Assembly: GCF_030824455.1 (NCBI RefSeq)
Contig: NZ_JAVBXR010000022.1
Location: 1-64,000 of the forward strand
DNA length: 64,000 bases
Reading direction: 5' to 3'
Source: Desulfobulbus sp.
Lineage (GTDB): Bacteria > Desulfobacterota > Desulfobulbia > Desulfobulbales > Desulfobulbaceae
Shown: positions 1 to 64,000 of the stretch, one piece after another
Position numbering within the stretch: the first letter of the stretch is position 1
Layout of the letters: each line of letters opens with the position of its first letter
The notes under the pieces: model-generated
The model's input: only the letters and a program-made list of their open reading frames with translations
Databases searched by the model: none
Told to the model about the DNA's origin: nothing
Position numbers and translations under genes: made by a program

Positions 1-151
1 GCCCTTGAAGACCACCTCGAGGACTCGTTACGGACAATGGAATGTGATACACCAAGAGTCCATTCCATCGTCGCGTGGCCGTGGATCATGAGTTCACTTT
101 TGAATTAGAATTGGAATAACCGCCTGCTCAAACCGTTGGTTCACCCCGCCG
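1..151. other. Left edge, no assignable gene
   Basis: No complete gene is visible. The plus frame beginning at base 1 stays open until a TAG at 106-108 (about 35 codons), so it could be the 3' end of a gene that begins outside the window, but I do not recognise the peptide. Two 8-base arms, ATGGAATG at 37-44 and CATTCCAT at 61-68, form an inverted repeat without a following T-run, so it is not a convincing terminator. Confidence 0.3.
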
Positions 152-1576
152 TCAGTATTTCACCCGCACCCGATAGGTAAGGCTGGCGCTCTCCATGGCC
201 GGCACAGCGACCTGCCAGGATGCGTTTTGCGCTGACTCTTTGCGATGCGGCCCAGACTCTTCGAGTATTTCCCAATCGCCGGGCAACGGTTCCTGCACCC
301 GGACCACCACCTGTTCTTTTTTGGCGTTTTTCAGCTGAATTTCATAAGCGCTTTCAAAAACGTAATTATACGGCCCACTGCCTTTGATCTTTTTGAAATC
401 AGTCTGCCGTTTGTCGGCAGTGACGTCAAAGGCGTCGCCAAGATGGAGGCGCACCACTTCTTTCTCCGGGGTGTGATCGACCTTGTCTTCCCCGACAAAC
501 TGAAGAAAGCCGCCGCCGTCTTTCTTATAGACGCGCACAACGCCGCCGGGAAGAGGCAGGCCCAAGCCTGATTCTTTGTCGTTTTTCAGTTCGACAAACA
601 CGCCGGCCTTCATTTTGCGGCCGATCTCGCCGACCTGGGCGCTGTAATAGTGGTTCTGCCCCGCAATCAGCAACTCCTTGCGGCAGGCCACCCCATCCGC
701 CTCGAGCAGCGCCACCTGTTTTTTCTGATTTTCACCGATGTCGGTCGGTCGGCCTAGGGTGTAGAGGTGATATTCAAACATCGACTCCTGGGCCATCGGC
801 GCTGGAGCCGGCGCCATGCCGACCGCCATGGCCTGCTTCATCATGGCCCGCGGCTCCATCTCCCGCTGCGCCACATTGACGTCGCCGGCCACCAACTGCA
901 ACCGCGCCTGCGGATACCGGGCGCCGCTTTCGTTGGTCAGCGTCACCCAACCGCTGAGGTTGAGCCGATCATCGGTTGCATTCAATTCAGCCACATAATC
1001 CGCCTGCCAGGAAAGCCCGCCGGTGAGGTAGGACAACTCCACGTCCCGAACGCCGTCCTTGCTGCTGTCCACCTGCATGGTCAGGGTCGGCCGGTCGCGC
1101 AGAGCTGTAGGGACATCCGGATAGACCAGCCTGCCGGTGATTTCGGTCTCGATTCGATTGCCCACCTGCAGCACCACGCCGTCGCCAGCGCTCAGCACCT
1201 TGGCCTGCGTCGATTGCTCTTCTCCGGTGGTGGGATGACGCTTGATCAGAGTGACCTCGCGGCCGACGTATCTGCGCAGCAGGGATTGGGGCGTCAGCAG
1301 ATCGTATTCAAAATTCTGTTCCAGGACCCGCAGATCGCCGCCGTTCATCAACGCGGTTTCCGGCTTGATCTGGGCGCTCACCTCGCGAAATGCCAGGGCC
1401 TGGAGGCCTTGGGGCAACGATATCTTCCGGTGATCCTTCACCAAGGCAAGATTGTTGTTGTAGATGGTGACGCTTACCGCCTGTTGGTCCTGTGCGGTCA
1501 CGCTGATTTCACCGTCTGCCAGCGCCAGGCCGCCGCTCAACAGGAGCGCGGCGGCGGAAAATAACACCTTTTTCAT
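152..1576 (-). CDS. DUF4139 domain-containing exported protein
   Basis: A 474-residue protein with a typical signal peptide (MKK, hydrophobic core, small residues near ALA), so it is probably exported to the periplasm or outer envelope. After cleavage it has the beta-rich layout of DUF4139 proteins: an N-terminal 'VTIYNNNLALVKD' strand, a central 'YLTGGLSWQADYVAELN' segment, and a C-terminal 'YEIQLKNAKKEQVVVRVQEPLPGDWEI' segment close to the stop. The molecular function of this family is not established. I start at the ATG at 1576 because GGAG lies about 6-8 bases upstream; the longer reading begins at a TTG overlapping that site. It is a single gene, separated by about 75 bases from the upstream pilZ-like gene on the same strand. 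The family call is confident; the function is unknown. Confidence 0.85.
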   Translation of the reverse strand: MKKVLFSAAALLLSGGLALADGEISVTAQDQQAVSVTIYNNNLALVKDHRKISLPQGLQALAFREVSAQIKPETALMNGGDLRVLEQNFEYDLLTPQSLLRRYVGREVTLIKRHPTTGEEQSTQAKVLSAGDGVVLQVGNRIETEITGRLVYPDVPTALRDRPTLTMQVDSSKDGVRDVELSYLTGGLSWQADYVAELNATDDRLNLSGWVTLTNESGARYPQARLQLVAGDVNVAQREMEPRAMMKQAMAVGMAPAPAPMAQESMFEYHLYTLGRPTDIGENQKKQVALLEADGVACRKELLIAGQNHYYSAQVGEIGRKMKAGVFVELKNDKESGLGLPLPGGVVRVYKKDGGGFLQFVGEDKVDHTPEKEVVRLHLGDAFDVTADKRQTDFKKIKGSGPYNYVFESAYEIQLKNAKKEQVVVRVQEPLPGDWEILEESGPHRKESAQNASWQVAVPAMESASLTYRVRVKY

Positions 1577-1651
1577 AGGAATCTCCAATGCGGAAGAAGA
1601 GGAAAATGCTGATCAAACATAGCATTTTCTCTCCGAAAAGGAAAAGCGTGT

Positions 1652-2032
1652 TCAGTGCTCGGCAACGCTGTGGCGGGAGATAAAGTCGTTGATCAGGGTT
1701 TGTTGCTCGTTGGACAGCGGTCCGAATTGCATGCTGAGCCGCTTGACCCGCAAGGTGCTGAAGAGCGAATTGGGCAGGGTTTGCACCTCATTGACGAGGA
1801 GCACCGGGATGTTGGGCAGGTAAAAATGCGCTTGGGCGAAAAAAATATCGAGGGTTCGGGGCGGGGCAAGCTCTTTTTCAAAAACGGTGAAATGCACCGC
1901 GAGCCCACCTTGGCTGATGTCCACAATGGCGCCGGTGTCCTTGCCAAGAAACACCAAGGCCTCGTCGGGCAGTTTAAATCGTTCGTGATGACGTCGCTCC
2001 TTTGTGCTAGGAGCCTCCGGCTGGATTGCCAT
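1652..2032 (-). CDS. PilZ domain protein
   Basis: A 126-residue single-domain protein. The c-di-GMP binding signature of PilZ is readable: an arginine-rich RxxxR stretch near residues 13-18 (ERRHHERF) and a D-x-S-x-x-G motif near residues 38-43 (VDISQGG), followed by beta strands. PilZ proteins act as cytosolic c-di-GMP effectors for motility, adhesion or polysaccharide production; which of these applies here cannot be seen. It lies 24 bases downstream of a 40-residue small ORF on the same strand, so the two are probably cotranscribed. Confidence 0.85.
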   Translation of the reverse strand: MAIQPEAPSTKERRHHERFKLPDEALVFLGKDTGAIVDISQGGLAVHFTVFEKELAPPRTLDIFFAQAHFYLPNIPVLLVNEVQTLPNSLFSTLRVKRLSMQFGPLSNEQQTLINDFISRHSVAEH

Positions 2033-2056
2033 GACGGTCTGTCGCTCGGCCCGGCG

Positions 2057-2179
2057 TCAGGTTTTGCTGGAGTTGAATTGCTGGCAGTACTCGCGCACCA
2101 ACCGCCAGCGTTGCAGCGGACTCAACCGAAAATAAATTGGGCTGAGCATCAGGATTCGGATAGCTTCGCGTGGGCTCAT
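2057..2179 (-). CDS. Conserved-looking 40-residue small protein
   Basis: A short ORF preceded by a strong ribosome site (GGAGG about 6 bases before the ATG at 2179). The predicted peptide starts MSPREAIRILMLSPIYFRL and ends with several polar residues. It has no signal peptide; it looks like an amphipathic helical peptide with many Arg and Leu residues. I recall similar 'SPREAIRLLMxSPxYxRL' small proteins in related bacteria, but this is from memory and unverified. It directly precedes the pilZ gene (24-base gap), suggesting a two-gene operon. The function is unknown. Confidence 0.6.
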   Translation of the reverse strand: MSPREAIRILMLSPIYFRLSPLQRWRLVREYCQQFNSSKT

Positions 2180-2441
2180 CGTCGTACCTCCAAGTTGGCT
2201 GTTGCCTATTCTCTAGCAAAAACCAAACCTGTTTCTTGAACATCGAATCTTCAAGCAGTTCCGCCACACGCCAGCATTGTATGGATGTATCGCCGACATA
2301 AAACGGCACGGATTCCGCCACAACGGAAAACACCTTCGCATCATTCCGATTTTCGGAAAGAGTCTGGCGTTTTCCTTGATCGAGAACACAAGGTCGGCGA
2401 TGTCTATACCGCATCATTGCGAAAAAAGAAAAGAAAAAAGG

Positions 2442-5129
2442 TCAGTCGCCTTTTTCCAGACTGTGACCGCAGCTCAGATGCACCACCAGAGGCACGCGCA
2501 ACGGCAGGGCCGCTTCCATGTGTTCCTGCAGCAGCCGGGATACTTCATCCAATTCTAGATTCGGAACCTCCAGCACCAATTCGTCGTGTATTTGCAGCAA
2601 CATACGTGATCGCAACCTACGCTGCAGCAACTCCTGGTGGACTCGCAACATGGCCAGCTTGATAATGTCGGCGGCGGTCCCCTGAATAGGCGTGTTGATG
2701 GCGGTTCGTTCAGCAAATTCCCGTTGATTGCGGTTGGCGCTGTTGATGTCCGCAAGCGGTCGCCGACGACCCAACAAGGTGGTTACAAAGCCGTCCTGCT
2801 TCGCCTGGCGGACAATCGCCTCCATGAAATCCTTAATTCCGGAAAAATGGGCAAAATAGCGGTCGATAAAAGTCTGCGCCTCTTTGCGGCTGACATGAAG
2901 CTGGCTGGACAGTCCAAAGCTGGACATGCCGTAGACAATGCCGAAGTTAATGGTTTTGGCGACCCGCCGCATATCGGAGGTCACCAATTCGGGAGCAACA
3001 AAAAAAATCTCCGCAGCTGTTCGCCGATGGATGTCTTGGCCCGTGCGGAAGGCGGTCAGCAATTCCTGATCCTCGGAATAATGCGCCAAAACCCGCAGGT
3101 CGATCTGCGAGTAATCGGCGGCGAGCAAACAGCACCCCTCGGCGGCGATGAAAGAGGAGCGGATGCGCCGTCCCTCTTCGGTGCGAATCGGAATATTCTG
3201 CAGATTGGGATTGCTTGAACTCAGCCGGCCGGTGGCGGTGCCGCACTGGTTGAACGAAGTGTGCACCCGACCTGTTTGGGGGTTGCGCAGGCTGGCTAAC
3301 CTGTCGACATACGTGGATTTGAGCTTGGCCAGATTGCGGTATTGGAGAATAAGCGCCGGAAGTTCATGAATTTGACTCAGGCTTTCCAAAACTTTGACGT
3401 CAGTGGACCACCCGGTTTTGGTCTTGCGCCCCTTGGGCAACTGCAGGGTTTCAAAGAGAATTTCCCCCAACTGTTTGGGCGAATTAATGTTGAATTCCAT
3501 GCCGGCGGCTTGATACACCTCCTGTTCGTAGACGTCCAACCGCTGCCCAAACTCAACCGACAAGGCATGTAACCGGTCGGCGTCAACCCGGACGCCCTCC
3601 CGCTCCATGGCGGCCAGCACCGGAATCAACGGCCCCTCGACCTCCGAGAGTAGGTTTGTTAGGTGGGCCTGCTCCAAGTGCGGCAGTTGCTCCCGGTACA
3701 ATTGCAAAGCCCCGAACACATCTTCGCAGCTGTAATTTTTGGCGGCTTCCAGGCCCGTCCGACAAAAAGCGTCATCGCTTTTGTCGTTATTGGTCACCTC
3801 GGCAAAACTGGTCATTTGCAGGTTGATTTCCCGGCAGAGATCGTCGAGCTTATAGGTTCGTCTATCCGGGTCAAGCAACCAGGCTCCGACCATGGTGTCG
3901 TGCAGCGGCCCGACCAGTTGCAGACCGCCGTTGTGGGGGGCCGCAAAGACGGCAAGATCAAATTTGAGATTATGGCCGATTTTGGTGATATTGGAATTTT
4001 CCAGCACCGGTCGCAACCCTTCGACAAGCGGTTTTAACGGCAACTGGCCTGCAATCAGGTTGCCCTCTTCGTCACGGTGCCCACAGGGCAGGTACCAGGC
4101 CTCGCCGTCCTCGCTGCACAACGACACCCCCACCAGACGCGCGCTCAACGTATCCAGGGAATCGGTCTCGGTGTCAACGGCTAGCAACGGAGACGCGGCT
4201 AGGCGTTCCACCACCGCGGCCAGCGCATCGAGCTGTTGCACCAAATGAAAACGGCCGGTCTCAATTTTAACCGCCTTGGTCTCTTCCTTGAGCAAAGAGT
4301 AAAATTCCAATTCGGTCAACAGGGCGCGCAGAGTCTCCGCGTCGGGCTCGACCATGCGATACTGTTCAATGTCTAGGGGGGCTTCAGCCTCGGTGTTGAG
4401 CCGCACTAGGTCGCGCGAGAGGAAGGCTTCGTCTCGGTGTTCTTTGATCTGCTGCACTATTTTGGACGCCTTTAAGCCGTCAATCGCCTGATAGAGTCCT
4501 TCCAGGGTGCGATGCTCAGCGATCAGCTTCTGCGCCGACTTGGGCCCGACGCCAGGCACGCCGGGAATATTGTCGGAACTGTCGCCGGTCAGGGCAAAAT
4601 AGTCGAGCAGCAGCGAAGGCGGGAGGCCGTACTTGGTCTCCACCGCCGCCTCGTCCAACACCCGGTCGTTCATCGGATCCCAGAGGGTAACGTTGGGCGC
4701 CACCAGTTGCAGCAGGTCCTTGTCGCCGGAAACAACCACCACCCGACAGCCCTGCGCAGACATCCTGGTGGCGACGGTGGCGATAAGATCGTCAGCTTCC
4801 TGATCCCCCTGCTCCAGACTGAGAATGCGATAGGCCTCGACCATTTTTCGGATGTAGGGGATCTGCTGCGCCAGATCCTCCGGCATAGGCGGACGATTAG
4901 CCTTGTATTTGTCGTAGAGCTGGTGGCGGAACACCGGCCCCCTGGTGTCAAAGGCCACGGCCAAGTAGCTTGGATTGCGCTCTTTTATCAAGCGGCGGAG
5001 AATGGCGATGAACCCAAACACCGCATGGGTCGGCAGGCCGTGCGAATTGGAAAGGGGCTTGACGGCGTGATAGGCGCGGTAAATATAGGCGCTGCCGTCG
5101 ATCAGGTACAACTCGGGCGTGGCGGTCAT
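2442..5129 (-). CDS. polA: DNA polymerase I
   Basis: An 895-residue full-length Pol I. The N-terminal 5'-3' exonuclease begins with LYLIDGSAYIYRAYHA and contains the FDTRGPVFRH and GDKDLLQLV segments. The 3'-5' proofreading domain keeps its acidic residues (AVDTETDSLD), so proofreading is probably active. The polymerase domain shows motif A (DYSQIDLRVLAHYS), motif B (RRVAKTINFGIVYG) and motif C (QIHDELVLEVP). The enzyme fills gaps and removes RNA primers in repair and lagging-strand synthesis. I start at the ATG at 5129 (MTATPELYL), which has an AAGAGAG ribosome site; the reading frame stays open further upstream but that part is not Pol I-like. It appears monocistronic. Confidence 0.97.
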   Translation of the reverse strand: MTATPELYLIDGSAYIYRAYHAVKPLSNSHGLPTHAVFGFIAILRRLIKERNPSYLAVAFDTRGPVFRHQLYDKYKANRPPMPEDLAQQIPYIRKMVEAYRILSLEQGDQEADDLIATVATRMSAQGCRVVVVSGDKDLLQLVAPNVTLWDPMNDRVLDEAAVETKYGLPPSLLLDYFALTGDSSDNIPGVPGVGPKSAQKLIAEHRTLEGLYQAIDGLKASKIVQQIKEHRDEAFLSRDLVRLNTEAEAPLDIEQYRMVEPDAETLRALLTELEFYSLLKEETKAVKIETGRFHLVQQLDALAAVVERLAASPLLAVDTETDSLDTLSARLVGVSLCSEDGEAWYLPCGHRDEEGNLIAGQLPLKPLVEGLRPVLENSNITKIGHNLKFDLAVFAAPHNGGLQLVGPLHDTMVGAWLLDPDRRTYKLDDLCREINLQMTSFAEVTNNDKSDDAFCRTGLEAAKNYSCEDVFGALQLYREQLPHLEQAHLTNLLSEVEGPLIPVLAAMEREGVRVDADRLHALSVEFGQRLDVYEQEVYQAAGMEFNINSPKQLGEILFETLQLPKGRKTKTGWSTDVKVLESLSQIHELPALILQYRNLAKLKSTYVDRLASLRNPQTGRVHTSFNQCGTATGRLSSSNPNLQNIPIRTEEGRRIRSSFIAAEGCCLLAADYSQIDLRVLAHYSEDQELLTAFRTGQDIHRRTAAEIFFVAPELVTSDMRRVAKTINFGIVYGMSSFGLSSQLHVSRKEAQTFIDRYFAHFSGIKDFMEAIVRQAKQDGFVTTLLGRRRPLADINSANRNQREFAERTAINTPIQGTAADIIKLAMLRVHQELLQRRLRSRMLLQIHDELVLEVPNLELDEVSRLLQEHMEAALPLRVPLVVHLSCGHSLEKGD

Positions 5130-5313
5130 GGCTCTCTTGACAGAAAAGGAAGGCGGGGCAAGCAGCAGCAGCCGCTCAACATCTTGATCATGTAGGATCA
5201 AAACAGGATACTCTGTGCAGGCAATGCGTTGCCTCCTTTGTACACGGCAACAGGACGACAACCAAGGATTTTCTTCCTTGGCCCCGTGGGCAGGAGACAC
5301 GTTCGAAGGGCAT

Positions 5314-5338
5314 AAAAAAACCCCGCCTCAAGGCGGGG
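5314..5338 (-). terminator. Rho-independent terminator of the HPF-CSD gene
   Basis: The arms CCCCGCCT (5321-5328) and AGGCGGGG (5331-5338) form a GC-rich hairpin with a 2-base loop. On the minus strand it is followed by a run of seven T. It lies about 65 bases past the stop of the HPF-cold-shock gene. Confidence 0.85.
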
Positions 5339-5402
5339 TGTGTACAAGCAACCCTTCGTTCCGGGGTCCAACGCCCCAAGCGCTTAAGGTTGCGGCGACG
5401 CC

Positions 5403-5945
5403 TCAGGCGTGGCCCAATTTGACCCAAGTCGCCTGCAGGCCCTTATCGCCTTCTTCCATGGCGAACAGCACCTCGTCGCCCTCGGCAAGCTCGTTCATAG
5501 CAATGTCTTTGAGGGAGTTGGCGTGAAAGAATACATCGAGTTTGTCGTCGGTGACGATAAACCCATAGGACTCGTCGGGAACAATCTTGCGGACGATGCC
5601 CGAGGCATTGCCGTCCACCGTGGCCCCTTGAACTTTCGCTGTCTTATGGTTTTGCTTTTTCTTTACTATCTCCTTCAACTGCGCGCCCAGCACATCAAAG
5701 GCCTCAACCAGCAGACTGCGAACACTCTCGCCCCAACGTTTGACGGCAACCGTATCGTTGGGCACGGACGCCACCAGACGCACCTCATAACCGCCTTCCT
5801 TGTACCCAGGGGTGGCTTCAATGGTCACGCGCAAGTGGAGAACGAGATTGGCGTAATGTCGGATAAGTTTGTCCCGTTCTTCCTCGATTTTTTCCTGCCA
5901 GCTCTTCCGTATGTCAAGATTTTTGGCCTCGATTTTCAGTTCCAT
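5403..5945 (-). CDS. Ribosome hibernation factor (HPF/RaiA-like) fused to a cold-shock domain
   Basis: A 180-residue protein with two parts. Residues about 1-110 resemble the S30AE/HPF fold (MELKIEAKNLDIRKSW, then a long helix with LIRHYANLVLHLRVTIE), which binds the decoding region of the 30S subunit and silences ribosomes. Residues about 117-180 are a cold-shock domain with the RNP-like motif YGFIVTDDKLDVFFHANSL, which binds single-stranded RNA or DNA. The start is the ATG at 5945, six bases after GGAGG; the ATG two codons earlier overlaps the ribosome site. The gene is divergent from hemH. The fusion suggests a ribosome-associated role in stress or stationary phase; that is inference from the domains. 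Confidence 0.88.
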   Translation of the reverse strand: MELKIEAKNLDIRKSWQEKIEEERDKLIRHYANLVLHLRVTIEATPGYKEGGYEVRLVASVPNDTVAVKRWGESVRSLLVEAFDVLGAQLKEIVKKKQNHKTAKVQGATVDGNASGIVRKIVPDESYGFIVTDDKLDVFFHANSLKDIAMNELAEGDEVLFAMEEGDKGLQATWVKLGHA

Positions 5946-6146
5946 AAACATCCTCCACTGAGAACGGCGGTAACGACCCTATGTCGCTGCCTTGATGTCA
6001 CGCCTCGGCACCCCTTGTTCAGCGTCGCGGGGTGTAATGTGTGCTCACTTCACACATTTTGACTGATTTTAAAAGGATACCGCATGACTATGTCTCAATT
6101 ATAGACACTGCCAGAAGGGGAAATCAAGGGGGCCGCCTACATTTTC

Positions 6147-6176
6147 TTGACGAGGGGACAAAAAGTCCGGTAGAGT
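6147..6176 (+). promoter_or_regulatory. Candidate sigma70 promoter of hemH
   Basis: TTGACG (6147-6152) and TAGAGT (6171-6176) are separated by 18 bases. Transcription would begin very close to the hemH ATG at 6183, and no ribosome site is visible between them, so the transcript could be nearly leaderless. Confidence 0.4.
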
Positions 6177-6182
6177 AACATC

Positions 6183-7142
6183 ATGAATACTCACGACAAA
6201 ACAGGCGTTTTACTCTTGAACCTGGGGGGTCCCGAACGGCTTGAGGACGTGCGGCCGTTCCTCTTCAACCTGTTCTCCGACCGACAGATCATCCGCTTGG
6301 GCCCGGCGTTTTTGCAAACAACCATTGCCCGCATCATTGCCTATCGCCGCGCCCCCAAGAGCATGGCCAACTACCGGCGCATCGGCGGCGGCTCTCCCAT
6401 CCGCGCCAAAACCGAAGAGCAGGCCGCAGCACTTGAACTGGCCCTGCGCGCCGATGGCGACTTTCTGGTTCGCCCCTGCATGCGGTACTGGCGCCCGTTT
6501 GCCGAAGAAGCGCTTCGGGAAATGGCGGCGGCGCAGGTCTCAGAGATCATCGCCCTGCCGCTTTACCCGCATTACTCGCTCGCCACCACCGGCTCATCCC
6601 TGACCGACCTCCATGCAACCTGCAACCGGTTAGGTCTAGCCACGCCTGTTCGGGAAATTCACTCCTGGCCCGAAGAGCCGCTCTACATCGATTGTTTGGC
6701 TGCGCGGATCAAAGAAGGCCTTGATCGGTTTGACGGCCAACCGGTGCAACTCGTCTACAGCGCCCACAGCCTGCCGGTGCAGTTTATCCGCGAAGGCGAC
6801 CCGTATGTGCGCCATCTGGAGCAGACAATACAGGCCGTGGAAGCCCTCACCGGCGTCAAGGGCCAACTCTGTTACCAGAGTCGCAGCGGCCCGGTGGAAT
6901 GGTTGGGACCGGCTTTGCCGGAGGTGATTGAAAAACTGGCGGGGCAGGGTTGCGTCAACATGCTGGTGGTCCCGATCTCTTTTGTCTCGGACCATGTGGA
7001 AACGCTGTACGAAATCGACATCCAATACCGGGAAATGGCCGAAGGCCTAGGCATGCGCTTTGCCGCAACCCAGGCCCTCAACGCCGATTCCCGATTCATT
7101 GAGGCCCTGCGGAGCTTGGTTTTGGCCCACCGCCGGGAGTAG
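6183..7142 (+). CDS. hemH: Ferrochelatase
   Basis: A 319-residue class-typical bacterial ferrochelatase that inserts Fe2+ into protoporphyrin IX (or coproporphyrin in some lineages) at the end of heme synthesis. Recognisable segments are the N-terminal GVLLLNLGGP, the RRIGGGSPI region, the LPLYPHYS segment, the catalytic-histidine motif YSAHSLP, and the C-terminal VPISFVSDHVETLYEID. It is divergently transcribed from the HPF-CSD gene and convergent with rodA, with only five bases between the two stop codons. The start lacks an obvious ribosome site (see the promoter entry). Confidence 0.96.
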   Translation: MNTHDKTGVLLLNLGGPERLEDVRPFLFNLFSDRQIIRLGPAFLQTTIARIIAYRRAPKSMANYRRIGGGSPIRAKTEEQAAALELALRADGDFLVRPCMRYWRPFAEEALREMAAAQVSEIIALPLYPHYSLATTGSSLTDLHATCNRLGLATPVREIHSWPEEPLYIDCLAARIKEGLDRFDGQPVQLVYSAHSLPVQFIREGDPYVRHLEQTIQAVEALTGVKGQLCYQSRSGPVEWLGPALPEVIEKLAGQGCVNMLVVPISFVSDHVETLYEIDIQYREMAEGLGMRFAATQALNADSRFIEALRSLVLAHRRE

Positions 7143-7147
7143 AAACC

Positions 7148-8272
7148 CTAAACGCCGTCGGGGGTCGACGTGGGGAAGCTGCGCATCCGCACGTTCATAA
7201 GAATGCCGACCGCCACCATGTTGGTCAGCAGCGAAGAGCCGCCGTAACTGAACATCGGCAGGGGCACGCCGACCACCGGCAAAAAACCCATGATCATAAA
7301 CAAATTGATCACCGCCTGCCAGAAAATCAGCATGGTGCAGCCAAAGGCCAGGATGGCCCCGAATTTATCCTTGGCCGACATGGCAATGTTGATGCCCCAG
7401 AGCAGCATGAAAAAATAGCAACTCAAGAAAAAGAGCGACCCAGCAAACCCCCACTCCTCCGCCCAGACTGCAAACGCAAAGTCCGTGTGCCGCTCGGGCA
7501 GAAAATGGAGATGCCCTTGGGTGCCTTCCAAAAAGCCCTTGCCAAAGACCTTGCCGCTGCCGACCGCAATTTTGGACTGCATGATCTGGTAGCCGTGATT
7601 CATGGGATCGCCTTCCGGGTCGAGGAAAGTTTCGATCCGTTTGCGCTGATATTCTTTCAACAAAAACTTCCAGCCAATAAAAATGCACGCCAAGCCGCTG
7701 CCGCTGAGGATCGCGAGCGTCCCCCAACGCAGGCGGACGAACAAGGTCATGGACACAAAAATGATGGCACAGATCAGAGCGGTTCCCAAGTCCGGCTGCA
7801 ACATGATGAGGACAAACGGCAGAGCGGTGAGAATCACCGGTTTGATCAGATCGCGCAGACGGTAGCCGCCAGGCACGTCGGTGTTGGCGTAGCAGGAGGC
7901 CAGCACCAGAATCAACGCCAGTTTGGCCGGCTCCGAGGGCTGCAGGTTAAAAAACCCAAGGTCAATCCAGCGTTGCGAACCGGCAATGGCTTTGACAAAC
8001 AGCAGGGTATAGGTCAACAGCACCAGGATAACGCCATAGAGCACATAGCCGAGCCTGGCGATCTTCTGATATTCCAGGGTCAGGACCACCAGAATCAAAC
8101 CCAGCCCGACCCCAAAAAAAAGCAGCTGTTTGTAAAAGAGCGAAGACGCGCCGGTATCCGCAATATGGGTGGAACTGTACAGATTGGTCAGCGCCATGCC
8201 GCCCACAAGGAGCAGCATCAGCAGCATCACCCAATCGAAGTGTTGCAACAAGCGCCTGTCAAATTGAAACAT
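7148..8272 (-). CDS. rodA: Rod shape-determining SEDS peptidoglycan polymerase RodA
   Basis: A 374-residue multi-spanning inner-membrane protein of the SEDS (FtsW/RodA/SpoVE) family. About ten hydrophobic segments are visible, with hallmark stretches QPSEPAKLALILVLA, LQPDLGTALI and a C-terminal GVPLPMFSYGGSSLLTNM. RodA polymerises lipid II glycan strands for lateral wall growth together with the transpeptidase PBP2, whose gene lies five bases upstream on the same strand. It is the last gene of the mre operon. Confidence 0.96.
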   Translation of the reverse strand: MFQFDRRLLQHFDWVMLLMLLLVGGMALTNLYSSTHIADTGASSLFYKQLLFFGVGLGLILVVLTLEYQKIARLGYVLYGVILVLLTYTLLFVKAIAGSQRWIDLGFFNLQPSEPAKLALILVLASCYANTDVPGGYRLRDLIKPVILTALPFVLIMLQPDLGTALICAIIFVSMTLFVRLRWGTLAILSGSGLACIFIGWKFLLKEYQRKRIETFLDPEGDPMNHGYQIMQSKIAVGSGKVFGKGFLEGTQGHLHFLPERHTDFAFAVWAEEWGFAGSLFFLSCYFFMLLWGINIAMSAKDKFGAILAFGCTMLIFWQAVINLFMIMGFLPVVGVPLPMFSYGGSSLLTNMVAVGILMNVRMRSFPTSTPDGV

Positions 8273-8277
8273 ATCGG

Positions 8278-10371
8278 CTAATTGGCTGGTTGATTCGGTT
8301 GCGGAGAATCATTTTCCCCTTCCTCGAGGTCTTCAGCAGACGTCGGATCGGTTTCCTCGATCATTTCCTGAGAGAGGATGACTCGTCTGTTGCCGCTCTT
8401 CTCGGCGGCGACCCCCTCTTGCCCTTTGTATTTGTCTTCAAAATATTTATTGAGAATCTTTGCGGCAATGGGCGCGGAAGCCGAACCGCCGTGCAGGCCG
8501 TGCTCAACCAAAACCGTCACCACTATTTCCGGGTTGGAGGCCGGGGCAAAACAGGTAAACCAGGCGTGATCCCGATACTCGTAAGGGATGTCCGCCTCTT
8601 TGAGGTGTTTGTACTGGGCAAGACGAACGACTTGCGCGGTACCCGTCTTACCGCCAACAATGATGCCGTGGGCGTCAATCTGCGCTTCCCGTCCTGTACC
8701 CCGCCGGCTGTTGACGGCCTCGACCATGCCTTCGCGGATCAATTTGAGATTCTTGCCCTGCCCGGCAAGCCGGGAAAGAATTTCCGGCTGCAAAGAATTG
8801 GTTACCTTGCCATCCGGATCAATGATCTTTTCAACCACCGTTGGCTTATAGAGCGTGCCGCCGTTGGCAATCACCGACGTCATCATGGCCACCTGCAGCG
8901 GGGTGGTCAGGTCATACCCTTGACCAATGGCAACTGATATCGTTTCTCCCTCGTGCCACTTGACGCCGTATCGCTTTTTCTTCCATTCCGTGGAGGGAAC
9001 AAGACCCGGTTTTTCATGCTCCATCTCCACCCCGGTTTTCTCGCCCAAGCCAAACATTTTGGCGTACCGCGCCAAACGATCAACGCCCAATTTTTGCCCC
9101 ACATTGTAAAAATATACGTCGCAGGACTCTCCAAGGGCTCGCTTCAAATTCACCGTTCCGTGCCCGCTATGCCGCCAGCACCGATACACCCGATTGCCAA
9201 ACCGATAGGAACCAGGGCAGAAAAAGGTCGTGTCCGGGGTGATAATGCCTTCAGCAAGTCCGGCAAAGGCGGTAATTGGTTTATAGGTGGAACCAGGCGG
9301 GTACTGTCCCTGCACGAGTTTATTAACCAATGGGTGCAGGGGGTTGTCGAGCATGCCCTGCCAGGATTTTTGAGAAATGCCGCCAACGAATTCTTCCAAC
9401 TGGAGCGCCGGCGCACTGGCCATCACCAACAAACGCCCTGTGTTGGCCTCCATCGCGACCACCGCCCCGGCGCGGTTTTTGGCCGCCATTTCCTCTTCAC
9501 CAATTTTTTGCAGTTCCACATCCAGGGTCAGATACAGATCGTTGCCAGGCAACGGCTCGTCGCCTTTAAGATTTTGCTGCTCAAACCCCAGGGCGTTGAC
9601 CTCCATGTTGTCGTGTCCTTTTTCGCCGCGCAGGTCCTGGTCGCGTAACCGTTCCAGCCCCATCTTGCCGATAAGGTCGCCGCCCTTGTAAAGCGTCTGG
9701 TCGGCCTTGTCCAACTCAGCCTTGCTGATTTCTCCCATGTAGCCGATGAGATGCGAGGCCAGGTTGCCAAAATGGTAGATGCGCAGCGGCACGACTTCTA
9801 TTTTTATTTCAGGGAGATACATCCGGTTGTTCTCGATCCGAGCAACGGTTTCCCAGTCAATGTCCTCGGCAAGACGCACCGGGATGTGGCCGGGAACGCC
9901 CGACATTTTGCGAATCTTTTCCAGCAGGGAGGAGGCGTCCTGGCCGAGAACCCGGGTCAGGGTTTTCAACCACTCGTCATTAATCTTGTTGTTCTCGCGA
10001 AGCCAGACCACATTGAAGGAGGGCCGGTTGGTGACAATCTCCCGGCCCGCGCGGTCATAGATGTTGCCTCGAGGAGCGGCGATCTCCACCGAGCGAACCC
10101 GGTTGGAATCCGCCAAGGTGCTGTAATACTCGCCCTGCTGCACCTGGAGGAACCAAAGGCGGGTGACGACAACAGCGAAGAAAAATATGAGCACAACAAA
10201 AGCGTAGAGCGCCTTTTTCTTATGCCCGATCAAATCGTTCTCATCTCGACGGGACAGTTGGGCGACGCCGTTGTCCCTGCGCCGTTCGGCGTCAAGCAGC
10301 GGCTCCGCTCTTTTCCGGTTCGCCTTCCTGATGTCGCTCATGCTCTTTCCAAACAGATTTATCATGCCCAT
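8278..10371 (-). CDS. mrdA: Penicillin-binding protein 2 (elongasome transpeptidase)
   Basis: A 697-residue class B PBP: a cytoplasmic basic N-terminus, one membrane helix (AFVVLIFFFAVVVTRLWFL), a dimerisation/allosteric domain, then the transpeptidase domain. The active-site motifs are STYK (catalytic Ser and Lys), SCD (the SxN position) and KTGT. It cross-links the glycan made by RodA. I start at the ATG at 10371 because GGAGG lies about 10 bases upstream; ATGs at 10365 and 10341 are alternatives. The longer open frame would overlap mreD and is not protein-like. The gene lies between mreD (28-base gap) and rodA (5-base gap). Confidence 0.95.
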   Translation of the reverse strand: MGMINLFGKSMSDIRKANRKRAEPLLDAERRRDNGVAQLSRRDENDLIGHKKKALYAFVVLIFFFAVVVTRLWFLQVQQGEYYSTLADSNRVRSVEIAAPRGNIYDRAGREIVTNRPSFNVVWLRENNKINDEWLKTLTRVLGQDASSLLEKIRKMSGVPGHIPVRLAEDIDWETVARIENNRMYLPEIKIEVVPLRIYHFGNLASHLIGYMGEISKAELDKADQTLYKGGDLIGKMGLERLRDQDLRGEKGHDNMEVNALGFEQQNLKGDEPLPGNDLYLTLDVELQKIGEEEMAAKNRAGAVVAMEANTGRLLVMASAPALQLEEFVGGISQKSWQGMLDNPLHPLVNKLVQGQYPPGSTYKPITAFAGLAEGIITPDTTFFCPGSYRFGNRVYRCWRHSGHGTVNLKRALGESCDVYFYNVGQKLGVDRLARYAKMFGLGEKTGVEMEHEKPGLVPSTEWKKKRYGVKWHEGETISVAIGQGYDLTTPLQVAMMTSVIANGGTLYKPTVVEKIIDPDGKVTNSLQPEILSRLAGQGKNLKLIREGMVEAVNSRRGTGREAQIDAHGIIVGGKTGTAQVVRLAQYKHLKEADIPYEYRDHAWFTCFAPASNPEIVVTVLVEHGLHGGSASAPIAAKILNKYFEDKYKGQEGVAAEKSGNRRVILSQEMIEETDPTSAEDLEEGENDSPQPNQPAN

Positions 10372-10399
10372 CGCACTCTTTCCTCCGCAACGACGCGCA

Positions 10400-10942
10400 T
10401 CAGGTCCGCCGTCGGCGCCGATTGTCGGTGCGCAGACGCAGTCTGTTCCAGGGGAGATAATTGCGATGCGAATATTTCTGCACCAAATCGAACCCAAAAA
10501 ACAGCGGATAGATAAAAGCGGCAACCAGCAGGGCGCGAACGATCATTCGCCACCAGGACCAAGGAACCAGTTGGTCAGGCTCCAGAACGCCAAGCAACAA
10601 ACTGACCGCCCAGGAGACCGCCAGGTAGGCCAGGCCAATGAGCGGCATCTGATAGAGGGATTCGGTGATGGGCAATTTGCCGGCCACGGTCCTGATCAGG
10701 GCGTAACCGCCGTAGCAAATGAGGGGGTAGGTTCCCAGTACCGTGCCGGAGAGGACGTCAAGAATGCATGCCAAGGGAAAGAGGATGATCAAACTGCGCA
10801 GCACGTCAAGACGAAAGGCCAAATAGGCGACCAGAACGAAATACAGATCCGGGGCCAGCAACCATACGGTTCTCGGCATGCAGACTGTCGTTTGCAGGAT
10901 GACCAGCAACAGACCGACAAAAATAAAATTCGCAACAACCAT
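10400..10942 (-). CDS. mreD: Rod shape-determining protein MreD
   Basis: A 180-residue hydrophobic inner-membrane protein with about five to six predicted helices and a basic C-terminus rich in Arg. Size, composition and position between mreC and mrdA are those of MreD, which helps link MreC to the elongasome. Sequence conservation in this family is low, so the identification leans on synteny. Confidence 0.92.
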   Translation of the reverse strand: MVVANFIFVGLLLVILQTTVCMPRTVWLLAPDLYFVLVAYLAFRLDVLRSLIILFPLACILDVLSGTVLGTYPLICYGGYALIRTVAGKLPITESLYQMPLIGLAYLAVSWAVSLLLGVLEPDQLVPWSWWRMIVRALLVAAFIYPLFFGFDLVQKYSHRNYLPWNRLRLRTDNRRRRRT

Positions 10943-11025
10943 GGCCCGTTATTCCAATCTCTTCCTGATCAATACCCGCAGGCGGCGTCCTGGGCGAGGC
11001 CCGCGCGCGGCGGCCGCGTTCAGCG

Positions 11026-11910
11026 TCAAGGTTGCGCCATCTGCTTGATCTCGGCCATGTCAGGCTGTTGGAGGATCAGCAGGTTTTCAAGCTTCTGGTA
11101 ATCGACCGAGGGGGTCACTTCGATTTCATGAAACATGCCGCGAGGTTTCTTGATGATCTTGGACACCACGCCCACCTGATAACCGGTGGGGAAAACCCCG
11201 CCGTATCCGGCGGTGACCACATGGTCGCCCTCCTCTACCTCGGCTGTTTTAAGTATATATTCAAGCTTATAGGTGAGGGTGCCGTTGCCTTTGAGGATGC
11301 CGCGCACCCGGGACTTCTGCAACAGCACGTCTATGGCGCTGGACGGGGCGATGGCCAGCAATACTTTGGCGTAATTGGGGGTAATGGTGAACACCTGGCC
11401 AACCACGCCGTCGTTGTTGACCACCGGATTGCCTTTCAAGATGCCGTTGTTCGAGCCCTGATCAATGATCACCGAACGAAACATGGCTGAGGGATCCTTG
11501 CCGATGATCGTTGCCGCCACGCTGCCCTGATGTCCGAGGGTGTTCTTGAATTCGAGAAGTTTGCGGAGACTGGCGTTGGTGGCCATGGCCTCGCGGCTCT
11601 TGTTGAGCAAGGCCTCATTCTCCTGGAGTTGCTGCACCAACCGTTTGTTTTCCTCGCGCAGCCTGAGGCTGTCCTGGAGGATATCCAAATATTCGCTCTT
11701 GAATTTTTCCACCGAGGAACTGCCGGCGGCAACGAATTTCTGTATCGGTCCCACCGCCTCCAGCACCAGCTTGTGCAGAGACCCAAAATTCTGGCTCCCC
11801 AGGGTGGACACCATGAAAATAAGCGCCGAGGTCAACAGAAAACCGGCCAGGATGACAATACGAAAGAGCCGAAAACGGTCGTTTCGTTTTCTGGTGATCT
11901 TTTTTCTCAT
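11026..11910 (-). CDS. mreC: Rod shape-determining protein MreC
   Basis: A 294-residue protein with a basic cytoplasmic N-terminus, one membrane helix (IVILAGFLLTSALIFMVST), a periplasmic coiled coil (LRLREENKRLVQQLQENEALL) and the beta-barrel MreC domain (VAATIIGKDPSAMFRSVIIDQG, then VVNNDGVVGQV). It activates PBP2/RodA. It sits between mreB and mreD in the usual order, all minus strand. Confidence 0.95.
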   Translation of the reverse strand: MRKKITRKRNDRFRLFRIVILAGFLLTSALIFMVSTLGSQNFGSLHKLVLEAVGPIQKFVAAGSSSVEKFKSEYLDILQDSLRLREENKRLVQQLQENEALLNKSREAMATNASLRKLLEFKNTLGHQGSVAATIIGKDPSAMFRSVIIDQGSNNGILKGNPVVNNDGVVGQVFTITPNYAKVLLAIAPSSAIDVLLQKSRVRGILKGNGTLTYKLEYILKTAEVEEGDHVVTAGYGGVFPTGYQVGVVSKIIKKPRGMFHEIEVTPSVDYQKLENLLILQQPDMAEIKQMAQP

Positions 11911-11988
11911 TGAAGATGCAGCGGAACTCGGTTGTGCGGCAAGCGAATAAGAGAGGACAACAGTAACCCGTGACGATTTTCCGCGCGC

Positions 11989-13053
<1,065 letters not shown>

Positions 13054-13203
13054 TTATCAGCGCGAACATCCACAACGAATGACGCAATAACGGGGAGGAG
13101 CTGATTCATGTTTAAAGCTGATCAAGCAAGCCTCTTACATTACCAACAGAACTGATACTTGGCAATCGATATGGCATTCGCTCGAAAAAGAATTGAGAAA
13201 AAC

Positions 13204-13233
13204 TTGACAGCACCCTGCAAAGCATGGTAATTA
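13204..13233 (+). promoter_or_regulatory. Promoter of tRNA-Ala
   Basis: A perfect -35 box TTGACA (13204-13209) is followed 17-18 bases later by a -10-like GTAATTA preceded by TG (extended -10). The tRNA begins about 20 bases downstream, as expected. Confidence 0.6.
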
Positions 13234-13251
13234 CCTCTGCAGAAAATGCAT

Positions 13252-13324
<73 letters not shown>

Positions 13325-13361
13325 CAAATAGTTAGTCCGGCGACATCCGCCGTTGTCCATT

Positions 13362-13396
13362 AAACCCGCTTCCTTCCTAGGATAGCGGGTTTTTTG
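13362..13396 (+). terminator. Terminator downstream of tRNA-Ala
   Basis: AAACCCGCT (13362-13370) pairs with AGCGGGTTT (13384-13392) across a 13-base loop, followed by more T residues. It probably ends the tRNA transcript and separates it from the integrase gene. Confidence 0.75.
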
Positions 13397-13438
13397 TTGT
13401 CCGCTCACTTCCATGGTGATACGCTAAAATCCATGAAA

Positions 13439-13493
13439 TTTGGGGGTAGATTTGGGGGTATTTTGACTAACCCCAAAACAAAATACCCCCAAA
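13439..13493. repeat. Left integrase arm-site repeats
   Basis: Two direct TTTGGGGGTA units have their G-runs 12 bases apart (starting 13442 and 13454). The second is also the left arm of a perfect 15-base inverted repeat, 13451-13465 against 13479-13493, with a 13-base centre. The same pair of units with the same 12-base spacing occurs at the right end (34930-34952). They lie just upstream of the integrase start and probably bind integrase or its excisionase; that role is inferred. Confidence 0.6.
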
Positions 13494-13510
13494 AGATGGA
13501 GATTACCGTA

Positions 13511-14779
13511 ATGGCTAAGAAAATAGTACCGTTGACGGACATCAAGATAAAAGCAATCAAACCCCAGACCGTCGCCAAGAAGATGTTTGACGGAGGCGGC
13601 CTCTTCCTGCTCGTTACCCCTTCTGGCGGCAAACTTTGGCACTTGAAATATCGTTTTGGGGGTATCGAAAAGCTACTCACCCTAGGCGCATACCCCCAAA
13701 CCAGCCTTACAAAGGCACGCCAAAAACGCGATGAAGCGAAACTGCTGCTTGCCGAGGGAGTGGACCCCAGCGCCACCAGAAAGGCACAAAAAGCAGCAGA
13801 AACAGAAGAAACGGGGACATTTGAGGTAGTTGCCCGCGAATGGCACGCCAAATTTTCCCCGACCTGGGCGTCGGGCCACTCTGACAAAATTATCAGAAGG
13901 CTCGAGCTGTACATTTTCCCTTGGCTTGGCAACAAGCCAATCCGCTCAATCACCGCCCCAGAAGTGCTAACTTGTCTTCGACGCCTCGAAGAGAAAGGCA
14001 CCCTCGACACGGCCCACCGCGCCAAGCAGAATTGCGGGCAGGTGTTCCGGTATGCCATCGCCACCGGCCGGGCCGACCGTGACCCCACGCCAGACTTGCG
14101 CGGCGCACTCCCAGCCATTCAAAAACAGCATTACGCGGCGATCACTGACCCTGAAGAGGCCGGGGCGCTCCTGCGGGCGATTGACGGTTACAAGGGCGGA
14201 TTCGTCACCCTGTGCGCCTTGAAATTGGCCCCGCTCTTTTTCTTGCGTCCTGGCGAGTTGCGACAGGCTGAATGGGCCGATATTAACCTTGACCAAGCCA
14301 CATGGAACATCCCTGTTGAACGGCTCAAGCTTAGGGTGACGGAAAAGGTAAGACGCAAGGGGGAATTCCATCTTGTTCCCTTGGCGGCTCAAGCCGTTGC
14401 CATATTGCGGGAACTGCAGGCATTGACAGGATCTGGCCGGTACGTGTTCCCGTCAATGCGAACCGACACCCGGCCAATGAGCGACAACACCGTCAACGCT
14501 GCGCTGCGGCGGCTGGGCTACGACACCAAAACGGAAATGACCGGTCACGGATTTCGGGCAATGGCCCGCACCATCCTTGACGAAGTCTTGCACGTCCGCC
14601 CGGAGATCGTCGAACACCAACTTGCCCACGCTGTCCGCGATCCACTGGGCAGGGCCTACAATCGCACAACCCATCTCCCAGAGCGGCGAAAGATGATGCA
14701 GGCGTGGGCGGATTACCTTGATGGGCTCAAGGAGGGGAAGGCGGACAAAATTGTTCAGCTCCGGAAGGCTTCAGGATGA
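13511..14779 (+). CDS. int: P4-type tyrosine integrase
   Basis: A 422-residue site-specific recombinase with an N-terminal DUF4102-like arm-binding domain (LTDIKIKAIKPQTVAKKMFDGGGLFLLV region), a central SAM-like core-binding domain and a C-terminal catalytic domain. The catalytic residues are visible: Arg in FFLRPGELR, the HGFR box (TGHGFRAMART), the second His region (EHQLAHAV) and the nucleophile Tyr in GRAYNRTTH. It integrates and excises the element at the adjacent tRNA-Ala gene. The ATG at 13511 is chosen because GGAGA lies eight bases upstream; upstream in-frame codons run through the arm-site repeats and look non-coding. Confidence 0.95.
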   Translation: MAKKIVPLTDIKIKAIKPQTVAKKMFDGGGLFLLVTPSGGKLWHLKYRFGGIEKLLTLGAYPQTSLTKARQKRDEAKLLLAEGVDPSATRKAQKAAETEETGTFEVVAREWHAKFSPTWASGHSDKIIRRLELYIFPWLGNKPIRSITAPEVLTCLRRLEEKGTLDTAHRAKQNCGQVFRYAIATGRADRDPTPDLRGALPAIQKQHYAAITDPEEAGALLRAIDGYKGGFVTLCALKLAPLFFLRPGELRQAEWADINLDQATWNIPVERLKLRVTEKVRRKGEFHLVPLAAQAVAILRELQALTGSGRYVFPSMRTDTRPMSDNTVNAALRRLGYDTKTEMTGHGFRAMARTILDEVLHVRPEIVEHQLAHAVRDPLGRAYNRTTHLPERRKMMQAWADYLDGLKEGKADKIVQLRKASG

Positions 14780-14805
14780 CGCGCATGTGACCGGCGCCAG
14801 GAACG

Positions 14806-14873
14806 CAAGCACGGATAGGCGGGAACTGATCATTTCCACCGAAAACCGCTTCCTCTGGCGGCTGCCGTGCTTG
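14806..14873. repeat. Inverted repeat after the integrase gene
   Basis: CAAGCACGG (14806-14814) and CCGTGCTTG (14865-14873) are perfect 9-base arms enclosing about 50 bases that can fold further. There is no clear T-run, so it may be a structured leader of the next gene or a protein-binding site rather than a simple terminator. Confidence 0.4.
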
Positions 14874-14907
14874 TTCTCTCAGAGGATCATTTGAAAAAGA
14901 GGATAAA

Positions 14908-15735
14908 ATGGCACCTTTTCTTACATCAGAGGAAGTCCAAGGCATTCTTGGCATCAATGAAGAATCTCTTGTTTTTTATATCCATGACAAGCAACTGACA
15001 GCCTTTGATAGAAGCTACAAACCAGTTGACCTATCCAATAATGAAAAAATTTTTATAGAAATTCAAAAACTATGTGAGCCAGTCATAGCCAAAAACGTTT
15101 TAATAAGAAAAGCGAAAATAAACCCTTATGTTCAAGACCCGTGTTTCGATACCACAGAAATACGAGGAGATAAAAAATATTGCCGAATCAGAGTGATTAA
15201 AGATGGAGATTGGGTCAATTTGCCAGACCTATACAAAATCTTGTCTAATGCTGGACCAAAGGACAACTGGCCAGTTATAGCTATCCCAGAAAACCAATAT
15301 TTCGCCATTAAAGCCGGGTGGAACCAGGACCGAGTTTGTGACGTGTACATATCATCACTATTCAAAAAGAGTGAAGTTGACGAAATACAATTGAAAGAAG
15401 GAAAGCAAGATATCGCTGAGATTACCAATAAAAGAGAAGAAGAAATAGGTGTTTCAGAAAGGGAAACATTCTTAAAAATTATCTTATTACTTTCCTACAG
15501 CCTTGCTCTTGAATTAAAAGGCGACCCCGACGTTGATTTATTAAACAAAAAAGGCGCAAAAAAAATTAGCCCTGAAAACCTTTCAAGTTTTCTTAAAAAA
15601 CAAGCGTTATCAATGTTTCGCCAACAAATAAATCCGACTTATCGGATTGGGAAAACAAAACTAGGTGAAATTCTTCAAGAAGCCGAGGAAAAACTCTCAC
15701 CAGATATTTACCTCTTCTTAGAACCAGAAAAATAA
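14908..15735 (+). CDS. Unknown AT-rich accessory protein (275 aa)
   Basis: I do not recognise this protein. The N-terminus (FLTSEEVQGILGINEESLVFYIHDKQL) looks like a helix-turn-helix of the kind that reads 'tool-box' or excisionase-like sites. The C-terminal third (SERETFLKIILLLSYSLALEL, then a TYRIGKTKLGEILQEAE helix) resembles, from memory, a small winged module shared by many accessory proteins of unknown role. The base composition is clearly more AT-rich and Lys/Ile/Asn-rich than its neighbours, suggesting separate acquisition as element cargo. It is soluble, with no signal peptide or membrane segment. A GAGGA ribosome site precedes the ATG. It stands alone between the integrase and alpA, followed by its own hairpin. 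Confidence 0.75.
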   Translation: MAPFLTSEEVQGILGINEESLVFYIHDKQLTAFDRSYKPVDLSNNEKIFIEIQKLCEPVIAKNVLIRKAKINPYVQDPCFDTTEIRGDKKYCRIRVIKDGDWVNLPDLYKILSNAGPKDNWPVIAIPENQYFAIKAGWNQDRVCDVYISSLFKKSEVDEIQLKEGKQDIAEITNKREEEIGVSERETFLKIILLLSYSLALELKGDPDVDLLNKKGAKKISPENLSSFLKKQALSMFRQQINPTYRIGKTKLGEILQEAEEKLSPDIYLFLEPEK

Positions 15736-15746
15736 CCTCATTTTTC

Positions 15747-15772
15747 CACCTGGAAACTACAAGTTCCAGGTG
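15747..15772 (+). terminator. Hairpin after the 275-aa gene
   Basis: CACCTGGAA (15747-15755) and TTCCAGGTG (15764-15772) are perfect 9-base arms with an 8-base loop, 11 bases after the stop. No T-run follows, so termination is uncertain. CCTGGAA occurs again just downstream. Confidence 0.5.
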
Positions 15773-15796
15773 TAAAGCCTGGAACTACTCACGTCC

Positions 15797-15862
15797 GTAT
15801 AGTCCGCGTAAATCCAACGAGCGCCATGCTCAAAAGGAAAAACTACGCATGGAGGACTATAC
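15797..15862 (+). promoter_or_regulatory. alpA leader inverted repeat covering the ribosome site
   Basis: GTATAGTCC (15797-15805) is fully complementary to GGACTATAC (15854-15862). The next five bases inward (GCGTA) also pair with TACGC upstream of the right arm, leaving a short bulge. The right arm includes the end of the GGAGGACTATAC segment directly before the alpA ATG, so the folded RNA would hide the ribosome site. Alternatively it is a looping operator for AlpA or a repressor. Confidence 0.55.
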
Positions 15863-15865
15863 ATC

Positions 15866-16075
15866 ATGAACCCCACCGAATCCCTGTTACGACTCCCCGA
15901 AGTAGAGGCCATTGTCGGCCTGAAGAAAAGCAAGGTCTACACCCTAATCCAAGAAGGCGGATTCCCTAAGCCGGTAAAGCTGGGTACCCGCTCGGTTCGC
16001 TGGAAGGCAAGCGATGTCTACTCCTGGATTAATAGCTTACCCGTTGCCGCCCTCACCGAGGAGGCCGCCGCATGA
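15866..16075 (+). CDS. alpA: AlpA-family regulator
   Basis: A 69-residue AlpA/MerR-like DNA-binding protein. It shows the typical LLRLPEVEAIVGLKKSKVYTLI helix-turn-helix, followed by the wing FPKPVKLGTRSVRWKASDVYSWI. In P4-like satellites and related islands AlpA/Vis proteins control excision and the element promoters. It starts the left operon; its stop overlaps the ATG of the next gene (ATGA). Confidence 0.92.
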   Translation: MNPTESLLRLPEVEAIVGLKKSKVYTLIQEGGFPKPVKLGTRSVRWKASDVYSWINSLPVAALTEEAAA

Positions 16076-16656
16076 ACACCGCCGCCATCTACCCCTTGGA
16101 ACAATATCGTGATTTTGCCAAAGAGACCCAATACATCTGCAACTTGACCAATCTAGCAAGAACCGTTGTGGGCATGCGGTGCCCAGTAACGAACAGGCTC
16201 CGTAGAGCGGTTAACGTTGCAACTGAACACCTGACCGCCCTGAACGATTTTTGGATTGAAGCTGTATCGATTGAGCATCCATCCGAATTGGCAGCTTTCG
16301 TTTTCTTTGTTGACGGTTTGCCTTTCGCCACAACGACAGAGCCAACGCCGGCATGCGTCGCAGAAGATATCCCCCGGCGGGTAAGGGCCATAGCCACTAA
16401 TCCGGGCGATGCCGCATCGTTTTCAAAAAGCGAAATAGTCGCGATCTCTGAACTATTTCTCGGTGTCCATTCTTGGCTACGCGAGCCCGGCCGAATCATC
16501 GCTAATCGCGTTCACCGAGAAAACCGGGTTGACGCTTTGACAATCATGGCCACTTGCCTGGCTGCTTTTCGTCGGGTTGCCGAAGCGGCAATGGCCGAGA
16601 TGGAACCGATCCACCAAGGCGTTGCACCGACGTCATCCCTTGCCATTGAAAACTGA
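16072..16656 (+). CDS. Unknown element protein (194 aa)
   Basis: No recognised domain. It is a soluble, mostly helical protein. Its start codon overlaps the alpA stop by four bases, so it is translated together with AlpA. The following gene starts 12 bases downstream after a GAGGAGG ribosome site. Position between alpA and the primase suggests an element regulatory or replication accessory role; this is inference only. Confidence 0.75.
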   Translation: MNTAAIYPLEQYRDFAKETQYICNLTNLARTVVGMRCPVTNRLRRAVNVATEHLTALNDFWIEAVSIEHPSELAAFVFFVDGLPFATTTEPTPACVAEDIPRRVRAIATNPGDAASFSKSEIVAISELFLGVHSWLREPGRIIANRVHRENRVDALTIMATCLAAFRRVAEAAMAEMEPIHQGVAPTSSLAIEN

Positions 16657-16667
16657 GGAGGCGACAA

Positions 16668-17600
16668 GTGAACAAGGGCCATCTCTCAGCCGCCGACATC
16701 AAGGCAACCCACAAACAGGTTGCGACTATACTCACAGCCACCCTTTCCGATTTGGCCGAAGTGGCCCGCCGATTACGCGTCATCGGCGGCGAATTGCCTC
16801 AGGACACCCTTGCCGCCGCAGGCGCGTTGACAGATGCGGCAATTGGCCTGCACGTGGCACTCGAAGCCCATGTAAAGGATCGTTATCCTGGGGAAGACTG
16901 GGTCAAGGTATACGATATCCAGCTGCTTGATTTCCAGGAGATTGAACCACTTGAGGGGGGGGGCGCAATGATGACACCGCCGCCGCCCACTTCCTTCATG
17001 TCGCCTGACGAACATGCCGCCATCGGTTGCGCTCTCTTCATCGCCCGCAACCAACTTATCGCCCCCATCGGGCCTGCAATTTTTGCGATACGGCCAGCGA
17101 AACTGAAAAAGCAGGTCCTGCGCCGACGCGAGGCGCTGATCCATGCCCTTGAAGATCTCCGGGCCTTCCTGGAAGAAGGCCCGGCCCGCCGTGCTGTGGG
17201 GCCTTGCCGTGCATTCGATCTATACTACCGGCCGGTGGTGGCTGAGGAAGATTTGAAAACATTACGCTGTCCAGGCGGAGGGCACCTTGCGGAGGTGTTG
17301 CGCCAGGGCATCAAAGAAAAGATATGTGGCGGTGGTCGCTTCACTGTCGGCGACTCTATCGCTATCTCCTCATTTGTCGAAACCGCGATAATCGGCAAAC
17401 TTGAAATCCCCCTGATGCTGCTCGCCGCCAGAATGACAAACCGAAACAAAAAGGAAAAGTTTCTGTCTCTTTGCGCTGCGTTGACCGCCAGCCGCACGGC
17501 GTTCACCTTGCTGCTCATAACGACCATTCTGCCCGACCTATCTGGCGACGACTACAGGGCGGTAGCTCTAACCCCTTTCAGGAGAGGTGGGTGTGCATAA
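16668..17600 (+). CDS. Unknown element protein (310 aa), possibly two genes fused at a poly-G run
   Basis: A GTG start behind a strong GAGGAGG. No recognised domain. The reading frame crosses a run of nine G (16955-16963) at about residue 97. Removing one G would end the first part with a TGA that overlaps the following ATG, giving two proteins of about 100 and 209 residues with the same four-base overlap used by other genes in this element. The second part would begin MMTPPPPTSFMSPDEH, with the G-run acting as its ribosome site. As it stands it is one continuous frame, and it overlaps the start of the primase gene. Confidence 0.65.
   Translation: MNKGHLSAADIKATHKQVATILTATLSDLAEVARRLRVIGGELPQDTLAAAGALTDAAIGLHVALEAHVKDRYPGEDWVKVYDIQLLDFQEIEPLEGGGAMMTPPPPTSFMSPDEHAAIGCALFIARNQLIAPIGPAIFAIRPAKLKKQVLRRREALIHALEDLRAFLEEGPARRAVGPCRAFDLYYRPVVAEEDLKTLRCPGGGHLAEVLRQGIKEKICGGGRFTVGDSIAISSFVETAIIGKLEIPLMLLAARMTNRNKKEKFLSLCAALTASRTAFTLLLITTILPDLSGDDYRAVALTPFRRGGCA
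16955..16963 (+). repeat. G9 homopolymer inside a coding frame
   Basis: Nine consecutive G at a point where a one-base change converts a fused 310-residue frame into two overlapping genes. It could be a phase-variable tract, a slippage site or a sequencing/assembly error. Confidence 0.8.
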
Positions 17601-20286
17601 GCGTTTTGATACATCGGTTCTGAATCTGGAATTATCCGACCTCCGCCGCGCAGCAATTGAAAATAACTGTGTAACCCCAAGCACAAAGACCAAGGGTGAT
17701 TTCCTGATAAACCTCCGCTGCCCATTATGTGGACAGCATAAAGCGAGCTGCCACGCGGCAAACCCAGGGCGATTGTACTGCTGGAGCGGCTCATGCACTG
17801 CATCAAAAGGCAATGGCGGCGTGGGTGTTGATGAATTGTTCGGGATCAGTATTGATTTTGAAAAAAGTTGCCCACCAAACGCAGTCGATGAAAATGCACC
17901 GGTGACCGCTTATCTCACGCAACAACGTGGACTCTCTCAAGATATAATCAGCGGCCTAGACTGTTTCTATTGTCCCTCAATCCGGGGGAGCGGAAAAGGC
18001 GGTGTCCTGCTGCGCGTCGGGGTCGACTCCAAAGGGAAGAGCGTGCTCAACGGTAGATTTTTCGTAAACCCACCAGATGGCAAAAAAGGGCACACAGAAG
18101 GTCACATCGGGGAGTTCATTCATGTCGGCAAAGAAGTGGATTTCAGCGCCGAGGTTGTGGTTGTCGAGGGCTGGATTTCCGAGATGTCTTTCTGGGACAT
18201 TGGGGTCCAAAGCGTTGCCGTATTCTCCTCGGTTGCCAGCCCTGAATCAAGACGAGACTTTTTTGAGCAATGCGAACGCCTAACGCTCTGTTTTGACAAC
18301 GACCGAAGCGGCGCCGGCCAAGAGGCAATGCGTCGATGGTTGCGCGCCTACCCGAAGGCTACGCCGATACTCCTGCCGCAAGGAGTTGATGCCAACAACC
18401 TGCTTGTTCGATATGGCAAAGAGAAAGGAGCAGAGGTATTCCGCAAAAACAGGCCGCAATATGAGTTCACCGCCCAACTCGCCTTAACCGAGTCTCCGCA
18501 GGCTTACGCCGAGCTGTGGTTGTCCTTCCATGGCGCAGCTCCTGGTCTATTCCAGTTCAAAAACGCGACCCATTTTAGCCAGCAAAAAGTCCCGCGAGGA
18601 TCGAACCAGGCCCCATATCTGGAGGTAACAAAAATTCTCCAGGGCGCCATTGAGGTTGTCGCTTTTCATCGAGACCAAACAACCGATGACACGCAGTATC
18701 ACTTGAAATTTACCCCTGAGAACCGGCAACGGAAACCTATCACCGCGACCGCCAGCGGAAGCAACCTGAGCAAGGCCGCAAACCTCAACGAGTGGCTGTT
18801 GAGCAAGATGGTCACTTTCTTCTCAGGCGATCACAACGCAGCCAGGGCCATTCAAGATAGGATCGTCAACGCAAAAGCTCCGCTTATCACGATCCTACCA
18901 GTGCTTGGTTATCAGCAAAATATCGATAGTTACGTTTTCGCATCATGGGGCGTCGACCCTTCAGGAAAAGCGATGGTTCCTGACCAGTATGGACATTTCC
19001 CAGCGGCGCCTGGATCCACTGGCCAGTTTGTCAAACCGCCGGCTCACGCAGAGCAGAAGAATATAAATCCCATCGACATCGACCATAAGCAAGCGAGAGA
19101 AATTCTGGCCTTAATCGGCAAAGGTTGGGGACCGCGAGGGCTCCTTTCCATCGGGTGGTTTGTCGGATCCCTGTTCGTCTCGCAGATAAAGGACCATTTG
19201 AATTTTTACCCCCACATGAGTTTTGCAGGCGATCCGGCTGCGGGCAAATCGAGCTTGCTGGTTTTGCTCCAATGCCTGCAAGGGCGATCTGGGGAGGGAA
19301 TACCCGTCGGCTCGCTCAACAGCAAAAAAGGTCTGGCGAGATCAATTGGAGGCGTAAGCAATCTCTTTTCGGCGATGATCGAGGACAACTCCAGGGATAG
19401 CAGGAATTTTGACTACGGTCTCATTTTATCTGGATACAACACCTCAAGCCTCAGCGTCAACGCGGCCTTTTCCAACGATCAACGTGTGCGAGAGACTCCA
19501 TTTTTAGGGACGTTGCTCTTCTCAAGCAACATCGAACCCTTCCAGGGCCGCGCAGAGAAGATGCGGATAATATCGCTCTTTTTTCGTAATGAGGATTTGA
19601 CCTCAGAAACCCGCTTGGCATACGACCGCTTGATGCAAATCGACAAGCATATTGTCGCCGGATTTATCAAGGCGATCCTGACCAACCGGAAATTTTTCGA
19701 ATCCCAATGGAAAGAGGAATACGAGGCCACCAAGAACAACATGGCGGCAAGTATAGCTGAGCACCGCATCCTTTGTAATCACGCAATTTGCTATGCTTTT
19801 TACGTCCTCACCTGCCGTTGTTTTGAGATGCAAGCAGCCCAAGAAGTCCAATCGTTCGCAATAGAAATAGGTCGGAAAAAATGTATCTCGTCGGCACTGC
19901 GTACCGCTGAAGCCAGCGACCATTTTTTTGAGATGCTCAATCACATCCAGGTGCCCAAGGATGAAAATGACCTGAAAGACGAGAATGGACGCGACAAGCA
20001 CACCTCCGCTTATTTTGCCGATGAGAAGCGCGGTCTCTTACTTATCAACCTCACCTCGTGCGAGCGTGCATTAAGAGACCGTAGTTTCAACATCCAAATT
20101 AACAATTCTCTCCTGGAGTCACTCCAGCACCATCCCGCCTACATCGGGAATTCAATTCGATTCCGATTCCCTTGGGACCGTGACCGCGACGCCTCAGGGC
20201 GACCAAAGCAACGCCGCGTATGGGCGTTTAACCTCGGATGGTTCCAGGAAAACGCACGGGACGTCATGGACATCATCAATCAATGA
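17587..20286 (+). CDS. Primase-helicase of the left replication module
   Basis: An 899-residue replication protein. Near the N-terminus is a zinc-ribbon with two Cys pairs (CPLCG, then a YCWSGSC stretch), as in DNA primases. A TOPRIM-like region follows (EVVVVEGWISEMSF, later LCFDNDRSGAG). The C-terminal half holds a P-loop (FAGDPAAGKSSLLVLLQ) and later helicase-like motifs (IEDNSRD, LLFSSNIEPF). The organisation is like the P4 alpha protein: primase plus helicase that start replication at a nearby iteron origin. The start is a GTG at 17587, with a second GTG at 17593 better spaced from GGAG; it overlaps the previous gene. It ends 30 bases before the first iteron. Confidence 0.88.
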   Translation: MGVHKRFDTSVLNLELSDLRRAAIENNCVTPSTKTKGDFLINLRCPLCGQHKASCHAANPGRLYCWSGSCTASKGNGGVGVDELFGISIDFEKSCPPNAVDENAPVTAYLTQQRGLSQDIISGLDCFYCPSIRGSGKGGVLLRVGVDSKGKSVLNGRFFVNPPDGKKGHTEGHIGEFIHVGKEVDFSAEVVVVEGWISEMSFWDIGVQSVAVFSSVASPESRRDFFEQCERLTLCFDNDRSGAGQEAMRRWLRAYPKATPILLPQGVDANNLLVRYGKEKGAEVFRKNRPQYEFTAQLALTESPQAYAELWLSFHGAAPGLFQFKNATHFSQQKVPRGSNQAPYLEVTKILQGAIEVVAFHRDQTTDDTQYHLKFTPENRQRKPITATASGSNLSKAANLNEWLLSKMVTFFSGDHNAARAIQDRIVNAKAPLITILPVLGYQQNIDSYVFASWGVDPSGKAMVPDQYGHFPAAPGSTGQFVKPPAHAEQKNINPIDIDHKQAREILALIGKGWGPRGLLSIGWFVGSLFVSQIKDHLNFYPHMSFAGDPAAGKSSLLVLLQCLQGRSGEGIPVGSLNSKKGLARSIGGVSNLFSAMIEDNSRDSRNFDYGLILSGYNTSSLSVNAAFSNDQRVRETPFLGTLLFSSNIEPFQGRAEKMRIISLFFRNEDLTSETRLAYDRLMQIDKHIVAGFIKAILTNRKFFESQWKEEYEATKNNMAASIAEHRILCNHAICYAFYVLTCRCFEMQAAQEVQSFAIEIGRKKCISSALRTAEASDHFFEMLNHIQVPKDENDLKDENGRDKHTSAYFADEKRGLLLINLTSCERALRDRSFNIQINNSLLESLQHHPAYIGNSIRFRFPWDRDRDASGRPKQRRVWAFNLGWFQENARDVMDIINQ

Positions 20287-20317
20287 AAGAGGCGAGCAGG
20301 CAAATTCCCCGCAAATT

Positions 20318-20639
20318 GGTGACAGGTGGTGACACTGTGGTGACACCTCAAACATAACATAACTATATGAAATTATTATATTGTGACAGTGGTGACAGTG
20401 GTGACACCGTTTTTCAAGGGTTAGATATTGAAAACACGAAAAGGGCTGTACACGCCACACGTGAGAAAAAAATAGTGTCACCACTGTCACCATCAACCTT
20501 ATATTTATAAATAATATAATAATATTAATATATTATATAAATTTCAGTGGTGACAACAGGGGTTAAAATGGTGACAACAAGCCTTAATTTGGTGACAACA
20601 AGCCTTAATTTGGTGACAGCAAGCCCTTGTTTGGTGACA
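20318..20639 (+). other. Iteron replication origin of the left module
   Basis: Exact GGTGACA copies start at 20318, 20328, 20339, 20391, 20400, 20549, 20570, 20591, 20612 and 20633. Inverted TGTCACC copies are at 20476 and 20485, and a one-mismatch copy is at 20382. The last five direct copies are exactly 21 bases apart, two helical turns. Between the two groups is an extremely AT-rich stretch (about 20496-20545), suited to strand opening. The primase-helicase gene ends just upstream. Iterons plus AT tract plus initiator gene is the classic plasmid/satellite origin layout. Confidence 0.8.
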
Positions 20640-20644
20640 GCAGA

Positions 20645-21442
20645 ATGGGATTTTTAGACGACATTGACGAAAGCAGCGGCCGGAGTGACACTGTCCAGCA
20701 TCCTGGCCCCGCCGCCGACGAGCAGCTGGTCAGCCCCAGACCACAGGCCCAACTCCTGCCGCAACGGCCCGCCGGCGGCGACACGGCAGTGAAGGAATTG
20801 GCTGCAGATCATGTTGAAAAATCGGAACAGACGGCCACTGAGAGCGGCCCGGATATCTGGCGTCCCTCGCCGGCAGCGCTCGAGGAACGCCGGCGGATTC
20901 TGAACCGCAAACCGGAGCGCCTTTCTTTCCTGGCTCCCTGCCCGGTCTGCCACGGTCGGGCCTTCCTGAACATCGACGGCGGGGGTTTTGTCTGCCTGAC
21001 CTGCACGCCCGGCCTTTTCGGCTATCCGGTGGAAGCGGCCGGCCCGGATCGGCCGCCGGTAGAGGATAAAGATATCGACTTGCGTCTGGCCAGCGACCAC
21101 CACGACACAGCAGCCGCGCCGCAGCCTGTGGGATGCGAACCAACAGAGGATCAGCGGGCGCACTTCGCGGCCGCCTGGCCCTGGGTCAAAGAGAACAAAG
21201 CCGCATTGTTGGCGGCGGGGTGGACCATGGCCGCCCTGGTGCGTCGCGCGAAATTCCGTTGGCCTTACGGCCCCTGGGGAGTGGCTTGGTTGCCGGTGTG
21301 GAGCAAGCCGGGGGTTGTTGTGACTATCGGTAGGCGCGGTGCAATCAGCTTCACATTTCCATCGTCGGCGCGGACGATCACGCAGATATCGCAGCCGCCG
21401 CAGCGCAGCAAAAAACACTCAACCAAGGAGGCAAGGAAGTGA
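20645..21442 (+). CDS. Unknown zinc-ribbon protein (265 aa)
   Basis: An unrecognised protein with a central zinc-ribbon-like motif, CPVCHGRAFL followed by FVCLTC (two CxxC knuckles). The N-terminal third is low-complexity and Pro/Gln/Ala-rich; the C-terminal end is basic. The start is the ATG at 20645; the longer TTG reading crosses the last iteron. That iteron ends five bases before the ATG and no ribosome site is visible, so an initiator bound there would probably also affect this gene. The stop overlaps the next gene's GTG (GTGA). Confidence 0.65.
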   Translation: MGFLDDIDESSGRSDTVQHPGPAADEQLVSPRPQAQLLPQRPAGGDTAVKELAADHVEKSEQTATESGPDIWRPSPAALEERRRILNRKPERLSFLAPCPVCHGRAFLNIDGGGFVCLTCTPGLFGYPVEAAGPDRPPVEDKDIDLRLASDHHDTAAAPQPVGCEPTEDQRAHFAAAWPWVKENKAALLAAGWTMAALVRRAKFRWPYGPWGVAWLPVWSKPGVVVTIGRRGAISFTFPSSARTITQISQPPQRSKKHSTKEARK

Positions 21443-22287
21443 TCACCCTGGACATCAAAGGCATCAAAGAATTGGACAAGCTTTTAAAATCAATGCCCGG
21501 AAAGGCGGACCGCGCGGCAAGGGCATCTTTGACAAAGACCGGCAAAGCCATCAAGGAAGAGGTGATTGCAGAGATGAAGCGCGTTTTTGATAAACCGACC
21601 CGCTTCACCCTCAACAGCCTTCAACTCGACCCTGCCACCAAAGGGAAGCCCGAGGCCAGAGTCTGGTTTAAGCAACCGGCCCGGATGCAACAGCACTACC
21701 TTGTCCCACAGGTTGAGGGCGGCGGGCGAAAGCTCAAGGGTTTTGAGCGAGGTGTCGGCATGGGGCGGCTCATCCCTGGACAATTCGCCCGCATGACACC
21801 TGAGGGGAACGTCTCCCCTGGTCAGCTCCGGCAAATCATGTCCGTCCTGGGAAAAGCGGAGACATCAGCTGGCTTCTCCGCGAACCTCACCGCACGTTCG
21901 GCGCGGCGGAACATGAGCGCCCGCGATTACGTGATCATTCGCCGGCGGAACGGCCGCCTGCTGCCCGGTATCCACCAACGATTTCAAACCAAGGCCGGTT
22001 TTGGGGCAAAGACCAAGCGGACCATTGCCAGGTTCGGGACCTGGCAAAAAGGCAACCGCAAGGTGGCTGTGCGCGACCCCAAGACTGGCAGGATTCTCCG
22101 ATGGGTCTCCCCGGCATCCCGGATTCAATCGATTGTCCGCGCCAAGGGCCTGCGGCCCGTCATGTTGCAGGGGAAAAATGGTCCGATTAAACCATTGCTG
22201 CCTTTCTACGATATTGCCCGACGGGTGTTCAACGAGAAGTTCATCCCCACGTTCCACGCCACCTTCGAAACATTCCTCAAATCATGA
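21439..22287 (+). CDS. Phage minor tail / tail-completion protein (gpZ- or gp10-like)
   Basis: A 282-residue basic protein starting ITLDIKGIKELDKLLKSMPGK, then an Ala/Lys-rich helix (RAARASLTKTGKAIKEEV). This is the opening typical of lambda gpZ and HK97 gp10-type tail-completion proteins, which join head and tail. The rest is Arg/Lys-rich with a C-terminal YDIARRVFNEKFIPTFHATFE helix. The identification is by pattern, not by motif residues. It begins at a GTG overlapping the previous stop, with an AAGGAGG ribosome site. It is the first gene of the tail block. Confidence 0.6.
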   Translation: MITLDIKGIKELDKLLKSMPGKADRAARASLTKTGKAIKEEVIAEMKRVFDKPTRFTLNSLQLDPATKGKPEARVWFKQPARMQQHYLVPQVEGGGRKLKGFERGVGMGRLIPGQFARMTPEGNVSPGQLRQIMSVLGKAETSAGFSANLTARSARRNMSARDYVIIRRRNGRLLPGIHQRFQTKAGFGAKTKRTIARFGTWQKGNRKVAVRDPKTGRILRWVSPASRIQSIVRAKGLRPVMLQGKNGPIKPLLPFYDIARRVFNEKFIPTFHATFETFLKS

Positions 22288-22457
22288 GCGTAGAACCAGT
22301 GAAAATAAACGGCGCGGCAAAAAACAACGCATTCTGCACAAGCAAATCAAGGTGCAGCACTTTTGTTTCACCACCACATGCTGTGTTTATGTTCCGTTTT
22401 TCCGACCAAAATAACATATTCCCCGTGCGCGTTGGTCGGGGTGCGAAATACCCGTGA

Positions 22458-22499
22458 GTGGGCAAACCGTCAGAGGGACCCGCGCCGCCCACCTTTTTT
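22458..22499. other. Hairpin segment in the 22288-22556 gap
   Basis: GTGGGC (22458-22463) pairs with GCCCAC (22487-22492) around a 23-base loop and is followed by C plus six T. On the plus strand it could end the upstream tail gene transcript. On the minus strand the same stretch reads ...GGAGPSDGLPTHG..., similar to a GAGLPTH peptide encoded by the hairpin at 26801-26876, so it may be a second copy of that structured element in opposite orientation. The rest of the gap (about 270 bases) shows no gene. Confidence 0.45.
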
Positions 22500-22609
22500 C
22501 TTTCCGCCAGCCCTGAACAGGTCGACCTGAGGGGGGCGGGGTTAACAGGAAAAGGCATGACGAACGCTTTATTGGATCAGTTTACCAGCAAAGGTCAAGA
22601 GGATCAGAC

Positions 22610-22999
22610 ATGAGCAAGAAGAACACGCACACCGCATTGAGCGAGGGCAAGGGCAAGCAACCCCGGTTCAACGCGGCTATCACCGAGGAAGAACTCAAAC
22701 TGGCGCTTGCCGGTTGTGAGACGTGGGACAGCGCCCGGCCTGTCGTCTTGGATCTCCTGGCCAAGAAGAGCGGCGAACTCTTTCAGATATACCAAGGGGA
22801 CGCGGATGCAGCCGGAAAGGAGTGGATTGACACCATGAACCTTTTGACCAAATACCGCGCCCATCTCTTTCAATGCCTTCACATGTGCTCTTGTGCAATG
22901 GAGCGGATGGCCATCATAGGGGAGCACCTCGCTCAGGGCATGGAGCAAGTGGAGCAACCTAAACCCGTCGTCCGCATTCACCGGGAAACAATGCATTGA
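22610..22999 (+). CDS. Unknown protein in the tail block (129 aa)
   Basis: No recognised domain. A soluble helical protein, with a Cys/Met-rich stretch near residues 90-97 (CLHMCSCAM). A GAGG ribosome site precedes the ATG. An 18-codon ORF beginning at 22557 ends in the overlapping ATGA, so translation may be coupled. Its place between the gpZ-like gene and the chaperone-like gene suggests a tail-related or satellite-specific role; that is inference. Confidence 0.65.
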   Translation: MSKKNTHTALSEGKGKQPRFNAAITEEELKLALAGCETWDSARPVVLDLLAKKSGELFQIYQGDADAAGKEWIDTMNLLTKYRAHLFQCLHMCSCAMERMAIIGEHLAQGMEQVEQPKPVVRIHRETMH

Positions 23000-23107
23000 A
23001 GCAATCACACCGGGCGGAGCAGTCGCCGACCGGCACACCAACACCTGCCAGGCAAGGACGCCGGGCGGGAACACCAACCAGGGCAACAAGCCCAGAGGCA
23101 CACAATC

Positions 23108-23455
23108 ATGCAAGACAGCGTCACAACCACATTCCAAGACCAATCCATCACCGTGAAAGAGTTGACCGTGAAGCAGGTGCGGGAACTTTTCGAACGCCTC
23201 AAGAACGAACCGTCACTCTTCATTGACGATCTGATTGACCAACCGGTCCCTGCTTTGGCGATCAGCGAATCCACGGGAATCTCGCTTGAACAGCTCGACG
23301 CCGCTAAGCCATCGGAGGTGGTGGCCCTATGTGGCGAGGTGGTGAAAGTAAACCCTTCCTTGGCCTCGATGATAAGCCGACGCATCGAGGCTGCCGAACG
23401 GCTGGAGCAGGCCATTCTTTCCGCAAAGAGCTTGACCGCGCCATCTGTATCATGA
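23108..23455 (+). CDS. Tail-assembly-chaperone-like protein
   Basis: A 115-residue protein with the pattern ITVKELTVKQVRELFERL..., later ISLEQLDAAKPSEVVALCGEVVKVNPSLASM. This matches my recollection of Mu-type tail assembly chaperones (gp41-like), which sit directly upstream of the tape measure gene. The stop overlaps the ATG of a short ORF in the -1 frame (ATGA), the position where chaperone genes of many tailed phages make a second product. No canonical X-XXY-YYZ slippery heptamer is visible. Pattern and position support the call; it is not proven. Confidence 0.6.
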   Translation: MQDSVTTTFQDQSITVKELTVKQVRELFERLKNEPSLFIDDLIDQPVPALAISESTGISLEQLDAAKPSEVVALCGEVVKVNPSLASMISRRIEAAERLEQAILSAKSLTAPSVS

Positions 23456-23538
23456 TTGCCGTCGGCCACACCAGGGTCTGGGAATATGGATTTTCGTTTT
23501 TTCTCACAGCTCTGAAAGAGACACCCGTACGAGGTTAA
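23452..23538 (+). CDS. 28-residue ORF coupled between chaperone and tape measure genes
   Basis: The ATG at 23452 overlaps the TGA of the chaperone-like gene and the ORF stops four bases before the tape measure ATG. The peptide starts MIAVGHTRVWEYGFSFFLTA and has the feel of a real structural fragment. The same frame is open upstream, so a -1 frameshift could instead attach it to the chaperone. It is short and unverified. Confidence 0.5.
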   Translation: MIAVGHTRVWEYGFSFFLTALKETPVRG

Positions 23539-23542
23539 CCAC

Positions 23543-25978
23543 ATGGCCACACAATCTAAAATTGAAGCCATTCTTTCCCTGAAAGACACCAACATGTCAT
23601 CGGGAATCGGCAAGGCGACCAAAGGACTCCAGGGATTGCAAAAGGAGGCTGAAACCCTGAAGGTCAAGCTATCTGGCCTATCGGCAATGAAGTTGGCCAT
23701 TGGCGGATTAGCTGCCGGAGGGGCAGTCGCTGGCGCCGCTTACTACGCCAATGAGGTGAGGAAGATAGCGGATGAATACACCAACCTCAACTCTCGCTTG
23801 AAGCTGGTCACCGACGGCGAGCAGGATCTGACCATGGTGCGCGAACGCCTTTATCAGATCAGCCAGGAGACCGGGACCGAGTATGCCGGCAACGCCGACA
23901 GCTACGCCAAGCTGTCCAGGGCGGTGAAAGACCTTGGAGGTACCAGCAGTGATACATTGCAGATTGTGGAGATGGTAAACAAGTCGTTGACTATCAATGG
24001 CTCCACAACCGCCATGTCATCGGCCTTTATGCTGCAGTTTGCCCAGGCGATGGGTAGCGGCGTACTGCAAGGAGATGAATTCCGCTCCATGCTGGAGAAC
24101 AACGGCTTCTTTGCCTCAGAACTCGCCAAGGCTCTCAACACCAATATTGCCGGCCTCCGCGACATGTCAAAAAATGGTGAGTTGACCGCCGACAAACTGC
24201 GAGCCGCCTTCCCGAAAATGTCCCAAGCCATCAACTCCGAATTCAGCAAGATTTCCCCGACAGTCGAACGGGCCATGATCGTGCTGGAAAACAGCTTCAA
24301 GCGCATCGTCGATGAATCGAACAGAGCCAGCGGCGGTACAGGATCCATATCTCAATCCATCATCAACCTTGCACAAACCATTGACCGCAACCGGGATGGA
24401 ATCATTTCCCTGTTCACAAAAATGATTGACCTGGGCGCATGGAGCACCAAGCAGGTGGCTGGCGTCGGTACAGAGCTTGAGGTTCTTGGCCAAGTGGCCA
24501 AGGGTAATCTTGGTTTCTTCGACTACATCAAAATGACCAGCGTTGAAGAAATGCATGAATGGTTGAAGAAAAACGTGCAGGTCCTCAACGAGACCGGCCC
24601 GGCGGCTCAAAAGGCTGGAGCCGAAATATCCAATTCAGCCAAGCGGGCTGGCGCCGCCCAAAAACAGGCGACCGGTGAAGCCCTCAAGGAGATGAAGAAG
24701 CAGTACCAGGACTACGCCAAAGAGATTCGCCAGCTGCAGGATGATATCTCTGGGCGTGAAAAATCACTCGCCGCCGAACTTCGCGATATGGCCCGATCCG
24801 GCATGTCCGACTATTCCGCGTGGCAGGATCAGAAAAAAGAGGCTCAGGAGTACGAAACGGCCGCCAAAAAGGCAGCAAAAGAGGCGGCAGCGGCCATGAA
24901 CGCGGGGGACAACATCACCGCCGGGGCGAAATGGAAGGAAGCGGTTGGTTACGCCGATCAGGCCAAGCAATCGTACAGTCACCTCAACCAGGAGGTGACA
25001 AACGGCGACACTGTCTTGATATCCAAGCAACAAGCCTTAAAAACCGCCATGGACGGGGTTAAATCCGCTGGCGAACTCTCAATTTCCATCGTCAAACAGC
25101 AGCAGGCCGCCACCGCTGGGGCTATGAATTCGCTGACCGAGCAATCCGGATATGCCAACTTAGCCGACGGCATGACCAAGGCCGAGCAACAGTGGCTTGC
25201 CAGTTGGGAGAACATGAAGAACGCCGCCGGCGAGAAGATCAACCTGGTGAAGCAGCAAATCGATTCCATGGGCGCCAATGCCGAGCAGGTGAAAGAGAAG
25301 ATGAAGGCCGCCTTTGCCGACGTCTTTCAGCCACCGGAAGACGGCGACTGGGGGAAGGTGTGGGAGGCCATGGAATCGGGGTCAAAATCGTCGGCGGGAA
25401 CCGTGACCAGCGATTGGGAAAAGGTTTGGGACCAGTTCCTTGCCTCTGGAAGTGAAGACATTGCAACGCTGGAAAAGCAACTCACCGAACTCACCAAAGA
25501 CAGGCATGTGAAGGTTTACGTGGAATCTGTTCAGCAAAACCGCTGGGGCGGGCTGATCGGCGCTTATCAGACCGGCGGCCAGGTTTCACGTTTTGCCCGT
25601 GGCGGCAAGCTGCCAGGATACGGCGGCGGCGACCGGGTGCGGGCGCTGCTGGAGCCGGGCGAATTTGTGGTCCGGAAGGAAGCGGTGGCGCGGTATGGCG
25701 TGGGCTATTTGCAAGCGCTCAACTCCATGCGGCTCAACGACATCAGCACGGTCAAGGCCAGGATCGGCGGCTTGATTGCCGGGGCCAACAGTGCTGCATA
25801 TCAGCGGTTCCAACAAGGCGGTCTGGCAACCGCCAAGGCTCCGGCTGAAACGGTCAACCTTAACCTGACCCTGCCGGGAAGCACTCAGGCCCACCCGATG
25901 GTGATCGGAAAGGAACATATCCCGCAGCTTCTCAGGGCTGTCGACGCTTACAACAGACGGCGAAGCAGCAACAGATAA
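23543..25978 (+). CDS. Phage tail tape measure protein
   Basis: An 811-residue protein. An N-terminal helical region leads into a Gly/Ala-rich hydrophobic stretch (LAIGGLAAGGAVAGAAYYA), then the tape-measure domain (SRLKLVTDGEQDL, KLSRAVKDLGGTSSDTL, MLQFAQAMGSGVLQGDEFRSM, NNGFFASELAKALN). Then come long helical coiled coils rich in Lys, Glu and Ala, and a C-terminal GGKLPGYGGGDRVRALLEPGEFV segment typical of these proteins. Tape measure proteins set tail length and are ejected with DNA. At about 0.15 nm per residue it would give a tail of about 120 nm if all of it counts; this is an estimate. No tail tube, sheath or baseplate gene is nearby. Confidence 0.92.
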   Translation: MATQSKIEAILSLKDTNMSSGIGKATKGLQGLQKEAETLKVKLSGLSAMKLAIGGLAAGGAVAGAAYYANEVRKIADEYTNLNSRLKLVTDGEQDLTMVRERLYQISQETGTEYAGNADSYAKLSRAVKDLGGTSSDTLQIVEMVNKSLTINGSTTAMSSAFMLQFAQAMGSGVLQGDEFRSMLENNGFFASELAKALNTNIAGLRDMSKNGELTADKLRAAFPKMSQAINSEFSKISPTVERAMIVLENSFKRIVDESNRASGGTGSISQSIINLAQTIDRNRDGIISLFTKMIDLGAWSTKQVAGVGTELEVLGQVAKGNLGFFDYIKMTSVEEMHEWLKKNVQVLNETGPAAQKAGAEISNSAKRAGAAQKQATGEALKEMKKQYQDYAKEIRQLQDDISGREKSLAAELRDMARSGMSDYSAWQDQKKEAQEYETAAKKAAKEAAAAMNAGDNITAGAKWKEAVGYADQAKQSYSHLNQEVTNGDTVLISKQQALKTAMDGVKSAGELSISIVKQQQAATAGAMNSLTEQSGYANLADGMTKAEQQWLASWENMKNAAGEKINLVKQQIDSMGANAEQVKEKMKAAFADVFQPPEDGDWGKVWEAMESGSKSSAGTVTSDWEKVWDQFLASGSEDIATLEKQLTELTKDRHVKVYVESVQQNRWGGLIGAYQTGGQVSRFARGGKLPGYGGGDRVRALLEPGEFVVRKEAVARYGVGYLQALNSMRLNDISTVKARIGGLIAGANSAAYQRFQQGGLATAKAPAETVNLNLTLPGSTQAHPMVIGKEHIPQLLRAVDAYNRRRSSNR

Positions 25979-26003
25979 TCTCCATTCAAAAAAAGAGGAT
26001 CAC

Positions 26004-26630
26004 ATGAACGATCAGGAAATAACCAAACAGGTTGACGAAGAAACCAGCTACATCCCACTCAAGGATCTTGAAACTTTGCCGGATGCAATTTTGGCGCAAC
26101 TCTACACAATGGGCGGCCAGCTGCCGGGGTATGGCGGGGGGGACAAGGTGCTTGTGCTCCTGGAGCCTGGCGAGTTCGTCATACGCAAGGAGTCCGCCGC
26201 CCACTATGGGGAATCCTTCCTGCATGCGCTCAACGATATGCGCCTTGATGCCAGCAGCATCAATACTGAGCATGCACACGCCGACGGTCCCGGTGAAACG
26301 GTGTTTTTCGATTTCAGGCCACCAGCAGGAATCCCTGCGGAACAGGCACGCGATCACCTGGAACAGATCGAAGACAACAACGAGGCCATCAGCGCAATCA
26401 CCATGGCCCTGAGCACCATCTCATTGTTGACGATGAAACCACGGTGCGAAACCTGTGGCCAGTGGCACGATATCCTTACCAACGGGAGAAATGTTGGTGG
26501 TCTGTACAGCGCCATCCATGCGCTCACAGACCATTCAAACCATCTCACTCATGAGGCCAGGCGCTGCCTTGTTGAACAGCGCAAAGAAGGGGAAACAGCG
26601 GGCGACGGGTCTCAACCAATCATTTCTTGA
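26004..26630 (+). CDS. Protein repeating the tape-measure C-terminal motif (208 aa)
   Basis: Residues about 38-82 (GGQLPGYGGGDKVLVLLEPG..., then EFVIRKESAAHYG, then LHALNDMRL) closely match the C-terminal segment of the preceding tape measure protein, including spacing. After this comes a helical part and a small CETCGQWH motif that may bind metal. It lies 25 bases after the tape measure gene with its own GAGG ribosome site. It may be a duplicated tape-measure tail piece or an accessory of the tail tip. Confidence 0.7.
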   Translation: MNDQEITKQVDEETSYIPLKDLETLPDAILAQLYTMGGQLPGYGGGDKVLVLLEPGEFVIRKESAAHYGESFLHALNDMRLDASSINTEHAHADGPGETVFFDFRPPAGIPAEQARDHLEQIEDNNEAISAITMALSTISLLTMKPRCETCGQWHDILTNGRNVGGLYSAIHALTDHSNHLTHEARRCLVEQRKEGETAGDGSQPIIS

Positions 26631-26644
26631 CAATTGCCCAACTT

Positions 26645-26747
26645 CCCGGCAAAGATAAGAACGCAAACGCAAAAAACGTTTGCCGGGTTTGGAAGCCCGA
26701 ACACCAGGCGGACGCACCGCCACAACTCCCAGTTCGGCGGTTTTTTT
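26645..26747 (+). terminator. Two hairpins ending the tail block
   Basis: CCCGGCAAA (26645-26653) pairs with TTTGCCGGG (26679-26687), a perfect 9-base stem with a 25-base loop. Then ACCGCC (26716-26721) pairs with GGCGGT (26736-26741) and runs into seven T (26741-26747), a good intrinsic terminator. They begin about 15 bases after the stop of the 208-residue gene. Confidence 0.65.
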
Positions 26748-26800
26748 GCGCCTTACGTTTGGGTGTAGTGCGTCAAATCATCATAGCTTGCTTTCTCTTT

Positions 26801-26876
26801 GGGGCGGCTATGTGGGAGGGGGAAACCCCTGCTGGTCCTGGTGCCGGTCTTCCAACCCACATAGTCCGCCCCTTTT
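26801..26876 (+). ncRNA. Strongly folded RNA element (ASH/immunity-region-like)
   Basis: Bases 26801-26816 pair with 26856-26872 with only one unpaired A, a 16-bp stem. The loop holds its own stem (AGGGG/CCCCT) and a GGT/GCC-rich part, and five T follow the outer stem. The plus frame across it encodes a WEGETPAGPGAGLPTH-like stretch which I associate, from memory, with the ASH/Icd-like regions of P4-type elements. In P4 the matching region gives a small immunity RNA. The fold is certain; the role is a guess. Confidence 0.5.
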
Positions 26877-26930
26877 TGCGTTTTACCGCGCAACAATGGG
26901 CTTAAAATCCCATGACATCAGGAGAACAAC

Positions 26931-27263
26931 ATGCAGCGCGCCACCACCACCCGCACCACCACAGCAAAAAAAGCAGTCACTTCCCCCAAAAAACAATCCC
27001 CACCTTTGGCCGATGATGGGCAGCACCACAACCCGCCCACCGATGCCGGGCCGCGTCTTCAACCGTTGCCACAAGCCCTGATAGTGGCCAACCAACTGCG
27101 CCGCATGGCCAAAGACCTGATCCTGCAGGCAGAAGCACTTGAGGCGTCGGTGCCTAGGCCACAGGCAGAGTGGGCGCCACGAAAGTATTCAATTCTTGGA
27201 GAAATAAAGTATCGCCCTGACAGCATTGACAAAATCATCCGGCAACAGCGAGGTGGGCAATGA
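26931..27263 (+). CDS. Unknown small protein (110 aa), first gene of the right operon
   Basis: Preceded by AGGAG. A Thr/Lys/Pro-rich N-terminus leads into a helix LPQALIVANQLRRMAKDLILQAEALEASV. That helix resembles the core of the 80-residue protein at 31535 (IVAAMLRGIGKQLIKLAERLEAEA), so the two are probably paralogues flanking the right replication module. The stop overlaps the next ATG. Function unknown. Confidence 0.65.
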   Translation: MQRATTTRTTTAKKAVTSPKKQSPPLADDGQHHNPPTDAGPRLQPLPQALIVANQLRRMAKDLILQAEALEASVPRPQAEWAPRKYSILGEIKYRPDSIDKIIRQQRGGQ

Positions 27264-27649
27264 TACCGTATTCAAAACACCCCCCCCACGCCACCGTTCA
27301 GGAAATAGGGTTTAGAAATGTTTTCGGAATGTTTATTTGGAGAAATAGTAATGACAACAACATGTCCTCCCGCCACCACCGCCACAACGGCAGCCACCCC
27401 CACGCCGCCCTTATGCCTCTTTTGCGGCATCTCCACAGCACCCTCGAAGTGCTTCGCGATTACGCCCTTCATCACTCCGGGGCAGATGACGACCCTATTT
27501 ACACCCGCATGGTTGACGTTATCGAATCTGTAGCCTCCATGGCGAACCGTTTCTGTGAACATGCCGGTGACCTAGAGTCAAAGCTGGTGGCAGATTTGAA
27601 GAAACTCAAAGCGATTGCCCAACGGGTTGACGGCAAGGTGCTGTCATGA
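27260..27649 (+). CDS. Unknown small protein (129 aa)
   Basis: The ATG at 27260 overlaps the previous stop (ATGA). The first 30 or so residues look irregular, while residues from about 52 onward form a good amphipathic helical protein (HLHSTLEVLRDYALHHSG... then VDVIESVASMANRFCEHA). An internal ATG at 27362 is an alternative start. It overlaps the next gene by four bases. No domain recognised. Confidence 0.6.
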   Translation: MIPYSKHPPHATVQEIGFRNVFGMFIWRNSNDNNMSSRHHRHNGSHPHAALMPLLRHLHSTLEVLRDYALHHSGADDDPIYTRMVDVIESVASMANRFCEHAGDLESKLVADLKKLKAIAQRVDGKVLS

Positions 27650-28338
27650 GCGCCACCGACCGCACCACCCCGGCCCTTGCTACAGCAGCAGCTAAACGCC
27701 GCCGCCAACAATTCGCACCCCAAACCGATGACGGGAGCCATCACGGTTTAACCAAAGCCAGCGACATTGCCGATGCCATAGCCATGGTGGACCGAGGCTT
27801 GGAACGTCTCCGCCGGCAGCGCGGTAAAAAGAACGCCGGCAAGAAAGGCAAGGCCAGGATTCCGCAATCGCAAGATATTTCTCTGACCCAAACGCTTGTA
27901 ATGGCTAAGGCACACTTGGAGGATTATCACCGCCAGGTCATGCAGCGGGCGACCGCCGACAGGAGTACGGCCGAGGGGACTTCATGCATTGACGCTGACA
28001 AAATCATGGACGGATTGAGCCCTGTTCACACACTAGCTGGGGAACAATTGCAAGAGCCTTACGAGCCCATCGACAAAGCCAAAGCCGTTGTTCGCATGCT
28101 CATGGGCTGCCAGGATGATGCAACCAGTGAATCCAGGCTTTACCCCAATGATGTTGCCTGGGGTCTGCTTCTCCTGTCTGACCTCCTGATTGAAGCAGGA
28201 AAACGGGCCGAGGGATACCAGGACCATTGCCATACCCTTTACGAGGAAATCAGCAAACGGATTGCGCCCTATTCTTTGGTAGGCCATGACTGCGGCGAGA
28301 CGCCCCATAGGGGAACGGCGCAGGAGGTGCAGCAATGA
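27646..28338 (+). CDS. Unknown protein (230 aa) with a repeated ~65-residue domain
   Basis: An Arg/Lys-rich N-terminal half precedes a C-terminal domain, EPYEPIDKAKAVVRMLMGCQ followed by a helix ending in YEEISKRI. The next gene carries a related domain (EPEEPLDKLNAVIHLISGCQ), so this is a tandem duplication. Start and stop overlap the neighbours by four bases each, indicating one tightly coupled operon. Function unknown. Confidence 0.68.
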   Translation: MSATDRTTPALATAAAKRRRQQFAPQTDDGSHHGLTKASDIADAIAMVDRGLERLRRQRGKKNAGKKGKARIPQSQDISLTQTLVMAKAHLEDYHRQVMQRATADRSTAEGTSCIDADKIMDGLSPVHTLAGEQLQEPYEPIDKAKAVVRMLMGCQDDATSESRLYPNDVAWGLLLLSDLLIEAGKRAEGYQDHCHTLYEEISKRIAPYSLVGHDCGETPHRGTAQEVQQ

Positions 28339-28730
28339 ACAGTCATACACCAGCAGCACATGCAGGCCAGGAACAACAAAGGGGGATCATCAGCACCAGC
28401 GAACTGTTATCCAACCTCCACCTGGGATTTGTGCACGGTGATCGCGAACCGGAAGAGCCCCTCGACAAACTGAATGCCGTCATTCACCTGATATCAGGTT
28501 GCCAGGATCCATCATCCGACAAGTTCATGATTAGCGAGGAACATATAGCGTGGGCGCTTTCGGTAGCGACGGATCTGATCAAGGAAATTCAGATGATAAT
28601 CAACGAGCATCGAGAACACCTCAGCACGACATGGGGGGAACTGGAACACCGCCTTAACACCTGCCACATACTTCCCCATGACCTCGCAAAATGGCCGCCC
28701 ATGAAAACGGGACAGGAGGGCCGGCCATGA
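28335..28730 (+). CDS. Unknown protein (131 aa), paralogue of the preceding gene's C-terminal domain
   Basis: Residues about 38-110 align with the C-terminal domain of the preceding protein: the same 'EP-DK--AV--L-GCQD' opening, an 'AW-L---TDLI-E' middle, and a helix ending 'EL-HRL'. It seems to be the domain alone with a short new N-terminus. Four-base overlaps occur at both ends. Function unknown. Confidence 0.68.
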   Translation: MNSHTPAAHAGQEQQRGIISTSELLSNLHLGFVHGDREPEEPLDKLNAVIHLISGCQDPSSDKFMISEEHIAWALSVATDLIKEIQMIINEHREHLSTTWGELEHRLNTCHILPHDLAKWPPMKTGQEGRP

Positions 28731-29053
28731 ACGCAATACAGCAGCCAGAAAAACCAACCGTGCTTTCCGCATCTGAACAAAGGGACGTTGAGGCGGCCGC
28801 AAACCGAATTCGAGAAATTGGAATATCTGTCGCCACGCTCGGAAAGATCATGTCCGCCATTCAACTGCAGCTCATCTTGGAAGAGGAACCAAGTGCGCCG
28901 TGCGGCGACTGCCAGATGCATGAAATCGTTAAGACACCCACCCTCTTTGCGCTGCAAACAGCCATCAAAGAGTTGGGTGGAATTGTCCATACCCTTGGCG
29001 ATAACATAGAGACCACCATTCATCACGCCCACCAGCGCAAGGGAAGCGCATGA
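28727..29053 (+). CDS. Unknown small protein (108 aa)
   Basis: Starts at the ATG at 28727, which overlaps the previous stop; the longer reading begins inside the previous gene. It is helical, with a CGDC motif in the middle (APCGDCQMHE) that may bind metal or form a disulfide. It overlaps the start of the second primase-helicase gene. Function unknown. Confidence 0.63.
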   Translation: MNAIQQPEKPTVLSASEQRDVEAAANRIREIGISVATLGKIMSAIQLQLILEEEPSAPCGDCQMHEIVKTPTLFALQTAIKELGGIVHTLGDNIETTIHHAHQRKGSA

Positions 29054-31239
29054 TGAATGCTATCGAAACGATAGGCCGCGCCCTGGGCGGCAAGCCAAAA
29101 CCGGGCGGCGGCTGGATGTGCCGTTGCCCGGCCCATGACGACAAGGAGCCCTCTTTGTCAATCGATCTGGGCGACAACCTGCGGCCGGTGCTGAAATGCT
29201 GGGCCGGATGCTCCAATCAGGATGTTATCAGCGCCTTGCGTGCCCGCGGACTCTGGCCCGAGCGTTTGCCGCTGACGGGGCGCGCTCAACCGGCACCAGA
29301 GAAACGAACCAAAGAGACAAGCAGCCAGCGGCGGCCGGATCGGGAGGCGGCCGCCGCCGAGGCTGTCCGACGGTGGGAAGCGGCCGGCCCGGCAAATCGT
29401 GACCACCCCTATCTTGCCGGCAAGGGCCTCGAAGGCCAAGGGCTCCGTCAGGAGGGCCGCCTGCTGCTGGTTCCAATGTGCGACACGGAGGGCGCGGTTT
29501 GCTCCCTCCAGACGATCAGCCAGCAAGGACAGAAGATGTTTTTGAAAGGCGGCGCCGTCTCTGGCCTGCTGTTCCTCCTTGGCGACCCGCCCGAACCAGA
29601 TTGGCCGATGTGCGTGGCTGAAGGCTGGGCCACCGGCGCGGCGATCCATGCCGCGACCGGCTACCCGGCGGCGGTGGCTTTTTCCGCCACAAATCTGACG
29701 CAGGTTGCCGGAATCATCCAAACGAAGCACCCCGGACACCAGATCATTGTCTGCGCCGACGATGACCTCAATCCGGATAAAGAGAACAACACGGGCATCG
29801 AGGCGGCCACTGCTGCCGCCATGTCTGCCGGCGGGTTACTGGCCATTCCTGGTATGGGCAAAAAAGCAGATTTTTGGGATCTGTGGCACGAACAAGGCCC
29901 TGACGCAGTACGGAAGGCGATTGCAGACGCCAAGCCGGTTGACGATGCAGCAGACTGCACAGACCATAATCCCGAACAAGAGGACCCGGCCGCCATGATT
30001 CGTTATCTGGCGGGGCTGTCAGCCCTCGAATACGAGCAGAAACGGCGCGCTGTTGCCGAGGCGTTGGGTGTTCGAGCCTCTGCCCTTGACCGGGCCGTCA
30101 AGGAGGCAGGAAAAAGCCAAAATGAAAGCATTCTGCCGTTTGATGAACCAGACCCGTGGCCAGAACCTGTTGAACCGAGCCAACTGTTGACCGACATTGC
30201 CGCCACCATCCAGCGGTTCATTATCTGTTCCACCGAGGTCGCCCACGCCGTGGCTCTTTGGTCCGCCATGACCTGGTTCATGGACGTGGTGCAGGTCGCC
30301 CCTCTGGCGATCATCACCGCCCCGGAAAAACGGTGCGGTAAGTCGCAGCTGCTGTTTCTGCTGGGGCGGCTTTCCGCCAGATCCATCACGGCAAGCAGCA
30401 TTTCCCCGGCGGCGCTGTACCGAGCCATCGACGCGTGGCAACCGACCTTGTTGATTGATGAAGCCGACGCCTTCCTGAAAGACAACGAGGAATTGCGCGG
30501 GATCATCAACAGCGGCCACACCCGGGATTCAGCGTATGTCATCCGTACCGTTGGCGACAACTTCACCCCCACCAAGTTCAACACCTGGGGCGCAAAGGCT
30601 ATTGCCGGAATCGGCCATGTTGCCGACACCATCATGGACCGATCAGTTATCCTGGAGCTTCGGCGCAAACTGCCCCATGAAGAGGTGGCCCGGCTCCGCT
30701 ACGCCGAGGCTGATCTCTTCGGCAACCTGCGGGCAAAGCTCGCCCGGTTCGCCGACGATTACGCCGCCATGGTCCGGCAAACCCGCCCGCCTCTTCCATC
30801 GTGCCTGAACGACCGGGCTCAGGACAACTGGGAACCCCTGCTGGCAATCGCCATGGTTGCCGGCGGCCATTGGCTGGAGATCGGAACCAGGGCCGCCATC
30901 AAACTGTCCGGCTGCGAGAGCGCGGCGCAAACCATCGGCGGTGAACTGCTGGCCGACATCAAGGAAATCTTTGAGATGAGGGATATAGACAGGATCAGCA
31001 CGGCTGATCTGATTAGGGCGTTGTGCGATGATGATGAAAAGGCCTGGGCGACCTACAACCGGGGAAATCCCATCTCGCCACGACAGCTGGCCAACAAGCT
31101 GAAAGGGTACGGCATTGCCAGCAATACGCTTCGCTTCCGGCATGCAGGCCTCGCCAAGGGGTATGAAAGAGAGCAATTCGAGGAGGCGTTTTCTCGGTAC
31201 ATACCGCCTCAACCTCCAGTTCTATCCGTAACAGCGTAA
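29050..31239 (+). CDS. DUF3631 primase-helicase of the right replication module
   Basis: A 729-residue protein unrelated in sequence to the primase at 17587. It has an N-terminal zinc finger (MCRCPAHDDKEPSL... LKCWAGCS), a TOPRIM-like part (MCVAEGWATGAAIHAA, later IIVCADDDLNPD), a P-loop-like ITAPEKRCGKSQLLFLLG, a Walker B LLIDEADAF, and the DUF3631 signature (DRSVILELRRKLPHEE, LNDRAQDNWEPLLAIA). Such proteins combine priming with helicase-type ATPase activity in plasmids and satellites. It is the last gene of a chain with four-base overlaps from 26931. Its stop lies inside the first repeats of the CGTAAC cluster. Confidence 0.88.
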   Translation: MMNAIETIGRALGGKPKPGGGWMCRCPAHDDKEPSLSIDLGDNLRPVLKCWAGCSNQDVISALRARGLWPERLPLTGRAQPAPEKRTKETSSQRRPDREAAAAEAVRRWEAAGPANRDHPYLAGKGLEGQGLRQEGRLLLVPMCDTEGAVCSLQTISQQGQKMFLKGGAVSGLLFLLGDPPEPDWPMCVAEGWATGAAIHAATGYPAAVAFSATNLTQVAGIIQTKHPGHQIIVCADDDLNPDKENNTGIEAATAAAMSAGGLLAIPGMGKKADFWDLWHEQGPDAVRKAIADAKPVDDAADCTDHNPEQEDPAAMIRYLAGLSALEYEQKRRAVAEALGVRASALDRAVKEAGKSQNESILPFDEPDPWPEPVEPSQLLTDIAATIQRFIICSTEVAHAVALWSAMTWFMDVVQVAPLAIITAPEKRCGKSQLLFLLGRLSARSITASSISPAALYRAIDAWQPTLLIDEADAFLKDNEELRGIINSGHTRDSAYVIRTVGDNFTPTKFNTWGAKAIAGIGHVADTIMDRSVILELRRKLPHEEVARLRYAEADLFGNLRAKLARFADDYAAMVRQTRPPLPSCLNDRAQDNWEPLLAIAMVAGGHWLEIGTRAAIKLSGCESAAQTIGGELLADIKEIFEMRDIDRISTADLIRALCDDDEKAWATYNRGNPISPRQLANKLKGYGIASNTLRFRHAGLAKGYEREQFEEAFSRYIPPQPPVLSVTA

Positions 31240-31428
31240 CAAGATCATAAAAACAGAGAAATACGGCGTAACGTCTTCCGTAACGCAACAGATTGTTACC
31301 GTAACAAGGGAGGATGGGGCCAACAGCTTGACGACTAAGGCGTTACGGATAAGAACAGTGTTACGGTAACGGTTACGTGTCGAATGTGTTGCAAATTATT
31401 GTATTTTCGTTTTTGTTACGCTGTTACG
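31227..31428 (+). other. Second repeat cluster, candidate origin of the right module
   Basis: CGTAAC or its complement GTTACG occurs at 31227, 31235, 31267, 31279, 31300, 31342, 31360, 31366 (as GTAACG), 31372, 31415 and 31423. This is about eleven copies in 200 bases, several extended to CGTAACA/TGTTACG. A short AT-rich tract lies at 31391-31414. The motif is different from the GGTGACA iterons. Direct adjacency to a primase-helicase stop matches the left module. The first two copies are inside the gene's last codons. Copies are in both orientations and not evenly spaced, so a regulatory role is also possible. Confidence 0.6.
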
Positions 31429-31534
31429 GATAGAGCCACCCTAGACAGGAAAGAACAAGGCGCAGGGGCAATGGAATCGAAGTCCACGATGAAAACAGAG
31501 TCGATATAGAATTGGCAAGCTCAAGGGAAGGGCA

Positions 31535-31777
31535 ATGACGACACAACAAAAAATAACGAGGCCGCCAAAAGATCAAGAGGCAAACAAGACGATACAGGGG
31601 TTGCCGACAGTCACAGAAGGTCAGATTGTAGCCGCCATGTTGCGCGGCATTGGCAAGCAGCTGATAAAGCTGGCTGAGCGGTTGGAGGCCGAGGCCATGG
31701 CTGGAAGGCCCCCAAAGGGGCCAAAGCAGCCCGTCGAAACAACCCGCGAACGGTTAAAACGGTTTGGCGTGCGATGA
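31535..31777 (+). CDS. Unknown small protein (80 aa), paralogue of the 26931 gene
   Basis: The ribosome site is GGGAAGGG. A short basic N-terminus is followed by the helix IVAAMLRGIGKQLIKLAERLEAEA and an Arg/Lys/Pro-rich end. The helix parallels that of the 110-residue protein at the start of the right operon. Function unknown. Confidence 0.6.
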   Translation: MTTQQKITRPPKDQEANKTIQGLPTVTEGQIVAAMLRGIGKQLIKLAERLEAEAMAGRPPKGPKQPVETTRERLKRFGVR

Positions 31778-31805
31778 TCACCGTTCCGCCCAAAAGGATA
31801 GAGAA

Positions 31806-31958
31806 ATGAAGATTGAGTCAATTGTCAGTAAGGGGCGCTTACACGCACCTGCAGTCACCAGCACAACAAGCACTCACTGCCCCCCTCAAAAAAAAATCAA
31901 ACCGAAACCGATAGGCAGGCTCTGGTTGCCAGATTATTACCAAAAATGCAAACGCTGA
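31806..31958 (+). CDS. Possible 50-residue protein
   Basis: The ATG at 31806 follows a weak GGATAGAG. The peptide is basic and Thr/Pro/Lys-rich with a RLWLPDYYQKC ending. There is no recognised domain, and it may not be a real gene. Confidence 0.3.
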   Translation: MKIESIVSKGRLHAPAVTSTTSTHCPPQKKIKPKPIGRLWLPDYYQKCKR

Positions 31959-32027
31959 TGCGGAGTTCATGGCCGCTTGTGTTTTTAGGGGTGGGGAAAA
32001 ACATCTAATTTCGTGACCACCAAATAA

Positions 32028-32044
32028 AAGTAACGTAGTTACTT
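32028..32044. promoter_or_regulatory. Perfect palindrome, operator-like
   Basis: AAGTAAC and GTTACTT flank a GTA centre (32028-32044). The core GTAAC is shared with the repeats of the second origin cluster, so the same DNA-binding protein might act here. Confidence 0.4.
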
Positions 32045-32072
32045 GATCTATCAGAGCGCCCCACCATCAAAA

Positions 32073-32297
32073 ATGAAAGATACCCTCCGGAACATACTCA
32101 AAGGCATCGGCTCCATTCTCGACATCATGCCCCCTTGCCAAAGCCACCGCAAGAGACCTCGCCCCAGGGTTTTGACTCCAGAACAAATTGACGAAGAGGC
32201 ATGGGCATTCATGAGGGGCACTTTCAAGAGGGAGGCAAAAGAGCCCCGAGCACCTGAACACCATCCCAAAGGTGATCATTCAGAAAACGAAAAATAG
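32073..32297 (+). CDS. Possible small protein (74 aa)
   Basis: Begins MKDTLRNILKGIGSILDIM, a short amphipathic helix, then a basic Pro-rich part, then EQIDEEAWAFMRGTFKREA. Composition is protein-like, but no ribosome site is visible before the ATG at 32073; a TTG at 32043 is the other possible start. No domain recognised. Confidence 0.45.
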   Translation: MKDTLRNILKGIGSILDIMPPCQSHRKRPRPRVLTPEQIDEEAWAFMRGTFKREAKEPRAPEHHPKGDHSENEK

Positions 32298-32598
32298 AGG
32301 CGGCCAATTTGCTTTGCGCAGCGGCAAACAGAGACGAAAGGAAACGTGAATGAATGCCGCCATCAAAAACTTCTATTCGACCAGGGTGAACAAGGGCAAC
32401 AGATGAGGTATGCACCCACGCCCGCCGCATACCGTTATTTCGTTACTTTGTTATTTCAAAACACTGTTATTTCTTTCTTGGTTTCTTCAGAAGTCGGGCG
32501 AAAGCCCGATCCCACAGCCAGCTTGGCGGCAATCCGACACCGAGAGCAACTCTAATTAACTACGGTGTCGTTGGCGACTGTGAAGACAGCTCCTAAAT
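32298..32598. repeat. Gene-free stretch with octamer repeats
   Basis: I see no convincing gene. The octamer GTTATTTC is at 32434, 32450 and 32466, and a variant GTTACTTT is at 32442, so the units keep an 8-base register. A small hairpin (CGGGC/GCCCG) lies near 32490-32510. Confidence 0.4.
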
Positions 32599-33741
32599 CT
32601 ATCTCTTTTCGGGGAGATAAGCGAGCAACCTGCTTGTGTTTGTGTGATATTTTCCATCTTTTCTTATGAGTAAATCCATAGCAACCAATTCGTCAAGGTC
32701 ACGCTTCAGAGTGGCCTGGGCAAGAACGGCGTACTCCTTGCTCGTTTCTGGATTCGCATACGCAATCTCATTCATATCAAACCAACGTGAGAGCGGCGCC
32801 GCCAACATCAAACTTCGCTTGCGCTTGAACACGCTTCTTTTTGTGTATTTGAAGTCTGCAAACGTCTCAAAAATATGGTTCCTCCAAAAGATTTTCAACT
32901 GGCCATCCTGTATGACTTCAAGGTTCTCCTCTAGCCCATCCCGAAAACCTTGTATTGCGTAAGCGATAAATTTTGTTAGGTCCCTTTCTTTCCTAGCATT
33001 ATTCAACTGTCGATAATACTCTGTTCTGGTCTGGTTGTAAAAATTCGAAAGAATATGAGAAACCACACTTGGTAGCCCTTTACGCAACAAGATGAAAAAT
33101 TCAACCAATCGACCGGTTCGCCCATTGCCATCTGCAAAGGGGTGTATCCATTCGATATAGACGTGGGTTACAATCGCCTGGATAACCGCTGTGCTGAAAT
33201 CTTGTTCGCGTGGATAATGGAAATCGATCAAAAGCCAATCGCAAAGCTTCTGCATTAATTCAGGAACATATCGATGTTCAGGGGCAAGGTAAGGTCCAAC
33301 TTGCCGGCGGTCCTCACGCCATTTGCCAGGAATTCCGTCAATATGTTCCCCAAGATTTTGCGTAATACGACGATGGAAATCTCTTACCAAATCGGGCGTG
33401 ATGAGCCATTCCTGCCCTTCCCTTACCACAGCTTTCAAGAGATGGTTGAATGCCTCTATGACGTTAGTGACCTCGATTTGTTGATATTGCCTACTTACAG
33501 GCAGCCGATCCCCCTCGTATATCCGCTCAATTTCTTCCTGAGTTAGAGTGTTCCCCTCAATGGCGGTGGTAGCCTGTGCACCTTTGATCAAAGAAAGCTG
33601 TAGCAACGTATCCCGATCCTTTGGCCGCAACGGGCTATTTGCGATAATCCTGCTCATCGCCTCGCATTCTCCCAGCTGATACTGAACTTTTGTGCTTATT
33701 TCCCAGTGTCTTCTAAATATGAGATGCGGATATCCTTCCAT
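32599..33741 (-). CDS. Fic/DOC family protein
   Basis: A 380-residue Fic protein. The N-terminal domain contains an inhibitory-helix motif TTAIEGN (the S/T-x-x-x-E-G/N class). The catalytic loop HPFADGNGRTGR is intact, including the catalytic His. A C-terminal winged-helix segment follows (YAVLAQATLKRDLDELVAMDLLIRK). Fic enzymes usually transfer AMP to target proteins and are held inactive by the inhibitory helix. It faces the rest of the element and has its own promoter region with a very long palindrome 13 bases upstream of the start codon. It is probably cargo of the element, with a possible defence or regulatory role; this is inference. Confidence 0.92.
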   Translation of the reverse strand: MEGYPHLIFRRHWEISTKVQYQLGECEAMSRIIANSPLRPKDRDTLLQLSLIKGAQATTAIEGNTLTQEEIERIYEGDRLPVSRQYQQIEVTNVIEAFNHLLKAVVREGQEWLITPDLVRDFHRRITQNLGEHIDGIPGKWREDRRQVGPYLAPEHRYVPELMQKLCDWLLIDFHYPREQDFSTAVIQAIVTHVYIEWIHPFADGNGRTGRLVEFFILLRKGLPSVVSHILSNFYNQTRTEYYRQLNNARKERDLTKFIAYAIQGFRDGLEENLEVIQDGQLKIFWRNHIFETFADFKYTKRSVFKRKRSLMLAAPLSRWFDMNEIAYANPETSKEYAVLAQATLKRDLDELVAMDLLIRKDGKYHTNTSRLLAYLPEKR

Positions 33742-33753
33742 GACAGCCCCCTA

Positions 33754-33804
33754 TTTTCAACAAATATACAAATAACCCATACCATTTGTATATTTGTTTG
33801 AAAA
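33754..33804 (-). promoter_or_regulatory. Long palindromic operator of the fic gene
   Basis: The left arm 33754-33773 is complementary to the right arm 33784-33804 over 20 bases with a single extra T, around a 10-base centre. Inside it, CAAATATACAAAT and its complement are perfect 13-base arms. It is very AT-rich and ends 13 bases before the fic start codon, so it covers the promoter region. The C-terminal winged helix of the Fic protein is an obvious candidate to bind it. Confidence 0.7.
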
Positions 33805-34929
33805 TAATCTGTCAACAAATTCAGCCGCTATTTTTACGATCAAACGAAACTGCTGAACACGCCCAGGTTCCGAATAACCGGCGCGGCTCGAGGTCGCCCT
33901 CCCGATTATAGTTGCGGAGCGGGCGACTCGAGCCAGGAACAAGTTGAATCCCCGGCTGTACTCTATTGCGGGGAAAGGAGTCTTTCCTTTCCGCCGACAG
34001 ATGTTCCAGCCGTGCGGGCGTCTCGACAGAGAAGATAAAACAGCGCCAGACGACCCAAGGACACGCGCCAATGAAAAAAACGCGACAGCGGCAAAAAACA
34101 GGCGTTATTTCGAAGGCAGTTTCATGGCCGACGGCTACAGCTCCTCAACGATCACCCAAAAAATCACATCGAGATAGGAGCAAGCCACCAGCGGCCCGGA
34201 TGATCCTGCTCTTTGCCGATCATCGACACGCTCCTTGCCGCCACGGACCGGCAACGGTCCACTTGAAGAGCTGACACCGGCAAGGAAGAAGGCGACCGTT
34301 CAGCAGCCTGGCCCCTGACCACCAGGAGCACGTCAGCCGCAGCCAGGAGGCAGTGTCGACACCACCACCGAATGGCCGGATTACCGGCACCACCGGCCAG
34401 CGTGATCGCTCTCTTTGCAGGTAGTCGACCACGACATGACCAAGCGCAGGGAAGGCAACGACAGCCATCAAAGAAGAAGAGCCACTCTGGGACCGGCCCA
34501 ACCTGGCCAAGATCACCACCAAGGCATCGAGCCGCCCACAAAAGCACACCGGCGCGCAGCACCATCCACGCCATGCAATTCACCACAGGTCGGCCACCGG
34601 CAGCCAGGAGAACAACATCGACACCACCGAGCCAACGCGCCCCAGCCGGACGCGTCGCAAATCCCCAGCCATGATCTTTGCCACCATCCCCCGACCGAGG
34701 CCCATGGAAATAGCCGGGTGGCGCTCTCCGAAATCTCTTACATCGCGCAAACAAAGAAGTAAGAAACAACGTTTCTTGCTCTCTTACCGAACACCGTTTT
34801 GAGTTACGTGGCGACACAATCGAGGGATACCACCATGACCGTTTCTTCAGACACGCCGTTTCTTCAGACACGCCGTTTCTTCTTTCTTGATTTGTTCGTG
34901 ATTTTGTTTTGCAGGTGTATGGATTTATT
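33805..34929. other. Gene-poor right part of the element
   Basis: No ORF here is convincing. The plus strand is C/A-rich, and open frames on both strands have low-complexity, non-protein-like composition. Two imperfect direct copies of a ~30-base segment (CAGCCAGGAG ... TCGACACCACC) start at 34340 and 34601. A 17-base unit beginning CCGTTTCTTC is repeated in tandem at 34839-34855 and 34856-34872, with a partial third copy. Confidence 0.4.
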
Positions 34930-34952
34930 TTTGGGGGTAGTTTTGGGGGTAG
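34930..34952. repeat. Right integrase arm-site repeats
   Basis: Two TTTGGGGGTAG units have G-runs 12 bases apart (34933 and 34945), the same motif and spacing as the pair in front of the integrase gene. This marks the right end of the element. Confidence 0.65.
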
Positions 34953-35006
34953 ATTACTTTTTTGGCTATAAATTTTTACTTACAAAACAGACACATACAG
35001 TGCATT

Positions 35007-35022
35007 TTCGATAGAGCTTAGC
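35007..35022 (+). other. Candidate attR (degenerate tRNA-Ala 3' end)
   Basis: TTCGAT, three bases, then GCTTAGC, the same order and spacing as in the tRNA-Ala T arm and acceptor (13305-13320), with the three middle bases different and partial similarity continuing for another ten bases. It lies 55-75 bases beyond the right arm repeats. True att cores are normally identical, so this could be a diverged site or a chance match. Confidence 0.4.
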
Positions 35023-35308
35023 CCACCAATTATTTGTTTTTATTGCATTTTCAGTCAGTTCCTCATCAGAAAGCCTATCTTGTCCACCATCTTATCCACC
35101 TAAGATGAAGGAATCGAGATGGGCTTTTTCTGTTTCTAACGCCAGCAGCATCCCCACGCCTGACCACTCAATCAGCCCCCAACGCTAGATTTTCTAGTCA
35201 CAAGCAGATACTCCGCTCGACTGTTACCCTCCATAAAGAGTTCTCACGAGCCGTACGACCTCCAAAACGCCAGCGCAAAATGCAATGTTTTTGGGTTGCA
35301 AACGAAGC
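35023..35308. other. Right flank between element and SDR gene
   Basis: No gene seen. Around 35072-35136 there is an imperfect inverted repeat (AAGCCTATCT with AGATGGGCTT) followed by five T, which may act as a terminator for plus-strand transcription leaving the element. Confidence 0.35.
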
Positions 35309-37018
35309 TCACCCCTTGACCAGCGGACTGGTCCAGGATTTGCCGGAAACAGCCTCGCTGCAAAGGTCTTCCAACTGGCTGATCACCTGTTCCAGTCGTA
35401 GATTGTCCGTGGGTGGGGCCATTTTGCGCAACTCGTCCTGCAGGCTGGGCGACTGCAGCGTGGCCATTTCCACCTGATCTTCAATCCGGTCGATGGCCAT
35501 GTGGATGGCCATGGCAATGTACTCGTCGGCCCTGGGCGTCACCTGGCGAAACTTTGCGCGGCCGCGAAATCGCTGCACCAGAAATTCGCCAATGATGAAC
35601 AGACTGCGGCTGGCCAGCCCGCCGCAGAAACCAGCGGTCATCGGCAGGAAGGCGATGGTGTGGCCGTATTGCTGCATCATCGGACGGTTTCTTGTTCGCA
35701 TCACGGTGACGATCAACTGATAGAGCAGGCGAACAAATGAATCGGCAACGTCCCTATTCATGGCCCGCAGCGCCCGAATGCAACTTGAATGGCCCTCGGC
35801 TTGTTCCTCGTCAAGCGGCCGCGCCGTCATTGCTTCGACCACTTCGTCGCGCGCCAGGAGCCGCGAGTTGATAGCTTCAACCACGCTGTCGCGGGCGGCG
35901 TCCATGGCGTCGCACAAAAGCCCGTGCAGGGCCAAGTGCGGCCGGTCCGATTCCTTGCGGAGCATGGCCTCGTTCCATTGCCGCCACAGCTCCGGGTTCC
36001 TTTTCATGTTCTCAATCAGGAACACCAATCGCCGGGTAATGGATTTGCGCGGCGTCGGCTTCCAGCCTAACTCCCTGCGGGTCCGCGAACTGTCGGCAAT
36101 TAGCTGTTGATCGACATACTTGAGCATCCACAACTGCTCAAAGGGCGCCTTGCCCTGCAGCCGGCTGAGCAGTCGCCGCGCCAGGATCATCGGGGCCAGC
36201 AGCCAGCGGTTGATCCGCCACGGTTTGAGATGGTCATTGGCGGAAAACTGGCTGGCAATGCGGAAGAGTTCCAGATGCGACACCGTTCCGTCCGGCCCGG
36301 CGTTGAAGGTACAGAGCCGCTCCATTTGGTTGCTTTTCTCGATCACCCGCAGAAAAAATTGCACCAGATCCTGGACATGGATGTAGGGAATGGCGGATTT
36401 CCCTTGGCCTGCGATGATCCGCGACTCCAAAAATTTACCCGAGCACCAGTTGTTGAGCAGGGTGTAGAGGGGCGGATACTCGCACCAGTCGCTGAACACC
36501 GCCGCAATGCGGACGATGGCCCCCGGCACCCACGGCGCGTATTCCCGCACCAGTTCCTCGCCGGCCCGCTTGCTTCTCGCATAGGGGATGGCGGCGTCCG
36601 GCGGGGCCTCCTCGTTGATCACCGGACCAAAGGGGCAGGCGGCCTGCGAACTGGCAAAGATAAACCGTTTGACGCCCAACTTTTTGGCCAGCTCCAGCAT
36701 GTTTTTGACGCCGTGGATGTTGGTGCGGGTGTATTCGGGATGCTCCTGGTTGGTGAAGTCGTAATAGCCGGCTAAATTGACCACATAATCAACGCCGCCA
36801 TGGCCCTGCACCCGTTGGAGAAGATTCTCCATCTTGTCCGCCTCAGCGATATCCACCTGAATCCAGCGAAGATTGGCCTCTGGCAGCACCCCCGCCTCCT
36901 CCATGGACCTCCGGGCAACGCAAAACAGGCGGAATCTGCCGGCGGCGGCCTTGATGAAATTACGGCCGACAAAACCGGACGCGCCGGTCAGAATCAATCC
37001 TGGCAACGAATGGTCCAT
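35309..37018 (-). CDS. NAD-dependent epimerase/dehydratase with a C-terminal extension
   Basis: A 569-residue protein. Residues 1 to about 320 are an extended SDR: a Rossmann motif near the start (LTGASGFVGRN), a DVAEAD-like acidic site, NLAGYYD, and the catalytic YARSK (Tyr and Lys). It probably acts on a nucleotide sugar or lipid-linked substrate. The last ~250 residues are helical (EAMLRKESDRPHLALHGLL ..., later a hydrophobic GHTIAFLPMTAGFCGGLASR stretch) and match nothing I know. The start is the ATG at 37018, six bases after AAGGGAGA; the ATG at 37024 touches the ribosome site. It is divergent from the flavoprotein gene. Confidence 0.82.
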   Translation of the reverse strand: MDHSLPGLILTGASGFVGRNFIKAAAGRFRLFCVARRSMEEAGVLPEANLRWIQVDIAEADKMENLLQRVQGHGGVDYVVNLAGYYDFTNQEHPEYTRTNIHGVKNMLELAKKLGVKRFIFASSQAACPFGPVINEEAPPDAAIPYARSKRAGEELVREYAPWVPGAIVRIAAVFSDWCEYPPLYTLLNNWCSGKFLESRIIAGQGKSAIPYIHVQDLVQFFLRVIEKSNQMERLCTFNAGPDGTVSHLELFRIASQFSANDHLKPWRINRWLLAPMILARRLLSRLQGKAPFEQLWMLKYVDQQLIADSSRTRRELGWKPTPRKSITRRLVFLIENMKRNPELWRQWNEAMLRKESDRPHLALHGLLCDAMDAARDSVVEAINSRLLARDEVVEAMTARPLDEEQAEGHSSCIRALRAMNRDVADSFVRLLYQLIVTVMRTRNRPMMQQYGHTIAFLPMTAGFCGGLASRSLFIIGEFLVQRFRGRAKFRQVTPRADEYIAMAIHMAIDRIEDQVEMATLQSPSLQDELRKMAPPTDNLRLEQVISQLEDLCSEAVSGKSWTSPLVKG

Positions 37019-37203
37019 TTGCATTCTCCCTTGAGCAAGCCCGTCGCGCGTGCGTTGGTGTTCTTTTCTGGATAAACAAGCGATTATTATGGATAGTGGA
37101 GCGGTGCCCATCTGTCAACAACCAGCATGCAACCCATGGGGCGACAGTCTGCGAATCTGAGGATTAAGGTGTTTTTTCCCGTGGCTTGGTGTAGTACTGG
37201 CGC

Positions 37204-38517
37204 ATGGATTCCACGCCTCTTTCCCAAAACGACAATCGCCTGCAAAAGGCTGCGGCGCCCCAGAATTGCCTGGTGGTGGTCGGCGGCGGCGCCGCAGGCC
37301 TGATGGCCGCCGGACAGGCCGCCCTGGCGGGGGCCAAGGTTGTTGTTCTGGAGAAGATGAAGCGGCCGGGCCGCAAACTCTGCATCACCGGCAAGGGGCG
37401 CTGCAACCTGACCAACGTCGCCCCGCTACCCGAGTTTCTTGGTCATTTCGGCCCCACCGGCCCCTTTCTTCGCCAAGCCTTTCACCGTTTTTTCACCCCT
37501 GAGTTGGTCCAATTTTTTCATGAACTGGGACTGAACACCACCACCGAACGCGGCGGCCGCGTCTTTCCAACCTCGGGCAAAGCACCGGAAGTGCTGGCAG
37601 TTTTAGAGCAGTGGTTAGGGCGCTGCGGCGTACATGTTCGCACCGGTTGCGCGGCTGAGCATCTCTTGGTCGAAGACGGCAGATTAACCGGAATTATTTG
37701 CGGCGGCGCGACCATCGCCTGCAAAGCCCTCATCCTTGCCGTCGGCGGAGCCTCCTACCCGCTCACCGGCTCCAGCGGCGACGGCTATCGTTTAGCCGAA
37801 GAAGTCGGGCATCGCATCGTGCCAATCCGGCCCGCGCTGACGCCGCTGATCACCGCAGGCGGCCTGGCCGCCCGAATGGCCAATTTGCAGCTGCGCAACA
37901 TCCTGGCGCGGGTGTTCATTGACGGCAAAAAAAAGGCAGAGGCCTTTGGCGAACTCACCTTCATGGAATACGGTCTCAGCGGCCCGGTGATTCTGACCCT
38001 CAGCGGCGGAATTGTCGACGCCCTGCGCCAGGGGCAGGAAGTGATTGTCCAGCTCGATCTCAAGCCGGCGCTGGATGAAAAAAAACTCGACGCCCGACTG
38101 GTGCGCGATTTCCAAGAGCGACGACTGGAACCAATTGCCAGCGTGTTGCGCGGCCTGCTGCCCAAGGAAATGGTGGCCGTGGCCCTGGAGGAGATTGATC
38201 TGGGCGCTGATCGCCTGGTTGGAACCATCCGAGCCGACGAACGCAAGCGACTGCGTCACTGGCTGAAAAATTTCCCCTTGCGGGTGGTCAGCCACCGCCC
38301 GCTGGCCGAGGCCATTGTCACCGCCGGCGGAGTTGACGTCAGCGAGGTCAATCCCCGCACCATGGAATCGCGGCTGACGTCAGGGCTGTTTTTTGCCGGC
38401 GAGATCCTCGACATTCAGGCCGACACCGGCGGCTACAACCTCCAGGCCGCCTTTTCCACCGGCTGGCTGGCCGGCCGGGCCGCAGCCGCCCGAATCACTG
38501 AAGGCGCGGAGGCCTGA
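37204..38517 (+). CDS. BaiN/YhiN-like FAD-dependent oxidoreductase
   Basis: A 437-residue HI0933-family flavoprotein. The N-terminal dinucleotide fold reads VVVGGGAAGLMAAGQAALAG followed by VVVLEKMKRPGRKLCITGKGRCNLTN, diagnostic for the family. The C-terminal VTAGGVDVSEVNPRTMESR and GLFFAGEILDIQADTGGYNLQ close the FAD site. The physiological substrate is unknown for most members. The next gene starts one base after its stop, so the two are cotranscribed. Confidence 0.92.
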   Translation: MDSTPLSQNDNRLQKAAAPQNCLVVVGGGAAGLMAAGQAALAGAKVVVLEKMKRPGRKLCITGKGRCNLTNVAPLPEFLGHFGPTGPFLRQAFHRFFTPELVQFFHELGLNTTTERGGRVFPTSGKAPEVLAVLEQWLGRCGVHVRTGCAAEHLLVEDGRLTGIICGGATIACKALILAVGGASYPLTGSSGDGYRLAEEVGHRIVPIRPALTPLITAGGLAARMANLQLRNILARVFIDGKKKAEAFGELTFMEYGLSGPVILTLSGGIVDALRQGQEVIVQLDLKPALDEKKLDARLVRDFQERRLEPIASVLRGLLPKEMVAVALEEIDLGADRLVGTIRADERKRLRHWLKNFPLRVVSHRPLAEAIVTAGGVDVSEVNPRTMESRLTSGLFFAGEILDIQADTGGYNLQAAFSTGWLAGRAAAARITEGAEA

Positions 38518-38518
38518 G

Positions 38519-40282
38519 ATGTTTCTCCCCAGCACTCGCGATGAAATGGAACGGTTGGGCTGGCCCCAACTGGACGTGATATTGGTTACCGGCGACGCCT
38601 ATATCGACTCGCCCTTCATCGGCGTCGCCATGATCGGCAAACTGCTGGTTCATCATGGTTTTCGGGTCGGCGTCATTGCTCAGCCGGCAGTGAACTCAGG
38701 CACGGACATCACTCGTCTGGGCGAACCCAAACTCTTCTGGGGCGTCACCGGCGGCTGCATCGACTCGATGGTCGCCAACCGCACCGCCTCCGGCCGCCGC
38801 CGCAAAACCGACGACTACACCCCCGGCGGTCTCAACACCCGCCGTCCCGACCGGGCGGTGATCGCCTACGCCAATCTGATTCGCCAGCATTTCAAAGGCA
38901 CCGCGCCCCTGGTGTTGGGCGGCATCGAGGCCAGCCTGCGCCGCATCGCCCATTACGACGTCTGGGACAACCGGGTGCGCCGCTCCATCCTCTTTGACGC
39001 CAAGGCCGATTACCTGCTCTACGGCATGGCCGAACGCACCGTGCTCGAATTGGCACGGGCGTTGGCCGCCGGCCAGTCGCCAACCTCGATTCGCGGCCTC
39101 TGTTACGCAGCCGCCGAAGCGCCGGCAACCGCCCTGATGCTGCCTGCCTACCAAACAACAGCGGCCGATAAAACCGCCTTTGCCGCCATGTTCCGCGTCT
39201 TCTACGACAACAATGATCCAATCACCGCCCAGATGCTGGCGCAGCAGCAGGACAGCCGCTTCCTGATTCACAATCCGCCGCAGCCGCCCTTGTCCACAGC
39301 GGAACTCGACCAGGTCCACAATCTCGATTTTGAACGCGATCTCCATCCCCTGAATCGGCGTTTGGGCACGGTGCGCGCCCTGGACACCATCCGTTTTGCC
39401 CTCGCCACCCACCGGGGCTGCTACGGCGAATGTAATTTCTGCGCCATTGCCGTGCATCAGGGGCGCACCATCCAACAGCGCAGCGTCGAGTCGATTGTGC
39501 GCGAGGCGGAGCGGATGGCCGTTCACCCGGCCTTCAAAGGAACCATTGCCGACGTCGGCGGTCCCACCGCCAACATGTACGGTTTTGAATGCGCCAAAAA
39601 GCAGACCAAAGGCGCCTGCCGGGACAAACGCTGTCTGTTTCCGACCATCTGCCCGAGTCTCAAAATCGATCACGGCCCGCTCATTGGCCTGCTGCAGCGG
39701 CTGCGCAGCATCAACAACATCAAAAAAATCGCGGTGGCCTCGGGAATCCGCTACGACATCATTCTGGCCGACAAGAAACACGGCCTCAGCTATCTGCGCG
39801 AGGTGGTGCGCCACCATGTTTCCGGGCAGATGAAAATTGCGCCGGAACACAGCGAAAGCGAAGTGCTGCACGCCATGGGCAAGCCGGGCACGGAGGCCCT
39901 GCTGCAATTCCGCAGCCTGTTCAATCGACTGACCGAAGAAGAGGGACTGAAACAGTTCCTCACCTATTACCTGATTGCCGCCCACCCCGGCTGCACCCAA
40001 GCGGCGATGGAAGCACTGCATGCCTTCTGCCGCAAAGAGCTGCATCTTATTCCCCGCCAGGTGCAGTTGTTCACCCCTACGCCGTGCACCTGGTCCACCC
40101 TGATGTACTGGACCGAAACTGACCCCTTCAGCAACGCGCCCTGTTTTGTCGAAAAAAGTGAAGCCGGCCGTGAACGGCAAAAGGTCGCTCTGGTCGGCGA
40201 TACGCCGCGCCCCAAAAAAGAGGCCACCGGCAAACCTGTTTCCGCCAAATCGTTTTCTCCACGCAGAAAGAACAAAAAATAG
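38519..40282 (+). CDS. YgiQ family radical SAM protein
   Basis: A 587-residue protein with the N-terminal YgiQ domain (LDVILVTGDAYIDSPFIGVAMIGKLL) and the radical SAM core with the iron-sulfur motif RGCYGECNFC (CxxxCxxC). Family landmarks IADVGGPTANMYG and GQMKIAPEHSE follow, then a C-terminal PTPCTWSTLMYWTETDP. The C-terminal tail is Lys/Arg-rich. The reaction is not established. The start is the ATG at 38519, one base after the upstream stop. Confidence 0.94.
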   Translation: MFLPSTRDEMERLGWPQLDVILVTGDAYIDSPFIGVAMIGKLLVHHGFRVGVIAQPAVNSGTDITRLGEPKLFWGVTGGCIDSMVANRTASGRRRKTDDYTPGGLNTRRPDRAVIAYANLIRQHFKGTAPLVLGGIEASLRRIAHYDVWDNRVRRSILFDAKADYLLYGMAERTVLELARALAAGQSPTSIRGLCYAAAEAPATALMLPAYQTTAADKTAFAAMFRVFYDNNDPITAQMLAQQQDSRFLIHNPPQPPLSTAELDQVHNLDFERDLHPLNRRLGTVRALDTIRFALATHRGCYGECNFCAIAVHQGRTIQQRSVESIVREAERMAVHPAFKGTIADVGGPTANMYGFECAKKQTKGACRDKRCLFPTICPSLKIDHGPLIGLLQRLRSINNIKKIAVASGIRYDIILADKKHGLSYLREVVRHHVSGQMKIAPEHSESEVLHAMGKPGTEALLQFRSLFNRLTEEEGLKQFLTYYLIAAHPGCTQAAMEALHAFCRKELHLIPRQVQLFTPTPCTWSTLMYWTETDPFSNAPCFVEKSEAGRERQKVALVGDTPRPKKEATGKPVSAKSFSPRRKNKK

Positions 40283-40469
40283 CCCCGCCCTCCCCACCGG
40301 CAACCAATCCCGCATTTTTACGATGCAACGGGATGTTGCAGCTCTTCACCTCTGCATTGCGCCCCCTACCTTTATTCAGCCTAACCGGGCCTTTTCATAA
40401 ATTATTCTGATATATAAAAAAACACTTTGACCGGTTACGCGTTCGGGGGTATCTAAATATCACAAATCC

Positions 40470-40526
40470 TGAGTGAGTGCTCAGTCGGGAATGTCGCCAA
40501 TGCAGTTTTCTGAGTGATCGCTCACT
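40470..40526. promoter_or_regulatory. Twin TetR-type operators
   Basis: Two 16-base sites, 40470-40485 and 40511-40526, share TGAGTGA-NN-GCTCA-N-T. The second has a perfect AGTGA/TCACT palindrome. Their centres are 41 bases apart, close to four helical turns. They lie just before a TetR gene and probably serve autoregulation. Confidence 0.65.
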
Positions 40527-40557
40527 TAACAGACCGACAACAGAGACCAAAGAAGGT

Positions 40558-41148
40558 ATGACACGCGCACAGACAAAAAAAGAAGCCATCCTGCAGGCGG
40601 CAACCAAATTCTTTGCGGAACGCGGCTACTGGGACACCTCGGTCAACGACATCTCCAAGGCCACCGGAGTGGCCGAGGGCACCATCTTTTATCATTTTCA
40701 GAGCAAGGAAGACCTGTTTCTCGCCGTGCTGCAAAAGTTCAAAGAGGACTTTGTCGGTAAATTCAAGCAGTATCTCAAGGATAACGAGTTCGACACCGGG
40801 CTGGAGATGGTGGAAGGAGCGATTTCATTCTACCTCTACCAGTCCAGCGTCATGGAAGAACGGTTTCTCCTCCTCCACCGCCACCATTACTATCAGATTG
40901 CGCCGGACAATCCCAAATGCTGGCAGTATCTGGAGGAAATCTACAGCGGCCTGATCAGCATTTTTGAGCAGGCGATCATCAGGGGCATGGCTGACGGATC
41001 GATCCGCAAGGTGTCGGCCAACAAGAAGGCCCTGCTCATTTTCACCTTGGTCGACGGCCTGGTCCGTCTGGACACCTATAATCTCTACCAGGCGACAGCC
41101 CTCTATGAAGAGCTCATCGAGTCCTGCCGCTGTTGGCTGAAACCCTGA
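40558..41148 (+). CDS. TetR/AcrR family transcriptional regulator
   Basis: A 196-residue protein. The N-terminal helix-turn-helix is clear: KKEAILQAATKFFAERGYWD, then TSVNDISKATGVAEGTIFYHF and KEDLFLAVL. The C-terminal ligand-binding domain is divergent. The start is the ATG at 40558 behind GAAGG. It lies 40 bases upstream of the SulP transporter gene on the same strand, so it probably controls itself and the transporter through the twin operators upstream. Confidence 0.93.
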   Translation: MTRAQTKKEAILQAATKFFAERGYWDTSVNDISKATGVAEGTIFYHFQSKEDLFLAVLQKFKEDFVGKFKQYLKDNEFDTGLEMVEGAISFYLYQSSVMEERFLLLHRHHYYQIAPDNPKCWQYLEEIYSGLISIFEQAIIRGMADGSIRKVSANKKALLIFTLVDGLVRLDTYNLYQATALYEELIESCRCWLKP

Positions 41149-41188
41149 CCCATCAACCTTTGACTTCAACGAACACGAGCGGACGGAC

Positions 41189-43339
41189 ATGGCACTGACA
41201 AAAATTTTCCCCTTTCTCGGCTGGATTAAAGGCTACAACGCAAAGAGTTTTCAGATCGACGCCCTGGCGGGTCTGACCGTGGCCCTGGTCCTTATCCCGC
41301 AGTCGATGGCCTATGCGCAACTGGCGGGGCTGCCGGCCTACTTCGGCCTGTACGCAGCCTTCCTGCCGCCTATGGTCGCGGCCCTGTTCGGTTCAAGTCG
41401 GCAACTGGCCACTGGCCCGGTGGCCGTGGTTTCTTTGATGTCCGCCGCCTCGCTGCAGCCGCTGGCTTCGGCCGGCAGCACCGAATTCATTGCCTACTCC
41501 ATCCTGTTGGCCTTGATTGTCGGCGTGTTTCAGTTCTCCCTGGGCGTGCTCCGTCTCGGCCTGGTGGTCAACTTCCTGTCGCACCCGGTGGTCAATGGTT
41601 TCACCAATGCCGGCGCGATTATCATCGCCACCTCCCAGTTGTCCAAATTTTTTGGCGTGGACGTCGACTCGGCGGAGCATCATTACGACACCATGATCCG
41701 GGTGGTGCAGGCGGCCATGGATTTCACCCACTGGCCCACCCTGATCTACGGCGTGGGCGCAGTGGCGATCATGGTTGGCCTGAAGAAAATCAATCCCAAA
41801 ATTCCAGCGGTGCTGGTGGCGGTGGTCATCACCACCCTGCTCTCCTATTTCACCGGCTATAATAAAGACGTGCGCGCGCCATTGGCGGCCGTCAAGTTGC
41901 CCGAAGCCGAACAGCTTATCACCGAATTCAACAGCACGATCAAAACAATCGAAACATTGAGCCTGGAACGACTCAACGCCGGCAAGGAACTGGAGCAGGC
42001 GGAGAAGACCGCACACGGTCACGGCCCATCCCTGGAGTCCATCGCCCTGCACAGCCAAATAGCCCTTCTCACCGGAAAAATAGGGCAGGCGGAAGAGCAG
42101 ACGCTTGAACTCCGCAGTAAATTGCGCCAACTCAAATTTGAAAAAGCGCAGCAGGGCGACCAGGCGGTGTTTTACCTGAAAGGCGCGGTTCCAGGCGACG
42201 TCGCCACCGATCACGGCACATGGCGACTGAAGGTGTCGAACTCCAAGCTCAAGACCGACCAGCTATTGCTCATGGGCGGCGGCGCAATCATCGGCAAAAT
42301 CCCCGAAGGCCTGCCCACCTTCACCATCCCCAAGCTGCAGGCCAACACTATTTTCAAAATTCTGCCCACCGCGATCATCATCTCTTTGCTGGGCTTCATG
42401 GAAGCCATCGCCATTGCCAAGGCCATGGCCGCCAAGACCGGGCAAAAACTTGATCCCAACCAGGAATTAATCGGTCAGGGCTTGGCCAACATCATCGGCT
42501 CGTTTGGTTCCAGCTATGCGGTGTCGGGCTCGTTTTCCCGCTCGGCGGTCAACCTGCAGGCCGGCGCGTTAACCGGCATTTCCAGCGTCATCACCAGCAT
42601 TATGGTGGTCATCACCCTGATGTTCCTCACGCCGCTGCTCTACCACCTGCCACAGGCGGTGTTGGCCGCAGTGATCATGATGGCGGTTATCGGCCTGATC
42701 AACACCAAGGGTTTTGTCCACTCCTGGCATGCGCAAAAACACGACGGCATTATCTCGATCATCACCTTTGTCGTCACCCTGGCCTTTGCCCCGCACCTTG
42801 ACAAAGGCGTTATGGTGGGCGTCGGCCTGTCCATGGCGGTTTTCCTCTACAAGTCGATGCGGCCGGTGGTGGCCAAACTGTCGATGTACAAAGACGGCTC
42901 CTTGCAAAGCACGGAACAGCATCGGTTGCGCGGCTGTCGCCACATCGCGGTGGTTCGCTTCGACGGAGCCCTCTTCTTTGCCAACGCCAGCTATCTGGAC
43001 GAGCAGATCCTCAAATATCGCAACGACATGCCGGACTTGCGCTACATCCTGCTCGACGCCAGCGGCATCAACGACATTGACGCCTCGGGCGAAGAGGAGC
43101 TAGCCCTGCTGGTGGACCGCTTGCACGCCGCCAAACTGGGCTTTGCGGTCTGCAACGCCAAGGGCCCGATCCTGGCCGTGCTTGACCGGACCCATCTGTT
43201 TGACAAGATTGGCCGGGAGAATTTTTACCCAGACACCAAGGCCGCGGTGGCCGACATCGTGGGCAAGGTCCATGAAAGCGCGGATCTGCCTTCCGAGGGC
43301 TGCAAAAACTGCCCGCTGACCAAATATCTGCCGAACTAA
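41189..43339 (+). CDS. SulP family anion transporter with a large internal insertion and STAS domain
   Basis: A 716-residue inner-membrane protein. The SulP core is recognisable from LAGLTVALVLIPQSMAYAQLAGLP to the transmembrane region ending near residue 225, and again from IGKIPEGLPTFTIP (about 368) through later helices. A C-terminal STAS domain follows (ILLDASGINDIDASGEEELALLV). Most family members have 550-600 residues. The extra ~135 residues (about 228-366) include a predicted coiled coil (LEQAEKTAHGHG..., AEEQTLELRSKLRQLKFEKA) and sit between membrane segments. The end carries a small CKNCP motif. The substrate (sulfate, bicarbonate or other) is not determinable. Confidence 0.92.
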   Translation: MALTKIFPFLGWIKGYNAKSFQIDALAGLTVALVLIPQSMAYAQLAGLPAYFGLYAAFLPPMVAALFGSSRQLATGPVAVVSLMSAASLQPLASAGSTEFIAYSILLALIVGVFQFSLGVLRLGLVVNFLSHPVVNGFTNAGAIIIATSQLSKFFGVDVDSAEHHYDTMIRVVQAAMDFTHWPTLIYGVGAVAIMVGLKKINPKIPAVLVAVVITTLLSYFTGYNKDVRAPLAAVKLPEAEQLITEFNSTIKTIETLSLERLNAGKELEQAEKTAHGHGPSLESIALHSQIALLTGKIGQAEEQTLELRSKLRQLKFEKAQQGDQAVFYLKGAVPGDVATDHGTWRLKVSNSKLKTDQLLLMGGGAIIGKIPEGLPTFTIPKLQANTIFKILPTAIIISLLGFMEAIAIAKAMAAKTGQKLDPNQELIGQGLANIIGSFGSSYAVSGSFSRSAVNLQAGALTGISSVITSIMVVITLMFLTPLLYHLPQAVLAAVIMMAVIGLINTKGFVHSWHAQKHDGIISIITFVVTLAFAPHLDKGVMVGVGLSMAVFLYKSMRPVVAKLSMYKDGSLQSTEQHRLRGCRHIAVVRFDGALFFANASYLDEQILKYRNDMPDLRYILLDASGINDIDASGEEELALLVDRLHAAKLGFAVCNAKGPILAVLDRTHLFDKIGRENFYPDTKAAVADIVGKVHESADLPSEGCKNCPLTKYLPN

Positions 43340-43359
43340 AGCTTCGCGCCCTTCCTTCC

Positions 43360-43393
43360 TCTGGCCGCTGTCCTTTCCCGGACAGCGGCCAGA
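43360..43393. terminator. Terminator after the SulP gene
   Basis: A perfect 14-base stem, 43360-43373 with 43380-43393, and a 6-base loop, followed by ACCTTTTG on the plus strand. It lies about 20 bases after the SulP stop. Confidence 0.85.
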
Positions 43394-43502
43394 ACCTTTT
43401 GTTTCCTCTGTCCGCCAAACATCTATCCTGCAAAAAATCGATTTCCTCCATTGCTCCCTGGAACATTCGGAACGCCTGGGTATGCCGATCTCTTGACCAA
43501 CA

Positions 43503-43724
43503 TCAGCAAGCGCCCTTGCGGATGACACTAAAGAACGCTATCATCACCCTGAAATCACGGTTTAGAAAAGCTTTGCAAGGGTAATCTCCCGTCAGGCCGC
43601 ATCGGGAATTCTCGTGTTTTCTGATATCGAAGCGCTGATGGTCTCTTGAGGTTGAGGCGGTGAAGTCGTCAAACGTAAGGGCCGCGTCAAAATCACTCTC
43701 AAAAGCGAACAATGGCGTGGCCAT
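43503..43724 (-). CDS. Possible small or truncated protein (73 aa)
   Basis: A good ribosome site (AGGGGG) precedes the ATG at 43724. The first dozen residues, MATPLFAFESDF, recall the start of nitrate-reductase-associated proteins (PF09655-like, from memory), but the rest does not follow that family, so it may be a decayed remnant. Confidence 0.3.
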   Translation of the reverse strand: MATPLFAFESDFDAALTFDDFTASTSRDHQRFDIRKHENSRCGLTGDYPCKAFLNRDFRVMIAFFSVIRKGAC

Positions 43725-43941
43725 CGTCGCCCCCTGGAAAAATAGCAAAGAGATATCAGGTCGAGAATTCCTGTCCAATGATCTCCGGGTATTCGTGATT
43801 CCTTCAACAATCAATTCGTCCCTTTTCAGCGCTCTTGCCCAAGGGATGCCAGCAGGCTTTCGATCGCATCAAACAACAACCACTTGTTTTGGGACAATTC
43901 AAAAAATGACAACTGGTCAACCGCATAGAGGACCGCTTCAA

Positions 43942-44676
43942 ATGAAGATCACGTTTATTGCCGTGGTGATGATGTTGATGAGCACATTGACTGCCGCCGC
44001 GAAAGAGGTGGTCAAAAGGGATGTCATCAAAACATCGGCTGGCGACGTTGAACTTTTTTTCATTGGTCACGCATCCCTAATGATGACCTTTCAAGGGAAG
44101 GTCATCCATTTTGACCCATACGGCAAAATGGCAAATTACACGACACTGCCCAAGGCCGATGTGATTTTCATTACCCACGATCATAACGATCATTTTGATC
44201 TGGAGGCTCTGCAGCATATCCAAAAAAGAGAGACTGTCGTGATCCTGCCTCCAATTTGTTCTGAAAGAATACCGGAAGGATGGGTCGTGACAAACGGGGA
44301 ACGTCTGGATGTCCAAGGAATAGATGTGCAAGTCATGCCCGCCTTCAACATGGCCAACAAGAGGGCTAACGGCCAACTTTTTCACCCAAAAGGGATTGGC
44401 AATGGCTATGTGCTGTCTTTTGGCGACAAACGAATATATGTGGCGGGCGACACAGAAAATATCGCGGAAATGAAGGCATTGAAGGACATCGACTGCGCCT
44501 TTCTACCAATGAGCACGCCTTCGACGATGACGCCGGAGATGGCGGCCAATGCCGCTCAAGCATTTCGACCGAAAATTCTCTACCCCTACCACTACAAAGA
44601 GACGGATCCCAACAGGCTCACGGAACTGTTGAAGGATACGCCTGGCATCGAAGTACGTATTCGGCAATTACGATAA
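43942..44676 (+). CDS. Exported MBL-fold metal-dependent hydrolase
   Basis: A 244-residue protein. The start MKITFIAVVMMLMSTLTAAAKE is a signal peptide, so the enzyme is probably periplasmic. The UlaG-type metallo-beta-lactamase fold is indicated by FIGHASLMMTFQGKVIHFDP, the metal motif THDHNDHFD and GDTENIAEM. The long open frame upstream of the ATG at 43942 is not protein-like. The substrate is unknown. Confidence 0.87.
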   Translation: MKITFIAVVMMLMSTLTAAAKEVVKRDVIKTSAGDVELFFIGHASLMMTFQGKVIHFDPYGKMANYTTLPKADVIFITHDHNDHFDLEALQHIQKRETVVILPPICSERIPEGWVVTNGERLDVQGIDVQVMPAFNMANKRANGQLFHPKGIGNGYVLSFGDKRIYVAGDTENIAEMKALKDIDCAFLPMSTPSTMTPEMAANAAQAFRPKILYPYHYKETDPNRLTELLKDTPGIEVRIRQLR

Positions 44677-44872
44677 ATAATTTGATCTTTCAGGCTGCAT
44701 TGAAATCGCTGCGTGAATTCTGAGAAGGGGCCGCTGCGGTACAGCGGTAACAGTCGGAAAATCGGAGAAAAAGAGTGATTCTGACAAGGGTGTGCAAGGC
44801 TGTTTTAACTTTCTGTCTTCGTCGACTCTTGCTGTGGTTGACGCATTCAGGTCGTTGTTCACCCTGGGCAAG

Positions 44873-45256
44873 TCATTCAACAAGTTGTGCTTTGCCACGG
44901 CCAAAAGACCAATTTTCGGCTTTGTTCTCAGCAATCACGATAAACACATCATCCTCGACAAGACCTGTGCTTGAAGAAATCAAGGCCGCTATTTCCTGAT
45001 AAAGACGGCGCTTCATGTCAATTGTGCGCCCTTCTTTGCAGGTAATATGAACATAAACGATATCATCGGAATGAGGAACGCCAAGGTAGCTTGTCGGAAA
45101 AACAAGCTGATGAGGCTCGACTTCATACACCACTTGAAATTTATCAAGTTCCGGAACATTGAACTCCTTCACAAGTGCTTTATGCACTGACTCCACAATC
45201 CCTGAAACATATTCCGAAGGTTTCCCGCGAAGGAGCGATATCTGAACGAAGGGCAT
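44873..45256 (-). CDS. Tautomerase family protein
   Basis: A 127-residue protein starting MPFVQISLLRGK: the Pro after the initiator Met would become the catalytic N-terminal proline, as in 4-oxalocrotonate tautomerase and MIF relatives. The repeat of two beta-alpha-beta units (PFVQISLL..., then DIVYVHITCKEGRT...) is visible. GGAGG lies five bases before this ATG, so the start four codons upstream is less likely. Substrate unknown. Confidence 0.82.
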   Translation of the reverse strand: MPFVQISLLRGKPSEYVSGIVESVHKALVKEFNVPELDKFQVVYEVEPHQLVFPTSYLGVPHSDDIVYVHITCKEGRTIDMKRRLYQEIAALISSSTGLVEDDVFIVIAENKAENWSFGRGKAQLVE

Positions 45257-45378
45257 AACTGCCTCCAATTAAGGATGATTCAAGGGGTCGCACCCGGCCT
45301 GTCGTCACAGCTGATTGCCATGCGGATGCGCCGGAGATACATCCGAGAGACCGTTTCGATTAGCAGAGAAATGAGATT

Positions 45379-45543
45379 CTACTGTTGTTCGCCAGCGTCA
45401 TTTTTGTTCTCGCCGACCTCCGGCACGCCTTTCGGCTTCTTTTCGATCTCTCCATTTACAATGCAATAGTCGCAAGAGCTGTCAATTCCGGTGTGCCCAT
45501 GCCAATCATCCTCAGCCCAATCTTTTTCTTGAATGTTGTTCAT
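45379..45543 (-). CDS. Candidate 54-residue acidic small protein
   Basis: An ORF from the ATG at 45543 to TAG. It is acidic with two Trp near the start (MNNIQEKDWAEDDWHGH) and a CDYC pair, and the composition is protein-like. The ribosome site is weak. It is otherwise in a gene-free gap between the tautomerase and the SH3 protein. Confidence 0.4.
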   Translation of the reverse strand: MNNIQEKDWAEDDWHGHTGIDSSCDYCIVNGEIEKKPKGVPEVGENKNDAGEQQ

Positions 45544-45627
45544 GTTAGCCCAGGTAATTTCCGTATGGGATGGTTTGACTGTGGCGCACCTGCTCCCAAG
45601 GCAACCGCGCCTGAAAAAATTTGCGCA

Positions 45628-45725
45628 ATATTGTTCAAATTATACCACACCTTATGCGGTGGTTGCCTGAAAAAGCATTTCTACTGAAGAAAAACCGCTG
45701 CCGCACCAGTCAATCAGAACCGAAC
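45628..45725 (+). repeat. Dispersed repeat, copy A
   Basis: A segment of about 100 bases resembling 46797-46905. Both begin ATATTGTT, have a short CACC/GGTG or CGCC/GGCG hairpin, share CTGAAAAAGC/GTGAAAAGCG-like and GAAGA blocks, and end with the identical GTCAATCAGAACCGAAC. Confidence 0.65.
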
Positions 45726-45758
45726 AGGGACAAGCACAAAAACGCTTGCTCCCCTGAG

Positions 45759-46220
45759 CTACATTCCCCACAGGAGACTACGATCAATCCACCCTTTCAC
45801 CCCACCATCATGCTCCACTTCAACCCATTGGTTTTTTTCTCCTAATTTGCGGAATACCACTCCATAGAATGCTTTGCCGACTATTTTGTTTTTTGTTCCA
45901 GGACCACTGCGAACATTAATCTGAGCGGTGGAATCTTTATTGGCCTTAACGATCACCGTCGGGTTGTCACTCACCATGCTTTGGTGCACCCAACCGGTAT
46001 CGCCTTCAAAATCTTTTATCTGAAGCCAATCCTCTGAACGATTAATGACGTCAAGGGGCATGCCTGATCCCAATGTGTAAAGAACAGGATGATTTGTTCC
46101 TGGACCGGAGCGCATATTGATATCGTCCCCCTTGATTGAAACCATTTCCGCAGATGCGATACCATGACAGGTCAATTGCACAAATAACGATCCGATTAAA
46201 AAACAACTTCTGCAGTTCAT
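45759..46220 (-). CDS. Exported protein with two bacterial SH3 domains
   Basis: A 153-residue protein with a signal peptide (MNCRSCFLIGSLFVQLTCHG) and two SH3_3-type domains, each with the INMRSGPGT / INVRSGPGT signature and a final GW (GDTGWVHQS, KGWIDRSLLW). Such proteins usually bind peptidoglycan peptides in the periplasm. The start is the ATG at 46220, nine bases after GGAGG. Confidence 0.85.
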   Translation of the reverse strand: MNCRSCFLIGSLFVQLTCHGIASAEMVSIKGDDINMRSGPGTNHPVLYTLGSGMPLDVINRSEDWLQIKDFEGDTGWVHQSMVSDNPTVIVKANKDSTAQINVRSGPGTKNKIVGKAFYGVVFRKLGEKNQWVEVEHDGGVKGWIDRSLLWGM

Positions 46221-47348
46221 GATGCAGCCTCCTTTATCAGCTTTGTTTAATGGCGACAGTTGTATTTTCTCCAGATAAATGCGAATTTTTAAATTTGGGA
46301 AAATTGAAAACAACATAAAAAAGCCGACTGTTTCCAAGTGAAAACGAGTCGGCAGAAGAGGTGGTGACATACTTTTTAGCACATGGCGTGCCACACAAAA
46401 CATAACTTCAAAATTTTAACTAAAAATAACAATTTTTCAGCAATTTGACGGGCACCACCAAAGGAAAGCGAACAAATTCGGCATTTTAGACAACTGGAAG
46501 TTATGAAACAAGTTACATTCCCAACAAAGCGATAACGTCTCAAAATTAAAAATAAAATCAAGCGCCTTGTTGCAAAGCAACACTTATGCGCATGTATATT
46601 TTTTACACAGCGATTTCATGCATTTGGTGACTTTTTATACACCAGGCGGAGCCCAAGAGGCATGAGCAAGAACGAAAGCCACAAAAAAGCCAAACACCTA
46701 CAGGCAGTTGGCTTTACGCTGCATTTCACTGGTTGAGATGGAGGGATCAGAACGCTCTTTTTCCTCCTTCCGAGGCAACTCAACGGTAATTTTGGGATAT
46801 TGTTAAAGTTACAATACGCCTTTTGCGGCGTGTACCGTGAAAAGCGTTTCAACGGAAGACGAACTGCCACCAAATCAGCACCCTACATGTCAATCAGAAC
46901 CGAACTGACATGGTCCGTTCGAAGCTCGCCCTGTGGCGCCGCGGACTCCTAGACGAACCCAGCGATCTTGTTTCGCTGGCTTACAGTGAAATAGGCGTTG
47001 GCTTTACCAATGCATGGAATGTGGCGTGATCACCGCTGGGCAGGCCCAAAATGCGAAGATTGCATCGGTTGACAAATACGCAAGCGTTGAGTTGGCAAGA
47101 AAAAGAGGATGGATGGGAACGGCAGTCATCGTAGAATCGGAAAAGACAAGGCGTGCAAAGCAGCTGTTTCCAAATTGTTTCCAGGAGTTAAAAACATAAA
47201 AAAAGAGACAGCAAAAACAGCCCTTTAAAAACTCCTCTGTTTATCGTATATAACCCGACACAATCGGCTGTTTTCCCGATCCGGACTCTCAGCCCGCTCC
47301 CATGACATTTCCCGCGAATCACAGGCAATGACACCTTCAGGAACACCC
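46221..47348. other. Gene-poor AT-rich stretch
   Basis: Between the SH3 gene and the HAD gene I find no convincing gene. Candidates are ORFs at 46910-47029 (39 aa) and 47014-47199 (61 aa, MECGVITAGQAQNAKIASVD...), both without good ribosome sites; they may be remnants. The repeat copy B lies at 46797-46905. Confidence 0.4.
46797..46905 (+). repeat. Dispersed repeat, copy B
   Basis: The second copy of the element at 45628. It starts ATATTGTT, contains the hairpin ACGCC-TTTTGC-GGCGT, and ends GTCAATCAGAACCGAAC. The stem bases differ from copy A in a way that partly keeps pairing. Confidence 0.65.
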
Positions 47349-48416
47349 ATGCAGTTGCAGACGGCCGAGACCTCGGATGAGGCGGGAAACTGGCTCCCGG
47401 AAAACCTGACGCAAATCTCAACCAGGATCAAGGCGATCTCGGCGCGGTCGTTCTCCGCCAAGCCGGTTGCCGTGTTCGATTTTGACAACACCTGCATCTT
47501 CCGCGACGTTGGCCAGGCGGTGTTTCGCAGCCAACTGCAACACCTGCGCTATTGCCTGCGACCGGAGCAACTGGCCGCCATCCTTCCCCGGATCGAAGGC
47601 GATCTGGCCGGCCGCTCGATGACCGCGATCACCTCGACGATCTGCGCCGCCTACCAACGACTCTGGCCGCTGATAACCGACAATCGGATTGACCAGGCCC
47701 TGTTGCTGCCGGAGTATCGGCTGTTCGCCGCCCTGCTGCTCTGGTTCGCCGACAAGGCGCGCAAGGACGAGCGATTGGGGCCGCGCTACGTGCTGCCCTT
47801 TATGGGCAAATTGTTGGCTGGATTTACCGCCGACGAAGTGCGGCAATTGGCAATTGAAGTGGTGCTTGCGGTGCGGCAAGAGCCGCTGATTGAGGAAACG
47901 CTGACCTGCGACGCGCCGGAGCCGCTCGGCCGGATTGCAGCGAGCTATCCGCTGGGCCTCCACGCCCATCCGGAGATGCTGGCATTGATGCGCAACCTGG
48001 CGCGGCAGGGAATAGAATCGTATGTGATTTCGGCCAGCACCGAATGGCTGGTGGAAGGCGCGGCGCAACTGCTGGGGTTCCCGGTGGATCGGGATCACGT
48101 CTTTGGCATCCGGGTCCGCCTGGATGCAGGCGAGACGCTGACCATTGACGATCTCAACGCCTACCCCACCACCTTCCGCGAAGGCAAGGCCGAGATCGTC
48201 AACCAATGGATTGACGGCACACCGGTGTTGGCCGCCGGCGACGCCGACACCGACTACGAGATGCTGACCCTGCCGGGCATTGACATCCGCCTGCTGATCA
48301 ACCGCCGGCAGAGCGGCCTGATCAGCAGCCTCTACCAGGACCCGCGCATCCTGCTTCAAGGGCTGGACTTGGACACGGGCCGATTCCGGCCGTCGCGCGA
48401 GTCAATCGGCGGTTAA
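47349..48416 (+). CDS. HAD-superfamily phosphatase
   Basis: A 355-residue soluble protein. The HAD motifs are present: motif I FDFDNTC (nucleophile Asp), motif II VISAST, a Lys in REGKAEIV, and motif IV GDADTDYEM. A large cap insert lies between motifs I and II, as in SerB-like and phosphorylcholine-phosphatase-like enzymes. Start choice: AGGA lies about six bases before the ATG at 47349; an ATG at 47328 is possible. Substrate unknown. Confidence 0.85.
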   Translation: MQLQTAETSDEAGNWLPENLTQISTRIKAISARSFSAKPVAVFDFDNTCIFRDVGQAVFRSQLQHLRYCLRPEQLAAILPRIEGDLAGRSMTAITSTICAAYQRLWPLITDNRIDQALLLPEYRLFAALLLWFADKARKDERLGPRYVLPFMGKLLAGFTADEVRQLAIEVVLAVRQEPLIEETLTCDAPEPLGRIAASYPLGLHAHPEMLALMRNLARQGIESYVISASTEWLVEGAAQLLGFPVDRDHVFGIRVRLDAGETLTIDDLNAYPTTFREGKAEIVNQWIDGTPVLAAGDADTDYEMLTLPGIDIRLLINRRQSGLISSLYQDPRILLQGLDLDTGRFRPSRESIGG

Positions 48417-48535
48417 TTTATGCCCTGGAGCAATTGAGCCTGCCAGGCGACGCGGCACGATAGCCTGCCGTTGCCTCAGCAGGCACAGCGCCGCCTGGGC
48501 TCAAGGCCGCAACATCTCCCGCCCTCTCTCGCCAA

Positions 48536-49594
48536 CTACTTTTTCAAGGTCTTGGCAAAATCAAGCATCCGCTGAATCGGGATCCGCGCCCGAGTCGCCA
48601 ATTCCGGCGCCACCAGGATCTCGCCTGCCCCTGTCTCCAGAGCCTGCGCCAGTTTCGCCAGGGTGTTCATCTCCATCCACGGACAGCGGGCGCAGCTTTC
48701 ACAGGTGGCCCCCTCGCCGCCAATCGGCGCGCCAAGGAGGATCTTGTCCGGGGCCAGCTGCTTCATCTTATTGAAGATGCCGGCGTCGGTGGCCACGATG
48801 AACTCTTTGTTGGGCAGTTGCTGCACCGCCTGGATCAGGGCCGTGGTGGAGCCCACCACATCCGCCTGATCGACCACGTCTTGGGGCGATTCGGGATGCA
48901 CCAGCACCGCCGCCTGGGGATGCAGCTCGCGCAACCGCGCCAGAGCGTCCGCCTTGAATTCCTCATGGACGATGCAGGAGCCGGGCCAGAGAATCATCTC
49001 CACCCCGGTCAGACGTTGCACATAGCGCCCCAGATGCCTGTCCGGCCCCCAGAGAATTTTTTCCCCGCGCTCAGCCAGATGTTTGATCACCGGCAGGGCA
49101 ATGCCAGAGGTGACCACCCAGTCGGCACGCGCCTTGACCTCGGCGCTGGTGTTGGCGTAGACCACCACCGTGTGGTCGGGATGACGGTCGCAATATTCGG
49201 CAAAGAGATCAATCGGGCAGTTCTCGTCCAGCGAGCAGGTGGCGGCCAAATCGGGCATCAGCACCCGTTTTTCGTTATTGAGAATCTTGGATGTCTCGCC
49301 CATGAACCGCACCCCGGCCACCACCAGGGTCTGCGCCGGGTGTTCGGTCCCGAACCGGGCCATCTCCAGCGAGTCGGCAACGCAGCCGCCGGTCTCCTCG
49401 GCCAAGTCCTGCAATTCTCCGTCGGTGTAATAGTGGGCGACCAGGACCGCGTTCTTTTCCTGCAGCATGCTTTTGACGCGCTCGCGCAGCGCCTTTTTTT
49501 CCGACTCCGGCAACTCCAGCCGCACCGGATGCGCCGGAATCTTGACCAAGGGAATGCTGACGTCCGCCAGGGTTTCTCGTAATCCGTTTTTCAT
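48536..49594 (-). CDS. nadA: Quinolinate synthase A
   Basis: A 352-residue [4Fe-4S] enzyme condensing iminoaspartate with dihydroxyacetone phosphate to quinolinate in NAD synthesis. Family segments are [53 protein letters not shown] and [17 protein letters not shown]. The three cluster cysteines are those in AATCSLD, PGSC and ARCPWM. The start is the ATG at 49594 (MKNGLRETL); the ribosome site is weak. It is divergent from the DAC-domain gene. No nadB or nadC is seen adjacent. Confidence 0.96.
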
Positions 49595-49850
49595 GTCCAA
49601 CTCTGCTTGTCTCTCGCTCGATAACAAAAGCCCGCCGCCCACCGGGACAACCGACCCCCTCGTCCAAGGCTCCCTACTACCGCAAAACCCTTCGCAACAC
49701 AACCCTTTTCCAGAAAATCCCACCAGCCGCGCATCCTCTGGAAAACACTCCAAGAAAATAGTTTTACCAACCGCCAAGATCAGGGTTTCATCTCGATGCA
49801 ACCTACGGTATACTGCCCTTACTCCCGCAAACTCTTCCCCGGAACCGGCC

Positions 49851-51176
49851 ATGCACGTCTACCCTTCCGAACTTGTCGCCCTCATCAATCAGCGCTGGAA
49901 CGGCACGCCGACAGCGGAGGCAAGCGACGACGGCCAGGCGACCAGCACTCTGCCCGGCAAGGCGGCTCTGGAACAACTGATCTCCACCTGCTACCAAGTC
50001 AGCATGATGCGCGAGGAAGACCGACCGGTCACCCTCCGGCTTATCCTGGCCAAATCCGAACTTTTCCCGCCCGATCAGGGACCGCCCAAGGGATTTCTCC
50101 GCCTGCTTTTCTCGCCCCCCCGCCCCTTCAACGAATACGAACTGCGCCGTCTTTCGCCGGCCGTGGATTTCGAACGCTCGCTGGTCGGCATTGAGCCGCA
50201 TCCGGAGAAGGGCTTTCAGATCTGGGGTGTGGTCAACTCCGGCATTCGCTGGCTGCAGCAGGAACGCGGCGGCAACAAGAAAACCAACCAACTGCCGGAC
50301 GCCTTTGTCGTCCATGTGACCGGACCAGGCATGCTGACCATCTGCCGGGGGCTTAAGATCATCGCCACCCTCAACAGCGGCAAATTGCTCGATTCCACCG
50401 CCAATGCTTTTCAATCCAAGTGGATGAACAAACTCCTCGCCCCGGTGCGCGAATCCCTGCTGGAGGCCCATGAGGCGTTCCGGGCCAGCGTCCTCTACCC
50501 GGTGGCCAAAATCCAGGACGAGTTCATCGAAAACCTGCAATTCCAGCTCATCAAACGGGTGCTCAGCGTTACCCGAATGAACCGGCACGGCGGCACCTTT
50601 ATCATCTTCCCCGACGACAATCCGGCCGAACTGGCAGCCGACAATCCCTCCATCCTGCTCAAATACCGCTTCCAGAACGACGAGGCCGTCCGGCGGCAGC
50701 AACAACTGATGATCAGAACCATCCGCCTGGCGACCACGGCCCTGGGCGACATCAACGATCCGGACAAGATCGTCACGTGGAAGGATTACGTCGAGCTCCG
50801 TCACGAATCAGCGGTGTACGATCTGGAAGAGGCGCTCTATGAGCAGGCGCAGTTCATGGCCAGCCTAGCCTCGGTGGACGGGGCGGTGGTGACCTGCAGT
50901 CGCGGCCCATTGGGCTTCGGCGGCATGATCGTCGGCTCGCTCGACAAACTCACCGAGGTGGCGCTTGCCAGCGACATCGAGGGCAAAATGGTCACCCTGG
51001 GCAAAATCGAGGGCTACGGTTCCCGACACCGGTCCGTCTACCACCTCTGCAACGCCATCCACCAGGTTATGGCCATTGTTGTGTCCCAAGACGGCAACGT
51101 GCAGTTGGCCAAATGGCGCAACGGCATCGTCACCTGCTGGGATCTGACCACCCAGATGTTCATCGGCGACAATTAA
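49851..51176 (+). CDS. DAC-domain (diadenylate cyclase-like) sensor protein
   Basis: A 441-residue soluble protein. The last ~110 residues resemble the DisA_N/DAC fold: DGA at about residues 343-345 ([22 protein letters not shown]) and GSRHRS with RHR at about 392-394, then [17 protein letters not shown] and RHR are the signature motifs of diadenylate cyclases, and both are retained. The N-terminal part is a long unknown sensor-like region; the layout fits what has been called DACNV-type proteins. Whether it makes c-di-AMP is not known. The start is the ATG at 49851. Confidence 0.75.
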
Positions 51177-51207
51177 GCAACGCTGGTTGCGCCGCCCTCT
51201 CCCCGCC

Positions 51208-52401
51208 TCAATCGTTTATCGTTCCTATCCGTCGTTTGACCACCTGCCACAGCAGCAGGGTGCAGGTCACCGAAATCACGCCCATCAATCCCAGCGTCAC
51301 AATCTTGTCGTTCCAGTCGAACGAAAAAAACCACATCGCCAGGGCGCCGATCATAAAATACAAAAAGACCATCAACGACGAGGCGGCGCCGGTGTCGCGA
51401 TCCACCTGCTCCAGAATCAGGTTGTTGCCTGCGGGTCTGCAAAAAGAAAAACAGAAGGTCAGACAGAACATCGGCAGGGTCAACCGCCAGGGAATCGGGA
51501 TCCAGGGACAGAGCAGGAGCAGCGAGGCGGCCAGCATGCCGGCAAAGGCCCAAGGCATGAGCCGGGTGATGGAATAGCGGCGGACCATTCGCGAAAAAGC
51601 CAGGGGCGCCAGCACAAAGGCCAGGGCGTTGAAGCCGAAGAAATAGCCGAATTGCTGCTCGTCGTAGCCGAAGCGGGTGATGTAGATGTCCGAGGAGCCG
51701 CCGATGAAGGCGAACACCGGCACGCAGGTGCAGGACAGGGTCAGCAGCAGCGAGATGTAGCGACGGTTGCGACACAGGCGCAGATAACTGGCCGCCACCT
51801 GGCGGAAACTGGCCGGGGCCTCCGCCCGCAGGGACTCGTCCATGGCAAACACGCCGGCAAAAGCGATGGTCCCCAGGACCGCCTGAAGGACGAAAATCCA
51901 GTGCCAGGAAAGCAGTTTGATAATCCAGCCGCCGAGAATCGGGGCGATCATCGGCGCGGTGGCGACAATCACCCCAATCTGGATGAACACCCGCTGCCGC
52001 TGCTGGCCGCTGAAACGGTCCTTGCTGACGGCAAAAACAATGGCCGAGGCGGCTGCGGCGCCCGCCCCCTGGAGGAAGCGGCCGAAGATCATCATGTTGG
52101 CGCTGTGCGCCGAGGCGCAGACCAGACAGGCCAGCACAAACAGCCCCACGCCGACCAGCAGCGGCGGTTTCCGGCCGTATCGGTCGGACAGCGGCCCGTA
52201 AACGAGCAGAAAGCCACAGTAGGTCATGAAAAAGGTGACCAGGGTGAGATTGATGGCCACCAGCGGGGCCTGCAGCTCGCGCTGCAACAGCGGCAGGGCC
52301 GGCAGATACATGTCGGTGGCCAGCGGCGGAAAGGCCGACAACAGGGACAGCAAAAAAATGATCGGAGGAAAGCGCTTCCTGATCTCGTCAATACAACCCA
52401 T
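51208..52401 (-). CDS. Bcr/CflA family multidrug MFS transporter
   Basis: A 397-residue inner-membrane protein with twelve predicted helices. Bcr/CflA landmarks are FPPLATDMYLPALPLLQ in the first helices, the MFS motif GPLSDRYGRKPPLL, and a helix-5 region MIAPILGGWI. It exports drugs or metabolites with proton exchange. The start is the ATG at 52401 behind GAGGAG. Confidence 0.92.
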   Translation of the reverse strand: MGCIDEIRKRFPPIIFLLSLLSAFPPLATDMYLPALPLLQRELQAPLVAINLTLVTFFMTYCGFLLVYGPLSDRYGRKPPLLVGVGLFVLACLVCASAHSANMMIFGRFLQGAGAAAASAIVFAVSKDRFSGQQRQRVFIQIGVIVATAPMIAPILGGWIIKLLSWHWIFVLQAVLGTIAFAGVFAMDESLRAEAPASFRQVAASYLRLCRNRRYISLLLTLSCTCVPVFAFIGGSSDIYITRFGYDEQQFGYFFGFNALAFVLAPLAFSRMVRRYSITRLMPWAFAGMLAASLLLLCPWIPIPWRLTLPMFCLTFCFSFCRPAGNNLILEQVDRDTGAASSLMVFLYFMIGALAMWFFSFDWNDKIVTLGLMGVISVTCTLLLWQVVKRRIGTIND

Positions 52402-52559
52402 CCGGAGCACTCCTCACCCACAGGGAATTCAACAATCGAGTGCGTGAACCGGCACGAACTCCAACACCAAGCGTTGGAAATAATCCTCTATTTGCAGCCA
52501 GGCCGCAAGCACAACCTTGCGCGGCCTGTCCCTGGAGCGGCGGGCGTCTTTCAGTCGGG

Positions 52560-54371
52560 CTATTTCTCGGCCAGCGCGTTTGCCAGCACCCGTCCCAATT
52601 CAGCCACCTTGTAGGGTTTGGCCAGGACGCCGCAAAACCCGTGGCTCAGGTAGTCGGCCATGATCGGATCGTGGGAGTAGCCGCTGGAGACGATCAATCG
52701 AGCCCCGGGCCGCCGGGCGAGGATCAGCTTGGCCGCTTCCTTGCCGCCCATGCCGCCTGGGATGGTCAAATCCATGATGACCGCCGCATAGGGTCTGCCG
52801 GCGATCAGGGCCGCCTCGTAGAGACGCGTGGCGGTTGTTCCGTCGGCGCAGGTGTCGACCTCGTAGCCCAGATAGCCGAGCATGGCGGCGGCAATGTCGC
52901 AAATGGCCGCTTCGTCGTCCATGACGAGAATCTGCGGCGAGTCGGATCGTTCCGAGCTTGGGGCCTCGCCAACCGGCGCCGGCGCGGTTGTGGGCGCGGC
53001 CTGGGTTGCTGGAAGGTGGAGGGTAAAGGTGGAGCCGCTGCCGATTGTGGACTCGACCGCTATGGCGCCGCCGTGCCGGGTGAGGATCGAGTAGGCCGAA
53101 GCCAGCCCCAGCCCGCTGCCCGTGGCCTTGGTGCTGAAGTAGGGCTCAAAGACGCGGTCCAAGATCTCCGGAGCAATGCCGCGGCCGGTGTCGATCAGTC
53201 TGATGCGGACATATTTCCCCACGGCCAGGGCCTGCAAGGAATCGCGCTCAATCACCGCATTCTCGGCGACAATCCGCAGCACGCCGCCGTCGGGCATGGC
53301 CTGCACCGCGTTGATGATGATGTTGTTGAGCACCTGGGAGATCTGGCCGGCGTCGACCTGCACGGCCCAGACGTCGGCCGCGATCTGCGCTTCGCCTCGA
53401 ACCCGCGAGCCCCGCAACATCAGGCTCAAAGCCTCGTTAACCAGCGCCGCCACCGAGGTCGCCTGTCGGATCGGTTCCCCGCCCCGGGCAAAGGTCAGCA
53501 ACTGCTTGGTCAGTTCCGCCGCCCGCGCCGAGGCCTGCTCCGCCGAGTCCAACGGTTGGCGGGCCTTATGGTCGGGTTCGAGCAGCACCTGGGCGTAGGA
53601 CAGATTGCCCATGATGCCGGTAAGGATATTGTTGAAATCATGGGCAATGCCGCCGGCAAGCACGCCGATGGATTCCAGCTTTTGCATCTTGATCAACTCA
53701 TTGCGCAACAGCTCCCGCTCAGTGATGTCGGTGAGGATCACCACAATCCGCTTGCCGATCAGCTGGGTGTTGGCGATGGCGTGGCGGATCTCGCCGTTTT
53801 TGCAGGCCACCTTGATCTCGAAGGGCCGGATCGGGGCGTTGCTTGTCCGCGCGCTGTCAAGCGCCTCCTTCCAGGCGGCCATCAGCAATTCCCGGTAGGC
53901 CGGATCGGGATAGGCCAGCAAAAACCATTGCTCGTCGGTGGGAATCTCGTCGAGGCTGTAGCCAAACCGTTCGCAAAAACTGATGTTGATGTATTCGATG
54001 GTTACGCCGTCGGTCAGGGCAATGCCCACCGGCATGGCGTCGAGGATGTCGCGGAGTTCCTGCTCGCTCTGGCGCAGATGGTTGGTTGTCGTCTGATAGG
54101 TCGCTATTTCCCGTCTGAGCAAAAAATAAATCAACGCGGCGGTGCCGACGACAAACAACCAGCCTTTGCAGGTTTGCGCCAGAGTCAAGAGGGCGGTATC
54201 GCGGAACGCCAAGGCGACGAGATAATCGGAGAACATCACCCAGAGCGCGGCTACGGCCAGATAGATGCCGGCAATTTTCAGCGGTCCGCGAGAACGGGAA
54301 GAAGGTTGCCCTTTGGCCTGACGTCGGCCTGCCTTGGCAAGGGCGGGGATGCCCGAAGCCGTGCGCCTCAC
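52560..54371 (-). CDS. Hybrid histidine kinase with PAS and receiver domains
   Basis: A 603-residue protein: two N-terminal membrane helices (IYLAVAALWVMFSDYLVALAF and WLFVVGTAALIYFLL), a PAS domain (LRDILDAMPVGIALTDGVTIEYIN), HisKA with HDFNN (GGIAHDFNNILTGIMGN), HATPase_c (IIINAVQAMPDGG, TGRGIAPEIL, GSGLGLASAYSIL) and a C-terminal receiver (ILVMDDEAAICD, phospho-Asp in VIMDLTIPGGMGG, Lys in LAKPYKV). The start is a GTG whose bases overlap the fetB stop (GTGA), so the kinase is translationally coupled to the FetAB-type exporter. Confidence 0.92.
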   Translation of the reverse strand: MRRTASGIPALAKAGRRQAKGQPSSRSRGPLKIAGIYLAVAALWVMFSDYLVALAFRDTALLTLAQTCKGWLFVVGTAALIYFLLRREIATYQTTTNHLRQSEQELRDILDAMPVGIALTDGVTIEYINISFCERFGYSLDEIPTDEQWFLLAYPDPAYRELLMAAWKEALDSARTSNAPIRPFEIKVACKNGEIRHAIANTQLIGKRIVVILTDITERELLRNELIKMQKLESIGVLAGGIAHDFNNILTGIMGNLSYAQVLLEPDHKARQPLDSAEQASARAAELTKQLLTFARGGEPIRQATSVAALVNEALSLMLRGSRVRGEAQIAADVWAVQVDAGQISQVLNNIIINAVQAMPDGGVLRIVAENAVIERDSLQALAVGKYVRIRLIDTGRGIAPEILDRVFEPYFSTKATGSGLGLASAYSILTRHGGAIAVESTIGSGSTFTLHLPATQAAPTTAPAPVGEAPSSERSDSPQILVMDDEAAICDIAAAMLGYLGYEVDTCADGTTATRLYEAALIAGRPYAAVIMDLTIPGGMGGKEAAKLILARRPGARLIVSSGYSHDPIMADYLSHGFCGVLAKPYKVAELGRVLANALAEK

Positions 54372-55183
54372 GGTCGTTGCTCCTCGTCGGCCGTCTGCAG
54401 GGCGTCAAGCCGCAGGCGATGACGACCGTCGAACAACCGCCGCTCCACGCCGCGAATGGCGGCAATGGCGCCGAAACCGGTGCCGGCGCAGATAAGAAAC
54501 ATGATCAGAATTTGGTACTGGACCGCATCCATGGGGCTGGAACCACCGAGAATCTGGCCGGTCATCATGCCGGGCAGGCTCACCAGGCCGGCGGTGGCCA
54601 TGGAGTTGATGATCGGCGTCATGCCGGAGCGGATGGCCTGGCGGCGAATCTCGCCCACCGCCTCGGCGGCGGTTTGCCCCAGGAGCAGGCGCTGCTCGAC
54701 GACGCGGCGCTCCCGCCACAGGGTTTCAGTCATCCGGTCCATGGCCACGGCCACGCCGCTCATGGTGTTGCCCAGCAGCATGCCGAGCAAGGGAATGGCG
54801 TACTGCGGCGCATACCAGGGCTCGTTGCCGATAACCACGGTCAGCGCGAGGAAGGTGACGGTGAATGAGGAGAGAAACATGGCGCCGGAACCGATCAGCC
54901 AGCCCTGAAGACCGCTGACCCGGCGCTGCTGGCGCGCCATCACCTCGCGACCGGCGGCAATGAGCATCACCAGGGAAATCAGCGCCATGTAGACGATGTG
55001 CACATGGGCAAAGAGCAGCCGCAGGATGTGGCCAATAAGCAGCAGTTGCACCGTGGTGCGCGCGGCGGCAATAGCCAGATTTTTTGCCAGGCCCAGACGC
55101 AGCCGCCAGGACAGCAGCCCAAGCAGCACCAGCAAGGAGGCGGCCAGGGCCAAGTCGGCGGGCGTCAGCGGCTTAACGTGCAT
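54368..55183 (-). CDS. fetB: FetB-type ABC transporter permease
   Basis: A 271-residue UPF0014-family inner-membrane protein. Family hallmarks are RTTVQLLLIGHIL, the QYAIPLLGMLLGNTMSGVAVAMDR segment, and LVSLPGMMTGQILGGSSPMDAVQYQI. In E. coli FetAB exports iron and protects against oxidative stress. The ATG at 55183 overlaps the end of the ATPase gene by 11 bases. Downstream it overlaps the hybrid kinase gene. Confidence 0.92.
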   Translation of the reverse strand: MHVKPLTPADLALAASLLVLLGLLSWRLRLGLAKNLAIAAARTTVQLLLIGHILRLLFAHVHIVYMALISLVMLIAAGREVMARQQRRVSGLQGWLIGSGAMFLSSFTVTFLALTVVIGNEPWYAPQYAIPLLGMLLGNTMSGVAVAMDRMTETLWRERRVVEQRLLLGQTAAEAVGEIRRQAIRSGMTPIINSMATAGLVSLPGMMTGQILGGSSPMDAVQYQILIMFLICAGTGFGAIAAIRGVERRLFDGRHRLRLDALQTADEEQRP

Positions 55184-55799
55184 CGCCTGCGCCTCCTGCG
55201 TCGACAAGCAGGCCAGCGCTCTCCATGCGCAAACCCCGCCGGCTGACCCGCTCCAACTGAGCGGGATCGTGGCTGACCCAGAGCATGGGCGCCTGGCGGT
55301 CCGCGCCGTAACGCAACAGCAGATTTTCAACTCTGGCCGCGGCGTCGTGATCCAGGCTGGCGGTCGGTTCGTCGAGCAGCAGACACTGCGGCCCGTTGGC
55401 CAGCAGGCGAACGATGGCCAGCCGTTGCCGTTCGCCGGTGGAAAGACGGCTGACCTGCCAATCCTGCACCGAGCGGTCAAATCCCACGGCGGCCAGGGTC
55501 TGCTCGTCAATTGCAGCAAAATCGGCAAAATGCTCGCCGACCCGGTCAAGCCACCAGCCGCTTTCCGCAGGCAGCAAACCCACCAGGCGCCGCCACTGAG
55601 GACCGGTCACCGTATCTGCGTTGACGTCGCCCAGCTGCATGACGCCGGTGCGCGGATCAAGGTCGGCCAGGGCCCGCAGCAGCAGGCTCTTGCCCGCCCC
55701 GGAGGCCCCCGCAAGGCCAACGCACTCGCCGCCGGCAATGCGAAAGGCATAGGGTCCGCGATGTTGAAAACAGAGATTGCTTATTTCGAGGTTCGGCAT
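55173..55799 (-). CDS. fetA: FetA-type ABC transporter ATPase
   Basis: A 208-residue ABC ATPase: Walker A GLAGASGAGKS, signature LSTGERQRLAIVRLL, Walker B CLLLDEPTASLD, and switch His in LWVSHD. It is short, as is usual for FetA partners of UPF0014 permeases. The ATG at 55799 lies inside the 3' end of the glycosyltransferase gene (19-base overlap). Confidence 0.9.
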   Translation of the reverse strand: MPNLEISNLCFQHRGPYAFRIAGGECVGLAGASGAGKSLLLRALADLDPRTGVMQLGDVNADTVTGPQWRRLVGLLPAESGWWLDRVGEHFADFAAIDEQTLAAVGFDRSVQDWQVSRLSTGERQRLAIVRLLANGPQCLLLDEPTASLDHDAAARVENLLLRYGADRQAPMLWVSHDPAQLERVSRRGLRMESAGLLVDAGGAGDAR

Positions 55800-56911
55800 C
55801 CGAAATCCTGAGCAAGAAGTGCGGCCACGTAGCCGGCCGCCTGATCCGCGCCGTTTGCCTTGCGCCTGGGCGGCGACTTGACGGTCGGCAGGGGCGGCAT
55901 GTCCGCCAGCCATTCGCCGCTCTGCAGGCGGCGCTCTTCTATCTTCCATGAAAGCAGGCGGCTGTCAAGGAAGGCCTCAAGGGTGGCTGATTCGCGAAAA
56001 CCAGGGCGCGGCACGTAGCCGTAGGCAGTCTCGCCGTGATAGGCCTCGGCCACGGTCGAGTAGCCAACCTTGCCCACCACCAGATCGGCGGCGGCGACCA
56101 GATCGGGGTGATGCCAGGGGGATCGGGGAGAGAGGAAACGAAGATTGTCGATGCATTCGTCCGGCCCCTGACGACGGGGAAGAACAAACACCATATCCAG
56201 GCGTTGCAGCAGCGGCTCAAGGTCCAGGTCTTCGCCGCCCTGGCTGCAGACACCACCCATGGTGAGCAGGACCAGCTGTTGCCCCGGCTCGCAGTGCAGC
56301 CGCCGGCGAATCGTTTCGGGATTGCGCAGGCGCCTGGCCACGGGATCGACGGTCAGGTCGCAGGGCGCTGGGCAACACACCGGGCGGGTCTGGATATGGT
56401 AATCGGCTTGGCGGAACAGAGCGGCCAAGGTGTTGATGTGAGCCCGAAATTGGGGCCGATTTTTCGCGTATTCCGCGTAGCCCTCGTAGATCCAATCCCA
56501 GGTGAAATTTTCGATCAGGAAGGAGGGAATGCCGGCAAGGTGGGCGGCGGCAATTCCCAGCGGCGCGATGTCGCACAGCACCAGACGACAATCGGCAAAG
56601 AGAGCGGCGGCCGGGCGGATGCGGGCCTCGCTCAAGGGATAGAACCGGTCCAGGGCCGCCAGGGTGGCGGGCAGATCTTCGCTAAGCGGACTTTGCTGGA
56701 CCAGCCCGACGTCGGTTTCCAGATGGTGCACGGTGTGCGGCGCCGCAAGCGAGGCGGCAAACAGCCAGGACGGCGCCGAGGTGACGATGGTGAAGCGGGC
56801 CGCAATCCGTTCGCTCAGGGCCTGCATCACCGCGATCGCCCGGGTGGCGTGGCCAAAGCCGTGGCCGCTGACGCAGCAGCCGATGTGCACCCCGCCCGCG
56901 CCGTTCAGCAT
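55781..56911 (-). CDS. GT-B glycosyltransferase-like protein
   Basis: A 376-residue protein starting with the glycosyltransferase-like CCVSGHGFGHATRAIAVMQAL. The C-terminal half has LTMGGVCSQGGEDL and the UDP-binding-like AADLVVGKVGYSTVAEAYHGETAYGYVPR. The overall layout is the MurG/UGT-like two-lobe fold. It is cytosolic or membrane-associated; the acceptor is unknown. Confidence 0.8.
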   Translation of the reverse strand: MLNGAGGVHIGCCVSGHGFGHATRAIAVMQALSERIAARFTIVTSAPSWLFAASLAAPHTVHHLETDVGLVQQSPLSEDLPATLAALDRFYPLSEARIRPAAALFADCRLVLCDIAPLGIAAAHLAGIPSFLIENFTWDWIYEGYAEYAKNRPQFRAHINTLAALFRQADYHIQTRPVCCPAPCDLTVDPVARRLRNPETIRRRLHCEPGQQLVLLTMGGVCSQGGEDLDLEPLLQRLDMVFVLPRRQGPDECIDNLRFLSPRSPWHHPDLVAAADLVVGKVGYSTVAEAYHGETAYGYVPRPGFRESATLEAFLDSRLLSWKIEERRLQSGEWLADMPPLPTVKSPPRRKANGADQAAGYVAALLAQDFGCRTSK

Positions 56912-56920
56912 GGTCGAACC

Positions 56921-58489
56921 TTACGCCGCTCCCCCTGCGGTCACCGGCAGGACGATGCGGAAGACGCTGCCCTCGCCCGGCGTGCTGACCACGGCAATGC
57001 TGCCCTGGTGTTTGTCGACAATGCTTTTGGCAATGGTCAGCCCCAGCCCGGTGCCGCGATTCTTGTCGGTGTAAAATGGGGTGAAGATCTGCTCCAGTTT
57101 CTCTGGCGGAATGCCGACGCCGGAATCGGCGATCTCCGCCACAACTGTCCCCTTTTTCATGCCCAGGGCGGTGGTCAAAATCAGATTGCCGCCCTCGGGC
57201 ATGGCCTGGATGGCGTTAAACACGATATTGAACAGCACCTGATACATCTGTTCGCTGTCAAAAACGATCTCAGGCAAATCCTGGTCAAGGAGCATCTCGA
57301 CCTGCACCGCCTTCTGCTGCAGTTCCGGCTCCATGAACCGCAGCAGCCGTTCGATCACCGCGTTAAGCGAGCCAGGCATTTTTTTGATCTCGCGGGGCCG
57401 GGCAAAATCGAGGAATTCCCGGACAATGCCGTCCAAACGCGAGGTTTCCTCGACGATGATGTGGGCCAGCCGCTCGTTGCCGGGCGCCACCTTGCTGATC
57501 CGGTTGCCGAGGATTTCAGCCGTGGTGCGGACAATGCCCAGGGGATTTTTAATTTCATGGGACACCGCCGCCACCATCTTGCCCAGGGAGGCCAAGCGCT
57601 GGGCCTCGTTGAGCTGTTCCTCCAGGCGCAACCGCTCTTCGGCCCGCTCGGCCATGATCCGGTTGGCCCGCACCACGATCAGGCTGAGGATCACAAACAG
57701 CACCGACATAATCGCCAGGGAGAGGATGATGACCCGGGCCTGGAGGCGGACAATGGCCTCCAAATCCTCGGACAGATCCTGCACCACCTCAATCACCCCC
57801 ATGATCTCGCCGGTGTGCTCGCCCAGCTTGTTCTCCTGCCGAAAGGGCACATAGGTTTTCAGGGTGCAGAACACCTTGGCCGCTCCGGGCAGCAGGCTGA
57901 ACAGGCTGCCGCCGCTGATCAACACCGAATTGTTGTCCCCCTTGGCCGCCTTTTGGTACTCTAGCCCCCCCATGTCGCGCTTGCCCATCAGTTCGGACAT
58001 GGTGGAATAGGCGACCCGATTCTGGCGGGGCTCGAAGATGGTCACCGAATCAATGCGCATGCCGCGGGTGATGTTGCCCACAATCTGATCCAGACGCTCG
58101 TACTGATCCTGCTCGGACAGCGCGATGCGGCCGTAGCGGACCACGGTGGGCAGCACAAACTGGAGAAAAACCTGCCGGTTGAGGTTGTCGGCAAAGAGGC
58201 GGGAATAGGCCTCGCTGCGCTGCAGCAACACGGTTTTGGCGTTGCTCGCAATCACCCAGGAGAGGATAAACGAGGCGATCAGGATCAACAGCAGCGAGGT
58301 GAAGGAAAAATATTTGACCAGTTCAAAGGGCAGCAGGGCGTTGCCGCCGTCCCGGAACCGCAGGCGGCGCCAAAGCTGCGAAAAATCGGGCCGGCGCAAT
58401 TGCAGCCTCGAGAGCAGCCTGGAAAGCAGCCGGAGGCGCTTCTTGACCGGCGGCGTTCTGCGCACAACGCTGGGTCTAGCGGGTTTCAT
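56921..58489 (-). CDS. Membrane sensor histidine kinase
   Basis: A 522-residue kinase. The N-terminus is very basic and is followed by membrane helix 1 (SLLLILIASFILSWVIA), a ~190-residue periplasmic sensor, membrane helix 2 (VIILSLAIMSVLFVILSLIVV), HisKA (VSHEIKNPLGIVRTTAEIL, catalytic His), and HATPase_c (NIVFNAIQAMPEGG, DSGVGIPPEKLEQIF, GTGLGLTIAKSIV). No response regulator gene is next to it. The start is the ATG at 58489, overlapping the end of the radical SAM gene by 14 bases. Confidence 0.92.
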   Translation of the reverse strand: MKPARPSVVRRTPPVKKRLRLLSRLLSRLQLRRPDFSQLWRRLRFRDGGNALLPFELVKYFSFTSLLLILIASFILSWVIASNAKTVLLQRSEAYSRLFADNLNRQVFLQFVLPTVVRYGRIALSEQDQYERLDQIVGNITRGMRIDSVTIFEPRQNRVAYSTMSELMGKRDMGGLEYQKAAKGDNNSVLISGGSLFSLLPGAAKVFCTLKTYVPFRQENKLGEHTGEIMGVIEVVQDLSEDLEAIVRLQARVIILSLAIMSVLFVILSLIVVRANRIMAERAEERLRLEEQLNEAQRLASLGKMVAAVSHEIKNPLGIVRTTAEILGNRISKVAPGNERLAHIIVEETSRLDGIVREFLDFARPREIKKMPGSLNAVIERLLRFMEPELQQKAVQVEMLLDQDLPEIVFDSEQMYQVLFNIVFNAIQAMPEGGNLILTTALGMKKGTVVAEIADSGVGIPPEKLEQIFTPFYTDKNRGTGLGLTIAKSIVDKHQGSIAVVSTPGEGSVFRIVLPVTAGGAA

Positions 58490-60218
58490 TGCAAACTCCA
58501 CAGCGGCGGCAGACAGCGGGTTCGCACGGCCGGGTCGCGGTCCCGCGCAGGGCTCGCTCATACTCCTCCCAGAGAAAACCGGGGCGAACGCCGTGATCCA
58601 CCACCTGCCAGCACATCTGCTCATCGCGGCGGCGCGGTCGCACGGCGTACTGCCAGGGATCGATCCGGAGGCGGCGCAGGGCCTGCTTGAAGGAGAAGCG
58701 GCCGAGCCCGACGTCCAGCAGGGCCGGGCCGATGCGGCGATCCGCCCGGGCATAGACCGCCTGTTGCAGCGCCTGCTCCGGATGATCGAATTTGAGATGC
58801 AGATTTGCGGTTTTGTTCAGCATTTTACGCAAGTACCCGATGGAGTCCTTGAGCGCCGCCAGGGCCGGTTCGACGCGTTGCTCGCTGGCGGCCTGGGGCG
58901 AAAGCCCGCCAAAGGAGCAATACTGGAACGGCGTCCAGGGCTTGGGCACGAAACAGTTGATCGACAGGGTCAGCTCCGACACCCGCCCCCTGGCCCGGCC
59001 CACCGGCAGAATCCGGGCGCGCAACCGCTCCACCAGCCGGATCAGTTCGTCGAGATCGTCCCGGGTTTCCGTGGGCAGGCCGATCATCACATACAATTTG
59101 AGATGAAAGATGCCCGCCGCAACCAGACGCTCGGCGGCGGACAACAGATCGTCCTCGCTGAGCCCCTTGTTGATCAGGGTGCGCAACCGCTCGGAACAGC
59201 CGTCAGCGGCAATGGCCACGCTTTTCAGGTTGGAGGCCGCGAGCAGTTCCAGGGTCTGCTCTGAGATGCGGTCGGCCCGCAACGATGAAAAGGAGAGCGC
59301 GCAATCGTGTTGCCGGAGATAGGCCGCGATCTGGTCCACGGTTTCCTCGCTGACCATCTCCATGCCGAGCAGGCCGATGCGGTCCATTCGCTCCGGTCGG
59401 TCGGCCAGTCCGGCGAGGATGGCCTCGGCCGTCCACAACCGGGGCGGTCGATAGATAAACCCAGCGGCGCAGAACCGGCAACCGCGACTGCAGCCCCGCC
59501 CCAGTTCGACCATATACATGCCGAGCTCGGCCTCGGGCGACAGCAGGGTCGAATGGGCCGCCTGTTCCATGGCGGGCGCGATCACCTTGACCACCCGCTC
59601 CGGCAGACCGGCGCGTGGGGCAATCCCGGTGACTTCGCCGTCGTCCGCATAGGAAAATTGGTACATGCCGGGCACATAGCAACCAGGAAAGGTTCCGCCG
59701 ATCCGCAGCAGCAACTCGTCCCGGGCGCCGGCGGCATATTCGCCCAAAGCCGCCATCAGCGACGCCAGCAGCGGTTCGGCCTCGCCGATCACCATCAGAT
59801 CGGCGAAAACGGCCAGGGGTTCGGGGTTCATGAACACCCCGACCCCGCCCAGCACCACCAGCGGTTCGCCGGCCCCCACGGTCTGCGACCGGTCTGCGGC
59901 AAAGGGGGCAATGCCGCCCGCCGCCAGCATGGCCGCCAGACGGGGATAGTCGTGCTCAAAACTGATCGAACCCAGCACCAGGGGAAAGTCGCTCAAAGGG
60001 CGGGAGGATTCCAGGGAACGCAGAGGTTCGCCCTGCGCAGGATAGACAAAGCGTTCGCAGACAATCGCCTCCTGCTGATTGAGCAGGGTGTAGACCAGTT
60101 GATAGCCAAGGTTGGAAACGGCCACCGGGTAGGTGTTGGGATAGAGCAGCGCCACCGGCGTTCGGTCTTTCCACTTCTTGCGGACTGTGCCGGTTTCAGC
60201 AGCCAAATGGACGGACAA
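58476..60218 (-). CDS. B12-binding-type radical SAM protein (TIGR03960-like)
   Basis: A 580-residue protein. The N-terminal part (ALLYPNTYPVAVSNLGYQLVYTLLN) resembles the first domain of TIGR03960-type radical SAM proteins. The core has ELGRGCSRGCRFCAAGFIYRP with the CxxxCxxC cluster motif, LLGMEMVSEETVDQI, and VSELTLSINCFVPKPWTPFQ. A C-terminal Cys-rich end (CRRCGVCNE) follows. The annotated start is a TTG without a clear ribosome site; a start up to 25 codons later is possible. The reaction is unknown. Confidence 0.85.
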   Translation of the reverse strand: MSVHLAAETGTVRKKWKDRTPVALLYPNTYPVAVSNLGYQLVYTLLNQQEAIVCERFVYPAQGEPLRSLESSRPLSDFPLVLGSISFEHDYPRLAAMLAAGGIAPFAADRSQTVGAGEPLVVLGGVGVFMNPEPLAVFADLMVIGEAEPLLASLMAALGEYAAGARDELLLRIGGTFPGCYVPGMYQFSYADDGEVTGIAPRAGLPERVVKVIAPAMEQAAHSTLLSPEAELGMYMVELGRGCSRGCRFCAAGFIYRPPRLWTAEAILAGLADRPERMDRIGLLGMEMVSEETVDQIAAYLRQHDCALSFSSLRADRISEQTLELLAASNLKSVAIAADGCSERLRTLINKGLSEDDLLSAAERLVAAGIFHLKLYVMIGLPTETRDDLDELIRLVERLRARILPVGRARGRVSELTLSINCFVPKPWTPFQYCSFGGLSPQAASEQRVEPALAALKDSIGYLRKMLNKTANLHLKFDHPEQALQQAVYARADRRIGPALLDVGLGRFSFKQALRRLRIDPWQYAVRPRRRDEQMCWQVVDHGVRPGFLWEEYERALRGTATRPCEPAVCRRCGVCNETR

Positions 60219-60303
60219 GGGATCAGACCAGGGGAGGAGGAAAGGAGGCGGCCCTGCAAAGCAGCCGGTGCAACACGAGCCGAGGTCTTGAGCGCCAAAA
60301 CGC

Positions 60304-60335
60304 CACAGGGGAATATCCGAAGATATTCCCCTGTG
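60304..60335 (-). terminator. Terminator after ftsZ
   Basis: A perfect 14-base stem, 60304-60317 with 60322-60335. On the minus strand the loop reads TTCG, an exceptionally stable tetraloop. It lies about 60 bases after the ftsZ stop and is followed by GCGTTTTGG. Confidence 0.8.
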
Positions 60336-60391
60336 CGCTGCGTTGTGTCGGCGCCGTCAAAACCGTGTCCGCGAAAACGAACGCCCGGCTG

Positions 60392-61600
60392 TTAGTTCGC
60401 TTTCTTGCGCAGATAGGCCGGCTCCTCGTACTCGTTGAGTTCGTGGTCGTCAAAAATCGGCTTCGGCATGCGCGGCAAACCCTTGGGCAGGAGATTGGGT
60501 TTGGCGATGCTCACTGCGGCGGCCTCGGACAGCATGGCGTCGTCGTCAAGCAGCCTCGGCATGCGCGAGCGGGTCGTGGCCGGCGGTTGCTGCGTCTGAC
60601 GGCTGCGCACCACCTCAAGCTGCGAGATCTCCGGCTCCTCGATGCTCGAGATGCCGGTGGCGATCACCGTCACCCGCAACTCCTCGCCCAGGGATTCGTC
60701 GAACAGGGCGCCGATGATGATGTTGGCGTCGTCGTGGGCTTTTTCCTGGATCAGGGCCGAGGCTTCCATGAATTCGTTCATGGTCAGGGTGTCCTTGGCG
60801 GCCGAGATGTTGATCAGAATGCCGCGGGCGCCGTCAATGCCGACGTCCTCAAGCAGCTGATTGTCGATGGCGCGTTTGGCGGCCTCGGTGGCGCGATTCT
60901 CGCCGACTGCGGTGCCGGTGCCCATGATCGCCGGACCGACCTCTTTCATGACGGTCTTCAAGTCGGCAAAGTCGACGTTGATGTGCCCCGGCAGGTTGAT
61001 CAGGTCGGTGATGCCCTTGACCGCCTGCAACAGGACGTTGTCGACCATCTGCATCATGTCGACCAGGGTGGAATTCTTGTTCATCAGGCTGAGCAGCCGG
61101 TCGTTGGGCACGGTAATGATGGTGTCGGAAAACTCCTTCAACCGTTCCCAGCCCGACTCGGCGTTGCGCATCCGCTTTTTCGCCTCAAAATAGAACGGTT
61201 TGGTGACGACCGCAACCGTCAGCGCGCCGGATTCCTTGCTGAGCTTGGCAATCACCGGCGCTGCGCCGGTGCCGGTGCCGCCGCCCAGACCGGCGGTGAC
61301 GAACACCATGTCCGCGCCCTTGAGCACGCTCTGCAAATCCTCGTAGCTCTCCTGAGCGGCTTCGCGACCCATTTCCGGATCGGCGCCGGCGCCCATGCCC
61401 TTGGTGATTCCCGGCCCCAGCTGCAGCCGGATGTCGGCGCGGGATTTCTCCAAGGCCTGCATATCGGTGTTGGCGGCAATAAACTGCACGCCGGCCAAAC
61501 GGCTCTCCACCATGGTGTTGATGGCGTTGCCGCCGCCACCGCCGACCCCGATTACCTTTATAACTGCAACAGATTCTTCTTCGGCCATCCTAAACGGCAT
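60392..61600 (-). CDS. ftsZ: Cell division protein FtsZ
   Basis: A 402-residue tubulin-like GTPase that forms the Z ring. [18 protein letters not shown], the tubulin signature [13 protein letters not shown], and the T7 loop [12 protein letters not shown] are intact. The C-terminal conserved peptide [11 protein letters not shown] is the FtsA-binding tail. The start is the ATG at 61600 after GGGAGAG; MAEEE at 61588 is an alternative. It is the last gene of murB-ftsQ-ftsA-ftsZ and is followed by a strong terminator. Confidence 0.97.
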
Positions 61601-61687
61601 GTTTCTCTCCCAAGAAAAAATTCCCCGATAAATTCCCTTTGTATATACCACCGCGCAAAGCGGCGCCAAAGGGAAAACTCAGTCGAT

Positions 61688-62956
61688 TCAGACGATATTC
61701 TTTACCCAATTTTTAAACTTGCTTACCATCCCGCCGCTTTCCTTCGGCACATAGGCCTTGGCCTTGCTGCCGTGCAACACCAGCCCGACGCCGGTGGTGC
61801 ATCGGGGCGAACGGATGTCCTCAATTCGCCCGTTGACCCCTTGGGGGTAGCCGATGCGCACCGGCAAATCAAACACCTGCTCCGCCATCTCGACAATGTT
61901 GGCCAGCAGCGCAGTGCCGCCGGTGATGACGATGCCGGCGTTGATCCGGTTGCGATAGCCCGAGGCGCAGATGTTTTTGTTGACCATCTGCAGAATTTCT
62001 TCCATCCGGGCCTCAAGGATCTCCACCATGATCCGCTGTGAGACCTTGCGCGGCTTGCGGTCGCCGACCGTGGGCACCTCAATGATGTGATTTTCCTTAA
62101 TCATCGAACTGAGGGCGCCGCCGTAGAGGTATTTCAGCTCTTCGGCCTCGAGCAGCGGGGTGCGCAGCCCCACGGAGAGGTCGCTGGTTAGATTGTTGCC
62201 GCCCAGGGCCAGTTCCCAGGTGTGCTTGATGGTGCCGTTGCAAAAGATGGCCAGATCGGTGGTGCCGCCGCCGATGTCGATCAGGGCCACGCCCAACTCC
62301 ATTTCGTCCTTGCCGAGCACGGTCAGGGACGAGGCCACCGATTCGAGGACAATCTCGGCCACGTTCAGTCCAGCCCTGTTGCAGCTGGTCACCACGTTGT
62401 GCAAGGCGGTGACGTCGGCGGTGACGATGTGGACGTTGGTCACCAGCCGAACCCCGGTCATGCCGAGCGGATTCTGGATGCCGGTGTGATCGTCGACCAT
62501 GTACTCCTGGGGCAGCACGTGGATGATCTGCTGATTGTCGGAAATCTTAACCGTCTGGGCCGCCTGGATGACGGCTTCAATGTCCTTTTCCTTGATCTCC
62601 TGGTTGTTGATGGCGATGATGCCCGGAGAGTTGAAGCCTTTGATGTGGTTGCCCGCAATACCGACAAAAACCGACTCGATGTCGCAGCCGGCCATGTCCG
62701 AGGCCGCGTCAACCGCCTGGCGGATCGACTTGACCGTGGACTCGATGTTGACCACCACGCCCTTTTTCATGCCTGAGGAGGCTGCGGTGCCGACGCCGAT
62801 GATTTCCACCTCATCGTCATGCACCTCGCCGATCATGGCGCAGACCTTGGTCGTGCCTATGTCCAGGCCGGCGACGAGTTCACCTGGCTCGCGCGGTTCC
62901 TGTTCGTCCAACTCCTCATCCGTCAATTTGGGCTCCGGTAACCAAGACTTTATCAT
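61688..62956 (-). CDS. ftsA: Cell division protein FtsA
   Basis: A 422-residue actin-like protein: ELVAGLDIGTTKVCAMIGE, the 1C domain, GVALIDIGGGTTDLAIFCNG, and the C-terminal membrane-targeting amphipathic helix SKFKNWVKNIV. It anchors FtsZ to the membrane. Its start overlaps the ftsQ end by 41 bases. Confidence 0.96.
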   Translation of the reverse strand: MIKSWLPEPKLTDEELDEQEPREPGELVAGLDIGTTKVCAMIGEVHDDEVEIIGVGTAASSGMKKGVVVNIESTVKSIRQAVDAASDMAGCDIESVFVGIAGNHIKGFNSPGIIAINNQEIKEKDIEAVIQAAQTVKISDNQQIIHVLPQEYMVDDHTGIQNPLGMTGVRLVTNVHIVTADVTALHNVVTSCNRAGLNVAEIVLESVASSLTVLGKDEMELGVALIDIGGGTTDLAIFCNGTIKHTWELALGGNNLTSDLSVGLRTPLLEAEELKYLYGGALSSMIKENHIIEVPTVGDRKPRKVSQRIMVEILEARMEEILQMVNKNICASGYRNRINAGIVITGGTALLANIVEMAEQVFDLPVRIGYPQGVNGRIEDIRSPRCTTGVGLVLHGSKAKAYVPKESGGMVSKFKNWVKNIV

Positions 62957-63854
62957 CTAAATAATCCATTCGAATTTCTTTAACAGCATCAACCTGTTTT
63001 TTTGCGTACAGCTGTTCAAGGACCTTGACCAGCCGAAAAAATTTTGTCTGCAGCCGATCAGCCCCAAAGTAGACGGGAAAGGGGCGGTCCACCAGATAGA
63101 GAATGACGCCCCGTTTTTCGTCCACATGCACCTCGGACACCGCTTGGATCGGCAGGATGGCGTTGCCTTTGGCCGCCAACTGCAGCAGGGCGCAGGCCGA
63201 CTCGGCGAGGCTGCCTTTGACAAATCCGTTCGCATCGACGTCTCTGCCGGCCGCCACCCCGGTGATCACCGGAAAATCCAACTCCTGCCCTTGCCCCACC
63301 TCGGCAAACAGACGCCCCGACCGGCTGAGGTAGCGCAATCGTCGCTCTTTGTCCGTCTCCACATTCACCAGGGCAAAGGGCTGATGCTCGTTGACCGTGA
63401 TTTCCACCGCCGAGGGCCACTGGGTTTTGATCTCCGCGCTCTCCACCCACGGGTGCTCGGCAATCCGCGCTTCAGCCGCCTTGGCGTTGAACCGCATCAG
63501 GCTGCCGCCCTGCTGCAACCCGGCCAGATCGAGGATCTGGCGCTCGGTGACGACGTGCTCGCCGGTAATCCGGATGTCCGACAAACGAAAAATATTGGAC
63601 CGGAGCAACAACCGGGTCGAAGCCCAAAAGAGCCCCCCCGCAACAACGCAGAGAACGAGCGCCAGCAGGATCTTTTGGGAAAACCGTTTCCATTGCCCCG
63701 TTCTTTGCGAGCCGGTCGCCATCGACTGCGGCCTGAACGGAACCGGTTTGGCCGGCTTGCGCGACAGCGTTCCGCGCAGCCTGTCGGTCCAGCGGGGCTT
63801 TCTGCCCCCTTTCCGGGAACGGGTCGGCGCCTGACGGGGGGTGTAGATCGCCAT
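62916..63854 (-). CDS. ftsQ: Cell division protein FtsQ
   Basis: A 312-residue single-span inner-membrane protein: an Arg-rich cytoplasmic N-terminus (about 80 residues), a membrane helix (ILLALVLCVVAGGLFWAST), a POTRA domain (FRLSDIRITGEHVVTERQIL, then WVESAEIKTQWPSAVEITV) and a FtsQ beta domain. It coordinates divisome assembly. It overlaps ftsA and follows murB by about 20 bases. Confidence 0.93.
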   Translation of the reverse strand: MAIYTPRQAPTRSRKGGRKPRWTDRLRGTLSRKPAKPVPFRPQSMATGSQRTGQWKRFSQKILLALVLCVVAGGLFWASTRLLLRSNIFRLSDIRITGEHVVTERQILDLAGLQQGGSLMRFNAKAAEARIAEHPWVESAEIKTQWPSAVEITVNEHQPFALVNVETDKERRLRYLSRSGRLFAEVGQGQELDFPVITGVAAGRDVDANGFVKGSLAESACALLQLAAKGNAILPIQAVSEVHVDEKRGVILYLVDRPFPVYFGADRLQTKFFRLVKVLEQLYAKKQVDAVKEIRMDYLDDKVLVTGAQIDG

Positions 63855-63875
63855 CAGTCCTCACACTTCCGGTTC

Positions 63876-64000
63876 CTAAAAAATGTGGACTTCAGGCTCA
63901 AGCAACACGCCTGACTGCTTCAACACTTTTTGTCGCACCTGCTCCATGAGCGCGAGGATGTCCTCGGGTACGGCGCCGCCGGTGTTGACGATGAAATTGG
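63876..64000 (-). CDS. murB: UDP-N-acetylenolpyruvoylglucosamine reductase, C-terminal end (partial)
   Basis: Only the last ~40 residues are in the window, continuing beyond its right edge. The ending (NFIVNTGGAVPEDILALMEQ..., closing LLEPEVHIF before TAG) is typical of MurB, which reduces the enolpyruvyl group in peptidoglycan precursor synthesis. Position directly upstream of ftsQ supports this. Confidence 0.9.
   Translation of the reverse strand, partial: NFIVNTGGAVPEDILALMEQVRQKVLKQSGVLLEPEVHIF

What the first reader, a model, noticed from the sequence alone, without database searches (positions are those of the whole stretch)
20645..26630. Satellite-like element carrying a tail-morphogenesis block without head genes
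The element has satellite hallmarks (integrase, AlpA, primase-helicase, iteron origin), and also a gpZ/gp10-like protein, a chaperone-like protein, an 811-residue tape measure and a companion protein. No terminase, portal, capsid, tail tube, baseplate or lysis gene is visible within the inferred ends. Known capsid-forming satellites encode heads and borrow tails; this looks like the reverse. One idea is that it redirects the tail length or tail completion of a helper phage so that only satellite genomes are packaged or delivered. Function is inference.
Basis: partly seen in the sequence, partly recalled or inferred. Interest (0 to 1): 0.85.

Follow-up and report, generated by a model that had tools for sequence, protein, structure and literature searches.

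The report
Phage satellite carrying spare tail-ruler genes
A parasite-of-a-phage in Desulfobulbus bacteria carries its own copies of the helper's tail ruler, tail chaperone and a tail-neck protein but no head genes, so it most likely builds hybrid tails from its own and its helper's parts, as was recently shown for an unrelated cholera satellite.

Summary
A ~21.7 kb integrated element (13,325 to ~35,030) at the tRNA-Ala 3' end in a Desulfobulbus genome carries integrase, AlpA, two primases, an iteron origin, P4-type regulatory RNAs (int-alpA RNA, C4, isrK) and a tail block: gpZ-like neck protein, tail assembly chaperone (TAC) and full-length tape measure protein (TMP). No head, terminase, tail-tube, tip or lysis gene was found. 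The core order primase1–g271–(gpZ)–TAC–TMP recurs in six other elements of the order (some are contig fragments), under strong purifying selection (TMP dN/dS ~0.1) and exchanging independently of the replication module. A dead-prophage origin is therefore unlikely. Related TMP and TAC genes sit in siphoprophages of the same genus. The best mechanism is chimeric tails: satellite TMP/TAC (plus a neck protein in one subtype) replace the helper's on otherwise helper-built tails. This was shown in 2026 for Vibrio cholerae PLEs (PMC12987554), so this is a new variant of a known kind. TMP lengths give no support for systematic tail shortening.

The parts
13252..13325 (+). tRNA-Ala(GGC); its 3' end is the attachment site (left end of the element)
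   Evidence: ARAGORN; tRNA plus upstream gene found together in most genomes of the genus; sequence after the tRNA matches island-bearing relatives, not most others
13394..14779 (+). tyrosine integrase (Arm-DNA-bind_3, Phage_int_M, Phage_integrase)
13439..13460 (+). arm-type repeat, left copy
14808..14885 (+). int-alpA RNA (RF02996, 37.1 bits, over gathering 35.8)
14908..15735 (+). 275-aa protein, unknown; homologue (31%) in sister island G001b
15866..16075 (+). AlpA-type regulator/excisionase (PF05930, over cut-off)
16072..17600 (+). two unknown ORFs (194 aa; 310 aa, the latter conserved in G004)
17587..20286 (+). primase/helicase 1 (phrog_1139, Toprim_2); marker of this satellite family
20318..20640 (+). 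iteron region (TGGTGACA repeats); candidate replication origin; also in G004
20627..21442 (+). g271, Zn-ribbon-like protein conserved in the satellite family; start probably the ATG at 20645
21439..22287 (+). gpZ/HK97-gp10-like neck or tail-completion protein
   Evidence: phrog_1924 5e-38, phrog_27 1e-7; homologues just upstream of TerS or between portal and TMP in phages
22610..22999 (+). 129-aa protein, unknown; also in G004 (40%)
23108..23455 (+). tail assembly chaperone (TAC)
   Evidence: family profile recovers genes directly upstream of TMPs in phages; AlphaFold model pLDDT 76, weak hits to the PLE1 TAC 5IR0, YqbN 3KLU and HK97 TAC 2OB9
23543..25978 (+). tape measure protein, full length, 811 aa
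   Evidence: PF20155, TIGR02675, PHROGs; dN/dS ~0.1
26004..26630 (+). companion: TMP C-terminal motif duplicate fused to a satellite-specific 115-aa domain
26663..26747 (+). isrK-like RNA (RF01394, 46.1 bits, gathering 50)
26797..26876 (+). C4 antisense RNA (RF01695, 45.2 bits, gathering 45)
26931..29053 (+). operon of small unknown ORFs (110, 129, 230, 131, 120 aa); the 230- and 131-aa ones conserved in the family and related to each other
29050..31239 (+). primase/helicase 2 (Toprim + DUF3631)
32599..33741 (-). Fic-family protein (PADLOC SoFic 7e-63), probable defence cargo
34930..34951 (+). arm-type repeat, right copy
35016..35028 (+). near-copy of the tRNA 3' end (GCTTAGC-CCACCA); probable right attachment site
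   Evidence: inference

Best explanation
The element is an integrated phage satellite with P4-like regulation. On helper induction it is derepressed through its C4/isrK RNA switch, excises (integrase, AlpA) and replicates (iterons, primases); these steps are inferred from known families. It is packaged in a helper siphophage's head, since it makes none. It also expresses its own TAC and TMP, and in this subtype a gpZ-like neck protein. The satellite TMP, kept soluble by its own chaperone, starts on the helper's tail-tip complex through its C-terminal half, which is shared with resident phages. The helper's tail-tube protein polymerises around it, giving a chimeric tail with satellite TMP inside, completed at the neck by the satellite gpZ. 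The benefit is inferred: satellite particles do not depend on the helper's TMP, can escape anti-TMP defences or sabotage, and may control DNA ejection. Shown here: gene content, recurrence, selection, mosaicism and relation to phage tail genes. Not shown: mobilisation, helper identity, or incorporation into virions.
For: 1) The core order prim1-g271-(gpZ)-TAC-TMP recurs in G004 (D. rhabdoformis), G001 (single-contig genome), the IMG/VR contig of L029/L051, G043 and G108; L040 (= G179:C81) carries g271-TAC-TMP. 2) TMP, TAC and primase1 are under purifying selection (TMP dN/dS 0.09-0.17; TAC 0.09-0.21). 3) The tail block travels separately from replication: window vs G001 is 39% in primase1 but 72-74% in TMP; window vs G004 is 74-76% in both. 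4) TMPs have two N-terminal types (about 20% identity between them) on one shared middle/C-terminal part; gpZ was found only with type A (window, G004, G001). The type-A N-terminus is 66-73% identical to phages V28 and G020, and the middle is up to 64% identical to phage G015. 5) Those phages have portal and capsid or protease genes, with terminase shown for V28 and G020. 6) The TAC family lies between tail-tube gene and TMP, or directly upstream of TMP, in phages. 7) The isrK/C4 RNAs are present in sister elements and in a resident phage contig with portal, tail tube, TAC and TMP. 8) PLE TMP+TAC cassettes were shown to build chimeric tails and to be needed for efficient transduction (PMC12987554).
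Against: No experiment. The own genome's candidate helper is only a 16.8-kb prophage fragment (contig C36, gpZ 52% identical, GpA-type TerL at the contig end). No second TMP of this type was found in the assembly, and the single-contig genome G001 has no phrog_15 TerL. No shared packaging (cos/pac) site with a phage was found. The gpZ model has no solved-structure match. Some relatives with the same primase lack the tail block, so the block is not essential to the family.
Confidence: 0.68

Rival explanations
1. Interference: the satellite's TMP, TAC and gpZ mainly poison helper tail assembly (dominant-negative decoys), protecting the host population rather than forming satellite virions.
For: Tail assembly is a known target of satellite-borne defence (Tai, PMC11364771; Rta, PMC12987554). 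The companion at 26004-26630 fuses a TMP C-terminal mimic to a satellite-only domain. A Fic-family defence-like gene is nearby.
Against: All seven satellite TMPs are full length (811-918 aa) with intact N- and C-terminal parts, and the three tested are under strong purifying selection. A decoy would not need the whole ruler plus its chaperone.
Confidence: 0.14
2. Host-range or injection module: the satellite TMP is carried mainly to change DNA ejection into different hosts, with tail assembly otherwise unchanged.
For: Two interchangeable TMP N-terminal types exist. TMP takes part in genome injection in HK97 (Cumby et al. 2015, cited in PMC11364771).
Against: It still requires incorporation into a chimeric tail, so it is a variant of the best explanation. 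No host-range data.
Confidence: 0.1
3. Deletion remnant of a prophage that kept a fragment of its tail module next to unrelated island genes.
For: TMP and TAC clearly derive from siphophage tail modules. Tail tube and tip genes that adjoin TMP in phages are missing.
Against: Same core in six other elements, low dN/dS, no pseudogenes in the window's block, gpZ brought in from a different late-operon position, flanking primase1/g271 not seen in head-encoding phages.
Confidence: 0.04

Closest known systems
PLE satellites of Vibrio cholerae (PLE1, PLE4, PLE11), tac-tmp(-bhuB) cassettes and chimeric tails (PMC12987554)
   Same: Satellite with TMP and TAC but borrowed capsid and tail tube. The best PDB hit of our TAC model is the PLE1 TAC 5IR0, at a weak E-value.
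   Different: Sulfate-reducer host. Related phages look like siphophages, whereas ICP1 has a contractile tail. A gpZ-like neck protein here, no baseplate hub match. P4-type regulatory RNAs and two primases.
P4-like satellites (PMC8628076)
   Same: tRNA integration, integrase, AlpA, primase-helicase behind a C4-type RNA, int-alpA RNA.
   Different: No Psu, Sid or Delta match. Two primases. A tail block and no capsid-sizing gene found.
Capsid-forming PICIs (cf-PICIs)
   Same: Satellite that encodes part of a virion. Some are reported to carry putative tmp genes (PMC12987554, Extended Data Fig. 10).
   Different: cf-PICIs encode heads; none was found here.
Tail-interference defences (Tai PMC11364771; Rta PMC12987554)
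   Same: Satellite-borne genes acting on tail assembly.
   Different: Those are dedicated inhibitors; this is a full-length ruler plus chaperone.

Membership tests
PLE-type chimeric-tail satellite (works like) | Encodes TMP and TAC, no capsid genes | tested here: met
   the TAC assignment rests on genomic position and weak fold similarity
PLE-type chimeric-tail satellite (works like) | Satellite TMP incorporated into satellite virions and needed for transfer | not testable with these tools
   needs induction, mass spectrometry and a tmp deletion
PLE family (is a member of) | Vibrio host and PLE-specific gene content | tested here: inconclusive
   host group is Desulfobulbus/Desulfobulbales, not Vibrio; a direct comparison with PLE genomes was not made, so membership is not claimed
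P4-like satellites | integrase, AlpA, primase-helicase | tested here: met
   (Toprim primase-helicases; homology to P4 alpha itself not tested)
P4-like satellites | C4/CI-type immunity RNA upstream of the primase operon | tested here: met
   (C4 45.2 bits, gathering 45); sister elements G001 and G108 above gathering
P4-like satellites | psu, sid and delta (core per PMC8628076) | tested here: not met
   no matches in Pfam or PHROGs; so not filed as a P4-like member
cf-PICI | own capsid, portal and terminase genes | tested here: not met
Complete or decayed prophage | head/packaging genes, or the same order inside complete prophages | tested here: not met
   one family relative (G179:C112) does carry a terminase large subunit

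The most novel reading that the evidence does not exclude
A two-ended tail takeover: gpZ at the neck and the matching TMP N-terminal type form a specificity pair, so that satellite tails join only satellite-filled heads, while the TMP-mimic fusion at 26004-26630 jams the helper's own TMP. The satellite would thus both replace and block the helper's tail pathway, using parts swapped among satellites and phages.
Probability: 0.15. Interest if true: 0.9.

Novelty: new variant of a known kind. Interest (0 to 1): 0.7.

Why it matters
Until 2026 no satellite was reported to encode a TMP. PLEs were called the first family known to build chimeric tails, and putative tmp genes elsewhere were only listed (PMC12987554). 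This is a distinct, recurring lineage in a different bacterial group, with related phages that look like siphophages, its own TAC and a neck protein. It would support tail replacement as a general satellite strategy. The co-occurrence of gpZ with one TMP N-terminal type is a concrete, testable hint about how tail and head are matched.

Tried and rejected
Prophage remnant: rejected on recurrence, selection and modularity. Systematic tail shortening: TMP lengths overlap between satellites and phages. ORF 26627-26905 as a gene: rejected. gpZ fold comparison: model pLDDT 71, no PDB match with Foldseek, VIA Z at most 5.3 to unrelated proteins, inconclusive. TAC fold comparison: only weak E-values, used as support, not proof. 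Search of the annotated phage collection for the TAC gave nothing. Shared cos/pac site with the candidate helper: no non-coding match. Close gpZ relatives in viral contigs by single sequence: none; by alignment: 32. Scan for the TAC in named genomes gave only three loci. A link between the 115-aa companion domain and the phage gene after TMP (alignments) was not evident by eye and was not tested by profile comparison. The C4 DNA alignment was badly framed and was not used.

Full report
Host and boundaries. The window lies in a genome of the genus that contains Desulfobulbus rhabdoformis DSM 8777, whose contig carries a sister element. The element starts right after tRNA-Ala(GGC): the tRNA and the gene before it occur together in most genomes of the genus. 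Relatives L155, L162, L163 and L167 share the sequence that follows the tRNA in the window, with a related integrase start in L155 and L167, whereas most other relatives have a different terminator there. The right end is inferred at ~35,030 from a repeat of the arm-type sequence (34,930; 0.01 expected by chance) and a near-copy of the tRNA end at 35,016-35,028. The length is thus ~21.7 kb.

Content. PHROGs, Pfam, NCBIfam and PADLOC scans identify integrase, AlpA, two Toprim primase-helicases, a gpZ-like neck protein, a tape measure protein (TMP) and a Fic protein. No head, packaging, tube, tip or lysis gene was found. Rfam adds an int-alpA RNA (over threshold), a C4 antisense RNA (at threshold) and an isrK-like RNA just under threshold. 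In G108 both C4 and isrK are over threshold. The region folds far better than shuffled sequence (z -4.9) and is the best-conserved non-coding DNA of the family. C4 RNAs control P1/P7/P4 immunity (own knowledge), and IsrK controls a lytic antiterminator in Gifsy-1 (PMC4825925), so a helper-responsive switch is a reasonable inference.

Recurrence. tblastn and ORF comparison found the core in G004, G001, the IMG/VR contig of L029/L051, G043 and G108, and g271-TAC-TMP in L040, which is identical to G179:C81. Members differ: gpZ was not found in the IMG/VR element, G043, G108 or L040; primase2 was matched in the window, G004, G001 and, with a broken reading frame, the IMG/VR element. The primase1 family is wider: other loci (second G001 island, G164, G160, G192, G028, G204, G201, G079) carry other cargo behind primase1, and in one (G179:C112) a terminase large subunit precedes primase1. 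The slot behind the origin is thus variable, and the tail block is one of its occupants.

Selection and mosaicism. dN/dS is 0.09-0.17 for TMP and 0.09-0.21 for TAC; for gpZ synonymous sites are saturated, with pN/pS 0.32-0.39. Synonymous sites are near saturation in several other pairs too, so these ratios are approximate. TMP is 72-74% identical between window and G001 while primase1 is 39%. TMPs divide into two N-terminal types with ~20% identity to each other, on a shared middle/C-terminal part that is also present in phages V28, G020, G015 and G046. Trees of the two halves mix satellites and phages rather than giving one satellite clade, though several branches are weak. gpZ accompanies only type A; this rests on three gpZ-bearing and four gpZ-lacking elements, so it is suggestive only.

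Are these really tail genes? TMP: yes, by curated models. TAC: the family lies between tail tube and TMP in G146 and G023 and directly upstream of TMP in others; the AlphaFold model (pLDDT 76) has the PLE1 TAC 5IR0, YqbN and HK97 TAC 2OB9 among its top PDB hits, all at weak E-values, and PMC12987554 identifies 5IR0 as the PLE1 TAC. gpZ: PHROG matches to minor tail and Neck1 families; in phages the gene is either just upstream of TerS or between portal and TMP (L138) or upstream of TMP (L128). Fold evidence for gpZ is inconclusive.

Helper. The own genome has a prophage fragment (contig C36) with gpZ 52% identical and GpA-type TerL at the contig end, but no second TMP of this type. Siphophages with related TMPs exist in other species of the genus. 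A phage contig in G023 carries isrK-C4, portal, tail tube, TAC and TMP together. A helper is therefore plausible but not identified.

Mechanism and prior work. PLEs encode TMP, TAC and sometimes a baseplate hub. Their TMP replaces the phage's in virions, tail length changes with TMP length, and tmp deletion cuts transduction by 96-99.9% (PMC12987554). That is the same logic at the level of gene content, so I file this as working like PLE tail takeover but not as a PLE, and not as a P4-like member because Psu, Sid and Delta were not found. Since TMP lengths overlap between satellites and phages, a length change is not the likely purpose; independence from the helper TMP, or neck and ejection specificity, is more likely (inference).

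Noticed in passing
window 26640-26915: About 320 bp of highly conserved non-coding DNA holding an isrK + C4 RNA tandem, shared by several satellites and by a resident phage contig (G023:C9); possible shared satellite/helper induction switch.
   Followed up: partly
L097 (G179:C112) 3074-4897, minus strand: A relative with the same primase1 family carries a terminase large subunit (phrog_15); the tail block of the same genome is on a separate short contig (C81 = L040), so one element may hold both.
   Followed up: partly
L092 (G001:C1:3235000-3254999): Second related island in the same chromosome with C4/isrK, int-alpA RNA and primase1 but no tail block.
   Followed up: partly
L105 (IMG/VR record G096): A Mu-like prophage (portal, capsid, 1199-aa TMP distantly related to satellite TMPs) lies next to a tail-block satellite on the same contig.
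   Followed up: partly
window 32599-33741: Fic-family protein (SoFic model) at the right end; related proteins also occur on the integrase side of sister elements.
   Followed up: no
window 17587-20286 and 29050-31239: Two different Toprim primase-helicases in one satellite, one beside iterons and one behind the C4 RNA; why two are kept is unexplained.
   Followed up: no
L107 (G000:C36): Prophage fragment in the same genome with a gpZ homologue (52%) and TerL at the contig end; candidate helper.
   Followed up: partly

Follow-up and report, generated by a model that had tools for sequence, protein, structure and literature searches.

Introduction

RepAM of actinomycete ICEs (pMEA300) belongs to the same Pfam family, DUF3631, as the protein described here, and in both cases a DUF3631 gene and an integrase gene lie on mobile elements. 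According to PMC3218068, RepAM was first shown to be responsible for autonomous replication in pMEA300, and rolling-circle initiation with pC194-like nick sites was predicted for it. Two Streptomyces plasmids encode further members of the family with a repeat array at the gene end, as here; these proteins have no fused Toprim domain, and a separate prim-pol gene precedes them.

Iteron-type origins beside initiators are already known. In the pri-rep-ori modules of SaPIs and PICIs and in SCCmec Cch2, a C-terminal domain of the initiator helicase binds short repeats just downstream (PMC7581432, PMC6092414): that of SaPI Rep recognises iterons directly downstream of its own gene (PMC7581432), and a rep-ori segment of an E. 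coli PICI supports plasmid replication (PMC6092414). Compared with these modules, the array described here often lies within the coding sequence, the right array of our element has no AT-rich block, and a residue-to-base code runs through the family. In phage P4, 8-bp type-1 repeats (GGTGAACA), present in both orientations, begin ~45 bp past the gene of the Toprim primase-helicase alpha, and P4 itself has a second repeat cluster at ori (crr and ori). P4-type satellites carry the genes psu, sid, delta and epsilon. Similarity to P4 alpha is confined to the Toprim domain (38% over 154 query residues). Lambda O has origin iterons inside the initiator coding sequence (PMC7466680); these lie mid-gene, whereas ours occupy the 3′ end and show many alternative cores. 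Finally, in the iteron-related domain of begomovirus Rep, an iteron base and a Rep residue co-vary and set replication compatibility (PMC2974675), although this plant ssDNA virus protein is unrelated and serves as an analogy only. A search of open-access literature on DUF3631, RepAM/pMEA300 and iteron covariation, to which the primary pMEA300 RepAM paper does not belong, found no report of such arrays or of such a code; an earlier description of repeats for pMEA300 RepAM may exist.

Here we analyse a window of 64,000 nucleotides from Desulfobulbus sp. (NZ_JAVBXR010000022.1, positions 1 to 64,000). A preliminary description of it had proposed two unrelated primase-helicases, each abutting its own repeat family inside one integrase-bounded element, and had read this as either a fused pair of satellites or one element with two replicons.

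Organization of the element

The features of the element are collected in Table 1.

Table 1. Positions of the element's features in the window
Feature	Position	Strand	Remarks
tRNA-Ala(ggc), presumably the element's attachment gene	13252..13325	+	ARAGORN; attachment role inferred from the integrase next to it
Tyrosine integrase, P4 type, Arm-DNA-bind_3	13394..14779	+	Pfam
Left-module primase-helicase, Toprim, phrog_1139, 899 aa	17587..20286	+	Arg858 in a C-terminal motif tracking the core
Left array, 12 GGTGACA iterons	20318..20639		
AT-rich block within the left array, candidate melting site	20498..20543		Almost pure A and T
Right-module DUF3631 (RepAM-type) primase-helicase	29050..31239	+	Zinc motif, Toprim, MCM-like AAA+ core, C-terminal winged helix
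Codons for wing residues 693-702, which are predicted to read the core	31126..31155	+	Window: T693, L701, A702
Right array, ten CGTAAC/GTTACG copies	31227..31428		Five per strand; first copies overlap the stop codon

Of the proposed integrase-bounded element, the window shows the single integrase beside tRNA-Ala; a right attachment site was not found in the window. None of the 13-mers of the tRNA-Ala region has a second copy in the window, and 18-, 20- and 24-mers from the 3′ part of that region, searched at up to 20% mismatch, have no match in 26–48 kb. The sequence is host-like from ~35.3 kb on, as judged by relatives' epimerase genes, and no empty site was found among the relatives' epimerase-gene sequences.

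The order left primase, tail genes, DUF3631 is shared by the window, Desulfobulbus rhabdoformis (L004) and G111. In G111 the two modules lie in an element of 20.3 kb with a 52-bp direct repeat (tRNA-Arg end) at its borders, and the left primase of G111 is only ~39% identical to that of the window. Another locus, L003, has a partial tape-measure gene upstream of DUF3631, consistent with the same layout in truncated form. Between the modules lie minor-tail-like and tape-measure genes (window 21439–26630; L004 3597–7732; L135 of G111), and the 811-aa tape-measure protein is 72–75% identical to the L004 and G111 copies. The proteins scanned from two-module elements included no recognisable capsid or terminase, and a general PHROG scan of the element proteins gave no match to psu, sid, delta or epsilon. 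It would be unusual for a satellite to bring a tail-length ruler of its own. Downstream of the right array, a Fic-family gene occupies 32599–33741 on the minus strand, and a distant Fic-like match was seen to the left of the G111 element.

A search for elements with a single module revealed that each occurs alone with its own repeats, and none of the loci examined combined one primase with both repeat sets. Elements with DUF3631 alone are common: among 45 DUF3631 loci whose upstream sequence spans 3.5 kb or more, a tyrosine integrase lies upstream in 33 and a left-type primase-helicase in one (L004), L080 giving a weak match over the Toprim region only. The DUF3631 gene was absent from all five left-type loci L143–L147 (8.5–20 kb of sequence). 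Repeats of tRNA ends bracket the DUF3631 gene in 6 of the 45 loci, with four convincing pairs (28–40 bp or more, spanning 6.6, 6.7, 7.8 and 14.4 kb) and two weak ones (15 and 18 bp). Within the DUF3631-only tRNA-repeat elements of ~6.6–7.8 kb, the scanned proteins included no other recognisable initiator. One element, L048, has the gene order integrase – unknown – AlpA – unknown – DUF3631 and is similar in content to PICMI satellites (PMC10803314).

Left module

As the preliminary description stated, the left primase-helicase ends at GGTGACA iterons. Its relatives have arrays of the same layout with an AT-rich block and different cores, among them TGGTGACA, TGGCCACA, TGGGTACA, TGGGGACC, TGGCAACA and TGGCTACA; in ten left arrays measured, the best 40-nt segment had an AT fraction of 0.90–1.00. 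The position of Arg858 was occupied by R or K in 6/6 proteins whose core has G at position y (the notation is given below) and in 0/8 others, a small sample compared without regard to kinship, in which two of the eight are near copies and one array, that of L144, is mixed. This left-type array (G149:C492, ~4400–4800) combines TGGTGACA-like with TGGTTACA-like units and may be in the middle of a change of core. In a profile comparison, the left primase and the DUF3631 protein align only over Toprim (160 columns); the term unrelated is thus right in part.

Repeat array at the 3′ end of the DUF3631 gene

The right ORF encodes 729 aa and matches PF12307 (DUF3631) with an E-value of 4.6e-47, its 161 bits comparing with a gathering cutoff of 24, as well as Toprim_3 (Pfam). 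The cluster reported at the end of this gene is real, with exact copies numbering ten instead of about eleven: five on the plus strand are followed by five on the minus strand, so that the copies form inverted repeats, and the stop codon TAA at 31237–31239 is part of the second CGTAAC copy. The enrichment of CGTAAC near 31220–31430 was borne out, since elsewhere in the window there is at most one CGTAAC/GTTACG per 211 bp. Within 300 nt past residue 716, CGTAAC (n = 10) is the top hexamer, and all of 200 dinucleotide shuffles gave lower counts (largest 6). Over the whole window and both strands, CGTAAC occurs 22 times, against a mean of 11.8 and a maximum of 19 in shuffles.

Both modules share with SaPI/PICI origins an initiator helicase gene directly followed by an iteron array. 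The second SaPI/PICI property, iterons that flank an AT-rich region, is found in the left arrays and not in the right array: right arrays in general have a median best 40-nt AT fraction of 0.68 against a background of 0.67, with one unusual locus among 98. For this reason we did not file the right module as a SaPI/PICI ori. Either the DNA would have to melt at another place, or the array would be a binding site with another role.

Repeat arrays in DUF3631 relatives

Relatives were collected by a genome scan (79) and a virus scan (3), with one half-length match from a phage collection. Leaving out L050 and L054, whose contigs stop at the gene, and L049, which is too short, 81 loci had enough DNA past residue ~716. 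A GTNAC cluster lies directly past this residue in 45 of the 81. We read 22 loci, mainly ones without the cluster, and most have another repeated core at the same place, such as CGCAAC, CGCTAC, CGTCCC, CGCGAC or CGACAC; CGTCAC is a further core among the relatives. The top hexamer exceeded dinucleotide shuffles at p ≤ 0.01 in 44/79 loci; a clear array is absent in some relatives, e.g., L073, L156 and L194.

In most relatives read, the ORF continues through the repeats and the array is translated, its amino acids mirroring the repeat (SAT..VAD with CGCAAC, SVT..VTD with GTNAC). An early stop makes the array non-coding in the window, L003, L004 and G111; the alignment of these four is invariant at 59/60 motif positions versus 59/165 other positions. 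When the coding tails were resampled with synonymous codons, the top hexamer was observed 5.19 times per tail against 2.99 expected, an excess with p ≤ 0.05 in 51/81 tails and p ≤ 0.01 in 34/81. Moreover, the unit occurs in at least two reading frames in 66 of the 68 arrays having at least four copies. Several frames together with an excess over the synonymous expectation indicate that selection acts on the DNA. Judged by sequence, the array belongs to the DUF3631 gene.

Two records call for separate mention. In L002 (PV029746.1, “Pseudomonas phage Phipami28”), a DUF3631 island gene is flanked by ABC-transporter and Rhs genes, and the record looks like chromosomal DNA, not phage. H68, in the Sulfolobus islandicus plasmid NC_010365, is a weak tblastn match to a Streptomyces DUF3631 protein (23%, E 4e-6).

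Core switching and covariation with wing residues

Writing the repeat unit as [C/G]G-x-y-z-C-A, we compared its core with the columns of the protein alignment. Of 122 hits, 101 were left after dropping identical arrays; 92 of these entered a tree built on the helicase and DUF3631 part, and 73 of the 92 have one unambiguous core. On the 92-tip tree, the T/C label at x requires 22–23 changes, at least 11–12 of which are forced by well-supported branches.

Among all columns scanned, residue 701 had the highest rank for y (0.79 bits, z 12.6) and residue 702 that for x (0.79 bits, z 9.5); column 716 was disregarded in one scan, where its high rank stems from gaps at the alignment end. T701 accompanies y = A in 28/31 cases and y = C in 19/20, V or I at 701 accompanies y = T in 12/16, and the six arrays with y = G have three R, two N and one T at 701. 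P702 goes with x = C in 13/25 and A702 with x = T in 28/43. Pagel tests gave LR 31.9 (p 2e-6) for V/I at 701 vs. y = T, LR 28.6 (p 9e-6) for P at 702 vs. x = C and LR 14.5 (p 0.006) for T at 693 vs. x, while 38 random control columns (of 203 available, run against y only) had a median LR of 3.9 and a maximum of 8.8. The conservative independent-pairs test, with seven pairs on well-supported branches, gave p 0.06–0.125, above 0.05. In the sequences compared, the repeat core and wing residues 693, 701 and 702 thus co-vary after phylogenetic correction.

The window protein has Leu at 701 and falls outside the rule; its nearest relatives with the same core (L003, L004, G111) have Thr. The loci L045 and L047 are 91–92% identical in the helicase and only 71% in the wing segment, with cores GGTAAC vs. 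GGGCAC, a possible replacement of reader and array as a unit.

The residue rule was written down before further loci were fetched, and the inclusion criterion (a new array with at least four copies, a unique top core and a covered residue) was fixed at scoring. The rule was correct in 10 of 11 new arrays, three of which come from one genome (G1103) and one of which (L253) is weak. The miss was L248 (V with CAA); L232 (N with GCTACA) also departs from the rule and L246 (T with TAA, three copies) fits it, both outside the scoring criterion. Not covered by the rule were L230, L222 (Q with CCGTCC) and L262 (Q), and the tied arrays L219, L260 and L261 and hits without a recognisable wing pattern were left unscored. 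Three later Actinomycetota arrays, L279, L280 and L283 (the last close to L279), fit the rule, with N693, V701 and at least 12 CCGCTAC copies. A Nonomuraea relative has a CCGTAAC array and Pro at 701, which places it outside the rule.

Structure models and proposed mechanism

An AlphaFold model built with 43 sequences (mean pLDDT 85.6) predicts a helix at 677–685 and hairpin strands at 692–696 and 700–706, which puts residue 693 and residues 701/702 on the two wing strands after the helix. The core (358–624) resembles MCM-type helicases in VIA-align, with Z up to 17.7, an rmsd of 3.6 and 252 aligned residues. The matches mostly span 358–624, so that none of the solved structures was matched to the wing domain. 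A model of the C-terminal fragment of the left primase alone was unusable (pLDDT 36). For DUF3631, the combination of an MCM-like AAA+ core with a predicted iteron-reading wing suggests a self-loading helicase and not a rolling-circle initiator.

Taking as precedents the C-terminal domain of SaPI Rep on its downstream iterons and plasmid replication from the PICI rep-ori segment, we infer direct contact, loading, origin firing and orthogonality as follows. The C-terminal winged helix would grip each 8-bp unit while the wing reads the variable core: residue 701 would mainly see y (T with A/C, V/I with T, R/N with G), and residues 702 and 693 mainly x. MCM-like AAA+ rings would then assemble on the array, the helicase would unwind and the Toprim domain would prime. 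Since the 3′ end of the gene holds reader and array within ~300 bp, the two are inherited together and can change together; frequent core switching may in this way give each element a private, non-cross-reacting origin. Two modules of this kind, one with the core GGTGACA and one with CGTAAC, are present in the window element.

Discussion

DUF3631 is probably a self-loading initiator and the CGTAAC array its cognate binding array, which would most likely serve a second replicon as origin or helicase-loading site. The array is read as a cognate origin or initiator-loading site because DUF3631 is RepAM, a published replication initiator. Our doubt about a complete right origin comes mainly from the missing AT-rich block. 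That feature also favours a reading in which the array binds the DUF3631 protein as a site of autoregulation or titration that sets the level of this protein or the copy number, while the element is replicated from the left origin or with the aid of a helper: the left arrays do have such a block, the window element contains a second, complete-looking origin, and arrays can sit wholly in coding sequence. Yet the arrays lie at the 3′ end of the gene and not at its promoter, the DUF3631-only elements described above gave no other recognisable initiator, and RepAM is reported as the pMEA300 initiator (PMC3218068), which leaves this reading unlikely. The least probable account takes the repeats as a protein-level feature, a low-complexity Val-Thr or Ala-Asp tail with repeating codons, as might be thought from the translated arrays and from in-frame GTNAC encoding Val-Thr. 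Synonymous resampling (51/81 tails) and the use of several frames and both orientations largely refute it; moreover, the array lies outside the coding sequence in four close relatives, the window among them, and is mostly non-coding in Streptomyces.

The inverted copies could also form RNA or DNA hairpins, an attenuator or terminator that changes by base-pair compensation, and the two orientations of the copies, which form inverted repeats, speak for this. Pairing predicts neither the single core per array, which holds even among same-orientation copies, nor the tracking of wing residues by the core, so hairpins are a highly improbable explanation. As for the composition of the element, a fusion of two satellites in this genome would agree with the occurrence of each module alone elsewhere, but the shared order in L004 and G111, together with the deep divergence of the left primase, speaks against a recent event; we regard it as very unlikely. 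The better half of the original proposal is one element with two replicons: the two modules, each primase with repeats of its own, are evident, and both arrays would act as origins.

Beyond this element, DUF3631/RepAM may tentatively be seen as a large family of self-contained replicons in which two to three wing residues encode the choice of origin, with reader and array switching as a unit, the window running two orthogonal replicons and the switching driven by avoidance of cross-talk between co-resident elements; we consider this wider picture possible rather than probable. A family-wide residue–iteron rule would allow replication compatibility to be predicted from sequence, point to the origins of many unnamed elements and help to build orthogonal replicons. 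RepAM, for which rolling-circle replication was predicted, would be recast as a helicase-type initiator, and the family would offer a natural experiment on why replication specificities diversify.
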